A DNA stretch of 64,000 nt from Chromatiales bacterium (lineage in GTDB: Bacteria > Pseudomonadota > Gammaproteobacteria > SpSt-1174): positions 1 through 64,000 of the forward strand of contig JABURS010000034.1 in the NCBI GenBank assembly GCA_014762505.1. Direction: 5' to 3'. The position numbers and the translations under genes are program-made. The notes under the pieces were generated by a model that saw only the letters and a list, made by a program, of their open reading frames with translations, was not told the DNA's origin and ran no database searches. Positions 1 to 64,000 of this stretch are shown piece after piece; the first letter of the stretch is position 1, and each line of letters starts with the position of its first letter.

Positions 1-72
1 TGGCCATGGTGGCCTGAGTCTACTTCTGGGTGCCTTTAGAAATGGGGGGATTACCGAAATACCGGAGTGATC

Positions 73-480
73 ATGAAGATTACGGTAGAAACCCTCGTTA
101 TGGCCCCTATTGCCTCGGTATGGAAGGCCTACACCACCCCTGACGACATCATCCAGTGGAACGCGGCATCGGATGATTGGCACACAACCAGATCTACCGT
201 TGATCTCCGGCCAGGCGGCTCATTCTGTTCGCGCATGGAGGCGAAAGATGGCAGCTTCGGGTTCGACTTCGAGGGGACGTACACCAAGGTCGTGCCAAAC
301 AGCATCATCGAATACTCGTTCGGTGATCGTACGGCTACGGTCGAGTTCAGCGAGGGCGCTGGTGGCGTGTCTGTACGGGTCTCTTTTGATAGCGAGGAGA
401 CGCACTCCATAGAGCAGCAGCGCGAGGGCTGGCAGGCCATACTCAACCGCTTCAAGAAGCATGTCGAAGAAAAGGCCTGA
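73..480 (+). CDS. SRPBCC (AHSA1/START-like) domain protein
   Basis: A 135-residue protein that fits one SRPBCC (Bet v1-like) fold end to end. The N-terminal strand (ITVETLVMAPIASVWKAYT) leads into a 'PDDIIQWNAAS' helix and a 'LRPGGSF' turn typical of the activator of Hsp90 ATPase homologue 1 (AHSA1-like) subgroup. It ends with an amphipathic helix (REGWQAILNRFKKHVEEK) that closes the hydrophobic pocket. No signal peptide or membrane segment is seen. The ATG at 73 is preferred over the in-frame GTG at 67 because GGAG at 64-67 lies five bases upstream of it. Such proteins bind small hydrophobic ligands, and the ligand here cannot be told from sequence. It stands alone, convergent with the next gene. 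Confidence 0.85.
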   Translation: MKITVETLVMAPIASVWKAYTTPDDIIQWNAASDDWHTTRSTVDLRPGGSFCSRMEAKDGSFGFDFEGTYTKVVPNSIIEYSFGDRTATVEFSEGAGGVSVRVSFDSEETHSIEQQREGWQAILNRFKKHVEEKA

Positions 481-573
481 TTTCTGGCGGCAAGCCTTCG
501 ATAAAAACGAGAAAATGGCGAATTAGGCCATCCTTCCGTTACCCGGTAGTCAGTCGGCTCAAAGAACAACAGC

Positions 574-587
574 CTTTAATATTAAAG
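574..587. repeat. 14-bp perfect AT-rich palindrome between convergent genes
   Basis: CTTTAATATTAAAG is a perfect inverted repeat with no loop, between the 3' ends of the SRPBCC gene and the small secreted protein gene. It could be a regulator site or chance. There is no GC-rich stem, so it is not a convincing terminator. No function is assigned. Confidence 0.3.
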
Positions 588-642
588 CATCCTTCTCTCT
601 GATCCGGGCTTGCCCTCCCCCACTACAGCCTCCTGGGCCAGA

Positions 643-1008
643 TCAACGCCCAATCGAGAAATACAGACAGGTGCCGGGCTCCGGACAGGTCCGAAACATG
701 AGGTGTACGCCCTCGTAGTAGTAACGGCCATGGCGTCGCAGCTCGGGACGGTGTTGCAGGTAGCGGTCCCATTCGTTCCAGGAACGCCAGTGGCCCTGGT
801 AGACGTAGGCCTGGCCACGATGTTCGTGGTGACGGTTCCGGTAGTGATGGCGGTTCTGGTCGTAGGGGCGGTCCCGGTAGCCCTGGTAACGGTCGTACTC
901 CCGGTAGCGTTCATAACCCTGGTCGCGATCACGGTCTGCCGATGATGCCGGCGTGGCCGCCAGCAGCATTGCCGCGAGACAGGTCGCAACAATCGTCATC
1001 TTCTTCAT
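643..1008 (-). CDS. small secreted Arg/Tyr/His-rich protein, unknown function
   Basis: A 121-residue protein that I do not recognise as a named family. It begins with a clear Sec signal peptide (MKKMTIVATCLAAMLLAATPASSA, cleavage probably near residue 24). Residues 25-66 are a low-complexity tract rich in Arg, Tyr, Asp, Gln and His (repeats of the type YxxYRxYDRYQGYRDR). The C-terminal half is more ordered, with Trp residues (HWRSWNEWDRYL) and two Cys (FRTCPEPGTCLYF) that could form a disulfide in the periplasm. The ATG at 1008 has GAGGTG about five bases upstream. Neighbours give no functional clue. Probably periplasmic or envelope-associated. Confidence 0.75.
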   Translation of the reverse strand: MKKMTIVATCLAAMLLAATPASSADRDRDQGYERYREYDRYQGYRDRPYDQNRHHYRNRHHEHRGQAYVYQGHWRSWNEWDRYLQHRPELRRHGRYYYEGVHLMFRTCPEPGTCLYFSIGR

Positions 1009-1426
1009 GGCGCACCTCGCAAGCCAGATACCCGGCCCGGTATCCGGCTACAGAATCCGATGGGTGAAACCAGCCCACTGGCGGCCACAGGCGTCGCGCC
1101 TGCGCCCAGGGACTTCCGTGTAAAGCATAGACGAGCTCGAGGATACTAGTCCGCACGGCAGGAGCCGGGGTTGACGCAGATCACGTACAGAAAAAGGTGA
1201 CAGATTTATTTTCCTTCGCTGCAGCCGACGCTGAGTGACGGTGGCAATCGGGGGCAGACTGGACTAACTCCTGTTCGCAAGAAGCCGCACGGCTGCCCGC
1301 TCCCCGCCGGTATCGTCGATTTGAGCCGGATCGGAAATCGCTCTCTGCCCCGGTTTTTGTGTGCCGCCGGTTTCGATGCACACAGTCAAAGAAGCGGTAG
1401 CAGAACGTTCTGGCTCCACACAAACA
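1009..1426. other. intergenic stretch with no recognised gene
   Basis: About 420 bases between the start of the small secreted protein gene and the terminator of phoX. Open frames exist on both strands but lack family similarity, ribosome sites and plausible codon use. The promoter of the small secreted gene must lie in the left part, but no clear -10/-35 pair stands out. Confidence 0.5.
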
Positions 1427-1427
1427 A

Positions 1428-1457
1428 CGGGCCCCGGCCAGTGTGCACCGGGGCCCG
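1428..1457 (-). terminator. rho-independent terminator of phoX
   Basis: A ten-base-pair GC-only stem: CGGGCCCCGG pairs with CCGGGGCCCG around a ten-base loop. Read on the minus strand it begins about 30 bases after the phoX stop codon and is followed by a T-rich run (TTGTTTGTG). Confidence 0.75.
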
Positions 1458-1488
1458 GGTCTTCCGGGCAATCAAGCCTTCTGATGGA

Positions 1489-3417
1489 TTACGAGCCGAT
1501 CACGCCGCCGTCTTTTCGCGTGATGACGACCGTGGCATCGCGTGGAACCGTGACGCCATCCGGCACGCCGTTGGGCACCGGGAAGTTGGTGGCCGACGGG
1601 TCGCCGCCACCGGGGTGCTGGACGTTGATGAACATGGTGCGACGGTCCGGGGTGACGGTGATGCCGGTGATCTCGCAGCCAGTCACGCCGGTGAACAGGC
1701 GACGCAATTCGCCGGTCATGATGTCTGCGACCAGCATCTGGTTGTTGAGGCCCTTCTTCTGGCCACCATCGGTCTGGATGAACAGGCGGCCATCCGGGTC
1801 GGCCCACAGGCCGTCCGGGTCGCTGAAGGTGTCCTCGTCGTCTGCACCGTGGGTGTCCTCGGCGATCAGGAAGATGTTCCAGGCGAAGGTCCGGCCACCG
1901 AAACCATTGGTCTCGCTCCAGCGGATGATGTGGCCATCCGCGTTCGGGGCCAACGGGTTGGCGGCGTCGGCCACGGTACGGCGGCTGTTGTTCGTCAACG
2001 CGCAGTACACCTGGTCGTCGGCCCCGACGGTGATCCACTCGGGACGATCCATCGGGGTGGCGCCCACGATGTCCGCCGCGATGCGCGTGTTCACCAGCAG
2101 TTCGCCCATGTCGCTGAAGCGCGCTGCCAGCGCCGGCACGTTGAGGCTCAGTTCCAGCCAGCGGCCGGTACCGTCCTCGTCGAAGCGCGCGACGTACAGG
2201 GTGCCACGATCCAGCGGGCTTTCGCCGCGGGCACGCATGGCCCGCCAGCTGTCGGCCGAGACGAACTTGTAGATGTACTCGAAGCGCTCGTCGTCGCCGG
2301 AGTAGACGACGACACGGCCCTGGTCGTCGACATGCACTGTGGCACCCTCGTGCTTGAAACGCCCCAGCGCGGTGCGCTTGACCGGCATCTGTGCGGGATC
2401 GAAGGGGTCGATTTCCACCACCCAACCGAAGCGGTTCTCTTCGTTGCGGTAGTCGGGATCACCCAGGTCGAAGCGCTTGTCGTACAGGTGCCAGCCGTAG
2501 CCGGAGCCGTTCTGGCTGAAGCCGTAGCGTACCTGCGACTCGCTTGCGGACCAGGCGGCATCCGTGCTGCCGAAATAACCGTGGAAGTTCTCTTCACAGG
2601 TGACGTAGGTCCCCCAGGGCGTATAGCCGTTGGCGCAGTTGTTCACGGTTCCGAGAACCACATTGCCGTTCGGCGTCTGCAGCAGCGGATGCCCGGCAGC
2701 CGGGCCGCTCACATTCATCGGGGTGTTCACGTGGATACGGCGGGCGAGTTCGCTTTCGACGGGCATCCAGCGCCCGTTACGGCCGGACTTCTTGATTTCC
2801 ACCACGGAAACGCCATGGGCGTGCTGGGAAACGCGAACATCCTCCAGACTCTCGGGCGCCGACTTGCCCAGCACGTGGGTGTTGCCGCCGAACTCGTGGT
2901 TGAGGCAGAGCACGCCATGGTCGTTGCCCTGGCCGAAGACCATGGCGCGGCCGCGCCACGGGTTGTTCTCACGATCCTCGTCCCAGCCAGAACGCTTGCC
3001 CTGTCGGTCCAGGATCGGGAAGAACCACATCCCGTCGTGGCCGATGCCGAACTGGCGCGCCTGGTCCTCGGCGCTTGGCGGCCAGTTGAAGGCCGGGGCA
3101 CCGGGCTCGATCGGGTCACCCCAGGGAAGAATGATGTCGTAGTCGTACTCGGGCGAGATGGCGGGCACCGGGCCGGTGCCGTCGGCGATGGCTACGGGCG
3201 TGAAGTTCATCAGGCCCCGGCCGCTCCTTCCCTGCTTGCCATACTTGTCGCGCAGCTGGTGTTCCATGGCGGACGCCATGGCGCTGGGTGCGAACAGGCA
3301 GCTCGCCGCCAGTGCGAGGCCGCCCTTGAGCAGTCCTCGACGCTCGAGGTTTACCTTGAGAACGTCCTGGAAGGGACGATTGCCGGATGTATTACTGGTC
3401 GTATCGTCGTCGCGCAT
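1489..3417 (-). CDS. phoX: PhoX-type alkaline phosphatase, Tat-exported
   Basis: A 642-residue PhoX-family (DUF839) phosphatase. PhoX enzymes release phosphate from organic phosphoesters outside the cytoplasm using Ca2+ and Fe3+ cofactors. Near residue 26 is a twin-arginine signal (ERRGLLKGGLALAASCLFAP), so export is folded and Tat-dependent. Family hallmarks include the 'LNHEFGG' stretch, the 'VTCEENFHGYFG' stretch and the C-terminal 'MFINVQHPGG' block. The ATG at 3417 is chosen; a TTG two codons upstream is also in frame. The gene lies just downstream of the phosphite operon on the same strand, separated by 287 bases, which suggests a phosphorus-starvation island. It is followed by a strong terminator. 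Confidence 0.93.
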   Translation of the reverse strand: MRDDDTTSNTSGNRPFQDVLKVNLERRGLLKGGLALAASCLFAPSAMASAMEHQLRDKYGKQGRSGRGLMNFTPVAIADGTGPVPAISPEYDYDIILPWGDPIEPGAPAFNWPPSAEDQARQFGIGHDGMWFFPILDRQGKRSGWDEDRENNPWRGRAMVFGQGNDHGVLCLNHEFGGNTHVLGKSAPESLEDVRVSQHAHGVSVVEIKKSGRNGRWMPVESELARRIHVNTPMNVSGPAAGHPLLQTPNGNVVLGTVNNCANGYTPWGTYVTCEENFHGYFGSTDAAWSASESQVRYGFSQNGSGYGWHLYDKRFDLGDPDYRNEENRFGWVVEIDPFDPAQMPVKRTALGRFKHEGATVHVDDQGRVVVYSGDDERFEYIYKFVSADSWRAMRARGESPLDRGTLYVARFDEDGTGRWLELSLNVPALAARFSDMGELLVNTRIAADIVGATPMDRPEWITVGADDQVYCALTNNSRRTVADAANPLAPNADGHIIRWSETNGFGGRTFAWNIFLIAEDTHGADDEDTFSDPDGLWADPDGRLFIQTDGGQKKGLNNQMLVADIMTGELRRLFTGVTGCEITGITVTPDRRTMFINVQHPGGGDPSATNFPVPNGVPDGVTVPRDATVVITRKDGGVIGS

Positions 3418-3536
3418 GGTCAATGGGCCCCTGATCCGTCATTGGAGGTGGAAACAGCGCCCATTAAGATAGGTGGTCAAGGTTTCAGCACGGTGAAGAC
3501 GATCTGCGTTCGCAGCTTGCAATCCACATGCCATTC

Positions 3537-3543
3537 GTGACAG
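3537..3543 (-). promoter_or_regulatory. possible single Pho-box half-site upstream of phoX
   Basis: On the minus strand CTGTCAC matches the PhoB heptamer (CTGTCAT-like), 119 bases upstream of the phoX ATG. The expected second heptamer 11 bases away is poor (GGCATGT). A stray CTGTCAT in the opposite orientation lies at 3554-3560. This is suggestive of PhoB control but weak, and much less convincing than the array upstream of ptxA. Otherwise 3418-3704 holds no gene. Confidence 0.3.
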
Positions 3544-3704
3544 CGCCAGCAGCCTGTCATGGCAGCGACCTGTTACCCGTCTCCAGGGAAGGGTGGCCAT
3601 ATAGGCGAAAGGCAGCCCGGGCCTGAGGGTAGTCATGCCTCCCCATGAGGGGTGATTGCTCTCCGACCCGGTTCTGCGTATGCGCCTCCCCTGCCGCATC
3701 CCTG

Positions 3705-4565
3705 CTAACTGCAGAGATGCCCGACGAATGAGGATACCGGCGGGTGCCTGGCCAGGGTGCCAGGGTAGATCACCATGAGTTCCTTGGCGAGCCCGGGTTC
3801 CCTTACCGGAATGGCAACCAGGCTTCCTGCCCGCACCTCTTCCTTCACACAGCTTTCCAGTACGAGAGACGCCCCCAGTCCCGCCTTGACCGCCTGCTTG
3901 ACCGCTTCGGTGCTGCCCAGCTGCATGGATACGCTGGGGAATGGGCCATGGCCCCCGAAGAAGGTGGCCAGCAGTCGCCCGGTTCCGGTGCCTGGTTCGC
4001 CACCGATCAGACTCATGCCGGAAAGTGCGTCCCGATCGATATCGGCCCTGCTCGCCCACGGGTGATCCGGCGGAACGATCAGCACCACCGGCTCGTTCCG
4101 CCAGGGCTGCGCGTGGAAGCCGGGTGTCTCGTTCCACCACTCCATCACGGCGACATCCAGCTCCCCGTTGGAGAGTTGTTGCGCAATGGCCGGGTTGGAA
4201 TCGATCACCAGGTCCACTTCCGGGCCGGTTCCCAGGTCCTTATAGGCCCGAACGTGTGGCTGCAGCATGTAGATCCCGATGTTGGAGCTGGCGCCTATTC
4301 GCAGACGGGTGTTCATAACCGATTCCCGCGCCCGCTCATCGAGCCGGAGCATGCTGCGGGCGAATGGCAGCAGGGTCAGGGCGGCCCGGGTGGGCTCGCA
4401 CCGTGAGCGACCCCGCTGCACCAGCAACACGCCCAGTTGCTCCTCCAGCTTCTGGATGTGCTGGGACAGGGTCGGTTGCGCTATGCCCAGATGGTTTGCT
4501 GCTGGCCGGAATCCCTGGTGGTCGATCACTTCCACAAAACTCTTCAACCACACCAGGTTCAGCAT
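3705..4565 (-). CDS. ptxE: LysR-family regulator of the phosphite operon (PtxE-like)
   Basis: A 286-residue LysR-type regulator. Residues 1-60 form the winged helix-turn-helix ([27 protein letters not shown]). Residues from about 90 form the periplasmic-binding-protein-like effector domain ([21 protein letters not shown]... [10 protein letters not shown]...). It is the last gene of ptxABCDE; its ATG overlaps the ptxD stop (ATGCTGA), indicating translational coupling. In Pseudomonas stutzeri WM88 ptxE holds the same position. There the operon is under PhoB control and the exact role of PtxE is less clear than that of PtxD. The name is given from position and family. Confidence 0.88.
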
Positions 4566-5569
4566 GGACTCGCCTCACGGACCCGAGGCAGGTTGATGGC
4601 ATCGTCCGGTTTCTCACCACGCAGGGCCTGCAATATGTTCCTGGCGGCGCGCTGCTCGATGGCCAGTCGGACACTCCTGACGGCTGATCCGATGTGGGCG
4701 GTGAAGAGCGTGTTGGGATGGCTGCGTAATCCCGGGGAAATCTCCCTGGGACGATCCTCTCGCGCCCAGTCCTCCATTTCGAACACGTCGGCTGCATACC
4801 CGCCGAGATGGCCAGACTCGAGTGCCTGCAAGACGGCGGATTCGTCCACCACCGACCCACGGCAGGGATTGATCAGGAAGGCGCCGGGCTTCATCTGGGC
4901 GAGCCGTGACGCGTTCATGGTATGGAGCGTGTGCTCATTGAGGGCCAGGGCAAGGATGACGATATCGGCCCGGGACAACAGCTGCTCCAGCGTCACATGG
5001 GTGACACCCAGATCCTGTTCATCCTGCGCCGACAGCGGCTGGGTTTCCGTGTACAGCACCTCGGCACCCCAGCCATTCAAACGCCGGGAGACGGCCTTGC
5101 CAATAGCGCCCATGCCGATGATGCCGCCGCAGGAACCCTCGATGCCGAGACCATAAAACTCGGGCGTCCAGCCAGCAAACTGCCCTGAACGGACATACTG
5201 GTCCGCCGCACGCACCTGCCGGGCGAGGCCGATGGTCAGCCCGATGGTGAGTTCCGCGGTCGGCACCGTCAGCAGGTCGGGTACGAATGTCAGCCAGACA
5301 CCGTGGCGGGTGCAGGCGTTGACATCGAAATTGTCGTACCCCTTGAGTGCGGCCCCGATGACCTTCAACTGATGACAATCGGCCAGAAAGTCCTCGCCAA
5401 CGCGGTCCGGCATGAAGGCCATTATTGCATCGGCATTGGCCGCCCTGGCCTTGATCTCGTCCCGCGGCAGGGTGGCGCCGGTCTGATTGGTGATGAGTTC
5501 GCAATGGGGCTCGAGGCTTTCCAGGATACTGTCATGCACCCGGTGAGTTATCACAACCTTGGGTTTCAT
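4559..5569 (-). CDS. ptxD: phosphite dehydrogenase (phosphonate dehydrogenase), NAD-dependent
   Basis: A 336-residue D-2-hydroxyacid-dehydrogenase-fold enzyme closely resembling P. stutzeri PtxD, which oxidises phosphite to phosphate with reduction of NAD. The residues defined in that enzyme fall at identical positions here: Met53, Lys76, Arg237, Glu266 and His292. The Rossmann motif is GMGAIG at 152-157, and Glu175, associated with NAD rather than NADP preference, is present. The blocks '[13 protein letters not shown]', '[10 protein letters not shown]' and '[15 protein letters not shown]' are diagnostic of PtxD rather than of generic 2-hydroxyacid dehydrogenases. It starts nine bases after ptxC and overlaps ptxE. 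Confidence 0.95.
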
Positions 5570-5578
5570 ATGGGGTCC

Positions 5579-8123
<2,545 letters not shown>

Positions 8124-8190
8124 AGGATCACCTTTTGCAATGGATAAGCCCGCTGAATTGCGACTTACAATGAAAAGGTAAAGCTGGCGG

Positions 8191-8230
8191 ATGACAGGGG
8201 CGTGTCGCGGGCGTGACAGGTTCGTGAAGT
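8191..8230 (-). promoter_or_regulatory. Pho-box array (PhoB binding) upstream of ptxA
   Basis: On the minus strand the heptamers CTGTCAC (8213-8219), GCGACAC (8202-8208) and CTGTCAT (8191-8197) lie in register, each separated by the same four bases GCCC. A weaker heptamer ACTTCAC (8224-8230) sits a further 11 bases upstream. An 11-bp period of CTGTCAT-like heptamers is the known PhoB recognition pattern. A T-rich stretch and CATTGTAA lie downstream, where the -10 would be expected. Expression of ptxABCDE is therefore likely induced by phosphate starvation. Confidence 0.8.
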
Positions 8231-8263
8231 CAGGCGCGTGATCTGTTCTCTTGTTGCCCTCCC

Positions 8264-9520
8264 CTACACCGTCTTTCGATGCCCGCTCGGCTTCCACGCC
8301 GGTGCGATCACGTCCGGCATGTCGGAGCGTTCCAGCAGCCGGGCCGGTGTCAGCGCGAACTCGCCATAGCGGGCGTTCACGGCATCCATCACCTGGTTCT
8401 TGTCGCCACCCGCCCCGGCCTCGGCAAAGAGGTCGAGCTGCTGTCGCATCGGCCGCGGGTCGAGGGCGGTCACCTGGATCTGGTGCACGGGTTCGCCCCG
8501 CCAGTGGGTCTCGAGGGCGAACTGGCACAGCCGGTAGATGGCCTGGCCGTCATCGCTGGCCGTGGGCAGGCGCAGCTTGTCGCCCCGCCAGCCGTAGTCC
8601 CCTTTCCAGCCGACGAGAAAGCGCTGCGCCTCCATGTCATGCCGCCGCAGCCGGGCGCCGACCTTCTCGCTCATGTGCAGGAAGAAGGTGAGCAGCACGC
8701 CCCTGTCCCGGGTGCCGGGCGGGACCACCTTGCCATGGCCGATGGTCTTGGGCGGCGGGGCCTCCGGGTGTATCCGGTCCGGGTCCTCGCCCTGGCACAT
8801 CAGCCAGATCCGCCGGCCCAGGTTGCCGAAGCGCCGGGCCAGCACGCTGACGGGCAGCCGCTGCATCTGCCCGCAGTACTGCACGCCGTGGCTGGCCAGA
8901 AAGGCACCGATGCCGTCGGCAATGCCGCTCAGGGCCGTGGTCGGCACGTTCGCCAGGCGCTCGCGCGCCTCCCAGGGCGGGATCACGGTGAAGCCGTCGG
9001 GCTTCTGCAGCTTGGCGGCGAACTTGGCGGTGGTCTTGTCCCCGCTCACCCCGATCGAGCACTGCAGGCCCGAGATCGTCTCCACCCGCTGCTTGACCAG
9101 CCGGGCGATGCGCACCGGCGTGCCATGCAGCCGCTGGCAGTGGGTCACGTCCAGAAAGGCCTCGTCGACCGAGTACACCTCCACGTCCGGGCAGATGTCG
9201 TGCAGGCCGGCCATGATCGCCGTCGAGACGGCCGCGTAGACCTGCGGGCGGCTGGGGCGCTGGATCAGCCCCGGGCAGCGCGCCCAGGCCTCCTTCAGGC
9301 GCATCCCCGTGCGGATGCCGTAGGCCCGCGCCTCGTAGGAACAGGTGATGATGGTGGTACCCCGCAGGCCATTGGTGACGGCCACCGGCAACCCCCGAAG
9401 CTCGGGGAAGTCCCGCTGCTCCACCGAGGCGAAAAAGGCGTTCATGTCCACCAGCACGATCGCCCGCGGCCAGTGGACGGGGCAGACCAGGGGTGCGGGA
9501 TCGGGGACGGCGGGCGGCAT
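8264..9520 (-). CDS. Y-family DNA polymerase (Pol IV/UmuC-like)
   Basis: A 418-residue translesion DNA polymerase. The catalytic carboxylates are present in 'VLVDMNAFFASVEQ' (residues 23-36) and 'YSVDEAFLD'; the Phe-Phe pair in the first motif includes the steric-gate position. The palm/fingers (TTIITCSYEARAYGIRTGM), thumb and little-finger domains follow. Near residue 365 is QLDLF, a canonical beta-clamp-binding pentapeptide. The motif differs from DinB (DMDCFFAAVE), so I leave the symbol blank. No imuA, imuB-type or dnaE2 gene, umuD or clear LexA box is nearby. It is convergent with no gene and lies upstream of the phosphite operon on the same strand. Confidence 0.88.
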   Translation of the reverse strand: MPPAVPDPAPLVCPVHWPRAIVLVDMNAFFASVEQRDFPELRGLPVAVTNGLRGTTIITCSYEARAYGIRTGMRLKEAWARCPGLIQRPSRPQVYAAVSTAIMAGLHDICPDVEVYSVDEAFLDVTHCQRLHGTPVRIARLVKQRVETISGLQCSIGVSGDKTTAKFAAKLQKPDGFTVIPPWEARERLANVPTTALSGIADGIGAFLASHGVQYCGQMQRLPVSVLARRFGNLGRRIWLMCQGEDPDRIHPEAPPPKTIGHGKVVPPGTRDRGVLLTFFLHMSEKVGARLRRHDMEAQRFLVGWKGDYGWRGDKLRLPTASDDGQAIYRLCQFALETHWRGEPVHQIQVTALDPRPMRQQLDLFAEAGAGGDKNQVMDAVNARYGEFALTPARLLERSDMPDVIAPAWKPSGHRKTV

Positions 9521-9700
9521 GTGCGGGCGCAGGTTCTCTATCGGTTCTCCCTATCGTAGGGGCACGGCGTATGCCCTGGCAAGGGCCACGCAGGGGGACC
9601 TGCCTAAGCACTTGATTGAACAGAAAAACGCCGCGTAGCGACGTTTGATCAGGACGTGAAAGCGGGTTTGGGGGGCCCAGGGGCGCCGCAGAGAGGGGAC

Positions 9701-9789
9701 TTGCCACAGAGGGCACAGAGGCCACAGAAAGAAAGGTGTGTCCTTGGGCGCCATAGGGCGGGCCGCGCCCGCCATCCCCGCGGAACGCG
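9701..9789. repeat. left 89-bp direct repeat flanking vapBC (CACAGAG-type)
   Basis: This stretch starts TTGCCACAGAGGGCACAG and ends near CGGAACGCG. It recurs at 10556-10644 in the same orientation with one mismatch that I can see. It contains a CACAGAG-rich left part and a palindrome-rich right part (GGGCGGGCCGCGCCCGCC). Related but more diverged copies lie around 10665, 13075-13212 and, inverted, 24541-24571 and 24744-24774. The rest of 9521-9844 shows no gene. Confidence 0.85.
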
Positions 9790-9844
9790 ATCCAGCCAGG
9801 CATCTAGGCTGCTACAGTCCAGCCCCCCGAGCCAGGCTGGCGCA

Positions 9845-9873
9845 ATACACATAAACTCGTATAATTTGTGTAT
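9845..9873 (+). promoter_or_regulatory. vapBC promoter and likely autoregulatory operator
   Basis: A perfect -10 hexamer TATAAT (9860-9865) sits between the arms of an inverted repeat ATACACA (9845-9851) and TGTGTAT (9867-9873). Such a palindrome over the -10 element is the usual binding site of a VapB-VapC repressor complex. The -35 is weak. A strong ribosome site AGGAGGT (9886-9892) precedes the vapB ATG. Confidence 0.65.
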
Positions 9874-9896
9874 CACCAAGCCCGCAGGAGGTCACC

Positions 9897-10130
9897 ATGC
9901 AGACCGACGCCGACACCACCCGCACCAACATCGTCATCGACACCCGCCTGGTTCAGACCGGCCTCAGGCTCACTGGCCTCAAGACCCGGCGCGAGCTGGT
10001 GGACCTCGCCCTGCGCGAGCTCGTCCGCCACGAACAGCAGAAAAAGCTGCTCGCCCTCAAGGGCAGGATCGAGTGGGAGGGTGACCTGGACGCCATGCGT
10101 ACCGACATCCCCGAGGACGACGCACGCTGA
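9897..10130 (+). CDS. vapB: VapB-type antitoxin
   Basis: A 77-residue ribbon-helix-helix antitoxin. The N-terminal strand and helices (RTNIVIDTRLVQTGLRLTGLKTRRELVDLALRELV) form the DNA-binding half. The charged C-terminus (RIEWEGDLDAMRTDIPEDDAR) is the part expected to wrap the PIN toxin. Its stop codon overlaps the vapC ATG (TGATG), as is typical for coupled toxin-antitoxin pairs. It has a consensus ribosome site and a palindromic promoter. The whole unit is bracketed by 89-bp direct repeats. Confidence 0.88.
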   Translation: MQTDADTTRTNIVIDTRLVQTGLRLTGLKTRRELVDLALRELVRHEQQKKLLALKGRIEWEGDLDAMRTDIPEDDAR

Positions 10131-10537
10131 TGCTGGTCGACACCAGCGTCTGGGTGGACTTCTTCGCCGGGCGCGACACCCCGCAGGTGCAGCACCTGGA
10201 GCAGGCCCTGCGCGACGGGGCAGACCTCGCCATCTGCGGCATCGTGCTCACCGAGGTGCTGCAGGGCATCCGCGACGACGCCCAGCACGACCTGGTGCGC
10301 CAGCACCTGAAGCCCCTGCTCATGTTGCCGATGGACGAAGACACCTTCGTCCTCGCCGCCGCGCTGTTTCGCGGCCTGCGCAAACAGGGGCTCACCATCC
10401 GCAAGACCAACGACTGCATCATCGCCGCCACCGCCATCCAGCACGGCCTGCCCCTGCTGCACAACGACCGCGACTTCGACACCCTAGGCCAACACAGCCC
10501 GCTGCAGATCATCGACCCGACCACAGCCAATACCTGA
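10130..10537 (+). CDS. vapC: VapC-type PIN-domain ribonuclease toxin
   Basis: A 135-residue PIN-domain protein. Metal-binding acidic residues are at Asp4 (MLVDTSVWVDFF), Glu42 (LTEVLQG), Asp95 (RKTNDCIIAA) and Asp113/Asp115 (HNDRDF), so the active site looks intact. VapC toxins cleave tRNA or rRNA and are blocked by VapB. It is translationally coupled to vapB. The start is fixed by the overlap. RNA target unknown. Confidence 0.9.
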   Translation: MLVDTSVWVDFFAGRDTPQVQHLEQALRDGADLAICGIVLTEVLQGIRDDAQHDLVRQHLKPLLMLPMDEDTFVLAAALFRGLRKQGLTIRKTNDCIIAATAIQHGLPLLHNDRDFDTLGQHSPLQIIDPTTANT

Positions 10538-10555
10538 GAAGACGCAAGACAGGAT

Positions 10556-10644
10556 TTGCCACAGAGGGCACAGAGGCCACAGAAAGAAAGGTGTGTCCTT
10601 GGGCGCCATAGGGCGGGCCGCGCCCGCCATCCCCGCCGAACGCG
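10556..10644. repeat. right 89-bp direct repeat flanking vapBC
   Basis: Near-identical, same-orientation copy of 9701-9789, beginning 18 bases after the vapC stop. With its partner it brackets vapBC as an 855-bp-period unit. Confidence 0.85.
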
Positions 10645-10664
10645 CTTCAACCTTCGGGCCTAGC

Positions 10665-10730
10665 CACAGAGGGCACAGAGATCACAGAGGGAAACCGCCC
10701 TGGTCGTCATTCCTGCGAAAGCAGGAATCC
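10665..10730. repeat. CACAGAG-type repeat with ATTCCTGC hairpin, left of the receptor gene
   Basis: A CCACAGAGGGCACAGAG box is followed by GTCATTCCTGCGAAAGCAGG and AATCC; ATTCCTGC and GCAGGAAT form a stem around GAAA (10709-10728). The same pair of elements in the same order and orientation occurs at 13139-13212, after the TonB-dependent receptor. The remaining bases to 10923 contain GGTTAGATTGGTCCGACC (about 10808-10825), which resembles the tail of the 13.2-13.5 kb tandem repeat. Confidence 0.75.
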
Positions 10731-10923
10731 AGGAGTCCAAAAGAACCGTGGCCGGTACCGGTTGCTGCGGCCTATCCCCGGCTGTTGTGGCCGTCCAGTC
10801 AGTCGGTTAGATTGGTCCGACCACCCATCTGGCTGCAGCCTTCATGTCGTCAAGCCCGCGAGCCGATCGTTCACCCGCCGGAACGGCACTGGCACATCAA
10901 CGCCCCTATTCCCTGACCACGCG

Positions 10924-13017
10924 ATGCCCCCGCTGCGCCCAATAACCTTGCTGTCCGCCACCGTGCTGTGGTCAGCCCTGGCCACGGCACAGGAGCCTGA
11001 TAGCGCACCGGGGCCTGATAACCCACAGGAGCCTGATGAACAGGCGCCGCTGGTGATCCATATCACGGCCCCCCTGATCGAGACCGAGTGGCAGCAGGCG
11101 CCGAGCGCGGTCACGCTGATCGACGATCGCGATATCGGCGATGGACGCGCCCCCATCCAGCCCACCGATGCACTGAACCTGTCGCCCGGCGTGCTGGTGC
11201 AGAACCGCAACAACTTTGCCCAGAACCCGCGCGTCTCCATCCGCGGCTTCGGGGCCCGCGCACCCTTTGGCATCCGCGGCGTGCGGGTGCGCCTGGATGG
11301 CATTCCCCTCACCACGGTCGATGGCCAGGCACAGATCGATGCCATCGATCCCAGCGCCATCCAGACCATCGAGGTGCTGCGCGGGGCCAACGCGGTACTG
11401 CATGGCAATGGCAGCGGCGGCCTGCTCGATTACAGCAGCCATGCAACACGGTCTGCCCCGCTCGCCCGGGCCGAGGCACAGGTCGGTGACCATGGCCTGC
11501 GCCGCCTCCACGCGGCCATCGGCGAACAGAAAGACGCCTTCGCCTTTCTGGGTGCCATCACCCAGCTGGAACAGGAAGGCTATCGCGATCAGAGCGAAGT
11601 GGAACGCCGCAACGTGAATCTCCGGCTCGACCATCGCCAGGGCGATCGCGACTGGTTCGTGCTGCTCAACCACCTCGACAATCCCCTGGCCGAAGACCCC
11701 GGCGCACTCACCGAGGCCGAGTTGCAGGAAGACCCCTCCCAGGCCGCCCCGCTCGCCAGCCTGATGGACGCCGGCCAGGAGGTCCGCCAGAACATCGTCT
11801 CGGCGGGGATCGAACAACGCCTCGGCGGGGCGAATCATCAGCTCAGCGCACAGGGCTGGCTGATCGGCCGCGACTTTGAGCAGCAACTGCCCTTTCCCGG
11901 CAGCAGCCTGATCCAGTACGACCGGCAGATCGTCGGCGGCGCGCTCTACTACCAGCGCCCGGTCGGCAAGCTCCTCCTGCACACCCACCTCAGCCTGGAA
12001 GACCAGGCGGACGACCGGCAGCGCTATTGTCGCGATATCGACCTGGAGCCGTTCAGTTGCATCACTGGCATCAGCGACGACCTGGCGCTGGACCAGCTGG
12101 AAACCGCCCGCAATGTCGGCCTGGGGCTGCAACTGGCCGGGCCGGTGGCGGATGAACGGGGTCGCTGGGTGATGGGACTGCGCTACGACCGGCTGCGCAT
12201 GGCCATCGACGACAACCTGCAGGCCGGCGGCATCGACAACTCCGGCGAGCGCATCTACGACGAGCCCAACTACAGCCTCGGCTACAGCCATACCCTGAAC
12301 AACCGGTGGACCGCCTTCGGCCAGTACGCCACCAGCTTCGAGGCCCCCACCTTCACCGAGTTCGCCAACCCGGCAGGCAGCGGCTTTCGCCCGGGCCTGG
12401 AACCCCAGACCAGCCAGACCCTGGAGGTCGGCGTACGGGGTCAGCTCTATACGGCGCAACTCGAGGCCACCCTGTTCACGGTACGCGTGGAAGACGAGAT
12501 CATCGTGGACGACGATCCCGGCGCCGCCCCGGGTGACGAGCGCACCTTCTACCGCAACGCCGATCGCACCCGTCGCGACGGCCTGGAACTGGGCGCGCGC
12601 TGGCGGCCAGGCGCCCTGCCCGATCTACAACTGGCGGGCGCAGTCACCTACATGGATGCGCGCTTCGATGACGAGACCAACAACACCCTGCCGGGCCTGC
12701 CCGAGTGGACCGCGTTCATCGATGGAAGATACGAGTTCAAACAGGGCTATTTCGCCGGCCTGTCCACGCAATACATCGGCGGCCGCTATGCCGATGACGC
12801 CAACACCGTCGACGTGGCATCGCAAACCGTCACCAACCTGCGCCTTGGCCGCATCATCTGGGGCGGCCGCCATAAAACCCAGCTGGTCATCGGTGTCGAA
12901 AACCTGTTCGACGAAGCGTATCTGGATAACCTGAGGATCAACGCCACGAATGGGCGTTATTACGAACCGGGAGCCGAAAGGCGTCTGTATGCCAGCATCG
13001 ATGTCAGCTGGTTTTGA
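10924..13017 (+). CDS. TonB-dependent outer-membrane receptor, PqqU/YncD-like
   Basis: A 697-residue TonB-dependent transporter. After a signal peptide (MPPLRPITLLSATVLWSALATA) comes the plug domain, with 'LNLSPGVLVQNRNNFAQNP', 'SIRGFGARAPFGIRGVRV' and 'IEVLRGANAVLHGNGSGG'. These strongly recall E. coli YncD (PqqU), the pyrroloquinoline quinone receptor. The C-terminal beta-barrel ends in an aromatic residue (DVSWF), the outer-membrane insertion signal. The ATG at 10924 is chosen over the longer frame from 10762 because the signal peptide begins there. No TonB/ExbBD genes are nearby. The ligand is inferred only from plug resemblance and could differ. Confidence 0.87.
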   Translation: MPPLRPITLLSATVLWSALATAQEPDSAPGPDNPQEPDEQAPLVIHITAPLIETEWQQAPSAVTLIDDRDIGDGRAPIQPTDALNLSPGVLVQNRNNFAQNPRVSIRGFGARAPFGIRGVRVRLDGIPLTTVDGQAQIDAIDPSAIQTIEVLRGANAVLHGNGSGGLLDYSSHATRSAPLARAEAQVGDHGLRRLHAAIGEQKDAFAFLGAITQLEQEGYRDQSEVERRNVNLRLDHRQGDRDWFVLLNHLDNPLAEDPGALTEAELQEDPSQAAPLASLMDAGQEVRQNIVSAGIEQRLGGANHQLSAQGWLIGRDFEQQLPFPGSSLIQYDRQIVGGALYYQRPVGKLLLHTHLSLEDQADDRQRYCRDIDLEPFSCITGISDDLALDQLETARNVGLGLQLAGPVADERGRWVMGLRYDRLRMAIDDNLQAGGIDNSGERIYDEPNYSLGYSHTLNNRWTAFGQYATSFEAPTFTEFANPAGSGFRPGLEPQTSQTLEVGVRGQLYTAQLEATLFTVRVEDEIIVDDDPGAAPGDERTFYRNADRTRRDGLELGARWRPGALPDLQLAGAVTYMDARFDDETNNTLPGLPEWTAFIDGRYEFKQGYFAGLSTQYIGGRYADDANTVDVASQTVTNLRLGRIIWGGRHKTQLVIGVENLFDEAYLDNLRINATNGRYYEPGAERRLYASIDVSWF

Positions 13018-13074
13018 TGGTCAGGGTGAATAGCGCTCTGGCCACAGGGTTTTCCGGCCCTATCCATCGCCATC

Positions 13075-13212
13075 CCGCGCCCCCATAGGGTGGGCCGCGC
13101 CCGCCATCCCTGCCGAACACGATTCGGTCTTCGAAGGCTTGCCACAGAGAACACAGAGGGCACAGAGAGAAAGACGCGCCCTTGAACGTCATTCCTGCGG
13201 ACGCAGGAATCC
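13075..13212. repeat. composite CACAGAG/ATTCCTGC repeat, right of the receptor gene
   Basis: The first part matches the right part of the 89-bp repeats (CCCATAGGGTGGGCCGCGCC). The second part carries the CCACAGAG...GCACAGAG box and a perfect hairpin, ATTCCTGCG with CGCAGGAAT (13191-13210). It mirrors the element left of the receptor gene, so the receptor gene is bracketed much as vapBC is. Confidence 0.75.
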
Positions 13213-13537
13213 GGTAGACGAAGGGAAAGCCAAAAAATGGCACCTAGCAGCCTCGCGCTTAGACACGGGTTTTCTGGGCTAAAAACGGTCGTTTAAGGCC
13301 GTTTTTCACGTCAAAATTCGAAGATTGTGCAATCTGATCAGAGGGTTAGCTTGGTCCGACCCCGGCTCGATTGCGGCCGCTGGAATCCAGTAGACGAAGG
13401 GAAAGCCAAAAATGGCACCTAGCAGCTCCCCGCTTAGACACCGGTTTTCTGCGCTAAAAACGGTCGTTTAAGGCCGTTTTTCACGTCAAAATTCGAAGAT
13501 TGTGCAATCTGATCAGCGGGTTAGCTTGGTCCGACCC
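13206..13537. repeat. two tandem 157-bp repeats with internal hairpin
   Basis: Copy 1 is 13206-13362 and copy 2 is 13382-13537 (period about 176), with only scattered differences. Each starts GGAATCC..GTAGACGAAGGGAAAG and ends GGTTAGCTTGGTCCGACC. Each contains a ten-base-pair hairpin, AAAAACGGTC with GGCCGTTTTT around GTTTAA (13281-13306 and 13456-13481). With A's before and T's after, these hairpins could terminate transcription from both the receptor gene and the convergent minus-strand operon. No coding potential is seen across 13018-13592. Confidence 0.85.
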
Positions 13538-13592
13538 AGAGTTATCAACCCCGGGTCACCAGGCACATCTCCTCTAACCCCTTGCCATATCA

Positions 13593-14617
13593 CTAAAATG
13601 CAAGCGGCGCATCGTGGTCTATTTTCAAGTTACCCTGAGCAGTAGATTCCTCAATGAATTCGATTATCGAGATACCACCCGGCTCCCCATCTTCGTCGTC
13701 TCGATTATCGAAATTATTCGACTCACTTGAGCCCCGACCCTTTGGCTTCTCAAACTTACTTTTGATCTGATTTAAAGCGAATGAATCTGATATTGAATCA
13801 GCCCCACTGAGAAAGCATACCGCGCGTAGCCCACCACTTGCCGCTGACGCTCGCTTCATAAATAACGATACTCTTTGCCCTGTGATTTCAAGCAAGTCGT
13901 GAATCACGCGGCACCAGTCTATTTTCCGTCTCGGAGGCGGCGATTCGTACGGCTTTCCGGCGTTGCCGAGAATGAACTCAATAAGCTCGGAAGCAAAACA
14001 ACGTGAGTTAATCAAACCATCTAAAGATGCCTGAGCCACGAGCACTGGCACCTGTATATTCCAATCTGGATAACAACGCCATTCCGGGAATTTCTTTGCG
14101 TAGACATCCATTTCCGGAATCAGCAGATACTGCGTGGCAGATGAAAGATTCACCCCTCGAATATGTCTTTCCTTCCCATTGAGCGAAGCGGTCGATCTGA
14201 CGTATTCAAAGGTCGGCCAGTCTGAATACAGATAAAGCTGATTTCTATTACCTGGATCCAATGAAAAGCCCTTCGTCTTTTTGGCCTGAAGCAAAAGGGC
14301 ACGGCGGTCGATTATGTTGCCATCCTGACTTATCCTAGATCGTATTAGCAACAGATCTCCTATCTCCACCGCTTTTGGCGATTTATCAGGGAACTTGTCT
14401 GACATGACAAGTGGCTGCGAGTGCACAAACACTCCGCCTGCGCGAAAGACAGGCCCACGATCCCACGCCACCCCATTCACAGCTTGAGGAATTTTCGTGA
14501 CTAAGTTAGCTATAATCTCCGGCTCTGACTTCCGATAATCCCCAATTGCAGAAATACCGCATCCACGACCGCATTACTAAGGCGCCGATAACTTTCCTCG
14601 GAAACTCCACTTTTCAT
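13593..14617 (-). pseudogene. unrecognised protein with possible E-D-QxK nuclease motif, apparently frameshifted
   Basis: The main open frame (13593-14480, GTG start, 295 residues) lacks a proper start. A frame with a good ribosome site (AAGGAAG) and ATG at 14617 encodes 'MKSGVSEESYRRLSNAVVDAVFLQLG' and then stops after 35 codons. One extra base in the four-base C run on the plus strand (14540-14543) would join it to 'DYRKSEPEIIANLVTKIPQ' and on into the main frame, giving about 341 residues. In the main frame Glu39, Asp42 (VEIGDLLLI) and Gln65-x-Lys67 (ALLLQAKK) resemble the core of Mrr-like PD-(D/E)xK nucleases; that is my inference. It starts 37 bases after the DUF429 gene, as the last gene of the restriction operon. 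Composition is AT-richer than the flanks. Coding certainty is high, function unknown. Confidence 0.6.
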
Positions 14618-14654
14618 CTACACTTCCTTTTCTCTTTCAAAAATAGCTATCTAA

Positions 14655-15404
14655 TTACCCACTCACGGGCCGCTCATTCACACCTCGCACCCAAATCCAG
14701 CCTTCTCGCTCTGCCAACTCCAGGTCCACTGGCTGCTCGGCAAGTCCATCCATAAAATCTTTTGCGGCGATCAAACATATACAGGCATCAAATACATCCA
14801 CACTACCATCAAGATACGCATCTAATCCGACTATTTCCGCTGAGATACCCATGGAAATATCATGGCGAACCTCAGCTTGATCGAATTTCTTATAAGCAGA
14901 ATGAGGAAGCCCTCGCGCTTTTAGCGTTGCAGCCGGATAGACTTCGATGGCCGCCGAAGAGGAAAAATTCCGGGACCAGGCCAACGGAATTCCCTCTCCC
15001 GTAGCTTCCCGCAGCATTTGAAGTGCGCCGAGCGCCGAATGAGCGGCCCGGGCGATCTTGTCCGCCCCAACTTCGAGAGGCTTCTTGGCAAGCCGCCTAT
15101 GTATCACTCGGTCGGTTTCGCGATGAAACATCGCGTCTTTAGACTTGGAAATTACCTGACCAGCCTCATGGGTCTGGAGTGCTTCAGCCATTGACTTCGG
15201 CCAACCCAAAGGAGCATCAATGGCGATAAGCGCCTTATCCGCCGATTTTATTTTTGGCGCCACAGATGAAAGCAGTGCATTTGTGTCGTCTTTCGTCTTG
15301 ATCAATCCGGCCTCTATGATCCCAACACGTCCGTCCTCATATTGCCCCAAGGCAAATCCAAACTTCGTAAAATCAGACGCGGCATCAAGCCCCACAAGCA
15401 GCAT
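14655..15404 (-). CDS. DUF429 family protein (predicted RNase H-like fold)
   Basis: A 249-residue DUF429 protein. The N-terminal strand with an early Asp (MLLVGLDAASDF, Asp7), the 'ALIAIDAPLGWPKS' block with a second Asp, and 'RETDRVIHRRLAKKPLEVGADKIARAAHSAL' are family hallmarks. The C-terminal 'AAIEVYPAATLKARG' and 'DVFDACICLIAAKDFMDG' supply further conserved acidic positions. The family is predicted to adopt an RNase H-like fold with a metal-dependent active site, but its activity is not established. It starts two bases after the stop of the alarmone hydrolase gene, so both are surely co-transcribed behind hsdR. Lower GC than the housekeeping genes. Confidence 0.85.
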   Translation of the reverse strand: MLLVGLDAASDFTKFGFALGQYEDGRVGIIEAGLIKTKDDTNALLSSVAPKIKSADKALIAIDAPLGWPKSMAEALQTHEAGQVISKSKDAMFHRETDRVIHRRLAKKPLEVGADKIARAAHSALGALQMLREATGEGIPLAWSRNFSSSAAIEVYPAATLKARGLPHSAYKKFDQAEVRHDISMGISAEIVGLDAYLDGSVDVFDACICLIAAKDFMDGLAEQPVDLELAEREGWIWVRGVNERPVSG

Positions 15405-15406
15405 GA

Positions 15407-15931
15407 TTATGGTCTCCGCGCATACGCCTCGTCGAAAATCCGCTCCAGCCGATCATGGGACCCTCTAACGTGATCGATAACCGCCTTCGCCCAGTCGAAA
15501 TACTGGCGCTTTCGATCCAAATCCCAGTCTGCGGGAGGAGACGCGACGATATCTCGTAGGTTACAGATTTTATCGGCGAGTTTAACGAGCTTGGCTTTAT
15601 GGCAGGCATGCGCGGCATGCTCTATTTGGCAACGCTTGCGCTCTTCCTTCGGAAGCATTTTATCGTCAGTTACATCCATTACGATAGATAATATCTCCGC
15701 GCCAAAGGCTCGTTCGAGCTCCTCCGGAGTAGTTTCTGTGTCCTCTATCGTGTCATGCAAAAGGGCCCCACAGACTACTGCGACATCATCAACTCCTGCC
15801 TCATCTACAAGAACACTCGCCAAAGCAATCGGATGATTGATATAGGGTGACGCCTGAACATCCTTTCGGCGTTGATCGCGATGCTTATGCGCAGCGAAGC
15901 TAAGAGCTCGGAATATCAATGCAAGATCCAT
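15407..15931 (-). CDS. MESH1-like small alarmone hydrolase (HD domain)
   Basis: A 174-residue stand-alone HD-family phosphohydrolase matching the hydrolase half of RelA/SpoT. It has 'FAAHKHRDQRRKD' (residues 12-24), 'SPYINHP' with His33, 'LLHDTIEDT' with His59-Asp60 and Glu63-Asp64, and 'KLADKICNLRD' with Asp120. All expected metal ligands and the ED pair for 3'-pyrophosphate hydrolysis are present. There is no synthetase, TGS or ACT domain, so it is a small alarmone hydrolase of the kind that hydrolyses (p)ppGpp or related nucleotides. It starts four bases after the hsdR stop and is followed by DUF429 after two bases. Its presence inside a restriction operon is unusual. Confidence 0.88.
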   Translation of the reverse strand: MDLALIFRALSFAAHKHRDQRRKDVQASPYINHPIALASVLVDEAGVDDVAVVCGALLHDTIEDTETTPEELERAFGAEILSIVMDVTDDKMLPKEERKRCQIEHAAHACHKAKLVKLADKICNLRDIVASPPADWDLDRKRQYFDWAKAVIDHVRGSHDRLERIFDEAYARRP

Positions 15932-15935
15932 TTAA

Positions 15936-18900
15936 TCACCCACCCATGTTTCTCATATCGTGAAGAATCAGATCCATCAGCACCTTCGCCGATGCCCTCA
16001 ATACGTAAGGGTCGCGCAGAATGCGCCCGGCCAAATCCTGATGATTCTCCAAACTATCGATCACAGCCGCCTGGAAGGCCTCTGGGAAATCACCCAACAT
16101 CACCTGCTCTGGCGTATTGTTCTCGAGCTGCGCGACCACGGCGCTGTTTTCCATCACCTTGTCTTTGATCGTCCGCAAGTAGTTGAGCCGGTCGGCATCG
16201 GATAGCCCCTCCCCTGCGAACAACTCATTAAGCCTCGCAATGATCTCGGCCAGGGTCTCCTTTTCGGGATCACGGGCCTGGCCGCCGCCCGGACCTTCTC
16301 CCCGGATTTTGTATTCGGTTTCGCCTTCGGCCAGGTTGATGCGGTGTTCGCCCTGCTTCTTGAGGCGATAGTGGGTCAGATCTACACCTGAGAGGTCCAA
16401 CGGCTGATCGAGCTCTGCCTGCCGCAGCAACGGTCGCAAGTGCCGGGCGTAAACGGCGAGCTTTTCCAGGTCGCGGTCGTCCAGGGCGACGATCTGGGAG
16501 ATGAACTCGTAGTAGCGCACGAAGCTGCCGAGGTCTTTGCGGAAGAGGTCGAGGACGCTCTTTTCCTCGCCGGCGCTCTGGACGGCGCGGTTGGCGTTGG
16601 CGGCGCCGACCTCATCGCCGTTCATTTTTGCCTGGCGTTCTTCGCGCTGGGCATCCTGCAGTGCCTGGGTGGCGGATTTGTAGCGTTCTTTGTAGCGGTC
16701 GACGGCGGGGCGCACGTGGTAGTTGAGCTTGTCCTGGGTCTGCTTGGGGTCGAAGAAGGCGTCGGCGAAGGCTTCCACCTCCTCCCAGCGGAAGATGCGC
16801 TCGGCCTCGAGCTTTTCCTGCAGGTCGTAGATCAGGTTGGGATCGGAGACGTCCTCCAGCTCGGCCGTGCGGTAATAGGGCTTGAAGGCGGCCAGTACGT
16901 CTTCGGGTTTGTTGACGAAATCCAGGACGAAGGGGTCTTCCTTGCCGGGATAGGTGCGGTTGAGGCGCGAGAGCGTCTGCACGCAGTCCACGCCGGAGAG
17001 CTTCTTGTCCACGTACATGGCACAGAGCTTAGGCTGGTCGAAGCCGGTCTGGAACTTGTTGGCAACGATCATCACCTGGTATTCGTCGGTGTCGAAGGCG
17101 TCGCGCAGGTCGCGGCCCTTGAGGCCGGGGTTCATGTTGCGCTCGTTGAACGCTTCCGGGCCGCTTTCCTTGTCCTCCACATCACCCGAGAAGGCCACCA
17201 GGGCGTGCACGTCGGTGTAGCCGTGCTCGGTCACGTATTTGTCCAGGGCGAGCTTGTAGCGCACGGCAGCCTTGCGTGAGTCGGTCACCACCATGGCCTT
17301 GGCCTGGCGGTTGAGCTGGGCGGCCACATGCTGGCGGAAGTGCTCGACGATCACCTGCACCTTCTGCTCGATGTTGTAGGGATGCAGCTTCACCCACTGG
17401 TAGAGCTTGGTGGCGGCCTTGCCCTTGTCCACCTCCTCTTCCGCCGCCTGCTTCTGCTCCAGGCGGAAGGCCATGCTGTAGGTGGTGTAGCGCTTGAGCA
17501 CGTCGAGGATGAAGCCCTCCTCGATGGCCTGCTGCATGGTGTAGACGTGAAAAGCCTCGGGCAGGTTGTCCGGTCCCGGCTCCTGGGTGGGATCGGGCGG
17601 GCGGCCGAAGAGCTGCAAGGTCTTGGCCTTGGGCGTGGCGGTGAAGGCGAAGTAGCTGATGTTGCGCGCCTGGCTGCGCGCGGCCAGGGTGGCGTCCAGC
17701 ACGTCCTCGGCGGTGATCTCGGCATCCTCCTCCAGCTCATCGGCCATCAGCACCTGACGCAGCTTGCGGGCGGTGGCGCCGGTCTGGGAGGAATGGGCCT
17801 CGTCGGCGATCACGGCGAAGCGCCGCTCCTTGAGGCTGGTCTGCTGCTGGATGGCCTCCAGCACAAAGGGGAAGGTCTGCAGGGTAACGATGATGATGCG
17901 GGTGTTGCCCATCAAGGCCTCGGCGAGCTGGGCGGACTTGCTGCCCTCGCCCTCCTCGCGGCTGATGCGGCACACCACCCCCTCGGCGTGCTCGAACTGG
18001 TAGATGGTCTCCTGCAGCTGGTCGTCCAGCACCGTGCGGTCGGTGATGACGATGACCGAATCGAACACCCGCTGGTCGTGGTCGTCGTGCAGCGAGGCCA
18101 GCCGGTGGGCCGTCCAGGCGATGGAGTTGGACTTGCCGGAACCCGCGCTGTGCTGGATCAGGTACTTGTGGCCCGGCCCCTCCGCGCGGGCGGTGGCCAC
18201 CAGCTGGTTGACCGCATCCCACTGATGGAAGCGCGGGAAGATCAGGGTCTCCTTGGTGTAGCGCTTGCCGAAGCCGTCCTCCTTCTCCTCCTTTTGCAGG
18301 TGGATAAAGCGGCCCAGGATGTCCAGCCAGGCATCGCGCTGGAAGACCTGCTTCCAGAGGTAATCCGTGGCATAGCCGTCCGGGTTGGGCGGGTTGCCGG
18401 CCCCGCCCTCGAAGCCCTTGTTAAAGGGCAGGAAGAAGGTGTCCCGGCCGGCCAGCTTGGTGGCCATCCACACCTCTTCCTGGCTCACGGCAAAGTGCAC
18501 CAGGGCGCGCTTGCCGAAGACCAGCAGCGGCTCGGGCTTGCGGGTCTTGGGGTCTTTGGGCGGGCGATCCTTCTTGTACTGCCACTTGGCGTTGTCGATG
18601 GCCTGCTTGAACTCAGACTTGAGCTCCAGGGTCGCCACCGGCACGCCGTTGACGAATAGCACCAGGTCCAGGCGCGGGTTGTATTCCCCCTGGCGGGCAT
18701 AGGGGGAGTAGGAGACCTCCTGCACCACGCGCAGGCGGTTGGCCTCATAGCGGGCCAGGGTCTCGGGATTCAGGCCGTGGTCGGGCTTGAAGGGGCAGAG
18801 CCGGATCTTGGCGCCCCGGTCCTTGAAGCCGTGGCGCAGCACGTACAAGGCGCCGTGCTTGTCCATCTGCTCGGCGGCCCGGGCCAGTAGTTTTTCCTCG

Positions 18901-19091
18901 ACCTTGTCGCCGTAGAACTTGGTGAGCTTTTCCAGCGCCTCCGGCTGGGTGTCGCGCACATAGCCGACCAGATCCTCCGGGTAGAGGGCCAATTCGCGAT
19001 GATAGTGCTCCGACTTTCCCTCCAGCCAGCCCTGCCCCACCAGATCGGTGATGATGGCCTGCTGAAAGATATTCTCCCTGGCCTTATCCAT
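15936..19091 (-). CDS. hsdR: type I restriction enzyme R subunit (HsdR)
   Basis: A 1051-residue motor and nuclease subunit. An N-terminal PD-(D/E)xK nuclease domain has Asp142 (NPRLDLVLFVNG) and Glu156-x-Lys158 (ATLELKS). The SF2 translocase follows with Walker A (SAGSGKS near 315-321), DEAH (430-433) and motif III (FAFTATPK). The helicase C-terminal half has 'VANKFQTGFDQP' and 'LSRLNRTYPGK', and a helical C-terminus binds the methylase core. It cleaves foreign DNA at a distance after ATP-driven translocation. It starts 160 bases after the DUF3800 gene. Its first 17 coding bases are identical to those of the DUF3800 gene. Confidence 0.95.
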   Translation of the reverse strand: MDKARENIFQQAIITDLVGQGWLEGKSEHYHRELALYPEDLVGYVRDTQPEALEKLTKFYGDKVEEKLLARAAEQMDKHGALYVLRHGFKDRGAKIRLCPFKPDHGLNPETLARYEANRLRVVQEVSYSPYARQGEYNPRLDLVLFVNGVPVATLELKSEFKQAIDNAKWQYKKDRPPKDPKTRKPEPLLVFGKRALVHFAVSQEEVWMATKLAGRDTFFLPFNKGFEGGAGNPPNPDGYATDYLWKQVFQRDAWLDILGRFIHLQKEEKEDGFGKRYTKETLIFPRFHQWDAVNQLVATARAEGPGHKYLIQHSAGSGKSNSIAWTAHRLASLHDDHDQRVFDSVIVITDRTVLDDQLQETIYQFEHAEGVVCRISREEGEGSKSAQLAEALMGNTRIIIVTLQTFPFVLEAIQQQTSLKERRFAVIADEAHSSQTGATARKLRQVLMADELEEDAEITAEDVLDATLAARSQARNISYFAFTATPKAKTLQLFGRPPDPTQEPGPDNLPEAFHVYTMQQAIEEGFILDVLKRYTTYSMAFRLEQKQAAEEEVDKGKAATKLYQWVKLHPYNIEQKVQVIVEHFRQHVAAQLNRQAKAMVVTDSRKAAVRYKLALDKYVTEHGYTDVHALVAFSGDVEDKESGPEAFNERNMNPGLKGRDLRDAFDTDEYQVMIVANKFQTGFDQPKLCAMYVDKKLSGVDCVQTLSRLNRTYPGKEDPFVLDFVNKPEDVLAAFKPYYRTAELEDVSDPNLIYDLQEKLEAERIFRWEEVEAFADAFFDPKQTQDKLNYHVRPAVDRYKERYKSATQALQDAQREERQAKMNGDEVGAANANRAVQSAGEEKSVLDLFRKDLGSFVRYYEFISQIVALDDRDLEKLAVYARHLRPLLRQAELDQPLDLSGVDLTHYRLKKQGEHRINLAEGETEYKIRGEGPGGGQARDPEKETLAEIIARLNELFAGEGLSDADRLNYLRTIKDKVMENSAVVAQLENNTPEQVMLGDFPEAFQAAVIDSLENHQDLAGRILRDPYVLRASAKVLMDLILHDMRNMGG

Positions 19092-19203
19092 AAATTATTT
19101 TAATATCAATTGATTAGACTATTATGCGAAACAAGGGGTTGTAATCTGACAGCATTCCCCTCATGATTAGCCGCACACGGATCGGGAATGCCCGATCGGC
19201 AAT

Positions 19204-19237
19204 AGGCCTCGGCGAATTCGTCGGGGCCTTTTGTTTT
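19204..19237 (+). terminator. strong intrinsic-terminator hairpin in the wrong orientation for the operon
   Basis: An 11-base-pair stem (AGGCCTCGGCG with CGTCGGGGCCT) around AATT is followed on the plus strand by TTTGTTTT. Both neighbours are on the minus strand, on which no T-run follows, so it should not stop the operon. It may be a remnant brought with the DUF3800 insertion or may block antisense transcription. It occupies most of the DUF3800-hsdR gap. Confidence 0.6.
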
Positions 19238-19251
19238 CTGGCCCCTTGATC

Positions 19252-20001
19252 TCAGGGGTAGCACTTCAACCCCCACCCCTCGATTTGCCCGTGTCTGTTG
19301 CGGCGGAATTTCGGCTCCAGGATCTCATAGGCCCGGTTGTCCTGGTCGGGATTCAGCAACCGTCTGCCGATGGGCCTCGCCACCATATCGGCAAGCTGCA
19401 ACCCCGCAGAATTCGATTTTTTGTCCGCCAGTACGAGAGACAGGGTATCGGCCATCCCCACCATCCCGCTCTCATCCATAATCCGGCGAAACTCCAGTTC
19501 CAGTTCATCGTCTTCCCGGCGACCTCGCCTTTCGAAGATCACATGGGTGAGTTTTCCTCGCTGGCCCCGTGACTGCAATTCAAGAAAGACGCGCTCCAGA
19601 CCAAACTCCATAGCCACATGGTAAGGATTATGGTCATGTCCACGCCTGGCAACGAATCCTTCCTTGAGAATACAGCTCGCGATGATTGTAAAGGGAGCTG
19701 CTCCAACAAGGGCATTTAGATCGCGGAAAAACGGCTCGCGGATCTCTGGATTCAGCAGCATATCGAACGGACGTTTTGACTTGCGTATATCCGCCTCATG
19801 CAAAACCACCATGTCATGGCCAAAATAGCGGAACTTGAACGCCTGAACGGCCGGCACCACCTGTTCGATATACGCCCGCTTATCGAATATGCAAAACGCC
19901 AGCACGAATACCGGAAACTCCGGGTTGATGTGCTTGAGACCGTGATCCCCGCTCTCGTCCACATAGACTACGTAGTCGCCAAATTCCCTGGCCTTATCCA
20001 T
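19252..20001 (-). CDS. DUF3800 family protein inserted between hsdS and hsdR
   Basis: A 249-residue DUF3800 protein. The diagnostic N-terminal 'YVVYVDESGDHG' carries the acidic pair, and the C-terminal block 'AGLQLADMVARPIGRRLL' has the conserved Gln-Leu-Ala-Asp. 'HEADIRKSKRPF' and the central 'ERRGRREDDELELEFRRIM' are also typical. The family is predicted to be RNase H-like and often lies in mobile or defence loci; its biochemical role is not established. It begins nine bases after hsdS. The first five codons (MDKAR) copy the start of hsdR, pointing to insertion at the hsdR start. Confidence 0.85.
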   Translation of the reverse strand: MDKAREFGDYVVYVDESGDHGLKHINPEFPVFVLAFCIFDKRAYIEQVVPAVQAFKFRYFGHDMVVLHEADIRKSKRPFDMLLNPEIREPFFRDLNALVGAAPFTIIASCILKEGFVARRGHDHNPYHVAMEFGLERVFLELQSRGQRGKLTHVIFERRGRREDDELELEFRRIMDESGMVGMADTLSLVLADKKSNSAGLQLADMVARPIGRRLLNPDQDNRAYEILEPKFRRNRHGQIEGWGLKCYP

Positions 20002-20010
20002 GACTCCCCT

Positions 20011-21354
20011 TTAGGCGCTGGCGGCTTCTGCCGCTTCTTCTGGTTCGGTGTTGGGTTTCTGCCAGCCACGGACGTCGATCTTGCCGGTGACGGCGGCGGA
20101 GATTAGCGCCGTCCTGTGTTCTTTCAGCAGCGAGATCATCAACTGCGCACGTTCACTCAACTGTGCAAAACGATCGAGCTTCGACAGCAGGTGATTGGTG
20201 ATTTCCACCTGTTCTTTGAGTGGGGGGAATGTACCCCACACTTTTAGTAGGTTTTGGATCGATAAGCGCCTGAGCGCAGCCCCCTTTACGAAGCTCTCCA
20301 CTTGCTCTTGAACGGCTTTACCTTGCATCAGAAAATCAAGGAACTTGGGAGTTACCACTTTCAAATTGGGCTTAATAATTATCAGGGACGATGCCACTAC
20401 GAACTCTGGTTCATGGGGTGTTATCGCCGTCTCACCGATTGTCCCATCCTTACTGAACAGGAGGTCACCCGGCGCGGGTTGGCAGCCAGTCCTAGCCAAG
20501 TATTCGTAATTTTCAATCGCTGTCAGAAGACAATCTTCGAAATCGATCTGCCCATCCTTAATGTCTCTGATCGAAACGAAGTAGTGCTCTCCATTTTCCG
20601 TGACAGGAGAGATATGAGCACCATCGGTTATTTCTTTGCACTTGTGTTTAACCAGACAGACATCCCAATGCGCCGGCACTTCACCCAGCCACTCCACACC
20701 GGAGTCCTTCATCGGCGCGTCGGGGTTGAGGCCCTTGGTGACGGCATGGGAGATCACCGCCTGCCGCTTTTCCTTGAGCAACTCGATCAGCCGCTCCTGC
20801 TTGGCGATCAGCCGGTCGATCTTGGCGGTTTCGTGGTCGAGGAAGGCGGCGATTTCACGTTGTTCTTCGATCAAAGGGAATGCGACAGGGGCACTACCGA
20901 ACTTTCCCCATGTAACATGCTGCATAGTTGAGCCGTGAGTCTCGTTATCGAGTTCACCCACAAACCATTTAGAAAGCCAAACCAAAAACCCTTTGGAAAC
21001 GATTCTTTCGTCAGGAACCACTTTAAAAATGTGCTGATTTAGCCACGCATCCTCTCGATCCCAAGTATGGACGCTTAGAGACGCTGACCACGAAATCAAC
21101 ATATCACCAGACTCGACGCGGTACTTATCAGGCACGCTACGGTTCGTCCGATTTATATCTGCATTCGCATCCGTTAGATTTTGGATTCGAATGATGGGCG
21201 TACCCTCTTCTCCCCAGTCAGCCGGCTTAAAGGCGAATCCGTTTATGTACTCCGCTACATACTTGGCCTTACTCAATCGCCAATGGGAAGGAATAACGGG
21301 CAGCTTTCGCTCCGCTGTCTCTCGATAGTCTGGATACGGGGGCCATTTCGCCAT
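20011..21354 (-). CDS. hsdS: type I restriction-modification specificity subunit (HsdS)
   Basis: A 447-residue specificity subunit with two target-recognition domains. TRD1 starts at 'IPSHWRLSKAKYVAEYINGFAF' and TRD2 at 'VPAHWDVCLVKHKCKEITDGAHI'. They are separated by the conserved coiled spacer (EEQREIAAFLDHETAKIDRLIAKQERLIELLKEKRQAVISHAVTKG) and end with a partly matching second spacer (LKEQVEITNHLLSKLDRFAQLSERAQLMISLLKEHRTALISAAVTG). It sets the bipartite DNA sequence recognised by the M and R subunits; the sequence cannot be read from the protein. Its ATG shares a base with the hsdM stop (TGATG). TRD regions are AT-richer than hsdM, as is common for exchanged TRDs. Confidence 0.94.
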   Translation of the reverse strand: MAKWPPYPDYRETAERKLPVIPSHWRLSKAKYVAEYINGFAFKPADWGEEGTPIIRIQNLTDANADINRTNRSVPDKYRVESGDMLISWSASLSVHTWDREDAWLNQHIFKVVPDERIVSKGFLVWLSKWFVGELDNETHGSTMQHVTWGKFGSAPVAFPLIEEQREIAAFLDHETAKIDRLIAKQERLIELLKEKRQAVISHAVTKGLNPDAPMKDSGVEWLGEVPAHWDVCLVKHKCKEITDGAHISPVTENGEHYFVSIRDIKDGQIDFEDCLLTAIENYEYLARTGCQPAPGDLLFSKDGTIGETAITPHEPEFVVASSLIIIKPNLKVVTPKFLDFLMQGKAVQEQVESFVKGAALRRLSIQNLLKVWGTFPPLKEQVEITNHLLSKLDRFAQLSERAQLMISLLKEHRTALISAAVTGKIDVRGWQKPNTEPEEAAEAASA

Positions 21355-23321
21355 CAGGCATGCACCTCAGCCAACAGCCCCATGATCTCCCGGCTGACCT
21401 GATCCAGGTCCGCATCGATCTCCTCCAGCGGGCGCGGCGGCACGTATTGGTAGAAGTGGCGATTGAAGGGGATCTCGTAACCGACGATGCCCACCTGGCC
21501 GTCCTGCTCGTCCTTCTTGGACTCGTCGATCCAGGCATCGGGCACGTGGGGCGTGACCTCGCGGGCGAAATAGGCATGGATGTCCTCGCCCAGGGGGACG
21601 TTCTCGTTGTCGCGCAGATCGGGATTAGGCTCGGGCTGGCCCTTGGTCTTGCAGACCTCGGCCGCCTCGTCGTGCTCGCCCAGGTGCTTCTGCAGTAGCT
21701 TGAAGGCCGGGGCCGGCAGCGCTTGGCCATCCATGTGCACCTTGAGCCATTTCTTGAAGGTGCTGCGGGAGAGGATCTTGTCTTCCTCGAAGCGCGGCAG
21801 GGCGTCGAGTATGGCCTGGCGCAGGGCTTCGTCCAGCTTTTCCCAGCCCTTGTCAGCCTGCAGGGCGGCCAGGCGGGTTTCGTCCTTGGGGTGGAAGGCG
21901 AGCTGCAGTGGGCGTTCGACGGTGATGCGGCGGTAGCCGAAGGCCTGCGTGTGGAAGATCTTGCTGGTCTCGGTCTCCTCGAAGGCGCCGTAGAGGCGCA
22001 CGATGGCCTCGATGCTGTCTTCGGTGAGGTACTTGCGCTTGGAGCCGAGGGACTTGCGCATCTTCTCGCCCATGTCGGTGGCGTTGATGAGCTGCACCCG
22101 GCCCTTGCGCTCGGGCCGCTTGTTGTTGGACAGCACCCACACGTAGGTGGCGATACCGGTGTTGTAGAACATATCCGTGGGCAGCGCGACGATGGCTTCA
22201 AGCAGGTCGTTCTCCAGGATGTAGCGCCGGATCTCGGACTCGCCGGAGCCGGCGCCGCCGGTGAAGAGCGGCGAGCCGTTGAGGATGATGCCGATGCGCG
22301 AGCCCTGCTCCTTGGCATCCCGCATCTTGCTCATCAGGTGCATGAGGAACAGCAGCGAGCCGTCGGAGACGCGCGGCAGGCCCGGCCCGAAGCGACCGGC
22401 GTGGCCCTTGAGCTTGTGCTCGTCCTGCACCTGCTTTTGCACCTTCTTCCAGTCCACGCCGAAGGGCGGATTGGAGAGCATGAAGTCGAACTGCTGGCCG
22501 GGCAGCTGGTCGTCGGACAGGGTGTTGCCCAGCTTGATGTTGTCGATCTCGTGGCCCTTGATGAGCATGTCCGCCATGCAGATGGCGTGGGACTCGGGGT
22601 TGAGCTCCTGGCCGAACACCCGCACGCGGGCATCCTTGGAGATGGAGTGGATGTATTCCTCCCCCTCGGACAGGAAGCCGCCGGTGCCGGCGGTGGGGTC
22701 ATACACGGTGACGATCTTGCCGGGGGCGATCTTCTCCTGCTGGTCGGTGAACAACAGCGCCGTGGTCAGGTGCACGATGTCGCGCGGCGTGAAGTGCTCC
22801 CCGGCCGTCTCGTTGGAAGATTCCGCGAATCGGCGGATCAGTTCCTCGAAGATCAGGCCCATCTCATAGTTGCTGTGGGCCTTCGGGCTCAGATCGGTGC
22901 TCGCGAAGCGCTGGATGACCTGATACAGCAGATTGGCCTCATCCAGCTTCTCCAGGAAGCCGTGAAAGCCGAAGTGCTCGAAGATCTCCCGCGCCTCGGG
23001 GCTGAAGCTGCGGATGTAGGTATCGAGGTTATCGAGTACCTGGGTCTCGCCCAGGCTGGCAAGGTCCATGGGCGAGGTGTTGTAGAACTTGAGCCCGCCC
23101 GAGGCCTTCTCCAGGAACGGCCCCAGCGGCAGGTCCTGATCCTTGCGCTTCTCATACTCGGCCAGCACTGCGGGCTTGGTAGGCGCCAACACGCACTCCA
23201 GGCGGCGCAGCAGTGTGAACGGCAGGATGATGCGGCCGTACTGGGATTGCTTGAAGTCGCCCCGCAGGAGGTCGGCGACGGACCAGAGGAAAGAGGCTGT
23301 GGTGGAGAAGTTTTCGGTCAT
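21354..23321 (-). CDS. hsdM: type I restriction-modification methyltransferase subunit (HsdM)
   Basis: A 655-residue N6-adenine methyltransferase subunit. The N-terminal helical HsdM_N domain (residues 5-150) is followed by the methylase core, with SAM motif I '[10 protein letters not shown]' (208-217) and catalytic motif IV 'NPPFG' (284-288). The long C-terminal region carries '[26 protein letters not shown]', found in this HsdM subfamily. It is the first gene of the operon. The ATG at 23321 lacks an obvious ribosome site. It modifies host DNA with HsdS and joins HsdR for restriction. Confidence 0.95.
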
Positions 23322-23618
23322 TTGTCGTTATTGTTCTGAGTAATTGGAAGCCATAACGCCCAAGTCTGCCGGAATTCTAACATCTGTAAAGGCGGTGGCG
23401 GGGTTCCTGGAGACCTGGTTTTCAGTTGTTGCCAGCCATCTGGCCCGGTTTTCCGTTAATTATTGCGCCATTTGGCCCATGAACCGCCTCAAGATACTCG
23501 CGCCAGAGCCTAGATGCTTTACTTTTACCATACATAACAATACGTTAGCTTTCACCACATACCCGAAGAGCTGAAAATACTGCCCCCAGATCGGTATTCC
23601 CTTTCTGGTAATTATTGC
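23322..23618. other. divergent intergenic region between hsdM and higBA
   Basis: About 300 AT-richer bases that must carry the leftward hsd operon promoter and the rightward higBA promoter. A TTTACA-like hexamer is seen on the minus strand near 23384, but no confident -10 partner. No gene is recognised. Confidence 0.45.
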
Positions 23619-23638
23619 TATTATTCCCAAATCGGGAA
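23619..23638 (+). promoter_or_regulatory. higBA -10 region and palindromic operator
   Basis: A -10-like TATTAT (23619-23624) runs directly into the perfect inverted repeat TTCCC-AAATC-GGGAA (23624-23638), 12 bases upstream of the higB ATG. A HigA dimer is the likely ligand. The -35 is not convincing. Confidence 0.5.
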
Positions 23639-23650
23639 CCCGGGGAGCCT

Positions 23651-23935
23651 ATGAAGGTCTTAGGACGAGACAAACTCACGAAATTCAGCAGAAAGCATGC
23701 GGCGGCCAAGCCCGCCCTGGATGCCTGGTTTCAGGAGGCGGTAGAGGCCGACTGGCGGAAACCCCAAAACATCAAGGATCGCCATCGCAGTGCCGACTTC
23801 CTCGCTGGCAATCGCGTGATCTTCAACATCAAGGGAAATCATTTCCGCTTGGTGGTTAAGGTGCGATATCAAAATGGCATTGTCGTTGTGGAATGGGTGG
23901 GTACCCATGCGGAATACGACAAGCAGCGATTCTAA
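23651..23935 (+). CDS. higB: HigB-type mRNA interferase toxin
   Basis: A 94-residue RelE-superfamily toxin of the HigB_toxin family. 'ALDAWFQEAVEADWRKPQNIKDRHRSADFLAGNRVIFNIKGNHFRLVVKVRYQNGIVVVEWVGTHAEYDK' is written here only to its key points: the WRxPxDIK-like segment, 'RVIFNIKGNxFRL', and the terminal 'GTHAEYDK', whose His-Tyr are characteristic. The toxin precedes the antitoxin, as is usual for hig loci. The start at 23651 is chosen because family members begin 'MKVLGRDKL', with GGGGAG just upstream. It should cleave mRNA on the ribosome. Confidence 0.88.
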   Translation: MKVLGRDKLTKFSRKHAAAKPALDAWFQEAVEADWRKPQNIKDRHRSADFLAGNRVIFNIKGNHFRLVVKVRYQNGIVVVEWVGTHAEYDKQRF

Positions 23936-23945
23936 GGAGAGGGCC

Positions 23946-24353
23946 ATGACTCACATCAAACTCATCAAATCCGAACAAGAGCATGAACAGGCGCTCGCAC
24001 GCCTGATGCACTCGATGGATGTTGATCCGGAGCCGGGCAGCGCGGAAGCGGATGAGCTGGAGGTGCTGTCAGTGCTGATCGAGCGCTATGAGGAAGAACA
24101 GTTCCCCATGGACCCGCCAGATCCGATCGAGGCCATCAAATTCCGCATGGACCAGCAAGGGCTCAAGAACAAAGACCTGGTCCCCTACATCGGCTCCGCG
24201 CCGAAGGTTTCGGAGGTGCTGAATGGCAAGCGCCAACTCAGCCTGAAAATGATTCGCAGGCTGAGCGATGGGCTGGGGATACCGGCCGAGGTGTTGATTC
24301 GGGAGCCTGCGCAGCAGGTAGCCCCGATGAAACGCAATGGAACGCGTGGGTAA
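23946..24353 (+). CDS. higA: HigA-type XRE-family antitoxin
   Basis: A 135-residue antitoxin. The N-terminal half (MTHIKLIKSEQEHEQALARLMHSMD...) is the toxin-binding region. The C-terminal half is a helix-turn-helix ('DLVPYIGSAPKVSEVLNGKRQLSLKMIRRLSDGLGIPAEVLI'). The ATG at 23946 has a strong AAGGAG site and lies ten bases after the higB stop. It neutralises HigB and represses the promoter. Confidence 0.9.
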   Translation: MTHIKLIKSEQEHEQALARLMHSMDVDPEPGSAEADELEVLSVLIERYEEEQFPMDPPDPIEAIKFRMDQQGLKNKDLVPYIGSAPKVSEVLNGKRQLSLKMIRRLSDGLGIPAEVLIREPAQQVAPMKRNGTRG

Positions 24354-24462
24354 TCGGGGAGTACCGAACCAAACACCGGATTCGGTAATCGCTGCATCTG
24401 GGATACGAAGTCTGGGTCGCGGTCGCAGGGGTGGCGGGCATGGCCCACCCTATCAGGGCTGG

Positions 24463-24774
24463 GTGTAAGCCGTGATGGCTATGTATGACTTTGCTGCCAG
24501 CCCTTGATCGCGCCTTTCGGCGCTCCTACGAAACTTCGCCTTCTCTGTGACCTCTGTGCCCTCTTTGGCGCATTGGTCTTTTTCCTGACCACCGGCGCGG
24601 CGGCCACGGGCCGCCCTATGGGGCGTGGTGCTGATTGTGTGTCGGTGCGGCGTTTAAGCGCTCTGAGTGTAGGCCGTGATGGCCATGTCGGGCCTGGCTG
24701 CAGCCCTTGATCGCGCCTTTCGGCGCTCCTACGAACCCTTGCCTTCTCTGTGTCCTCCGTGCCCTCTGTGGCGC
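24463..24774. repeat. tandem composite repeat with REP elements and inverted CACAGAG boxes
   Basis: Two copies about 70 bases long, at 24463-24532 and 24667-24735, share GTGTA(A/G)GCCGTGATGGC and end in a REP-like palindrome. On the minus strand it reads TTCGTAGGAGCGCC-GAAA-GGCGCGAT (24507-24532 and 24710-24735), matching the GTAGGAGCG type known from pseudomonads. Each copy is followed by a CTCTGTG...CTCTGTGCCCTCT box (24541-24571 and 24744-24774), the reverse complement of the CACAGAG repeats near vapBC. The region 24354-24780 has no gene. Confidence 0.8.
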
Positions 24775-24780
24775 CCCTCT

Positions 24781-26106
24781 TTAGTCCTTTACGAACAACG
24801 CGATCGACTCCACGTGCGCGGTGTGCGGGAACATGTCCATGACCCCGGCGCTCACCAGGCGGTAGCCGTGTTCCTTTACCAGCAGGCCGGCGTCGCGGGC
24901 CAGGGTGCCCGGGTGGCAGGAGACGTAGACGATGCGCCTGGCGCCGAGCCTGCCGATGTGGGCGATGACTTCCTGGGCGCCGAGGCGCGGGGGGTCGAGG
25001 AGGATCTTGTCGTAGGCCTGCTTGAGCCAGGGCGCGCCGGTCATGTCGCCCATGAGGTCGGCAGCATAATAAGCGGTGTTTTCGATGCCGTTGGCGAGCG
25101 CATTGGCCTTGGCCCGGGCGACCATCACCTCGTCGCCCTCCACGCCCACTACCTGTCTGGCCCGGCGGGCGAGCGGCAGGGTGAAGTTGCCCAGCCCCGC
25201 GAAGAGGTCGAGCACCACGTCCTCGGGTTGTACGTCCAGCAGCTCCAGGGCGTAGGGCACCATCTTGCGGTTGATGCCGGCGTTCACCTGGGTGAAGTCC
25301 AGGGCCTGGAAGTCGACGCGCACGTCATAGGCCGGGTGTTCGTAGTAGAGCGGCTGCGCCTGCGGGTACAGCGGGGTGACGGTCTCGGGGCCGCCGGGCT
25401 GGAGGCTGATGAAAAAGCCGGTGGCCTTGGCGAAGTCGATCAGGCGCTGACGGTCGGGGGCGTCGAGCTCCACCAGGTGGCGGAAGACGAGCTGGGTGGC
25501 GTTGTCGCCCACGGCCACCTCGATCTGCGCGATCTGCTCGCGCGCGGCCATGCCCTCGATGAGGGCGGCGAGGTCCAGCAGGCGCTCGCCCACGCTCGGG
25601 TGCAGCACGGCGCAGCGTTCGAGCTCGGCCAGATAGTTCGCGCGCTTTTCGCGAAAGCCCACCAGCACCCGGCCCTTCTTGCGCACGTAGCGCACGCCCA
25701 GGCGCGCCTTGCGGCGATAACCCCAGGGATCGGCCGTGAGCGGGGCGAGGATATGCTCCGGTTGCACGCCGCCGATGTGCTTGAGGGCATCGAGCATGGA
25801 CTGCTGCTTGGCCGCGATCTGCGCCACCGGGTCGAGGTGCTGCAGGCTGCAGGCGCCGCACACGCCAAAGTGCGGGCAATGCGGCGTGACGCGATCCGGC
25901 GAGGCCTCGAGCACGGTCTCCACCCTGCCCTCGTCGTGCCGCCGGGCCTGGTGGGTGTAGATAAAGCGCACCCGCTCGCCGGCCAGGGCGCCGTCGACGA
26001 ACACGGCCTTGCCGTCGATGTGGGTGACGCCGCGCCCGTCCTGGGCCAGCGATTCGATGACGGCCTCCACCGGCGTGGCCGGCGGTCTTCTGCGTCGTCG
26101 CGCCAT
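24781..26106 (-). CDS. rlmD: 23S rRNA m5U1939 methyltransferase
   Basis: A 441-residue RlmD (RumA) enzyme. The N-terminal TRAM domain (VEAVIESLAQDGRGVTHIDGKAVFV) is followed by the iron-sulfur cysteines in 'CPHFGVCGACSLQHL'. The SAM motif is 'VLDLFAGLGNFTLPLA', and the catalytic Cys loop is 'VSCHPGTLARD'. It methylates U1939 of 23S rRNA. The ATG at 26106 (MARRRRRPP) is chosen; a longer frame upstream would overlap the exonuclease gene. One base separates it from the upstream exonuclease gene, so the two are co-transcribed. Confidence 0.94.
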   Translation of the reverse strand: MARRRRRPPATPVEAVIESLAQDGRGVTHIDGKAVFVDGALAGERVRFIYTHQARRHDEGRVETVLEASPDRVTPHCPHFGVCGACSLQHLDPVAQIAAKQQSMLDALKHIGGVQPEHILAPLTADPWGYRRKARLGVRYVRKKGRVLVGFREKRANYLAELERCAVLHPSVGERLLDLAALIEGMAAREQIAQIEVAVGDNATQLVFRHLVELDAPDRQRLIDFAKATGFFISLQPGGPETVTPLYPQAQPLYYEHPAYDVRVDFQALDFTQVNAGINRKMVPYALELLDVQPEDVVLDLFAGLGNFTLPLARRARQVVGVEGDEVMVARAKANALANGIENTAYYAADLMGDMTGAPWLKQAYDKILLDPPRLGAQEVIAHIGRLGARRIVYVSCHPGTLARDAGLLVKEHGYRLVSAGVMDMFPHTAHVESIALFVKD

Positions 26107-26107
26107 G

Positions 26108-26893
26108 TTACTGCGCCTCGTCGGCCTGCCAGGCGGCGAGGAACTCGCGCAGGTGCATCTCCTCCGCGCCGGCCAGGGCATCGCGCACCACCTGGCATTC
26201 GGCGGCGTAGCCCTCGGGCGTGAGGTTGCCGCGCATGAGCTCGAAGCGCAGATAGACGAGATAGGTGTTGAGCACGTCCGTCTCGCAGTAGTCGCGGATG
26301 CCCTTGAGGTCGCCCTGCTGGTAGTGATCCCACACCTTGGCCCCGCTCATGCCCATCTTGCCGGGGAAGCCGAGCATGGTGGCGATCTGGTCCAGCGGGG
26401 CCACCGCGCGCGCCTGGAAGCCCGAGAGGGCGTCCATCAGGTCCACGTGGCGCCAGTGGAAGCGCGAGAGGTAGTTGTTGTAGCGAAAGCTCTGGTCCTC
26501 CTGGCCGATCTCCCAGTAGCGCGGGGCGGCGATGGCGTGCTGCAGAGCGCGGTAGTGCAGCACCGGCAGGTCGAAGCCGCCGCCGTTCCAGGACACCAGA
26601 GTGGGGGTGTAGCGGTCGATGCCGTCGAAGAAGCGCTGCACCAGCTCCTTCTCGTCGGACTCGAGCTCGCCCAGCGACCAGACCTTGAAGGTGTCGCGCG
26701 AGCGGAACACCACGGAGATGGCGCAGATGCGGTGCAGGTAGTGCGGCAGGAAGTCGGAGCCGGTCTTGAGCCGGCGCAGGGCGAACAGCGCCTCGGCGAC
26801 CTCGGCATCGTTGAGCCCGTCGAAGTCGTTGAGGCGGCGGGCGGAGGCGACATCCGGAATGGTCTCGATGTCGAATACCATCACGTTCATCAT
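26108..26893 (-). CDS. predicted 3'-5' exonuclease of the PolB-like family
   Basis: A 261-residue DEDD-type exonuclease related to the exonuclease domain of family-B polymerases. Exo motif I is 'VFDIETIPD', motif II region is 'LVSWNGGGFDLPVLHYRAL', and motif III is 'IRDYCETDVLNTYLVYLRF'. No polymerase domain is present. It overlaps the cysM stop by four bases. The family is conserved in proteobacteria but its physiological substrate is not settled. Confidence 0.88.
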   Translation of the reverse strand: MMNVMVFDIETIPDVASARRLNDFDGLNDAEVAEALFALRRLKTGSDFLPHYLHRICAISVVFRSRDTFKVWSLGELESDEKELVQRFFDGIDRYTPTLVSWNGGGFDLPVLHYRALQHAIAAPRYWEIGQEDQSFRYNNYLSRFHWRHVDLMDALSGFQARAVAPLDQIATMLGFPGKMGMSGAKVWDHYQQGDLKGIRDYCETDVLNTYLVYLRFELMRGNLTPEGYAAECQVVRDALAGAEEMHLREFLAAWQADEAQ

Positions 26894-27786
26894 GCCGGGA
26901 ACACCCCCGTGGAGATGTAGCGGTCGCCGCGGTCGCAGACGATGGCGACGATGGTGGCCCCCTCCACCTCCGCGCTCAGGCGCAGCGCGGCGCTCACCGC
27001 CCCGCCCGAGGACACGCCGCAGAAGATGCCCTCCTTTGCTGCCAGGGCGCGCATGGTCTCCTCGGCATCGGCCTGGTCGACGTCGATCTGCCGGTCCACG
27101 CGCGCGGCATCGAAGATGCGCGGCAGGTATGCCTGCGGCCAGCGGCGGATGCCCGGGATGCTCGAGCCCTCGGTGGGCTGTACGCCGACGATCTGCACGT
27201 TCGGATCCTGTTCCTTGAGGTACTGCGACACGCCCATGATGGTGCCGGTGGTGCCCATGGCGCTGACGAAGTGCGTGACCGTGCCCTGCGTGTCGCGCCA
27301 GATCTCGGGGCCGGTGCCCTCGTAATGGGCCAGCGGGTTGTCCGGGTTGGCGAACTGGTCGAGCACGCGGCCCCTGCCCTCGGCCTGCATGGCCTGGGCG
27401 AGGTCGCGCGCGCCCTCCATGCCCTCCTCGCGCGTGACCAGGATGATCTCGGCGCCATAGGCCTTCATCGAGGCGCGGCGCTCGGCGCTCATGTTGTCCG
27501 GCATGATGAGCACCATGCGGTAGCCCTTGATGGCCGCCGCCATGGCCAGCGCGATGCCGGTGTTGCCGCTGGTGGCCTCGATCAGGGTGTCGCCCGGGCG
27601 GATCTCGCCGCGCTCCTCGGCGCGCCGGATCATGTTCAGCGCCGGGCGGTCCTTCACCGAACCGGCCGGGTTGTTGCCCTCGAGCTTCACCAGCACGGTG
27701 TTGCGCGGGTTGGGATTGAGGCGTTGCAGGCGCACCAGGGGCGTGTTGCCGACGAAGGCCTCGATGGTGGGATAGTTCAGGCTCAT
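26890..27786 (-). CDS. cysM: cysteine synthase B (O-acetylserine/thiosulfate)
   Basis: A 298-residue PLP enzyme of the cysteine synthase family. The PLP Lys is Lys45 (NNPAGSVKDRPAL), the substrate loop is 'EATSGNTGIALA' and the phosphate-binding loop is 'SAMGTTGTIMG'. 'GIRRWPQAYLPRIFD' is typical of CysM rather than CysK. It makes cysteine from O-acetylserine with sulfide, or S-sulfocysteine with thiosulfate. It leads the cysM-exonuclease-rlmD operon, an order seen in pseudomonads and relatives. Confidence 0.93.
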   Translation of the reverse strand: MSLNYPTIEAFVGNTPLVRLQRLNPNPRNTVLVKLEGNNPAGSVKDRPALNMIRRAEERGEIRPGDTLIEATSGNTGIALAMAAAIKGYRMVLIMPDNMSAERRASMKAYGAEIILVTREEGMEGARDLAQAMQAEGRGRVLDQFANPDNPLAHYEGTGPEIWRDTQGTVTHFVSAMGTTGTIMGVSQYLKEQDPNVQIVGVQPTEGSSIPGIRRWPQAYLPRIFDAARVDRQIDVDQADAEETMRALAAKEGIFCGVSSGGAVSAALRLSAEVEGATIVAIVCDRGDRYISTGVFPA

Positions 27787-27928
27787 GTTCGCTCCTTGGA
27801 ATGCACCGATTCTAGGGAAATCGCTGCCGCGAATACAGTAACGGGGCGAGTCTGGCTATACTGTCGCCAGATTCGTGCCGGCGGCGCGCTGCTGCAATCG
27901 ATGGATTTCAGGGATTCAGGACGACAAC

Positions 27929-28693
27929 ATGGACGCACCCGACAACGACACGCTGCAGGGCCTGCGCCTGCTGGTGGCCGACGACAACAGCGTGAACCGC
28001 ACCCTGCTCTCGGCCCTGGCCGCCAACCTCGGCGCCCACTGCGAGACGGTGAACGACGGCAACCAGGCCATCGCCCGCGTCCTCGAGCAACGCTACGACT
28101 GCGTGATCCTGGACCTGCGCATGCCCGGGGTGGACGGCTACACCGCCGCCCGCGCCATCAGCCAGCTGGCCGGCGCCCCGCCGCTGCTCGCCTTCTCCGC
28201 CGACGCCGACCCCGAAGTGCACGCGGCCATCCGCGAGGCCGGCTTCAATGGCCTGCTGCAAAAGCCGCTGTCCGAGGCGCGGCTGCGCGAGGCCGTGTTT
28301 CGCTGCGTCGAGGGCGGGGATGCGGCCGCGGACGCCCCGGCCGCCGACAGCGGGGCGGTGCACGATCGCGAGGCCGCCATCGAGGCCGCCGGCGGCAATG
28401 CGGCGCTGGCGGCCGAGCTCTTTCAGATGCTGCGCGCCGACCTGGCGCAGAAGCGCCGGGAGCTGCCGGCACAGCGGGAGGAGCCGGCGGTGTTCCTCGA
28501 CCTGGTGCACCAGATCCACGGTGCCGCCGGGCATTGCCGCGCCGACCGGCTGAGGCAGGCCGCCGCCCAGCTCGAGGCCGAGCTGCGGCGGCGCGACCGC
28601 GCGCCGCGGCCGGACCTGGTGGACGCGCGCCATGCGCGGCTGCTGGAAGAGATCGACGCCCTGCTGGCCCTGCCCGACCCGTTTGCCGGGTAA
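27929..28693 (+). CDS. receiver-HPt phosphorelay protein (GacS/BarA-position, no kinase)
   Basis: A 254-residue two-domain protein. The receiver domain (residues 10-125) has the acid pocket Asp18/Asp19, phospho-acceptor Asp62 (VILDLRMPGVDG) and Lys112 (LLQKPLSEA). A histidine phosphotransfer domain (about 145-240) has His197 in 'HQIHGAAGHC'. No HAMP, dimerisation or ATPase domain exists upstream: the frame begins just after the divergent cysM promoter region. GacS/BarA normally has HAMP-HisKA-HATPase-REC-HPt and lies next to cysM/rlmD, so this resembles the tail of that kinase kept as a separate protein. The start at 27929 is the first Met before the receiver. Confidence 0.85.
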   Translation: MDAPDNDTLQGLRLLVADDNSVNRTLLSALAANLGAHCETVNDGNQAIARVLEQRYDCVILDLRMPGVDGYTAARAISQLAGAPPLLAFSADADPEVHAAIREAGFNGLLQKPLSEARLREAVFRCVEGGDAAADAPAADSGAVHDREAAIEAAGGNAALAAELFQMLRADLAQKRRELPAQREEPAVFLDLVHQIHGAAGHCRADRLRQAAAQLEAELRRRDRAPRPDLVDARHARLLEEIDALLALPDPFAG

Positions 28694-28702
28694 GCCTACC
28701 CC

Positions 28703-29089
28703 TCAGGCCTGACGCACGGCCGTGACGTAGGCGATGGCCAGATCCTTCTCGTCGGCCAGGCTGATGAACCAGGCATCGATACCCTGCTCCACCGCCACCT
28801 CGGCCGCCCGCCCGCTCAGCGCCACCAGCGGGCGCCCCAGGGCGTCGTGGGCCACGCCCACCTCGGCCAGGCGCATGCCGTCGCGAAACCCCGTGCCCAT
28901 CGCCTTGCTCACCGCCTCCTTGGCGGCGAAACGCTTGGCGAGGAAGGCGGCCGGGTGCGGGGTCTTGCCGAACTCGGCGAATTCGGTCTCGCCGAGGATG
29001 CGCCGGGCGAAGCGCTCGCCGTGACGCGCCAGCAGCCCCTCCATGCGGGCGATGGCGACGATGTCCACCCCGATGCCGACGATGTGCAT
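28703..29089 (-). CDS. acpS: holo-[acyl-carrier-protein] synthase
   Basis: A 128-residue AcpS that transfers 4'-phosphopantetheine from CoA to acyl carrier protein. The Mg-binding Asp9 (GIGVDIVAI) and Glu58 (FAAKEAVSKAMG) are in place. The ATG at 29089 shares a base with the pdxJ stop, which sets the start; the longer open frame upstream is an out-of-frame shadow of pdxJ. It is the last gene of the rpoE-to-acpS run. Confidence 0.95.
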   Translation of the reverse strand: MHIVGIGVDIVAIARMEGLLARHGERFARRILGETEFAEFGKTPHPAAFLAKRFAAKEAVSKAMGTGFRDGMRLAEVGVAHDALGRPLVALSGRAAEVAVEQGIDAWFISLADEKDLAIAYVTAVRQA

Positions 29090-29805
29090 CAGGCCGCCGG
29101 CGTCATCAGGGCCTTCATCTCGGCCACGGCCTGGCGCAGGCCGACGAACAGCGCACGCGCGACGATGGCGTGCCCGATGTTGAGCTCGACGATGTCCTGC
29201 ATGGCGGCCACCGCCGGCGTGTTGTCGTAGTCCAGCCCGTGGCCGGCATTCACCTGCAGGCCGATGGCCGTGCCGTGGGCCACCGCGGCGCGGATGCGCT
29301 CGAGCTCGCGGGCCTGGGCCGCGCCGCGCTCGTTGGCATAGGCCCCGGTGTGCAGCTCCACCACCGGCGCGCCGATCTCGCGCGCCACGTCCAGGTGTGC
29401 CGGCTCGGGCTCGATGAACAGCGAGACCCGCGCGCCGATGGCCGCCAGCGCCGCGCAGACCTCGGTCAGCCGCGCCCGCTGGCCGATCACGTCCAGTCCG
29501 CCCTCGGTGGTGAGCTCCTCGCGCCGCTCCGGCACCAGGCAGCACTCCTCGGGGCGTACCTGGCCGGCGATGCCCACCATCTCGTCGGTGGCGGCCATCT
29601 CCAGGTTGAGCCGGGTGGTGAGCACCTCGCGCGCGGCGAAGACGTCGGCATCCTGGATGTGGCGCCGGTCCTCGCGCAGGTGCATGGTGATGGCGTCGGC
29701 GCCGCCGGCCTCCGCCTCGCGTATCGCCTGCATCAGGTCGGGATACGCCGTCCCGCGCGCCTGGCGGATGGTGGCGACGTGATCGATATTCACACCAAGC
29801 TTCAT
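29089..29805 (-). CDS. pdxJ: pyridoxine 5'-phosphate synthase
   Basis: A 238-residue PdxJ, the last enzyme of DXP-dependent vitamin B6 synthesis, condensing 1-deoxyxylulose 5-phosphate with 3-amino-2-oxopropyl phosphate. Conserved blocks are '[17 protein letters not shown]', '[17 protein letters not shown]', '[15 protein letters not shown]' and '[11 protein letters not shown]'. The recO-pdxJ-acpS order is standard in gammaproteobacteria. Confidence 0.96.
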
Positions 29806-29824
29806 GACGATGGCCCTTCAGGAA

Positions 29825-30508
29825 TCAACAGGTCAGTGACGACGGCAACAGGGCGCGCGTGCGCAGACGGCGTCCGGCCAGGTAATGATAAAACAACGCG
29901 TCCAGCAGCTGGCGCAGCTCGGCCAGCACGGGCCCCGCGAGCGGGACGTCCTCCCCTTCCAGGATCTGTTCCGCGACCCGGGCCGCCGCCGCCGACAGCG
30001 GCGGGATGCGCCCGCGGGGCGCCTGCCCCGCCGCCATGCCCATGTGCTCCATCCCGGCATCGGGCTCCAGGCCGTAGCCCAGCGCCTGCAGCAGGGCGAT
30101 CTCGAAGCGCGTGGCGACCGCCCAGGCCGGGGCGCCGGCCGACCAGCCGAGCAGTGCCTGCTCGTAGGCCTCGAACACCGCCGGCTCGGCCTCGCCGCGC
30201 GGCAGCAGACGCATCATCAGCTCGTTGATGTACAGGCCGAACAGCAGCCGCTCGCGCCCCAGGTCCAGGTTGCCGGCCTGCTCCAGGCCGGTGAGGGTCT
30301 TGAGCTCGCCGCGCCCGCGCCAGCGCAGCCGCAGGCGGCGGAAGGCCTCGTAGGCGATGGGCGAGGCCGCCTTGCGCCCGCTGCGCTTGCGCGCCACCAG
30401 CGACACCAGCCCCTGGTCGCGGCTGAGCACGTCGAGGATCAGGCTGTTCTCGCGATAGGCCCGCCGGTGCAGGATGTAGGCGAGCGAGGCGTCATCGTCT
30501 GCGCGCAT
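29825..30508 (-). CDS. recO: DNA repair protein RecO
   Basis: A 227-residue RecO. The N-terminal OB-fold region (AYILHRRAYRENSLILDVLSRDQGLVSLVARKRSG) precedes a helical C-terminal domain with 'LLFGLYINELMMRLL'. It helps RecF/RecR load RecA on SSB-coated single strands. It follows era by 18 bases. Confidence 0.93.
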   Translation of the reverse strand: MRADDDASLAYILHRRAYRENSLILDVLSRDQGLVSLVARKRSGRKAASPIAYEAFRRLRLRWRGRGELKTLTGLEQAGNLDLGRERLLFGLYINELMMRLLPRGEAEPAVFEAYEQALLGWSAGAPAWAVATRFEIALLQALGYGLEPDAGMEHMGMAAGQAPRGRIPPLSAAAARVAEQILEGEDVPLAGPVLAELRQLLDALFYHYLAGRRLRTRALLPSSLTC

Positions 30509-30526
30509 GGCGTACCACCGGCCGGA

Positions 30527-31414
30527 CTAGGGGGCATCCACACCGAACTGCTGCCAGCGCCGCGGATCGTTCTGCCAGTCCTCGCTCACCTTCACCCACA
30601 GACGCAGGTACACCTTCTGTTCGAGAAAGGCCTCGATGGCGGTACGCGCCCCCGAGCCGATGGCCTTGAGCATCTGCCCCTTCTTGCCGATGACGATGCC
30701 CTTCTGCCCGTCGCGCTCCACCCAGATCACCGCGCCGATGCGTACCAGCGATTCCTGCTCGTCGAACTCCTCCACCTCCACGGCCACCGAGTACGGGATC
30801 TCCTGGTGCAGGCGCTGCATGACCTGCTCGCGGATGAGCTCGCCGACGATGAAGCGCACCGACTTGTCGGTGATCTGGTCCTCGGGGAACAGCAGCCCGG
30901 ATTCCGGCAGGTAGGCCTTGAGCGTCTTCACCAGCTCGTCGCAGTTGGCCCCGGTCTGCGCGGACAGCGGCACGATCTCGGCGAAGTCGTGGCGCTTCTG
31001 CATGCTGTCGATGAAGCCCAGCACCTCGTTGGGCGACTTCAGGCGGTCCACCTTGTTGATCACCAGCACCAGCGGCTTGTTCAGGTGCTTGAGGCGCTTG
31101 AGCACGTATTCGTCCTCGGCCGTGAAGCGTCCCGCCTCCACCAGCAGGGCGACCACGTCCACCTCCTCCAGCGCGGCCACGGCCGCGGCGTTGAGCGAAC
31201 GGTTGAGCAGGGTCTTCGCGTCCTCGTGCAGCCCCGGGGTGTCGACGAACACCAGCTGCGCATCGTCCTGGGTGACGATGCCGCGGATCTGGCTGCGCGT
31301 GGTCTGCGGCTTGCTGGCGATGGCCGCCACCCGGTAGCCCACCAGGCGGTTGAGCAGGGTGGACTTGCCGACGTTGGGTCGGCCGACCAGGGCGACGAAT
31401 CCGGCACGCATCAT
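30527..31414 (-). CDS. era: GTPase Era
   Basis: A 295-residue ribosome-assembly GTPase. G1 is 'GRPNVGKST', G3 is 'DTPGLHED' and G4 is 'NKVD'. The C-terminal KH domain contains 'VIGKKGQMLKAIGSGAR', which binds the 3' end of 16S rRNA. The ATG at 31414 overlaps the rnc stop, with AGGAG about eight bases upstream. The upstream extension of the open frame is a shadow of rnc. Confidence 0.96.
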   Translation of the reverse strand: MMRAGFVALVGRPNVGKSTLLNRLVGYRVAAIASKPQTTRSQIRGIVTQDDAQLVFVDTPGLHEDAKTLLNRSLNAAAVAALEEVDVVALLVEAGRFTAEDEYVLKRLKHLNKPLVLVINKVDRLKSPNEVLGFIDSMQKRHDFAEIVPLSAQTGANCDELVKTLKAYLPESGLLFPEDQITDKSVRFIVGELIREQVMQRLHQEIPYSVAVEVEEFDEQESLVRIGAVIWVERDGQKGIVIGKKGQMLKAIGSGARTAIEAFLEQKVYLRLWVKVSEDWQNDPRRWQQFGVDAP

Positions 31415-32088
31415 GATTTTTTCTCCTGCAGGAGGTGGAGCGCCTCGGTGGCGGCGGCCTGCTCGGCCTTGCGGCGGCTGCTGCCCTCCCCCTCGGTGAC
31501 GATGTCGAGCGCCGGGATCAGGCAGCGCGCCGTGAATTTCTGGTTGTGTGGCTTGCCGCGCACGTCGATCACCTCGTAGCTGGGCAGTTCCTGCTCGCGG
31601 CCCTGCAGGAACTCCTGCAGGCGGGTCTTCGGGTCCTTGAGGTCGTCGACGCTGGGCAGGCTCGCCAGGCGCTCGCGATACAGGGCGAGGACGAAGTCGC
31701 GGGCCTCGGCGAAGCCGCGCTCGAGAAACACCGCACCGATGATCGCCTCCAGCGCATCGGCCAGGGTGGAGTCGCGGCGAAAGCCGCCGCTCTTGAGTTC
31801 GCCGGCACCGAGTCTGAGCCAGTCGCCCAGGGCGAGGTCGCGCCCCAGCTCGGCCAGGCTCTCCTTCTTCACCAGCGAGGCGCGCAGGCGGCTCAGCCCG
31901 CCCTCGTCGCAATCCGGGCAGTTCTCGTGCAGGTAGGCGGAGATCACCAGCCCCAGCACGCTGTCGCCCAGGAACTCCAGGCGTTCGTTGTGCCGGCCGC
32001 CGGCGCTGCGGTGCGTGATCGCCTGCTGGAAACGCGACGAGGCCAGAACGGCCTCGTCGAGCAGCTCCCGCAAAGGGCTGGATGCCAT
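31411..32088 (-). CDS. rnc: ribonuclease III
   Basis: A 225-residue double-strand RNA endonuclease. The signature 'NERLEFLGDSVLGLVIS' carries the catalytic acids, and 'ADALEAIIGAVFLERG' is the second metal-binding block. A C-terminal double-stranded-RNA-binding domain follows (KTRLQEFLQGREQELPSYEV...). It processes rRNA precursors. It is translationally coupled to era. Confidence 0.96.
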   Translation of the reverse strand: MASSPLRELLDEAVLASSRFQQAITHRSAGGRHNERLEFLGDSVLGLVISAYLHENCPDCDEGGLSRLRASLVKKESLAELGRDLALGDWLRLGAGELKSGGFRRDSTLADALEAIIGAVFLERGFAEARDFVLALYRERLASLPSVDDLKDPKTRLQEFLQGREQELPSYEVIDVRGKPHNQKFTARCLIPALDIVTEGEGSSRRKAEQAAATEALHLLQEKKS

Positions 32089-32093
32089 GGTGC

Positions 32094-32465
32094 TCAGTTG
32101 GCCTTGACCTGCGTGTCGAACACCGCCACCACGTCGAGATTGCCGATGAGCTTGCTGCGTTTTTCGTAGGCGATGCGCAGCGTGGCCATGTTGTTGTTGT
32201 CGATCTCGACGGTGAGGTTGTCGATCTTGATACCGGTCACGTCGTTCACTTCGAAACGCTTTTCAATACGATCCCAGATGTAGCGCTTGCTCTTCTTGCT
32301 CACGCCCGCCTCGGCCGCCACGTTCTCCAGCGTGGTCTTCACCGTGAAGTATTCGAGATAGATCGGCATCAGTCGCAACCCGACGACGACGATGACGCCG
32401 GCCAGACCGATGGCGATCAGCCAGCCGAAATAGGACATACCTGCCTGACGTGCGGGTCCCCTCAT
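32094..32465 (-). CDS. DUF4845 single-pass membrane protein
   Basis: A 123-residue DUF4845 protein nearly always found between lepB and rnc in this group. One N-terminal transmembrane helix (YFGWLIAIGLAGVIVVVGLRLMPIYLEYF) precedes a small periplasmic domain (VTGIKIDNLTVEIDNNNMATLRIAYEKRS). The ATG at 32465 follows GGGAAGGGA. Function unknown. Confidence 0.9.
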   Translation of the reverse strand: MRGPARQAGMSYFGWLIAIGLAGVIVVVGLRLMPIYLEYFTVKTTLENVAAEAGVSKKSKRYIWDRIEKRFEVNDVTGIKIDNLTVEIDNNNMATLRIAYEKRSKLIGNLDVVAVFDTQVKAN

Positions 32466-32482
32466 GACCGTCCCTTCCCCTG

Positions 32483-33448
32483 TTAGTTGATGGTATTGCC
32501 GATGCGCGAAAAGTCGTGCTCGCCGTTGGCGAAATCCCAGTTTAGCCAGATGAAAAAGGCTTTGCCAACCAGGTTCTCTGCCGGCACGCTGCCCCAACGC
32601 CGGCTGTCGTTGCTGTTGTCGCGGTTGTCGCCCATGACGAAGTAATGCCCCTCGGGCACGGTGTACTCGCCATCGCCGAACACCCGGCTGTGCTCGATCA
32701 GGATGTGATGGGAGACGCCATCCAGGTTCTCCTCCCGCAGCGACACGGCATTGCCGCCGTGCAGGCCATAGAAACCGAGACTGGTCTGCGGTTGCGGCTC
32801 GCCGTTGATGTGGATGACCTTGTTGCGATAGGCGATGCGGTCGCCGGGCAGGCCGACGATGCGCTTGATGTAGTTGACCTTCGGGTTCTCGGGATAGCGG
32901 AACACCATGACATCCCCGCGCTGCGGCGCCTCCCCTTCCGTGATCTGCGTATTGATCACCGGCAGGCGCAGGCCATAGTGGAACTTGTTCACCAGGATGA
33001 AGTCGCCCACCAGCAGGGTGGGCATCATGGAGCCGGAAGGAATGCGAAAGGGCTCGACCACGAAACTGCGCAGCAGCAGCACGACCAGCAGCACCGGGAA
33101 GAAGGAGCGCGCGTATTCCACCAGCAAGGGTTCGCCGCCGGCCACCTTACCCTTGCGGCGGCGACGCAGCACGGCGGCATCCGCCAGCCAGACAATGCCG
33201 GTGGCCAGCGTCGCCAGCACCAGGAACAGCTCCAGGCCCGCCCAGGCAATGAGCAGGATGACCGCGCAGACCACGGCGATGAAGCCCGCATACTGGGCCA
33301 GCTGATAGCGCATGCCCGTCGGCTCGCCGGCCGGCGCGGCCTCGCCGTCGCCCTGCAGGGCATAGCGGCGCACCAGCAGCTCGGCCAGCCAGATCACCCC
33401 GGTGACGACACCGGTGGCCAGCAGCATGAATTGAAAACTGGGGCTCAT
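32483..33448 (-). CDS. lepB: signal peptidase I
   Basis: A 321-residue leader peptidase. N-terminal membrane segments anchor the periplasmic catalytic domain. The nucleophile is Ser140 (RIPSGSMMPT) and the general base is Lys195 (VNYIKRIVGLPGDR). 'VPEGHYFVMGDNRDNSNDSR' is the C-terminal signature. It removes Sec and Tat signal peptides. It sits directly downstream of lepA. Confidence 0.95.
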   Translation of the reverse strand: MSPSFQFMLLATGVVTGVIWLAELLVRRYALQGDGEAAPAGEPTGMRYQLAQYAGFIAVVCAVILLIAWAGLELFLVLATLATGIVWLADAAVLRRRRKGKVAGGEPLLVEYARSFFPVLLVVLLLRSFVVEPFRIPSGSMMPTLLVGDFILVNKFHYGLRLPVINTQITEGEAPQRGDVMVFRYPENPKVNYIKRIVGLPGDRIAYRNKVIHINGEPQPQTSLGFYGLHGGNAVSLREENLDGVSHHILIEHSRVFGDGEYTVPEGHYFVMGDNRDNSNDSRRWGSVPAENLVGKAFFIWLNWDFANGEHDFSRIGNTIN

Positions 33449-33479
33449 TTACACGGCTTCCCTGTTGTTTACTGTTCGA

Positions 33480-35279
33480 TTACTTGTTGTCGACCTTGAG
33501 CACCGCGAGAAACGCCTCCTGCGGGATCTCGATCTTGCCCACCTGCTTCATGCGCTTCTTGCCCGCCTTCTGCTTCTCCAGCAGCTTGCGCTTGCGGCTC
33601 ACGTCGCCGCCGTAGCACTTGGCCAGCACGTTCTTGCGCAGGGCCTTCACGTTGGAGCGCGCGATGATGTGCCCGCCGATGGCCGCCTGGATGGCGACCT
33701 CGAACATCTGCCGCGGGATGATGTCCTTCATCCGTTCCACCAGCTCGCGACCGCGCTGCTGGCTCACGGACTTGTGCACGATGATCGACAGGGCATCCAC
33801 GCGCTCGCCGTTGATCAGCACGTCCACGCGCACCAGCGGTTCGGCCTGGAAGTGCGAGAGCTCGTAGTCGAAGGAGGCGAAGCCGCGGCTCACCGACTTC
33901 AGGCGATCGAAGAAGTCGAGCACCACTTCCGCCAGCGGCAGGTCGAAGCTGAGCTGCACCTGGCTGCCGAGATAACGCATCTGCTTCTGCACGCCGCGCT
34001 TCTCGATGCACAGGGTCATCACGTTGCCGACGTATTCCTGCGGCATGAGGATGTTCGCCGTGATGATCGGCTCGCGGATCTCCGCGATCTCGTTCACCGG
34101 CGGCAGCTGCGACGGGTTGTGGATGTTGAGCACCTCGCCCTTGGTGGTCTCCACCTCGTAGATCACGGTGGGCGCCGTGGTGATCAGGTCGATGTTGTAC
34201 TCGCGCTCCAGGCGTTCCTGCACGATCTCCATGTGCAGCATGCCGAGGAAGCCGCAGCGGAAACCGAAGCCCAGGGCCTCGGAGGTCTCGGGCTCGAAGT
34301 TGAGCGCCGCGTCGTTGAGCTTGAGCTTTTCCAGCGCCTCGCGCAGGTCCACGTAGTCGTCGGCGCTCACCGGGAACAGGCCGGCGAAGACGCGCGACTG
34401 CACCTCGCGGAAGCCCGGCAGGGGCTCGCTGGCGGGATGGTCCATGCTGGTGAAGGTATCCCCCACCTTGGCGCCGTCGATGTCCTTGATGCCGGCGATG
34501 ACGAAGCCGACCTCGCCGGCCTGCAGGGCCTCGCGGTCCACCGGCTTGGGCGTGAAGATGCCCACCTTGTCGACCTGGTAGGGCCGGCCGATGGACATGG
34601 CCTGGATCTTCTGCCGGGGACGGATCTCCCCTTCCATCACACGTACCAGGGCCACGACGCCCAGGTAGTTGTCGAACCAGGAATCGATGATCAGCGCCTT
34701 GAGCGGCGCACTGCGGTCGCCGCCCGGCGGCGGGATGCGCTTGACCAGCGACTCCAGCAGATCCTTGATGCCGACCCCGGTCTTGGCGCTCACGCGCAGG
34801 GCGTCGGTGGCCTCGATGCCGATGACCTCCTCGATCTCGCCGATCACCCGGTCCGGCTCGGCCGCCGGCAGGTCGATCTTGTTGAGCACCGGCACCACCT
34901 CCAGGCCCTGGTCGATGGCCGTGTAGCAGTTGGCCACGCTCTGCGCCTCGACGCCCTGCGAGGCGTCCACCACCAGCAGCGCGCCCTCGCAGGCGGCCAG
35001 CGAACGCGACACCTCGTAGGAGAAGTCGACGTGCCCGGGGGTGTCGATGAAGTTCAGCTGGTAGGTGTGCCCGTCCTCGGCCGGATACAGCAGCGAGACG
35101 CTCTGCGCCTTGATGGTAATGCCGCGCTCGCGCTCGATGTCCATGGAGTCCAGCACCTGCTCGGCCATCTCGCGGTCGGTGAGGCCGCCGCAGGTCTGGA
35201 TGAAGCGATCGGCGATCGTGGACTTGCCGTGGTCGATGTGGGCAATGATCGAAAAATTGCGGATGTATTGCTGTTCCAT
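33480..35279 (-). CDS. lepA: elongation factor 4 (LepA)
   Basis: A 599-residue translational GTPase. G1 is 'AHIDHGKST', G3 'DTPGHVDF' and G4 'NKIDLP'. It lacks EF-G domain IV and has the LepA-specific C-terminal domain ('[26 protein letters not shown]'). It acts on stalled or initiating ribosomes. Co-directional with lepB. Confidence 0.97.
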
Positions 35280-35284
35280 GTGCC

Positions 35285-35551
35285 CTACGTCAGTGCGTCT
35301 AGAAGTGAGCGTTCGTCGAGAAAGTGACAGCAGATGATGTCGTCACCCAGGGCGAGCACCGGAACCTTCACGTTGAAGCGTTCGCGCAGTGCCGCGTCCT
35401 CGTCGATATCGATCACCTCGAATTCGAAATTCCATTGCGACTGCAGGCGCATCAGTTGCGCCTGCATGTCTTCACATAAATGACAGCCGATGCGGCTATA
35501 GACCGTGAGCCGGGCCGTCGGCCCCGGGCGTCGCGTCCCGCCATCCGGCAT
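35285..35551 (-). CDS. glutaredoxin-family (DUF836-like) thioredoxin-fold protein
   Basis: An 88-residue thioredoxin-fold protein with CxxC at '[10 protein letters not shown]' near residues 23-26 and the cis-Pro strand '[11 protein letters not shown]'. It is found between mucD and lepA in many gammaproteobacteria. It probably acts as a small disulfide reductase; its partner is unknown. It starts five bases after the mucD stop. Confidence 0.88.
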
Positions 35552-35556
35552 CGGCC

Positions 35557-36984
35557 TTACTTTTCCAGCTGCAGGGCCAGGAACACGGGACCGGCGGTGC
35601 GCTGCACCAGCACCGGCACCGAGCGGCCCTTCGGCAGGCCGGCGACCACCCGGTCGAAATCCTCCAACGAGCGGATCTCCTCCCCGTTGATCATGAGGAT
35701 GATGTCGCCGCGGCGGATGCCGGCCTGGTTGGCCGGCCCGTCGGCGATGCCGGTCACCAGCACGCCGCCCGCCTCCAGGCCGTAGGCCGACAGGGTCTCG
35801 GCGTCCGGCTGGGTGACGCTCAGCCCCAGGGCGTTGCGCGTGTCCGGCCCGGCCGGTGCCGACTCCTGGCTGGCGAGTGCGTCATCCTCCGGCAGGTTCT
35901 CGATGGTGACGCGCAGGGTGCGTTCGCGCCCCTGGCGCAGCACCTTCACCGGCACCTTCCTGCCCACCGGCGTGGAGCCGACCAGCGGCGGCAGGCGCGA
36001 GGAGCTCTCCACCTCGCGACCGTTGAAGCTCAGGATCACGTCGCCCACCTTGATGCCGGCCTTCTCCGCCGGGCTGCCCGGCAGCACGCGGGCGACCAGG
36101 GCACCGCTGGGCTTGTCCATCTTGAAGGATTCGGCCAGGTCCTGGGTGACTTCCTGGATGTAGACGCCGAGCCAGCCGCGGCTCACCTGGCCGGTGGTCT
36201 TGAGCTGCTCGACCACGTCCATCGCCACCTCGATGGGGATGGCGAAGGACAGGCCCATGAAGCCGCCGGTGCGGCTGTAGATCTGCGAGTTGATGCCCAC
36301 CACCTCGCCGTCGAGGTTGAACAGCGGGCCGCCCGAGTTGCCGGGGTTGATGGCCACGTCGGTCTGGATGAAGGGCACGTAGTTCTCGCTCGGCAGGCTG
36401 CGGCCCTTGGCGCTGACGATGCCGGCGGTGGCCGACAGCTCGAAGCCGAAGGGCGAACCGATGGCCAGCACCCATTCGCCGACCTTGAGGTCCTCGGAAC
36501 TGCCGATGCGCAGCGTCGGCAGGTTCTCGCCCTCCACCTTCAGCAGGGCCATGTCGGTGCGCGGGTCGCTGCCCACCAGCTCGGCCTTCAGTTCACGGCG
36601 GTCGCTGAGCTTGACCACGATCTCGTCGGCGTCCTTCACCACGTGGTGGTTGGTGACCACGTAGCCGTCGCTGGAGACGATGAAGCCCGAACCCAGCGAG
36701 GTGGTGTCGAATTCCTCCGGCTCGCCGCCCTCGCCGAAGAAGCGGCGGAACAGCTCGTCGAACATCTCGTGCTCGGGCAGATCGAGCCCCGGCGGCATGC
36801 CGCGGGGCACGGAGACCTTGCGGGTGGTGCCGATGTTCACCACGGCGGGGCTGTTGGCCTCCACCAGCGGGGTGAAGTCGGGCAGCGCGGCGCGTGCCGC
36901 CATCGCGGGGCTGGCGAGAAGGCCGAGGCAGAGAAGGACGACTATCAGGGCATGCCGGACAGGCTTGCGCATCATGAACACCAT
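35557..36984 (-). CDS. mucD: periplasmic serine protease DegP/MucD-like (Do family)
   Basis: A 475-residue HtrA/Do protease-chaperone. A signal peptide (VRHALIVVLLCLGLLASPAMA) is followed by the trypsin-like domain with His114 (VTNHHV), Asp144 (DPRTDMALL) and Ser217 (NPGNSGGP). Two PDZ domains follow (about 260-360 and 385-475). It degrades misfolded envelope proteins. Its place after rpoE-rseABC matches MucD of Pseudomonas. The start at 36984 is tentative; Met residues at 36975 and 36972 are alternatives and no clear ribosome site decides. Confidence 0.93.
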   Translation of the reverse strand: MVFMMRKPVRHALIVVLLCLGLLASPAMAARAALPDFTPLVEANSPAVVNIGTTRKVSVPRGMPPGLDLPEHEMFDELFRRFFGEGGEPEEFDTTSLGSGFIVSSDGYVVTNHHVVKDADEIVVKLSDRRELKAELVGSDPRTDMALLKVEGENLPTLRIGSSEDLKVGEWVLAIGSPFGFELSATAGIVSAKGRSLPSENYVPFIQTDVAINPGNSGGPLFNLDGEVVGINSQIYSRTGGFMGLSFAIPIEVAMDVVEQLKTTGQVSRGWLGVYIQEVTQDLAESFKMDKPSGALVARVLPGSPAEKAGIKVGDVILSFNGREVESSSRLPPLVGSTPVGRKVPVKVLRQGRERTLRVTIENLPEDDALASQESAPAGPDTRNALGLSVTQPDAETLSAYGLEAGGVLVTGIADGPANQAGIRRGDIILMINGEEIRSLEDFDRVVAGLPKGRSVPVLVQRTAGPVFLALQLEK

Positions 36985-37024
36985 GATCAGCTAATGCGTG
37001 TGAAACAGCGGGGTATTATGACAA

Positions 37025-37492
37025 TCAGGGGGCAAAAACGCCATGCGCCCGCAGGGCCGGCGCAGGCAGGCGACGCAGGATCACCGGCTGGTAGCGCCGG
37101 TCGTTGCCGATACGGCGGGTGAAACGCGCCACCCAGGCAAAGCCGGCGGCCAGGCCCAGCAGACCGCCGAGCACCGACAGGGCGTCGCTGCCGCCCAGCC
37201 ACTCGCCCAGGATGGCGCCGAGCAGCAGGGTGACCAGCGGCAGGGCATAGACCGCGAGGGAGCCGCGCACGAAGGCGCCCTCCCCCAGGCCGATCACCAC
37301 CTCGTCGCCGGGCGCGGCGTCCACCGGGTTGAGCACCCGCACCACGCTTCGGCGGCGCCCGAGCACCTTGTCGAGCACCGAGGTGCCACAGCCCTTGCGC
37401 GCTGAACACTGGCCGCAGGCGGACTTGCGCTGGGTCTCCACCCAGGCGTAATCGCCTTCACGGCGGACGACGCGGGCGTTCTCCTCGATCAC
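37025..37492 (-). CDS. rseC: RseC/MucC-family membrane protein
   Basis: A 155-residue inner-membrane protein. The cytoplasmic N-terminus has the Cys cluster 'SACGQCSARKGCG' and 'PGDEVVIGLGEGAFV'. Two transmembrane helices follow (SLAVYALPLVTLLLGAILGEW and LSVLGGLLGLAAGFAWVAR). RseC is linked to the sigma-E circuit and, in other species, to SoxR reduction. It overlaps rseB by four bases. Confidence 0.92.
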   Translation of the reverse strand: MIEENARVVRREGDYAWVETQRKSACGQCSARKGCGTSVLDKVLGRRRSVVRVLNPVDAAPGDEVVIGLGEGAFVRGSLAVYALPLVTLLLGAILGEWLGGSDALSVLGGLLGLAAGFAWVARFTRRIGNDRRYQPVILRRLPAPALRAHGVFAP

Positions 37493-38433
37493 GAGTCGGG
37501 GTCCTCGTAGACCAGGGCATCGCCGATCAGGCGCACCGTGGCCTCCGGCACCTCGCCCACCACCGTGACCTGGTGGCCCTCGACGACGCGCGCGAAGGCA
37601 TGCAGGGCACCGGCCCCGGTCACGCCCTGGTAGTACTGGTCGTCCATGCCCGGCTCGGCGATGAACACGGACACCGAGGCCAGCCCGTCGGAGACGATCA
37701 TCTGCTGCACCGGGTCGCTGCCCTCCTTGAGCGGGCGACTCACCACGGCACGCAGGGCGAAGCCCGGCGGCAGGGTCGAGAGCTGCCAGCCGGCATCCAC
37801 CGGGTGGCTGTCATCCACCGGCCTGGGGCGCGGGGTATCCGCCTGGTCGGAGGTGAAGCGCTCGGGGTCGATGGCCTCGTCGAAACGGATGCTGGTGAAC
37901 ATGAGCTGCTCGATGGACCGGCCCTGCTCGTCGAGCATGGTCGACTTGAGCAGCATGGCGTTGTCCTCGGCGATGCAGAGGCGGTAGCCGAAGCGATAGG
38001 CATCACGCGGACGGACCTCGACCTGCCGGCAGTTGAGCCCCGCCACGCGTTCGCGGTCCTTCACGGCCAGGCTGTAGTTCGTCTCCAGGGGCATGGCCTG
38101 CGTATCGATGGGACGGGCCAGGCCCTTGCTGGTACGGGCGGGCTCCACCACCACCGAGCGGCTGCCGGGCCAGATGCAGGTGAGCACGCCATGGTCGCGG
38201 ATCATCTCGCGGGCCTCGCCGGACAGCGAGACCAGGCGTTCGCGGGGGCCATCGGGGCCGGGGGCGTGGACGATCTGCATGGTCTCCATCTGACCGTCAC
38301 GCGAATAGACGAAGGTGCCTTCGTAGCTCAGGCCCTGTACGGCCTGGTTCATGCGATCCAGCCACTGGCGGGCGTCTTCCGTGGCCAGCGCCAGCGCCGG
38401 CGAGAGGGCGAGGATCAGGACGGCCAGACGCAT
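37489..38433 (-). CDS. rseB: periplasmic sigma-E regulator RseB/MucB
   Basis: A 314-residue periplasmic protein with a signal peptide (MRLAVLILALSPALALA). The large N-terminal LolA-like domain (LDRMNQAVQGLSYEGTFVYSRDGQMETMQIVHA) and smaller C-terminal domain (GWQLSTLPPGFAL) match RseB. It binds RseA and protects it from DegS until lipopolysaccharide or lipid signals release it. The ATG at 38433 begins the signal peptide and is seven bases after rseA. Confidence 0.94.
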   Translation of the reverse strand: MRLAVLILALSPALALATEDARQWLDRMNQAVQGLSYEGTFVYSRDGQMETMQIVHAPGPDGPRERLVSLSGEAREMIRDHGVLTCIWPGSRSVVVEPARTSKGLARPIDTQAMPLETNYSLAVKDRERVAGLNCRQVEVRPRDAYRFGYRLCIAEDNAMLLKSTMLDEQGRSIEQLMFTSIRFDEAIDPERFTSDQADTPRPRPVDDSHPVDAGWQLSTLPPGFALRAVVSRPLKEGSDPVQQMIVSDGLASVSVFIAEPGMDDQYYQGVTGAGALHAFARVVEGHQVTVVGEVPEATVRLIGDALVYEDPDS

Positions 38434-38440
38434 GAGGCGG

Positions 38441-39013
38441 CTATTCACCCTGGACGGTGTAGCCGACCACCCGCGCCTGCGGCAGCATGCCGTGCTGGGA
38501 GGCATACTCGGTGTGACGGACGATGTAGTTGTTCAGGTTGACGGTGGTGCGCCGCGTATCGCCGGCCGCCTGGGCCTCGACGGGCACGCGGGTGATGGCG
38601 ACCTGGCGCACGGCCTCGGGGGCGGCCGCCGGGGCCTGGGCGCTGAGGGTGGCCCCGCTGCCCGGCGTCTGTTCCGGCCCCATCAGGCCCTGTACGCCCA
38701 GCACCGTGGCCACGGCCACCGAGGCGGCCATCGCGAAGCCGACCACCGGGCGGGTGAGGCGCCGCGCCTGCAGCGAGGCCGGTGCGGCCTCCATCTCCTC
38801 CTCGGCGATCGCCGCGCTGATGCGTGCCGCAAAACCCGAATCGAGCATGGCGGGCGCCTCGCCGCGCATCACGTCACCGATCAGGTGATAGCGGGACCAG
38901 CGTGCCCGGTCGTCCGCGTTGTGGATGAGTTCGTCCGTCAGGCGACGACGTTCGAAATCACCGGCCTCGTCGTCGACCAGGGCCGACAGATGTTCGTCTT
39001 TGCTAACACCCAT
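38441..39013 (-). CDS. rseA: anti-sigma-E factor RseA/MucA
   Basis: A 190-residue single-pass membrane anti-sigma factor. The cytoplasmic domain (EHLSALVDDEAGDFERRRLTDELI...RWSRYHLIGDVMRGE) binds RpoE. A transmembrane helix follows (PVVGFAMAASVAVATVLGVQGLM), then the periplasmic region that binds RseB, with the C-terminal 'NNYIVRHTEYASQHGMLPQARVVGY'. It is cleaved stepwise by DegS and RseP under envelope stress. Confidence 0.94.
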   Translation of the reverse strand: MGVSKDEHLSALVDDEAGDFERRRLTDELIHNADDRARWSRYHLIGDVMRGEAPAMLDSGFAARISAAIAEEEMEAAPASLQARRLTRPVVGFAMAASVAVATVLGVQGLMGPEQTPGSGATLSAQAPAAAPEAVRQVAITRVPVEAQAAGDTRRTTVNLNNYIVRHTEYASQHGMLPQARVVGYTVQGE

Positions 39014-39037
39014 GGCAGTGCTCTCTTGCAGTGTTCA

Positions 39038-39619
39038 CTAATTCGTCTCGATCAGGGGCCGCAGACTGCGGTCGATCGCTTCACGTGCCCGGAAGATGCG
39101 GGAACGCACGGTACCGATGGGGCATTCCATGGCCTCGGCAATTTCCTCGTAGCTCATGCCTTCGAGTTCGCGCAGCGTGATCGCCGTGCGCAGGTCGTCC
39201 GGCAGGGCCTCGATGGCGTCGAAGATCGTCTTCTCGATCTCCTCGCTCAGGAGCTGACGCTCGGGCGAGGCATACTCCTTGAGAGCCGATTCCCCGCCGT
39301 ATTGTTCCGCCTCCTGCGCATCCACGTCCGTCGCCGGCGTGCGGCGATTCTGCGCAACCAGGTAATTCTTGGCCGTGTTGATGGCGATCCGGTACAGCCA
39401 GGTGTAGAACGCGCTGTCGCCGCGGAACCGCGCCAGCCCCTTGTAGGCCTTGATGAAGGCCTCCTGGGCGACGTCCTGGGCCGTGTGCGGATCGTGCACA
39501 TAACGCGACACCAGGTTGACGATCTTGTGCTGGTATTTCAGCACCAGGACGTCAAAGGCCTTCTTGTCGCCGGCCTGAACACGCTTGACCAGTTCAAGGT
39601 CGGAAGGCTTGTTGCCCAT
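39038..39619 (-). CDS. rpoE: RNA polymerase sigma factor RpoE (AlgU)
   Basis: A 193-residue ECF sigma factor. Region 2 contains 'YVHDPHTAQDVAQEAFIKAYKGLARFRGDSAFYTWLYRIAINTAKNYL', and region 4 contains 'LPDDLRTAITLRELEGMSYEEIAEAMECPIGTVRSRIFRAREAI'. It is nearly identical in pattern to E. coli RpoE and Pseudomonas AlgU. It drives the envelope-stress regulon and heads the rpoE-rseABC-mucD operon. Confidence 0.97.
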   Translation of the reverse strand: MGNKPSDLELVKRVQAGDKKAFDVLVLKYQHKIVNLVSRYVHDPHTAQDVAQEAFIKAYKGLARFRGDSAFYTWLYRIAINTAKNYLVAQNRRTPATDVDAQEAEQYGGESALKEYASPERQLLSEEIEKTIFDAIEALPDDLRTAITLRELEGMSYEEIAEAMECPIGTVRSRIFRAREAIDRSLRPLIETN

Positions 39620-39664
39620 CAGGGCGCGGCCCTCCGCTTCGCTGTCCTGTCATGTTCAAGCATT

Positions 39665-39691
39665 ATCGACCTGTTCGCGGCTGCAAAGTTC
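39665..39691 (-). promoter_or_regulatory. probable sigma-E autoregulatory promoter of rpoE
   Basis: On the minus strand GAACTT (39686-39691) is followed after 16 bases by TCGAT (39665-39669), 46 bases upstream of the rpoE ATG. The -35 is a perfect sigma-E element; the -10 is a partial match to TCTGA/TCAAA. Autoregulation of rpoE from such a site is established in E. coli and Pseudomonas. Confidence 0.65.
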
Positions 39692-39789
39692 ATGGGGGAG
39701 AAATGGGGAATGGGGCCGTTCGTCGGGGGGCCGAAATTCCGTCCCGGTGCGATGCTGGCCGCCACAAAGTGTGACAAAATACCCCACTC

Positions 39790-41454
39790 ATGACCCAGCC
39801 TCAAGCAAACTCGGTCTTTCACGACCACGACGTCCTCGTCATCGGTAGCGGTGCGGCCGGTCTCAGCCTGGCCCTGCGCCTGGCCGAGGATCTGCGTGTC
39901 GCCGTGCTCAGCAAGGGGCCGCTGACCGAGGGCTCCACCATGTACGCCCAGGGCGGCGTCTCGGCCGTGATGAGCGAGACCGACTCGGTCGAGTCGCACG
40001 TGCACGACACCCTGGAGGCCGGGGCCGGGCTCTGTGACCCCGGCGTGGTGCGCCATGCCGTGGAGAACTCGCGCGACGCCATCGAGTGGCTGATGCACGA
40101 GGGCGTACCCTTCAGCATGGAGCAGACCGACAAGGGCGTGACCGGCCTGCACCTCACCCGCGAGGGAGGGCACTCGCACCGGCGCGTGGTGCATGCCGCC
40201 GACGCCACCGGCCAGGCCATCGAGACCACCCTGGTCGGCGCCGCCCGCCAGCACCGCAACCTCGATCTCTATGAGCGCTACATCGCGGTCAACCTCATCA
40301 CCACGGCCAGGCCCGGCACCCGCCCCAACCGCTGCGCGGGGGCCTACGTGCTCAACCGCGACAGCGGCCACGTGGAGGTGTTCCGCGCCCGCTTCGTGGT
40401 GCTGGCCACCGGCGGGGCCAGCAAGGTCTACCTCTACACCAGCAACCCGGACACGGCCACCGGCGACGGCATCGCCATGGCCTGGCGCGCGGGCTGCCGG
40501 GTGGCAAACATGGAGTTCATGCAGTTCCACCCGACCTGCCTCTACCACCCCGAGGCAAAGTCCTTCCTCATCACGGAGGCCGTGCGCGGCGAAGGCGGCC
40601 GGCTGCTGCTGCCCAACGGCGAGCGCTTCATGCCCCGCTTCGACAGCCGCGGCGAGCTGGCCCCGCGCGACATCGTCGCCCGCGCCATCGACCACGAGAT
40701 GAAGCGCCTGGGCATTTCCAACGTGCTGCTCGACATCAGCCACAAGCCGGCCGACTTCATCCTCGAACACTTCCCCACCGTGCACGCCCGCTGCCTGGAA
40801 TTCGGTTTCGACATGACGAAGGAGCCGATACCGGTGGTGCCGGCCGCCCACTACACCTGCGGCGGGGTGATGACCGACCTCGACGGCCGGACGGACATCG
40901 ACGGCCTCTATGCCATCGGCGAGACCGCCTTCACCGGCCTGCACGGCGCCAACCGCATGGCCAGCAATTCGCTGCTGGAATGCCTGGTGTTCGCCAAGGG
41001 CGCGCGCGACCACATCATGGCCCATCGCGACCGGCCGGCCGCCGACATCCGGATCCCGCCCTGGGACGAGAGCCGCGTCACCGATTCCGACGAGGAGGTC
41101 GTGGTCTCGCACAACTGGGACGAGCTGCGCCGCTTCATGTGGGACTACGTCGGCATCGTGCGCAGCACCAAGCGCCTGAAGCGCGCCAAGAGCCGTGTCG
41201 ACCTGCTGCTGCACGAGATCCACGAGTACTACAGCAACTTCCGCGTCACCAACGACCTGATCGAGCTGCGCAACCTGGTGCTGGTGGCCGACCTCATCAT
41301 CCGTTCCGCCCTGGCCCGCCGGGAGAGCCGCGGTCTTCACTATACTCTCGATCATCCGGAGACCGACCCGGCCCTGGACGGCATCAACACCGTGCTGGAC
41401 CCCGTCGCTTCGCCCGAGACCGCGCCGCCACCTGCCATGGCCGCATCCGACTGA
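39790..41454 (+). CDS. nadB: L-aspartate oxidase
   Basis: A 554-residue flavoprotein oxidising L-aspartate to iminoaspartate, the first step of NAD synthesis. FAD motif: '[19 protein letters not shown]'. Active-site stretches include '[21 protein letters not shown]', '[10 protein letters not shown]' and '[20 protein letters not shown]'. '[25 protein letters not shown]' and '[18 protein letters not shown]' complete the family pattern. Divergent from rpoE, as in many gammaproteobacteria. No nadA or nadC is adjacent. Confidence 0.96.
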
Positions 41455-41468
41455 CCCGGAGGAGACGC

Positions 41469-42281
41469 ATGCCCGACTGCCCGCTGCTGATGGAGCCCGA
41501 GGAACTCGAGTCCCGCCTGGACGATTCCGGCCTGCTCATCGTCGACCTGTGCAAGCCCGAGATCCACGCCCACGGGCACATCCCGGGCGCCCTGCACCTG
41601 GACTACGGCGAGATCGTGCGCGCCGAGCCGCCGGTGATGGGGCTGCTGCCGGATGCCGACACGGTCTCCCGGCTCGCCTCGCGGATCGGCCTCACCCCCG
41701 ACCGCTGCGTGGTGGCCTACGACGACGAGGGTGGTGGCCGCGCTGCGCGGCTGCTCTGGACCCTGGCCGCCTACGGCCATGCACGGATCAGCCTGCTCAA
41801 CGGCGGCCACCATGCCTGGGCCCGGGAGGGCCACCCCCTCACCCAGGACGAGGAAACCACCTGCCCGAGCGACTACCGGGCGCGCTACGTCGGCGACGTG
41901 GTCGCCGATGCCGACTACATCCGCGATCACCTGAGCGATGCGGACGTGGTCCTGCTCGATGCGCGCAGCCCCGACGAGTTCCGCGGCGCCGACCGGCGCG
42001 CCACCCACGGCGGCCACATCCCCGGCGCGGTGAACATGGAATGGACCCAGGCCATGGACAGCAGCAACAACCTGCGGGTGAAGAACCCCGAGGTGCTGCT
42101 GCCCATGCTGGAACACCTGGGCATCACCCCGGAGCGGGAGGTCATCACCTACTGCCAGACCCACCACCGCTCCGCCCATACCTGGCTGGTGCTCCGGGCC
42201 CTGGGCTTTGCGCGGGTGCGCGGCTATCCCGGCGCCTGGTCGGACTGGGGCAACCGCAACGACCTGCCGGTGGAGAACTGA
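41469..42281 (+). CDS. sulfurtransferase with tandem rhodanese domains
   Basis: A 270-residue protein of two rhodanese domains (about residues 8-120 and 145-262). The second carries the active-site loop 'YCQTHHRSAHT' with the catalytic Cys. The first has Tyr-Asp in the equivalent loop (VVAYDDEGGGRA) and is inactive, as in thiosulfate:cyanide and 3-mercaptopyruvate sulfurtransferases. The loop differs from the CGSGVT type of SseA, so the donor is uncertain. The ATG at 41469 follows GGAGGAG. It lies 14 bases after nadB. Confidence 0.9.
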   Translation: MPDCPLLMEPEELESRLDDSGLLIVDLCKPEIHAHGHIPGALHLDYGEIVRAEPPVMGLLPDADTVSRLASRIGLTPDRCVVAYDDEGGGRAARLLWTLAAYGHARISLLNGGHHAWAREGHPLTQDEETTCPSDYRARYVGDVVADADYIRDHLSDADVVLLDARSPDEFRGADRRATHGGHIPGAVNMEWTQAMDSSNNLRVKNPEVLLPMLEHLGITPEREVITYCQTHHRSAHTWLVLRALGFARVRGYPGAWSDWGNRNDLPVEN

Positions 42282-42333
42282 CGCACCGGCGGCGCATGCC
42301 GCCGACCGCATCCGTCAACGAGCAACATCCCGC

Positions 42334-43209
42334 GTGAACCTGCTGCCCGTCCTGCAAACCGTCCTGCCCGTCTTTCTCATCGTCGCCCTGGGCTACGGCT
42401 ACGGCCGGCGCTTCCATACCGAGATCGACACCGCCAACCGGCTCAACATGGACGTCTTCACCCCGGCGCTGATCTTCAGCGCGCTGTCGGCGCAGGGCTT
42501 TCACCTGGCGGACTACTCCGAGCTCGCGCTGGCTGCCGCACTGGTGGTGCTGGGTTCGGGGCTGCTGGTGCTGCCCTTCGTCTGGCTGCTGAAGGTGCAG
42601 TGGAAGACCTTCGTCCCGCCCATGATGTTCACCAACAGCGGCAACATGGGCATCCCCATCCTGCTGCTCGCCTTCGGCGAGGCCGCCCTGCCCGCCGCCA
42701 TCGTGCTCTTCATCGTGGAGAACACGCTGCACTTCAGCGTGGGCTTTTACATGATGAATCACCGCGAACGCATCTGGACGATGCTGCGCAACCCCATGAT
42801 CGCGGCGAGCATCGCCGGCATCGGCGTGAGCCTGAGCGGATTGACCGTGCCGCAGATCATCGCGGTGCCGGTGGAGATGGTGGGGCAGATCGCCATCCCG
42901 CTCATGCTCTTCACCCTGGGGGTGCGCATGGTGGATGCCGATCTCTCGGACTGGCGCCTGGGTCTCTGGGCCGCGGTGCTGGCGCCGGGCAGCGGGCTGC
43001 TCATGGCCCTGCTGCTGCAGCCCGTCATCGGCCTGTCGAGCCAGCAGTTCGCCTACCTGCTGATCTTCGCCGCCCTGCCCCCGGCCGTGCTCAACTACAT
43101 GGTGGCGGAAAAATTCGGGCAGGAGCCGCGACGCGTGGCCTCCATCGTCTTCATCGCCAACCTGGCGAGCATCGTCAGCCTCTCGCTGGTGCTCGCCTGG
43201 GCCCTGTAG
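42334..43209 (+). CDS. AEC-family (auxin efflux carrier-like) transporter
   Basis: A 291-residue inner-membrane transporter of the AEC family with about ten hydrophobic helices. 'LNMDVFTPALIFSAL' and 'FTNSGNMGIPILLLAFGE' are family motifs, the latter holding the Asn/Gly-rich crossing region; 'PVEMVGQIAIPLMLFTLGVRM' begins the second repeat. The GTG at 42334 is chosen because hydrophobic sequence starts there and earlier codons overlap the rhodanese gene. Substrate unknown; the family exports organic acids and malonate-like anions. Confidence 0.85.
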   Translation: MNLLPVLQTVLPVFLIVALGYGYGRRFHTEIDTANRLNMDVFTPALIFSALSAQGFHLADYSELALAAALVVLGSGLLVLPFVWLLKVQWKTFVPPMMFTNSGNMGIPILLLAFGEAALPAAIVLFIVENTLHFSVGFYMMNHRERIWTMLRNPMIAASIAGIGVSLSGLTVPQIIAVPVEMVGQIAIPLMLFTLGVRMVDADLSDWRLGLWAAVLAPGSGLLMALLLQPVIGLSSQQFAYLLIFAALPPAVLNYMVAEKFGQEPRRVASIVFIANLASIVSLSLVLAWAL

Positions 43210-43224
43210 CCGGGCACCGCCCGC

Positions 43225-44391
43225 TCAGGCCCCGTCGCGGCGCCGTGGCCGCAGCAGCGGCAGCATCGCCAGTACGCCGAGCACCGCGCCCGGCAGCATC
43301 AACCAGCTCACCTGCACGCCGAGCCGGTCCCACAGCCCCGAGACCAGCGGGATGGCCAGGGCACTCAGGGCGAAGCCGATGCTGTTCATGATGGCGAGCG
43401 CACTGGCCACCCCCTCCGGCGGGGCATGCTGCGAGGCCAGCGCCGAGTACTGGGCCGAGTCGGCGATCACCGCCAGCCCCCACAGCAGCAGCGCGGCCAG
43501 CAACAGGGGGGCGGGCAGGCCCTGCAGCCAGGGATAGACCAGGCAGAGCAGGCCGGAGGTGGCGAGCGCGATGACCGCCACCGGGGCGCTGCCGATGTGC
43601 CGGCTCCAGCGCCCGGCCAGCACGCAGCCCAGCGCACCGATGCCGATCACCGCGAAGGCGAGCAGCGAGAGGCCGTGGCGCGACGCATCGGGATAGATCC
43701 CGGCCAGCAGCAGCGGCACCAGCACCCACAGGGCATAGAGCTCCCACATGTGACCGAAGTAGCCGAAGGCCGCGGCGCGAAACCCCGGGCGGCGGAAGGC
43801 GGCGAACACCCCGCCCCAGTTGAGGCGCGCCGCACGCGGCAGGTGCGGTCCATCGCCGAGCAGCACCACCATCACCCCGCCGAGCACGGCCAGGGCCGAG
43901 GCGAGGCTCACCACCCAGGGCCAGCCCAGTCCCACGCCCAGCCCCTGCAGCAGATGGGGCGTGGCGGTGCCCAGCGTGAGCATGCCCACCAGCCAGGCCA
44001 GGGCCTCGCCGCGCCGCTGTGGCGCCCAGCTCACCACCAGTTTCATGCCCACCGGGTAGATCCCGGCCAGGGCCAGGCCGGTGAGGAAGCGGAAGACCAG
44101 GGCCGAGGTCAGCGAGTCCGCCACCCAGGCAAGCCCCAGGTTGGCGAGCGCGCCGCAGAGCGAGGCTGCGAGGAACAGGCGGCTGGCATGAAAACGATCG
44201 GCCGTGCCGGAGACGGCGAACAGCAGGGTGCCCGCGATGAAGCCGAGCTGCACCGCCGAGGTCAGCGTGCCCAGGTCGCGCGTGGACAGCCCCCAGGCGA
44301 GCAGCAGCTGGTCCCCCACGCCGTTGGCGCTGAACCACAGCGAGGTGCCGAAGAGCTGGGCGATGACGATGAGCGGGACGGCGTAACGCAT
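43225..44391 (-). CDS. MFS transporter
   Basis: A 388-residue major facilitator with about 12 membrane helices. The N-half has 'FIAGTLLFAVSGTADRFHASRLF', corresponding to the loop 2-3 motif, and 'LAGIYPVGMKLVVSWAPQRRGEALAWLVGMLTLG', typical of the CynX/nitrate-like subgroup. Substrate unknown. Convergent with the AEC gene, with 15 bases between the ends and no visible hairpin. Confidence 0.88.
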   Translation of the reverse strand: MRYAVPLIVIAQLFGTSLWFSANGVGDQLLLAWGLSTRDLGTLTSAVQLGFIAGTLLFAVSGTADRFHASRLFLAASLCGALANLGLAWVADSLTSALVFRFLTGLALAGIYPVGMKLVVSWAPQRRGEALAWLVGMLTLGTATPHLLQGLGVGLGWPWVVSLASALAVLGGVMVVLLGDGPHLPRAARLNWGGVFAAFRRPGFRAAAFGYFGHMWELYALWVLVPLLLAGIYPDASRHGLSLLAFAVIGIGALGCVLAGRWSRHIGSAPVAVIALATSGLLCLVYPWLQGLPAPLLLAALLLWGLAVIADSAQYSALASQHAPPEGVASALAIMNSIGFALSALAIPLVSGLWDRLGVQVSWLMLPGAVLGVLAMLPLLRPRRRDGA

Positions 44392-44511
44392 CGGCCTATG
44401 CTAACCGCCGCGGCCGGCGGCGGCGAGGTGCGGGGTGTTTTTCTGGCCATAGAGGCGATGTGTTTGCCTCTGAGTGCCCCGTGCCTTCCGCGGCAAACCC
44501 CGTCTTCCCCG

Positions 44512-45270
44512 CTACTCCTCGTAGATCATCTTCACCGTCATGCCACCGTCGATGACGAGGTTCTGGCCGGTCATGAAATCGGCCTCTTCGATGAGGAAGC
44601 GGCAGGCGCGGGCGATGTCCTCGGGCACGCCCACGCGTCCGACCGGATGCTGCAGGCGGTCGCGCTCGCTGTGCTGCGGAGTCTGCGCGCGCGCCGAGTA
44701 CTGCCAGTCGCCCACCTCGATCCAGCCGGGGCTGATGCAGTTCACGCGGATGCCGTGTTCTCCGAGGCTGATGGCCATGCCGTGGGTGAGTGCGACGATG
44801 CCGCCCTTGGATGCCGTGTAGGCCTCGGTGCCGGGTTCGGACATGAGCGCGCGGGTGGAGGCGATGTTGACGATGGCCCCGCCGCGGCCCAGAGCCACCA
44901 TGCGCCGGGCCACGGCCTGGGCGCAGAGAAAGCTGCCGCGCAGGTTCACGGCGATCACGCGGTCGAAGTCATCGGGGGAGAGTTCGAGAAACGGGGCGTT
45001 GCGCTGGATGCCGGCATTGTTCACCAGCGCGTCGGGACAGCCGAAGGCGGCCTCGGTGCGCGCGATCCATTCCGTCACCGCCTCGGCGTCGGCGACATCG
45101 ACGGGCAGGTGCATGGCGCGACCGCCGGCCGCCTCGATCATCGCCACCAGCTCGGCGCCGGCATCCACCGCCGGATCGGCGAAGGAGACCGCGTAGCCCC
45201 GCTGCGCGAAAAACGCTGCAATGCCGCGCCCGATCCCCTGGGCGCCGCCGGTGATGGCGATGGTCTTCAT
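44512..45270 (-). CDS. short-chain dehydrogenase/reductase
   Basis: A 252-residue classical SDR. The cofactor motif is 'TGGAQGIGRGIA', and Asp at the end of strand 2 (SFADP) suggests NAD preference. 'NNAGIQ' is followed by the catalytic Ser (NIAST) and Tyr-x3-Lys (YTASKGG). Substrate unknown. It follows scpB, where rluB is often found. Confidence 0.9.
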   Translation of the reverse strand: MKTIAITGGAQGIGRGIAAFFAQRGYAVSFADPAVDAGAELVAMIEAAGGRAMHLPVDVADAEAVTEWIARTEAAFGCPDALVNNAGIQRNAPFLELSPDDFDRVIAVNLRGSFLCAQAVARRMVALGRGGAIVNIASTRALMSEPGTEAYTASKGGIVALTHGMAISLGEHGIRVNCISPGWIEVGDWQYSARAQTPQHSERDRLQHPVGRVGVPEDIARACRFLIEEADFMTGQNLVIDGGMTVKMIYEE

Positions 45271-45291
45271 GGAAGGACCACCACCCGGTGA

Positions 45292-46233
<942 letters not shown>

Positions 46234-46287
46234 GAATGTCCTGCCCCTGATCTCGAGTACACCCTGTTCCATCTCCCGCCGTCCCCG

Positions 46288-47118
46288 TCACGGCCCTTCG
46301 TCCGCCTGGGCGGCACCGGCCGGGCTGACGTAGATCGGCGCGAAGGGCTCGGCCTGCACCAGCTCGATGAGGTGTGCCTTGAGCAGTTCGAGCACGGCGA
46401 GGAAGCTCACGACCACGCCGAGGCGCCCTTCCTCGGCCGTGAACAGGGTGGTGAATTCGATGAACTTGTTCGGCTCCAGCTTGCTCAGCACCTGCGACAT
46501 GCGCTCGCGCACGGAGAGCGACTCGCGCTGGATGTGGTGGTGCGTGAACATGTCGGCGCGGCGCAGCACCTCGGAGAGCGCCAGCAGCAGCTCGCGCAGG
46601 TCGACGTCCGGGTCGGGCCGGTCCTGCTTCAGGTCCGGCGGCTGCACCGAGGCCAGGTGGATGTCGCGCTCCACGCGCGGCAGCTCGTCGATGTCCTCGG
46701 CGGCCTGCTTGAAACGCTCGTATTCCTGCAGGCGACGGATGAGCTCGGCGCGCGGGTCTTCCTCGTCGTCGGCCTCCACCGGGCGCGGCAGCAGCATGCG
46801 CGACTTGATCTCGGCGAGCATGGCGGCCATCACCAGATACTCGGCGGCCAGCTCCAGGCGCAGCTCCTTCATCACCTCGACGTATTCCATGTACTGCCGG
46901 GTGATCTCGGCGATGGGGATGTTGAGGATATCGAGGTTCTGACGCTTGATCAGGTACAGCAGCAGGTCCAGCGGCCCCTCGAAGGCCTCGAGGAACACCT
47001 CCAGCGCGTCGGGCGGGATGTAGAGGTCCTGCGGCGGCATGGTGAGCGGCTCGCCCAGCACGATGGCGAACGGCATCTCGTGCTGCCCGGCGCCCATGAC
47101 GGTTGGCTGCTCACTCAT
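46288..47118 (-). CDS. scpA: segregation and condensation protein A
   Basis: A 276-residue kleisin. 'FEGPLDLLLYLIKRQNLDILNIPIAEITRQYMEYVEVMKELRLELAAEYLVMAAMLAEIKSRMLLP' is the conserved N-terminal block (shown only as key words: FEGPLDLLL, NLDIL, AEYLVMAAML). A C-terminal winged helix follows (VVSFLAVLELLKAHLIELVQ). It bridges SMC heads with ScpB. The ATG at 47118 is chosen; upstream extension overlaps trpS. Smc itself is encoded at 54.7-58.2 kb. Confidence 0.94.
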   Translation of the reverse strand: MSEQPTVMGAGQHEMPFAIVLGEPLTMPPQDLYIPPDALEVFLEAFEGPLDLLLYLIKRQNLDILNIPIAEITRQYMEYVEVMKELRLELAAEYLVMAAMLAEIKSRMLLPRPVEADDEEDPRAELIRRLQEYERFKQAAEDIDELPRVERDIHLASVQPPDLKQDRPDPDVDLRELLLALSEVLRRADMFTHHHIQRESLSVRERMSQVLSKLEPNKFIEFTTLFTAEEGRLGVVVSFLAVLELLKAHLIELVQAEPFAPIYVSPAGAAQADEGP

Positions 47119-47129
47119 GGTGCATGATC

Positions 47130-48347
47130 TCAACGGTAGGCAAGGCCCATGGCCTTCTTCACTTCGTCGAGGGTCTCCTCGGCGATGTCGCGGGCGGCCT
47201 CGCAACCCTCGGCGATCACGCTGCGCACGGCGCCCGGGTCGTCGATGTACTCCTGCGCACGCTCGCGGATGGGCTTGAGCTCGGCAAGCACGGCCTCGAT
47301 CACCGGGCCCTTGCATTCCACGCAGCCGATGCCGGCGGAGCGGCAGCCCTGCTGCACCCACTCCTTCGTATCCTCGTCCGAGTAGACCTCGTGCAGGGGC
47401 CAGACCGGACACTTGGCCGGGTCGCCCGGATCGGTGCGGCGCACGCGCGCCGGGTCGGTGGGCATGGTGCGCAGCTTCTTCTCCACCTCGGCCGGGTCCT
47501 CGCGCAGGGCGATGGTGTTGCCATAGGACTTGGACATCTTCTGGCCGTCCAGGCCCGGCATCTTCGAGGCCTTGGTGAGCAGGGCCTGGGGCTCGGGCAG
47601 GATGATCTTGCCGGAGCCTTCCAGGTAGCCGAACAGGCGCTCGCGGTCGCCGATGGAGATGTTCTGCTGCGAATCCAGCAGCGCGCGGGCCACGTCCAGG
47701 GCCTGGTCGTCGCCCTGCTCCTGGTAGCTCTTGCGCAGCTCGCGATACATCTTGGCGTTCTTCTTTCCCATCTTGTCGATGGCGGCCTCGGCCTTCTCCT
47801 CGAAGCCCGGCTCGCGCCCGTAGAGGTGGTTGAAGCGGCGCGCGACCTCACGGGTGAGCTCCACGTGCGCCACCTGGTCCTCGCCCACCGGCACCAGGCC
47901 GGCCTTGTAGATGAGGATATCGGCGCTCTGCAGCAGCGGGTAGCCGAGAAAGCCGTAGGTGGCCAGGTCGCGCTCCTTGAGCTTTTCCTGCTGGTCCTTG
48001 TAGGTGGGCACGCGCTCCAGCCAGCCCAGCGGCGTGATCATGGACAGCAGCAGGTGCAGCTCGGCGTGCTCGGGCACGCGCGACTGGATGAAGAGCTTGG
48101 CGGCCCCCGGGCTCACACCCGCGGCCAGCCAGTCGATCACCATGTCCCAGACGTTGTCGGCGATGACGCCCGGCTCTTCGTAATGCGTCGTGAGGGCGTG
48201 CCAGTCGGCGACGAAGAACAGGCACTCGTAGCTGTGCTGCAGCTCGATCCAGTTCTTCAGGACCCCGTGGTAGTGACCGAGATGCAGACGGCCGGTGGGC
48301 CGCATGCCGGAGACGACACGTTGGTTTTGCGCGGGAATGCTACTCAA
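47130..48347 (-). CDS. trpS: tryptophanyl-tRNA synthetase
   Basis: A 405-residue class I synthetase. The HIGH-type motif is 'PTGRLHLGHYHG' and the KMSKS loop is 'GQKMSKSYGNT'. It is longer than E. coli TrpS (about 334) because of an insert and an extended C-terminal part (ECKGPVIEAVLAELKPIRERAQEYI). Sits between the M50 protease and scpA genes, a conserved order. Confidence 0.95.
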   Translation of the reverse strand: MSSIPAQNQRVVSGMRPTGRLHLGHYHGVLKNWIELQHSYECLFFVADWHALTTHYEEPGVIADNVWDMVIDWLAAGVSPGAAKLFIQSRVPEHAELHLLLSMITPLGWLERVPTYKDQQEKLKERDLATYGFLGYPLLQSADILIYKAGLVPVGEDQVAHVELTREVARRFNHLYGREPGFEEKAEAAIDKMGKKNAKMYRELRKSYQEQGDDQALDVARALLDSQQNISIGDRERLFGYLEGSGKIILPEPQALLTKASKMPGLDGQKMSKSYGNTIALREDPAEVEKKLRTMPTDPARVRRTDPGDPAKCPVWPLHEVYSDEDTKEWVQQGCRSAGIGCVECKGPVIEAVLAELKPIRERAQEYIDDPGAVRSVIAEGCEAARDIAEETLDEVKKAMGLAYR

Positions 48348-48373
48348 AACAACTCCTCAGGACAGGTTATCTC

Positions 48374-49054
48374 TCATCCCCACAACGAGCGCACGAACAG
48401 CAGCACGTTGGGGAGATTGAAGGCCGATTCGATCAGCCCCGTGAGGTACATCAGCGGCGGCCAGAGCAGATAGCCCAGCAGGCCGACCAGCAGCAGGAAC
48501 AGCAGGATGAAGAAACCGAAGGGCTCCACCCGGTCCAGCAGGGCCGCGTAGCGCGGCGGCACGATGCCGGCGAGCACCCGGCCGCCGTCCAGCGGCGGGA
48601 TGGGCAACAGGTTCAGCACCATCAGGATCAGGTTGAGGAAGATGCCCACCGCACTCATGTACATCAGCGGCTCGCCGATGAACGGCGTGCCCGTGTGCAG
48701 CATCATACCCAGTTTCATGAGGATGGCCCAGATGAGCGCCATGCCGAGGTTGGCCATGGGCCCGGCCAGGGCCACCAGGGCCATGTCCCGCCGGGGATTG
48801 CGCAGGTTGCGAAAGTCCACCGGCACGGGCCTGGCCCAGCCGAAGATGAAGCCGGTGAAGGCGAACAGGGCGATCGGCACGATCACGGTGCCGACGGGAT
48901 CGATGTGGCGCAGGGGATTGAGCGAGAGCCGACCGAGCTGCTCGGCCGTGCGGTCGCCGTAGTGGCGGGCCACCAGGCCGTGCGCCACCTCGTGCAGGGT
49001 GATGGCGAACAGGATGGGCAGCGCGAGGATGCTGATGGCCTGGATGATGCTCAT
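48374..49054 (-). CDS. M50 family (site-2 protease-like) metalloprotease
   Basis: A 226-residue polytopic intramembrane metalloprotease. Zinc ligands His21-Glu22-x2-His25 (TLHEVAHG) lie in the first helix, and the third ligand is in 'IPPLDGGRVL'. It lacks PDZ domains, unlike RseP. Found with trpS and scpA in many proteobacteria; its substrate is unknown. Confidence 0.9.
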   Translation of the reverse strand: MSIIQAISILALPILFAITLHEVAHGLVARHYGDRTAEQLGRLSLNPLRHIDPVGTVIVPIALFAFTGFIFGWARPVPVDFRNLRNPRRDMALVALAGPMANLGMALIWAILMKLGMMLHTGTPFIGEPLMYMSAVGIFLNLILMVLNLLPIPPLDGGRVLAGIVPPRYAALLDRVEPFGFFILLFLLLVGLLGYLLWPPLMYLTGLIESAFNLPNVLLFVRSLWG

Positions 49055-49127
49055 GTCCGGCGCATTATACGTGAAAGGCGGGGGGCGGTATCAGCGAAAA
49101 ACGCCGCGGCCCGGCAGGCCACAGGGG

Positions 49128-49751
49128 CTAGTGCTGGTTGAGCCAGCTGATATCGCCCAGCCCCTTGCGCAGCACCTCGGGATGGCCCTCGGTGAGATCG
49201 ATCACGGTGCTTGGCTCCAGGCCGCTGAAGCCGCCGTCGATCACCAGGTCCACCTCGTGCTCCAGGAACACCCGGATCTGGTAAGGGTCGGTCAGGGGCA
49301 TGTCCGCATCGGGCATGATGAGCGTGGTGCTCATCAGCGGCTCGCCCAGCTCGGCCAGCAGGGCCTGGCAGATGGCGTTGTCGGCGATACGCACGCCGAT
49401 GGTCTTGCGCTTGGGCTGCAGGCGCCGCGGCACCTCGTGGGTGGCCTTGAGGATGAAGGTGTAGGGGCCTGGGGTAAGGCCCTTGATCAGGCGGTGGGCG
49501 ATGTTGTCCATCTTCGCGTAGGTGGAGATATCGGACAGCTCGCGGCACATGAGGGTGAAGTTGTGCTTGTCGTCCAGGTCGCGGATGCGGCGGATGCGCT
49601 CCATGGCGTTCTTGTCGCCGATCAGGCAGCCGATGGCATAACAGGAATCCGTCGGGTAGACGACCACTCCGCCCTCCTGGATGATCTTCACCGCCTGGCG
49701 GATCAGCCGTACCTGGGGGTTTTCCGGATGGATCTCGAAATACTGGCTCAT
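49128..49751 (-). CDS. yciO: YciO-type Sua5/YrdC-domain protein
   Basis: A 207-residue YrdC-domain protein. 'GGVVVYPTDSCYAIGCLIGDKNAMERIRRIR' and 'PGPYTFILKATHEVPRR' form the nucleotide/carbamoyl pocket, and 'KTIGVRIADN' and 'LGEPLMSTTL' follow. It belongs with YciO rather than TsaC, so threonylcarbamoyl-AMP synthesis is possible but unproven. Leads the minus-strand group yciO-M50-trpS-scpAB. Confidence 0.9.
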   Translation of the reverse strand: MSQYFEIHPENPQVRLIRQAVKIIQEGGVVVYPTDSCYAIGCLIGDKNAMERIRRIRDLDDKHNFTLMCRELSDISTYAKMDNIAHRLIKGLTPGPYTFILKATHEVPRRLQPKRKTIGVRIADNAICQALLAELGEPLMSTTLIMPDADMPLTDPYQIRVFLEHEVDLVIDGGFSGLEPSTVIDLTEGHPEVLRKGLGDISWLNQH

Positions 49752-49879
49752 GCCCGACCTGAAAAACGTTGGAAAAACGGCATTTTACAGAAGCCCACCC
49801 GCGATGCCAGCCTCCGCATGGTGTTTTTCGTCCAGACGGCTTCGGGTATGATGGCGCTTTGGGAACCGACGCCGCCCGC

Positions 49880-50509
49880 ATGAAATTCCTCTTCGACTTC
49901 TTCCCGGTACTGCTCTTCTTCGTGGCCTACAAGGGCTACGCGGCCCTGCCGGCCCCGGTGGTGGACGCCATCAACACCGTGCTGCCGCTGGGCCTGCGCG
50001 CCGGCGAGGCCCAGGATGCCATGTTCTTCGCCACCCTGGTCGCGATCCTCGCCGCCTTCGCCCAGGTGGGCGTCCACTGGCTGCGCACACGCCGCGTCGA
50101 GACCATGCACCTGGTCTCGCTGGCCCTGATCGCGGTCTTCGGCGGGCTCACGCTGGCCCTGCACGATCCGCTGTTCTTCAAGTGGAAGCCCACCCTGCTC
50201 AACTGGCTGTTCGGCATCGTCATCATCGGCAGCCAGTTCATCGGCCGGAAACCGATCATGGAACGCCTGATGGCCCACGCCATCACCGTACCCGCCGAGG
50301 CCTGGCGCAGCGTGAATCTCGCCTGGGGCGTGTTCTTTCTCGCCATGGGCCTGCTCAACCTCTACGTGGCCTACGGCTACAGCGAGGAGGTCTGGGTGAA
50401 CTTCAAACTCTTCGGGCTAACGGGACTGACATTTGTCTTCGTTATCCTGCAATCCATGTACCTGGCGCGCTTCATGTCCGACGAGACGCCGCAGAACCAG
50501 GAGGACTGA
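49880..50509 (+). CDS. yciB: YciB/IspZ family inner-membrane protein (septation protein A)
   Basis: A 209-residue membrane protein with five to six helices. '[18 protein letters not shown]' at the start and '[46 protein letters not shown]' are the family core. It is needed for normal cell envelope and septum formation in enteric bacteria. The ATG at 49880 begins the conserved MKFLFDFFP. One base separates it from yciI. Confidence 0.94.
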
Positions 50510-50510
50510 T

Positions 50511-50810
50511 ATGCTGTACGCCATCATCGGCGAGGACGTCGAGGACAGCCTGGAAAAACGGCTCTCCGTGCGCCCCGCCCACCTCGAACGCCTCGAGGCG
50601 CTCAAGGCCGAGGGCCGCCTGCTGGTGGCCGGCCCCAACCCGGCCGTCGACAGCAGCGACCCGGGCGAGGCCGGTTTCACCGGCAGCGTCATCATCGCCG
50701 AGTTCGACTCGCTGCGCGAGGCGCAGAACTGGGCCGATGCCGACCCCTACATCGAGGCCGGCGTCTATCGCCAGGTCACGGTAAAGCCCTTCAAGAAGGT
50801 ATTGCCGTAA
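50511..50810 (+). CDS. yciI: YciI family protein
   Basis: A 99-residue ferredoxin-like fold protein. '[29 protein letters not shown]' has the conserved His, and '[20 protein letters not shown]' ends it. Typical partner of yciB. Molecular role not established. Confidence 0.93.
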
Positions 50811-50907
50811 GCATGCTGTGAAACCGGTCCCGGCAGACTGCCTCGGCATCTGCCAATCTATCGGGCTTCACGCCACACCCACCACCAAGGACTCAAGGAA
50901 ATCATCC

Positions 50908-51756
50908 ATGCACATGCGTCATGCAGCCCCCCTCGTCCTGATCGCCGCCCTGGGCCTTGCGGCCTGTAATGATCAGGACCGCGCCACGACCGGCAAGGAC
51001 AGCACCAACGCCGTGGCCCTCGTCAACGGTCAGCCCATCGACCGGACCACCTTCGACGAGTACATGAACATGAAGCAGCGCATGCAGCCCGGCATGCCGC
51101 TCAACCCGGACGTGGTGCTGGAAGAGCTCGTGAACATGGAGCTGCTGGAACAGGCCGCCGAACGCGAGGGCGTGCACGAACAGCCCGAGGTCGTGGCCCA
51201 GCTCGAACGCCAGCGTGCCAACGTGCTGATCAACACCCTGCTGCGCGGAAAGCTCGAGAGCATGGAAGTGGACCAGGCCAGGCTCGACGCCGCCTACCAG
51301 GAACTGCTGGCCAGCATCCCCTCGCAGGAATACCACGCCCGCCACATCCTGGTGGAGACCGAGGATGCCGCCCGCGCCCTCATCGCCAGGCTCGGTGACG
51401 GTGCCGACTTCGTCAAGCTCGCGAAAGAAAACTCCACCGGCCCTTCCGGTCCCAACGGCGGCGACCTCGGCTGGTTCACCGCCGACATGATGGTGCCCGA
51501 GTTCTCCGCCGCGGTGGAGTCCCTGGACAAGGGCGACCATACCCGCGAGCCGGTGCACACCCAGTTCGGCTGGCACGTCATCCTGCTCGAAGACGTGCGT
51601 GATACGCAGAAGCCGGAACTCGCCGAGGTGGAAGAACAGCTGCGCAACGAACTGCAGCGCGACTTCATCGACGAGTACCTGAACGAACTGCGCGAGTCGG
51701 CACTGATCGAGACGCGCCTGGACAAGCCCGCGCCGGAGAGTCCGGACGCACAGTAA
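50908..51756 (+). CDS. parvulin-type peptidylprolyl isomerase lipoprotein
   Basis: A 282-residue lipoprotein with lipobox 'LAACN' after a short hydrophobic segment (APLVLIAALGLAAC). A SurA/PrsA-like helical domain (NGQPIDRTTFDEYMNMKQRM) precedes a parvulin domain (EYHARHILVETEDAARALIARL...FVKLAKENSTGPSGPNGGDLGWF...). It probably assists folding of outer-membrane proteins. The ATG at 50908 follows AAGGAA. It is ended by a bidirectional terminator. Confidence 0.92.
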   Translation: MHMRHAAPLVLIAALGLAACNDQDRATTGKDSTNAVALVNGQPIDRTTFDEYMNMKQRMQPGMPLNPDVVLEELVNMELLEQAAEREGVHEQPEVVAQLERQRANVLINTLLRGKLESMEVDQARLDAAYQELLASIPSQEYHARHILVETEDAARALIARLGDGADFVKLAKENSTGPSGPNGGDLGWFTADMMVPEFSAAVESLDKGDHTREPVHTQFGWHVILLEDVRDTQKPELAEVEEQLRNELQRDFIDEYLNELRESALIETRLDKPAPESPDAQ

Positions 51757-51774
51757 GCGTCATCCTCACCGACA

Positions 51775-51807
51775 CGAAAAAGGGGCGTCATCGACGCCCC
51801 TTTTTCG
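51775..51807. terminator. bidirectional rho-independent terminator
   Basis: Perfect palindrome with A5 before and T5 after the stem GGGGCGTC-ATC-GACGCCCC. It serves both the PPIase gene (+) and ligA (-), which converge here. Confidence 0.93.
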
Positions 51808-51825
51808 TATCCACCCGTCTCCGGC

Positions 51826-58217
<6,392 letters not shown>

Positions 58218-58404
58218 GCAGCGAATTACCCGATGATTATTGTGATCGCGATGGTTCTGTGCGTGTTCAGGCCCCTGCCGGGGATGCCGGACCGGAACCG
58301 TCCGGGCCAACGCCTGTCATCCTGTGGGGCTTATCGCCCCAAAGCCGGGCCCGCGTCAACCTCGTGCGTCGCCCGGAATTCCCCGACCTGCCGGCCCCGG
58401 CCGG

Positions 58405-58413
58405 TGGTATAAT
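58405..58413 (+). promoter_or_regulatory. extended -10 promoter of queF
   Basis: TGGTATAAT is a perfect extended -10 (TGn-TATAAT) 53 bases upstream of the queF ATG; the -35 region is weak, as expected for this class. No preQ1-riboswitch-like pseudoknot is evident in the short leader. The rest of 58218-58404 shows no gene. Confidence 0.6.
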
Positions 58414-58466
58414 GGCGGCCTTTCGTTAAGCCGCTGATTTGTCAGCCCTATTCTTCTGGAGTCCGT

Positions 58467-58856
58467 ATGTCCACGCAGCCGAGCAAGACGCTGGAGACCT
58501 TCGACAACCCACAGCCGGAGCGGGATTATACCATCCGAATCCGCGTCCCCGAATTCACCTGCCTGTGCCCGAAGACCGGCCAGCCGGATTTCGCCATCCT
58601 GCACCTCGACTACGTGCCGGATCAGCGCTGTGTGGAACTCAAGTCGCTGAAGCTCTACGTCTGGTCCTTCCGCGACGAGGGCGCCTTCCACGAGGCCGTG
58701 ACCAACCGCATCCTGGACGACCTGGTGGCGGCCACTGCGCCCCGCTTCATGCGCCTGACCGCCGAGTTCAACGTGCGCGGCGGCGTGTACACCACGGTGG
58801 TGGCCGAGCACCGCGACCCGAACTGGCAGCCGCCCCAGCCCGTCCAGCTGCCCTGA
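58467..58856 (+). CDS. queF: NADPH-dependent 7-cyano-7-deazaguanine (preQ0) reductase
   Basis: A 129-residue unimodular QueF that reduces preQ0 to preQ1 in queuosine synthesis. Catalytic Cys34 lies in '[13 protein letters not shown]' and the QueF motif is '[20 protein letters not shown]' with its conserved Glu. 'VEHR'-like ending: VVAEHRDP. The short (Bacillus-type) form is used rather than the two-domain enteric form. Confidence 0.95.
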
Positions 58857-58903
58857 GCGGCCACCTTGCGCGGCCATCCCGAACTACCAGCCGCGATGTG
58901 GGC

Positions 58904-60205
58904 ATGACGGACACGAGCCCTCTCTACGTCGGCATCGACTTCGGCACCTCGGGTTGCCGGCTCATCGGCATCACCGCCGACGGCCGCGTGGCTCTGCAGG
59001 CCAGCCAGCCGCTGCCGCCCCCCGACAGCAACGGGGCCGGCGTGGAGCAGCCCGCCGGCCTCTGGTGGGAGGCGCTCAGCGCCCTGCTGAGCGAGCTGCC
59101 GGCCGCCCAGCGGGGACGGATCGCGGCCATCGCCATCGACGGCACCTCCGGCACGGTCCTGGTCACCGACGCCGCCGGCTGCCCCCAGGCCCCCGCCCTG
59201 ATGTACAACGACGGCCGGGCGCAGGCGGAGGCCGCGCGCATCGCCCCGCTCGTCCCCGCCGCCAGCGGCGCCCACGGCCCCACCAGCTCCCTGGCCAAGC
59301 TGCTCTGGCTGTGCGCACAACGGCCCTGTCCGCCCGACGGCCACGCCCTGCACCAGGCCGACTGGCTGGCCAACCGCCTGGCGGGACGCCTCGGCATCTC
59401 GGACGAGAACAACGCCCTCAAGCTCGGCTACGATCCCATGGCCCGGCGCTGGCCGGACTGGCTGGCCGCGACCGGGCTGGATACCCGCCTGCTGCCCGAG
59501 GTCCTGCCGCCCGGCACGCCCATCGGCCCGCTCGACCCGGTGGTGGCCCACCGCCTCGGCCTGCCGGCCCAGGCCCGCGTCGTCACCGGGACCACCGACA
59601 GCATCGCCGCCTTTCTCGCCACCGGCGCGGATCGCATCGGCGATGCGGCGAGTTCGCTCGGCAGCACCCTGGCGCTGAAGGTGCTGTCCGACACCCCGGT
59701 GTTCGATCGCGATACCGGGGTCTACAGTCACCGCCTGTGGGACCGCTGGCTGGCCGGCGGCGCCTCCAACAGCGGTGGCGCGGTGCTGGAGCACTACTTC
59801 ACCCGCCAGCGGCTGGACGAACTCACGCCGCTGATGGACCCCGGCCAGCCCACCGGGCTCGACTACTATCCGCTGGTGCGCCCCGGCGAGCGCTTCCCCG
59901 TGAGCGACCCCACGCTCGCCCCGCGCCTGGAGCCGCGCCCCGCCGAGGACCACCGCTTCCTGCAGGGGCTGCTCGAGGGCATTGCCCGCATCGAAGAACG
60001 CGGCTATCGCCGGCTCGAGGCCCTGGGTGCCCCCTGGCCCGGCCGCGTCTTCAGCGTGGGGGGCGGGGCCGCCAATCCCGTGTTCATCCGCATCCGCGCG
60101 GGGCTGCTGGCCTGCGAGATGGCTCGCCCCGTGCACACCGAGGCCGCCTACGGCGCCGCCCTGCTCGCGCGCCGCGGCAGCCTTGCCAACCCAGAGGAGG
60201 ACTGA
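58904..60205 (+). CDS. FGGY-family carbohydrate kinase (ribulokinase/xylulokinase-like)
   Basis: A 433-residue sugar kinase. The N-terminal phosphate loop is 'VGIDFGTSGCRLIGI', with 'AIDGTSGTVLVTD' containing the catalytic-region Asp. The C-terminal FGGY core has 'TTDSIAAFLATGADRIGDAASSLGSTLALK' and the ATP loop 'VFSVGGGAANPVF'. It resembles the D-ribulose kinases of cyanobacteria and plants more than bacterial xylulokinases, but the substrate is uncertain. Its stop codon directly abuts the cysZ ATG. Confidence 0.85.
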   Translation: MTDTSPLYVGIDFGTSGCRLIGITADGRVALQASQPLPPPDSNGAGVEQPAGLWWEALSALLSELPAAQRGRIAAIAIDGTSGTVLVTDAAGCPQAPALMYNDGRAQAEAARIAPLVPAASGAHGPTSSLAKLLWLCAQRPCPPDGHALHQADWLANRLAGRLGISDENNALKLGYDPMARRWPDWLAATGLDTRLLPEVLPPGTPIGPLDPVVAHRLGLPAQARVVTGTTDSIAAFLATGADRIGDAASSLGSTLALKVLSDTPVFDRDTGVYSHRLWDRWLAGGASNSGGAVLEHYFTRQRLDELTPLMDPGQPTGLDYYPLVRPGERFPVSDPTLAPRLEPRPAEDHRFLQGLLEGIARIEERGYRRLEALGAPWPGRVFSVGGGAANPVFIRIRAGLLACEMARPVHTEAAYGAALLARRGSLANPEED

Positions 60206-60952
60206 ATGCTCAAGGATCTCATCGCCGGCATGGGCTTTGCCCGTCGCGGCTTCGGTCTCATCACCCTGCCGGGCATCCGCCGCTTCGTGGCGATCCCGCT
60301 CGCGATCAACATCCTGCTGTTCGGCCTGGGCATCTGGTATCTGGCCGGTGAGTTCGAGGCCTTCATGGACCGGATGCTGCCCGACTGGCTGGACTGGGCG
60401 CGCTGGATCCTCTGGCCGCTGTTCGCCCTCACCCTGTCGATCGCGGTGTTCTATACCTTCACCGTGGTGGCCAACCTCATCTCCGCCCCCTTCAACGCCC
60501 TGCTCGCCGAAAAGCTGGAGCAGAAACTCACCGGCCAGCCGCTGGACGGGGAGTTCAATCTCGGGGCCCTGATGAAGACGGTGAAGGACGCCATCGTCAG
60601 CGAACTGCGCAAGACCGCGTATCTGATCGTGTGGCTGATCCCGCTGCTGATCCTGTTCCTGATCCCGGGGCTCAACCTGCTGGCGCCGTTTGCCTGGGCG
60701 GCCTTCGGCGCCTGGATGCTCGCCATCGAGTACGCCGACTACCCCATGGGCAATCACGGCATGCTGTTCCCGGACGAGCGTCGCCTGCTTTCACAGGAGC
60801 GCGGCCTGGCCTTCGGCTTTGGCGGCAGCGTGCTGCTCATGACCATGATCCCGGTGCTCAACTTCCTGGCCATGCCGGTGGGCGTGGCGGGCGCCACCGC
60901 GATGTGGGTGGACCGGCTGCAGGCCACGCAGGCGCGGCTGGCGAAGGGCTAG
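60206..60952 (+). CDS. cysZ: sulfate transporter CysZ
   Basis: A 248-residue CysZ-family inner-membrane protein. 'GMGFARRGFGLITLPGIRRFVAIPLAINILLF' begins it; 'PFNALLAEKLEQKLTG' and 'FGAWMLAIEYADYPMGNHG' are conserved. Mediates sulfate uptake for cysteine synthesis, consistent with cysM in the window. Its stop overlaps that of the convergent DUF2233 gene at a shared CTAG. Confidence 0.92.
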   Translation: MLKDLIAGMGFARRGFGLITLPGIRRFVAIPLAINILLFGLGIWYLAGEFEAFMDRMLPDWLDWARWILWPLFALTLSIAVFYTFTVVANLISAPFNALLAEKLEQKLTGQPLDGEFNLGALMKTVKDAIVSELRKTAYLIVWLIPLLILFLIPGLNLLAPFAWAAFGAWMLAIEYADYPMGNHGMLFPDERRLLSQERGLAFGFGGSVLLMTMIPVLNFLAMPVGVAGATAMWVDRLQATQARLAKG

Positions 60953-61791
60953 CGGCGCTCGATCCCGATCACGTTCGGCACCGGCCACAGCGAGGGCCCG
61001 CCCTCGCCGACGGCGTAGCCGCTGCCCAGGCTGCCGACGAACTCCTGCACGAAGTCGCCGCTCTCCACGTAGAGCTGCGCCTGCACCCCACCCTCGGTGT
61101 ACATGGCCCGCTCGATCCCCAGCGGCAGGGCCCGCAATTCCTCGATGAGCACGTACATGCTGTAGGGGGCGCGCACGTGCACGAACAGCACGCGCCCCTG
61201 CGCATCGGTTGCGATCAGCGCCGTGCTCCAGCGCCGTTCGTTCTCCGCCCACACGTTGCGCCCCGTGCAGGACACCATGCGGATGCTCTGCACCAGCGTG
61301 GCGTATTGCTCGCGCAGGGCCTCGAAGTCGTCGCACTCGCGATCGATGAGCCGTACCGGCGGCAGGCCGGGCACGCGTGGATCGAAGGCCAGTACCGTCT
61401 TGTCACTGGAGAGCCGCGGATTGTTCACGTGGCCGGGGGCGCGCATGAGGGAGACACTGGAGAGGAAGTCGGCCTGGAACATGCTGGCGTTGATGGCCGC
61501 GACCAGGCCGGCCTGCTGGGCCCAGCCCCGCGCCGTGTAGGGCCGGCGCGCCTCGGTGGCCGAGGCCGCCAGCAGGCGGAAACGGAAGTGCGCGGGATCG
61601 ATGCGCAGGACATGGGCGATGCCCGTTCGCTCGTCCAGCGGATGCGGCATCTCGAAACGGCCGAATTCCAGCCCGGGCTCCAGCCGCTGCCAGAGGTCAT
61701 CCGCCTGCAGGATCGCAGGCAGCGCCAGGCACAACAGGCCCAGGAGCAACAACCCCGCGACGACACTGCGTGAACTGCCCCCGTGACGCAT
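60949..61791 (-). CDS. DUF2233 / phosphodiester glycosidase-like secreted protein
   Basis: A 280-residue exported protein (signal segment SVVAGLLLLGLLCLALPAILQA). The domain resembles DUF2233/NAGPA phosphodiester glycosidases: 'AGLVAAINASMFQADFLSSVSLM', 'VSCTGRNVWAENERRWSTALIATDAQGRVLFVHVRAPYSMYVLIEEL' and 'AMYTEGGVQAQLYVESGD'. Substrate unknown. Two tandem ATGs (61794, 61791); the second is better spaced from GAGGGG. A much longer open frame upstream is a shadow of the aminotransferase. Confidence 0.82.
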   Translation of the reverse strand: MRHGGSSRSVVAGLLLLGLLCLALPAILQADDLWQRLEPGLEFGRFEMPHPLDERTGIAHVLRIDPAHFRFRLLAASATEARRPYTARGWAQQAGLVAAINASMFQADFLSSVSLMRAPGHVNNPRLSSDKTVLAFDPRVPGLPPVRLIDRECDDFEALREQYATLVQSIRMVSCTGRNVWAENERRWSTALIATDAQGRVLFVHVRAPYSMYVLIEELRALPLGIERAMYTEGGVQAQLYVESGDFVQEFVGSLGSGYAVGEGGPSLWPVPNVIGIERR

Positions 61792-61799
61792 CATCCCCT

Positions 61800-62981
61800 C
61801 TAGCCCCGGTACAGGAAGTCCTCCAGCCGTTCGACGCCCTCGCGCAGCCGGTCCAGGTTGGTGGTGTAGGCGAAGCGCACATGCTCGGCGGCGCGGTGAC
61901 GGCCGAAATCCAGCCCGGGCGTCGCCGCCACACCGGCCTCCTGCAGCATGCGGTTGCAGAGTGCGAAGCTGTCGTGATCCAGCGCCCGGCTGTTGGCATA
62001 CAGGTAGAACGCGCCCTGCGGCGTCACCGGGATCTCGAAGCCCAGTCGCCGCAGCTTGGGCAACAGGAAGTCGCGCCGCTCGCGGAAGGCCTGCCGGCGC
62101 TGCTCCAGGATCTCGATGGTCGCGGGGGCGAAGGCCGCGAGCGCGGCATACTGCGCCGGGGTGGAGGCGGCGAGAAAGAGGTTCTGCGCCAGCTTGTCGA
62201 ACTCGCGCTCGTAGCCCTCGGGCACCACCACCCAGCCCAGACGCCAGCCGGTCATGCCGAAGTACTTGGAGAAGCTGTTGATGACGAATACCCGGTCGGA
62301 GACCGACAGCGCCGTGGGGGACTCCGTCTCGTAGACCAGGCCGTGATAGATCTCGTCGACGATCAGCTGGCCGCCCTGCGCCGCCACGAGTTCCGCCATG
62401 GCGCGCAGCTCGCGGGCCGGTACCAGCGTGCCGGTGGGATTGGCCGGCGAGGCGATCAGTGCAGCGGTGGTGCGCCCCGTCCAGTGCTTGCGCAGGGCCT
62501 GTGCCGTGAGCTGGTACTGGGTATCGGCATCCACCGGGATGTACCCCGCCTCGCCCTCCACCAGGCGCACGAAGTGGCGGTTGCAGGGATAGCCCGGATC
62601 GGCCATCAGCACCTGCGCGCCCGGGTTCACCAGCACGGCCAGCACCAGCTGCAGGGCGCCGGAGGCACCGGGCGTGACGATGATGCGCGACGGCGAGACG
62701 TTCACACCGTAACGCGAGGCATAGAAGCCCGCGATGGCCTCGCGCAACTCGGGCAGGCCGGCGGCCGGCGTGTAGTGGGTGCGGCCCTCGGCCAGGGCGC
62801 GCTGGCCGGCCTCGATGATGGGTGCGGGGGTGGGAAAGTCCGGCTCGCCGATCTCCATGTGCACGATGTCGCGCCCCTCCGCCTCCAGGGCACGGGCGCG
62901 CGCCAGGATGTCCATGACGTGAAAGGGCTGGATATCCGCCATGCGGCGGGCGATACGCGGCTTGCCGTTCATGACCCGCAT
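61800..62981 (-). CDS. PLP-dependent class I/II aminotransferase
   Basis: A 393-residue fold-type I aminotransferase of the aspartate-aminotransferase-like branch. The PLP Lys is in 'INSFSKYFGMTGWRLGW'; 'SPANPTGTLVPARELRAM' and 'GVAATPGLDFGRHRAAEHVRFAY' with the C-terminal Arg follow. Amino acid specificity unknown. The start at 62981 (MRVMNGKP) is chosen, with 62972 as the alternative. Divergent from the M23 peptidase gene, with only 14 bases between starts. Confidence 0.9.
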   Translation of the reverse strand: MRVMNGKPRIARRMADIQPFHVMDILARARALEAEGRDIVHMEIGEPDFPTPAPIIEAGQRALAEGRTHYTPAAGLPELREAIAGFYASRYGVNVSPSRIIVTPGASGALQLVLAVLVNPGAQVLMADPGYPCNRHFVRLVEGEAGYIPVDADTQYQLTAQALRKHWTGRTTAALIASPANPTGTLVPARELRAMAELVAAQGGQLIVDEIYHGLVYETESPTALSVSDRVFVINSFSKYFGMTGWRLGWVVVPEGYEREFDKLAQNLFLAASTPAQYAALAAFAPATIEILEQRRQAFRERRDFLLPKLRRLGFEIPVTPQGAFYLYANSRALDHDSFALCNRMLQEAGVAATPGLDFGRHRAAEHVRFAYTTNLDRLREGVERLEDFLYRG

Positions 62982-62995
62982 GGTAGCATGCCCCC

Positions 62996-63823
62996 ATGCG
63001 TATCCTGTCCCTCCTGATCGGCCTTTTGTTCGCCCCGTCACTGTTCGCCGAGGGCCTGCCGCGGCATGCCCCCGTACCCGGTGGCGTGGCCGTCGTCGAG
63101 TTCCGGGCACCGGCAGATGCCGCCCCCACCGCCTGGTATGGCGAGCGTCCCGTCCTGGTGCTGCCGGGAGACGGGGGGCACGTGGCCGTGGTCGGGTTGC
63201 CGCTGGATGCCGCCGTCGGCACCCACGAACTCACCATCGCCTGGGCCGACAACCGCAGCACCATCCCCTTCGAGGTAAGCGCGAAGGAATACGCCACCCA
63301 GCACCTCACCATCAAGGACCGGAGCAAGGTGGACCTCAGCCAGGCCGACCTCGAACGTCACTGGCGCGAGCAGGCCGTGGTGCGCGACCTGCTGCGCACC
63401 CGCAGCGACGCCCTGCCCGCCCTGGATTTCCTGCAGCCGGTGGAAGGCCCCTACGCCAACACCTACGGCAAGCGGCGCATCATCAACGGCCAGCCGCGCA
63501 ACCCGCACCGCGGCATGGACATCCCGGCGGCCGAAGGCACGCCCATCCGCGCGCCGGCCGACGGCGTGGTGATGCACAGCGGGGATTTCTTCTTCTCGGG
63601 GAACGTGCTGTATCTGGATCACGGCCAGGGCGTCATCACCCTGTATGCACACCTGGCACGCATCGACGTGGCGCCGGGCCAGCGCGTGGCGCGCGGCGAG
63701 GTGATCGGCACGGTGGGTGCCACCGGGCGCGTCACCGGCCCGCACCTGCACTGGAGCGTGTACCTCAACCGCAACGCTGTGAACCCCGAGCTGTTCCTGC
63801 CCGAGACCACCGCCGCGCCCTAG
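62996..63823 (+). CDS. M23 family metallopeptidase (LytM domain)
   Basis: A 275-residue periplasmic peptidase with a signal peptide (MRILSLLIGLLFAPSLFA). An N-terminal beta-rich domain (residues 25-120) precedes the LytM domain. Zinc ligands are in 'NPHRGMDIPA' (His and Asp) and 'GPHLHWSVYLN' (HxH), so the catalytic centre looks intact. It probably cleaves peptidoglycan cross-bridges. Confidence 0.92.
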   Translation: MRILSLLIGLLFAPSLFAEGLPRHAPVPGGVAVVEFRAPADAAPTAWYGERPVLVLPGDGGHVAVVGLPLDAAVGTHELTIAWADNRSTIPFEVSAKEYATQHLTIKDRSKVDLSQADLERHWREQAVVRDLLRTRSDALPALDFLQPVEGPYANTYGKRRIINGQPRNPHRGMDIPAAEGTPIRAPADGVVMHSGDFFFSGNVLYLDHGQGVITLYAHLARIDVAPGQRVARGEVIGTVGATGRVTGPHLHWSVYLNRNAVNPELFLPETTAAP

Positions 63824-63838
63824 GCGCGACGATCCGGA

Positions 63839-64000
63839 CTACTTCTTCTTGCTGCGCTTGATGTGACGCATCATGCGGTCGCGCTTGTACTGCTGGCGCG
63901 GGGTGAGCGTGTTGCGGCGCCCGGCATAGGGGTTCTCGCCGGTCTTGAATTCGATGCGGATGGGCGTGCCCACGAGCTTGAGGCGCGTGCGGAAGAAGTT
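63839..64000 (-). CDS. der: GTPase Der, 3' end only
   Basis: The last 53 codons of a gene that continues beyond the window. Translation gives '[20 protein letters not shown]' then '[19 protein letters not shown]' and a basic tail ending RSKKK. This is the C-terminal KH-like domain of Der (EngA), a tandem-GTPase needed for 50S ribosome assembly. Confidence 0.88.

Follow-up and report, generated by a model that had tools for sequence, protein, structure and literature searches.

A Mesh1-type alarmone hydrolase gene, followed by a DUF429 gene, at the 3′ end of a type I restriction-modification operon

A gene for a small alarmone hydrolase begins four bases past the restriction subunit gene of a type I restriction-modification (RM) operon in a Chromatiales bacterium. 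What is such an enzyme doing there: does it serve restriction or defense, does it work with the DUF429 gene that follows it, or is it cargo of the operon? We addressed this in the window, a stretch of 64,000 nucleotides that contains the whole operon, in the rest of the genome, and in related loci elsewhere. We favor, with a probability of roughly 55%, the reading that the gene encodes a functional accessory 3′-pyrophosphohydrolase, carried as cargo downstream of the RM operon and co-translated with a DUF429 nuclease.

The genes of the locus are on the minus strand, where the transcription order is hsdM (type I methyltransferase, 21354–23321), hsdS (type I specificity subunit, 20011–21354), a DUF3800 gene inside the RM operon (19252–20001), hsdR (type I restriction subunit of 1051 aa, 15936–19091), MESH1 (15407–15931), DUF429 (14655–15404) and then an orphan ORF of 295 aa. 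Assignments of hsdM and hsdS rest on family and PADLOC matches, that of the DUF3800 gene on a family match, and that of hsdR on the PADLOC REase_I match. A full-length relative of this hsdR, 76% identical, is found in genome G016. The first 17 nt of hsdR (19075–19091) and of the DUF3800 gene (19985–20001) are identical, both beginning MDKARE, which looks as though DUF3800 had entered between hsdS and hsdR and the start of hsdR had been duplicated in the process. In one other locus (L345, genome G203) DUF3800 likewise lies directly before hsdR.

A MESH1-like hydrolase gene four bases past hsdR had been described in a sequence-only reading, and the ORF is real; it runs from an ATG at 15931 to 15407 on the minus strand, a strand which that reading had left out, and encodes 174 aa of the Mesh1 class of small alarmone hydrolases (SAHs). 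The product matches the Pfam HD_4 profile over residues 9–140 (E = 1.2e-18) and human MESH1 (HDDC3; PDB 3nr1) over residues 4–171 (E = 6.8e-53), with 84 of 168 aligned residues (50%) identical to the human protein; by these sequence scores its homology to the MESH1 family is far above chance. It consists of a single HD_4 domain, with the length of ∼170–180 aa and the lack of synthetase, TGS and ACT domains that define an SAH. The HD-site residues that had been named (H33, H59, D60, E63, D64 and D120) are all present at those numbers. Alignment with 118 homologues shows H59, D60, E63, D64, D120, K117 and N124 to be invariant, and H33 too apart from one gap. Judged from its residues the enzyme is catalytically intact, and activity would be expected of it. 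It resembles human MESH1 (PDB 3nr1 and 5vxa) and Drosophila Mesh1 (3nqw) as a full-length single-domain HD hydrolase with all catalytic residues and with K95, R140 and Y144 in common with the human protein; it differs from them in being a bacterial, predicted hydrolase encoded in an RM operon. In a MESH1 tree whose sequences include no Mesh1-L reference, it takes a place among Mesh1 proteins of proteobacteria, and the human protein lies inside that tree as well. E. coli has no match to the gene. MESH1 homologues also occur in phage genomes and viral contigs (L173, 3932–5205; L216–L220; L207), possibly as phage alarmone hydrolases; in Bordetella phage PHB04 the gene is followed by one for a metallophosphoesterase, with the portal gene near.

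As an HD enzyme, presumably Mn2+-dependent, the window MESH1 would strip the 3′-pyrophosphate from (p)ppGpp and/or (p)ppApp. Its substrate range cannot be predicted from sequence, because the range differs among characterized SAHs: all four alarmones are substrates of Mesh1, whereas SAHMex acts essentially on (p)ppApp alone (PMC7644958). Could the main substrate instead be NADPH or the phosphate of CoA, with a role in redox metabolism as proposed for metazoan MESH1? The protein is a true Mesh1-type sequence that agrees with human MESH1 at the three residues just named, and dephosphorylation by MESH1 has been reported both for NADPH (PMC9765508 and work cited there) and for CoA (PMC13221220). 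However, in coupled assays NADPH was hydrolyzed weakly by Mesh1/MESH1 and not by SAHMex, (p)ppApp being hydrolyzed well (PMC7644958), and XccSAH fell far below Mesh1 in NADPH efficiency (PMC9765508). We regard such a cofactor role as improbable.

The 2.77-Mb genome has an estimated completeness of 100%, and its matches to the synthetase profile PF04607 are two long RSHs only, of 726 and 735 aa, the latter also having an HD domain related to the window MESH1. The earlier remark that no synthetase lies nearby is thereby borne out genome-wide: as read from sequence, the genome carries RelA and SpoT and no small alarmone synthetase. Because there is no such synthetase, the window MESH1 classes as an orphan hydrolase additional to SpoT, which it would supplement. 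Similar orphan SAHs stand alongside long RSHs in Methylobacterium (SAHMex) and Xanthomonas (XccSAH) (PMC7644958, PMC9765508), although their reported context is not RM. A toxSAS partner for MESH1 was also considered. The toxSAS antitoxin hydrolases and Aph1 are likewise single-domain alarmone hydrolases, and some SAHs are tied to toxic synthetases; we rejected this candidate, as there is no toxic small synthetase beside the gene or anywhere else in the genome.

Spacing at the 3′ end of the operon is tight. With the stop codon of hsdR ending at 15936 and MESH1 starting at 15931, 4 bases separate these two genes, and DUF429 starts at 15404, 2 bases past the MESH1 stop. A Shine-Dalgarno-like stretch, GGTGG/GGTGA, precedes the MESH1 ATG in the sequence formed by the hsdR 3′ end and the 4-nt spacer (minus strand, 15932–15948, GGGTGGGTGATTAAATG), and another, GGAGA, precedes the DUF429 ATG at the MESH1 3′ end (minus strand, 15405–15418, CGGAGACCATAATCATG). 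Since these stretches sit within the end of each upstream gene, translational coupling from hsdR through MESH1 to DUF429 is likely. Sigma-70-like promoters showed no excess. In the reading we favor, MESH1 would share transcription and translation with the RM genes and DUF429, while taking no part in restriction itself. Base composition separates the tail from the rest of the operon: GC content is 0.51 in MESH1, 0.52 in DUF429 and 0.48 in the orphan ORF, versus 0.63 in hsdR, 0.64 in hsdM and 0.65 in the window. This low GC suggests that the operon tail originated elsewhere, and MESH1 may have been acquired horizontally, a low-GC gene carried as cargo where type I RM operons vary, at the 3′ end.

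Context surveys were made from both sides. Among 30 other hsdR relatives with flanks, neither MESH1 nor DUF429 follows hsdR in the visible sequence (contig ends limit the downstream view for a few, such as L146 and L344), and the downstream position holds varied genes. A conserved hsdR–MESH1 unit, seen at no other hsdR locus, was rejected. The 118 other MESH1 loci, which come from genomes, plasmids, phages and viral contigs, included none with window-type hsdR or hsdM adjoining MESH1; they showed no conserved gene context and no steady linkage to any defense family. Close-packed neighbors in the loci sampled were mostly housekeeping genes (lspA/ispH, an Opp ABC ATPase, UPF0047, YdjC, tilS and a PLP enzyme). 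As far as gene neighborhoods tell, the window MESH1 is not a conserved component of type I RM.

Besides the window, two MESH1 loci lie clearly among defense genes. One (L302, genome G614, 2983–10764) is an integrase-linked island, in which GmrSD and a MESH1 broken by a stop codon are followed by an HsdM-like N6-methyltransferase and HsdS; it alone among the 118 has HsdM/HsdS beside MESH1. In the other, a phage contig (L207, 424–4971), MESH1 sits between AbiEi/AbiEii and an unmatched gene of 577 aa. MESH1 is therefore able to be a defense-island gene, but exceptionally. The sequence-only reading had held that homologues consistently outside defense loci would speak against its proposal of an anti-phage or counter-signal role, and they are nearly so, these two loci being the exceptions.

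An accessory dedicated to RM or defense would remove alarmone or (p)ppApp that arises in infection or that an incoming phage or plasmid toxin, such as a (p)ppApp synthetase, produces, or would neutralize an adjoining effector. The operonic position after hsdR is what such an accessory would have, and the company of GmrSD, HsdM and HsdS in L302 and of AbiE in L207 fits it as well, as does the match of the window DUF429 to PADLOC PDC-S44, a candidate label only. Precedents come from (p)ppApp hydrolases, which are universal immunity proteins against MuF adenosine 3′-pyrophosphokinases (PMC12226406), and from Xanthomonas, which is sensitized to killing by Pseudomonas when its SAH is lost (PMC9765508). 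Set against these are the want of conserved linkage between MESH1 and any defense family, the stop codon that breaks the one MESH1 beside RM genes, the fact that no PADLOC model matches the window MESH1, and a genome free of toxic synthetases. We consider a dedicated defense role improbable; with no shared context in 118 loci, a visible MESH1 downstream in 0 of 30 other hsdR relatives and just two further clear defense neighborhoods, the counter-signal proposal found little to sustain it.

The product of the gene after MESH1 (249 aa, minus strand) matches the DUF429 profile, Pfam PF04250, at E = 4e-15, and in alignment has the conserved acidic residues D7, D63, E154 and D206. Its AlphaFold model (pLDDT 78, pTM 0.81) found as best PDB matches by Foldseek the RuvC, RuvX and MOC1 resolvases, with modest TM-scores, so that the predicted fold is RNase H-like, of the RuvC/RuvX type. 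The family has itself been placed in the RNase H-like superfamily, in clade D with RuvC and RuvX (PMC3985635). Poorly characterized as DUF429 is, its best-studied member couples RNase H activity to alarmone synthesis: RelZ of Mycobacterium smegmatis (MS_RHII-RSD, MSMEG_5849), representing a DUF429-RelA/SpoT synthetase fusion of actinobacteria, has a DUF429 domain with RNase HII activity, which cuts RNA-DNA hybrids and resolves R-loops, fused to a (p)ppGpp synthetase (PMC7591505, PMC4429107, PMC3153485). Given the superfamily, the resolvase-like matches of the model and the activity of the RelZ domain, the window DUF429 is most likely, by model and analogy, a nuclease acting on nucleic-acid structures. 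Its closest relatives are in housekeeping contexts without MESH1, and no window-type DUF429 was found in viral contigs or phages.

The MESH1-DUF429 pair recurs in Burkholderia. In B. pyrrocinia, B. multivorans, B. stagnalis, B. anthina and one further genome (L170, L175, L176, L294 and L014) the order is SbcD-like, SbcC/YhaN-like, MESH1, DUF429. Both genes, their order and their close spacing (2 nt in the window, −4 to 9 nt in Burkholderia) are as in the window; what lies upstream, in place of type I RM, is an exonuclease/AAA ATPase pair. The DUF429 proteins have strongly diverged, being 29% identical over a 113-residue stretch, and the Burkholderia MESH1s form a separate supported clade in the MESH1 tree; on both these grounds the two pairings look to have arisen independently. 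A phmmer search with the window DUF429 as query had placed DUF429 at no MESH1 locus; the annotation of Burkholderia showed otherwise, as did an iterated HMM. Above the cut-off, PF04250 is matched in 8 of the 47 MESH1-bearing genomes; in 2 of the 8, the window genome and a Burkholderia, the match adjoins MESH1. With the window left out the proportion is 1 of 7, where by our estimate chance would yield a few per thousand, assuming genomes of several thousand genes. Paraburkholderia has a solitary DUF429 gene, and Caballeronia a solitary MESH1.

Do the two genes then form a functional module, a split counterpart of the mycobacterial RelZ? Where DNA is stalled or broken, DUF429 would cut branched DNA or the RNA of RNA-DNA hybrids (R-loops), the adjoining hydrolase would clear alarmone so that replication and transcription restart, and the pair would attach to operons for DNA breakage or processing, which in the window is type I RM and in Burkholderia the SbcD/SbcC-like genes. 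The same order and close spacing at two positions in the tree, with DUF429s so diverged, argue for such a module, as do adjacency in 2 of the 8 genomes, the RuvC/RuvX-like fold of the model and the fusion to a synthetase in a protein that cuts RNA-DNA hybrids. Arguing against it are the absence of DUF429 from most MESH1 genomes, the solitary genes of Paraburkholderia and Caballeronia, and the housekeeping contexts of the nearest relatives. RelZ, moreover, is one fused protein with a synthetase, the window has separate ORFs with a hydrolase, and these are opposite activities. We hold a two-gene module to be possible but unlikely, and somewhat more doubtful still its fullest form, an undescribed mirror image of RelZ in which nuclease and hydrolase on DNA-breaking or -processing operons serve RNA-DNA hybrid removal and restart. 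The sequence-only reading had named DUF429 as the partner of the hydrolase. The Burkholderia pairs and the RelZ fusion lend substance to a partnership, but the protein is an RNase H-like nuclease and not a known toxin.

The window MESH1 is an enzyme of a known type whose position is unusual. For the cargo reading, which we prefer, we draw on sequence evidence, namely the identity and residues of the enzyme, the RSH census, the hsdR and MESH1 context surveys and the GC contrast. Pure cargo does less well with three points: the tight hsdR-MESH1-DUF429 spacing looks selected, MESH1 stands in defense neighborhoods in L302 and L207, and the recurring MESH1-DUF429 pair with strongly diverged DUF429s is poorly explained by chance. 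If the gene is cargo only, it adds one more to the orphan Mesh1 enzymes that have been described in bacteria since 2011. The recurrent pairing is the part worth keeping, and it may be meaningful; now that two lineages are seen to place a DUF429 protein beside an alarmone hydrolase, it becomes testable in simple strains whether the removal of RNA-DNA hybrids is linked to alarmone turnover.

The orphan ORF begins 174 nt past DUF429 (minus strand, 13593–14480; its frame is open to 14573, giving up to 326 aa), and whether it belongs to the operon is uncertain. It has no family match and no homologue in plasmids or 274 genomes, and its single-sequence structure model (pLDDT 34) was unusable. Its motif LLLQAKK resembles PD-(D/E)XK, a mere impression. 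Beyond hsdM, on the plus strand and divergent from it, is a HigBA-like toxin-antitoxin pair (23615–24353). Related dispersed repeats in inverted orientation (13079–13537 and 24406–24774) enclose the orphan ORF, the HigBA-like genes and all that lies between them. The right-hand repeat has copies or relatives on many contigs of the genome, and a same-genus contig (G001:C51) ends here, close to the right-hand boundary. A pair related to the HigBA-like genes lies ∼1 kb upstream of MESH1 in another locus (L301, genome G467).
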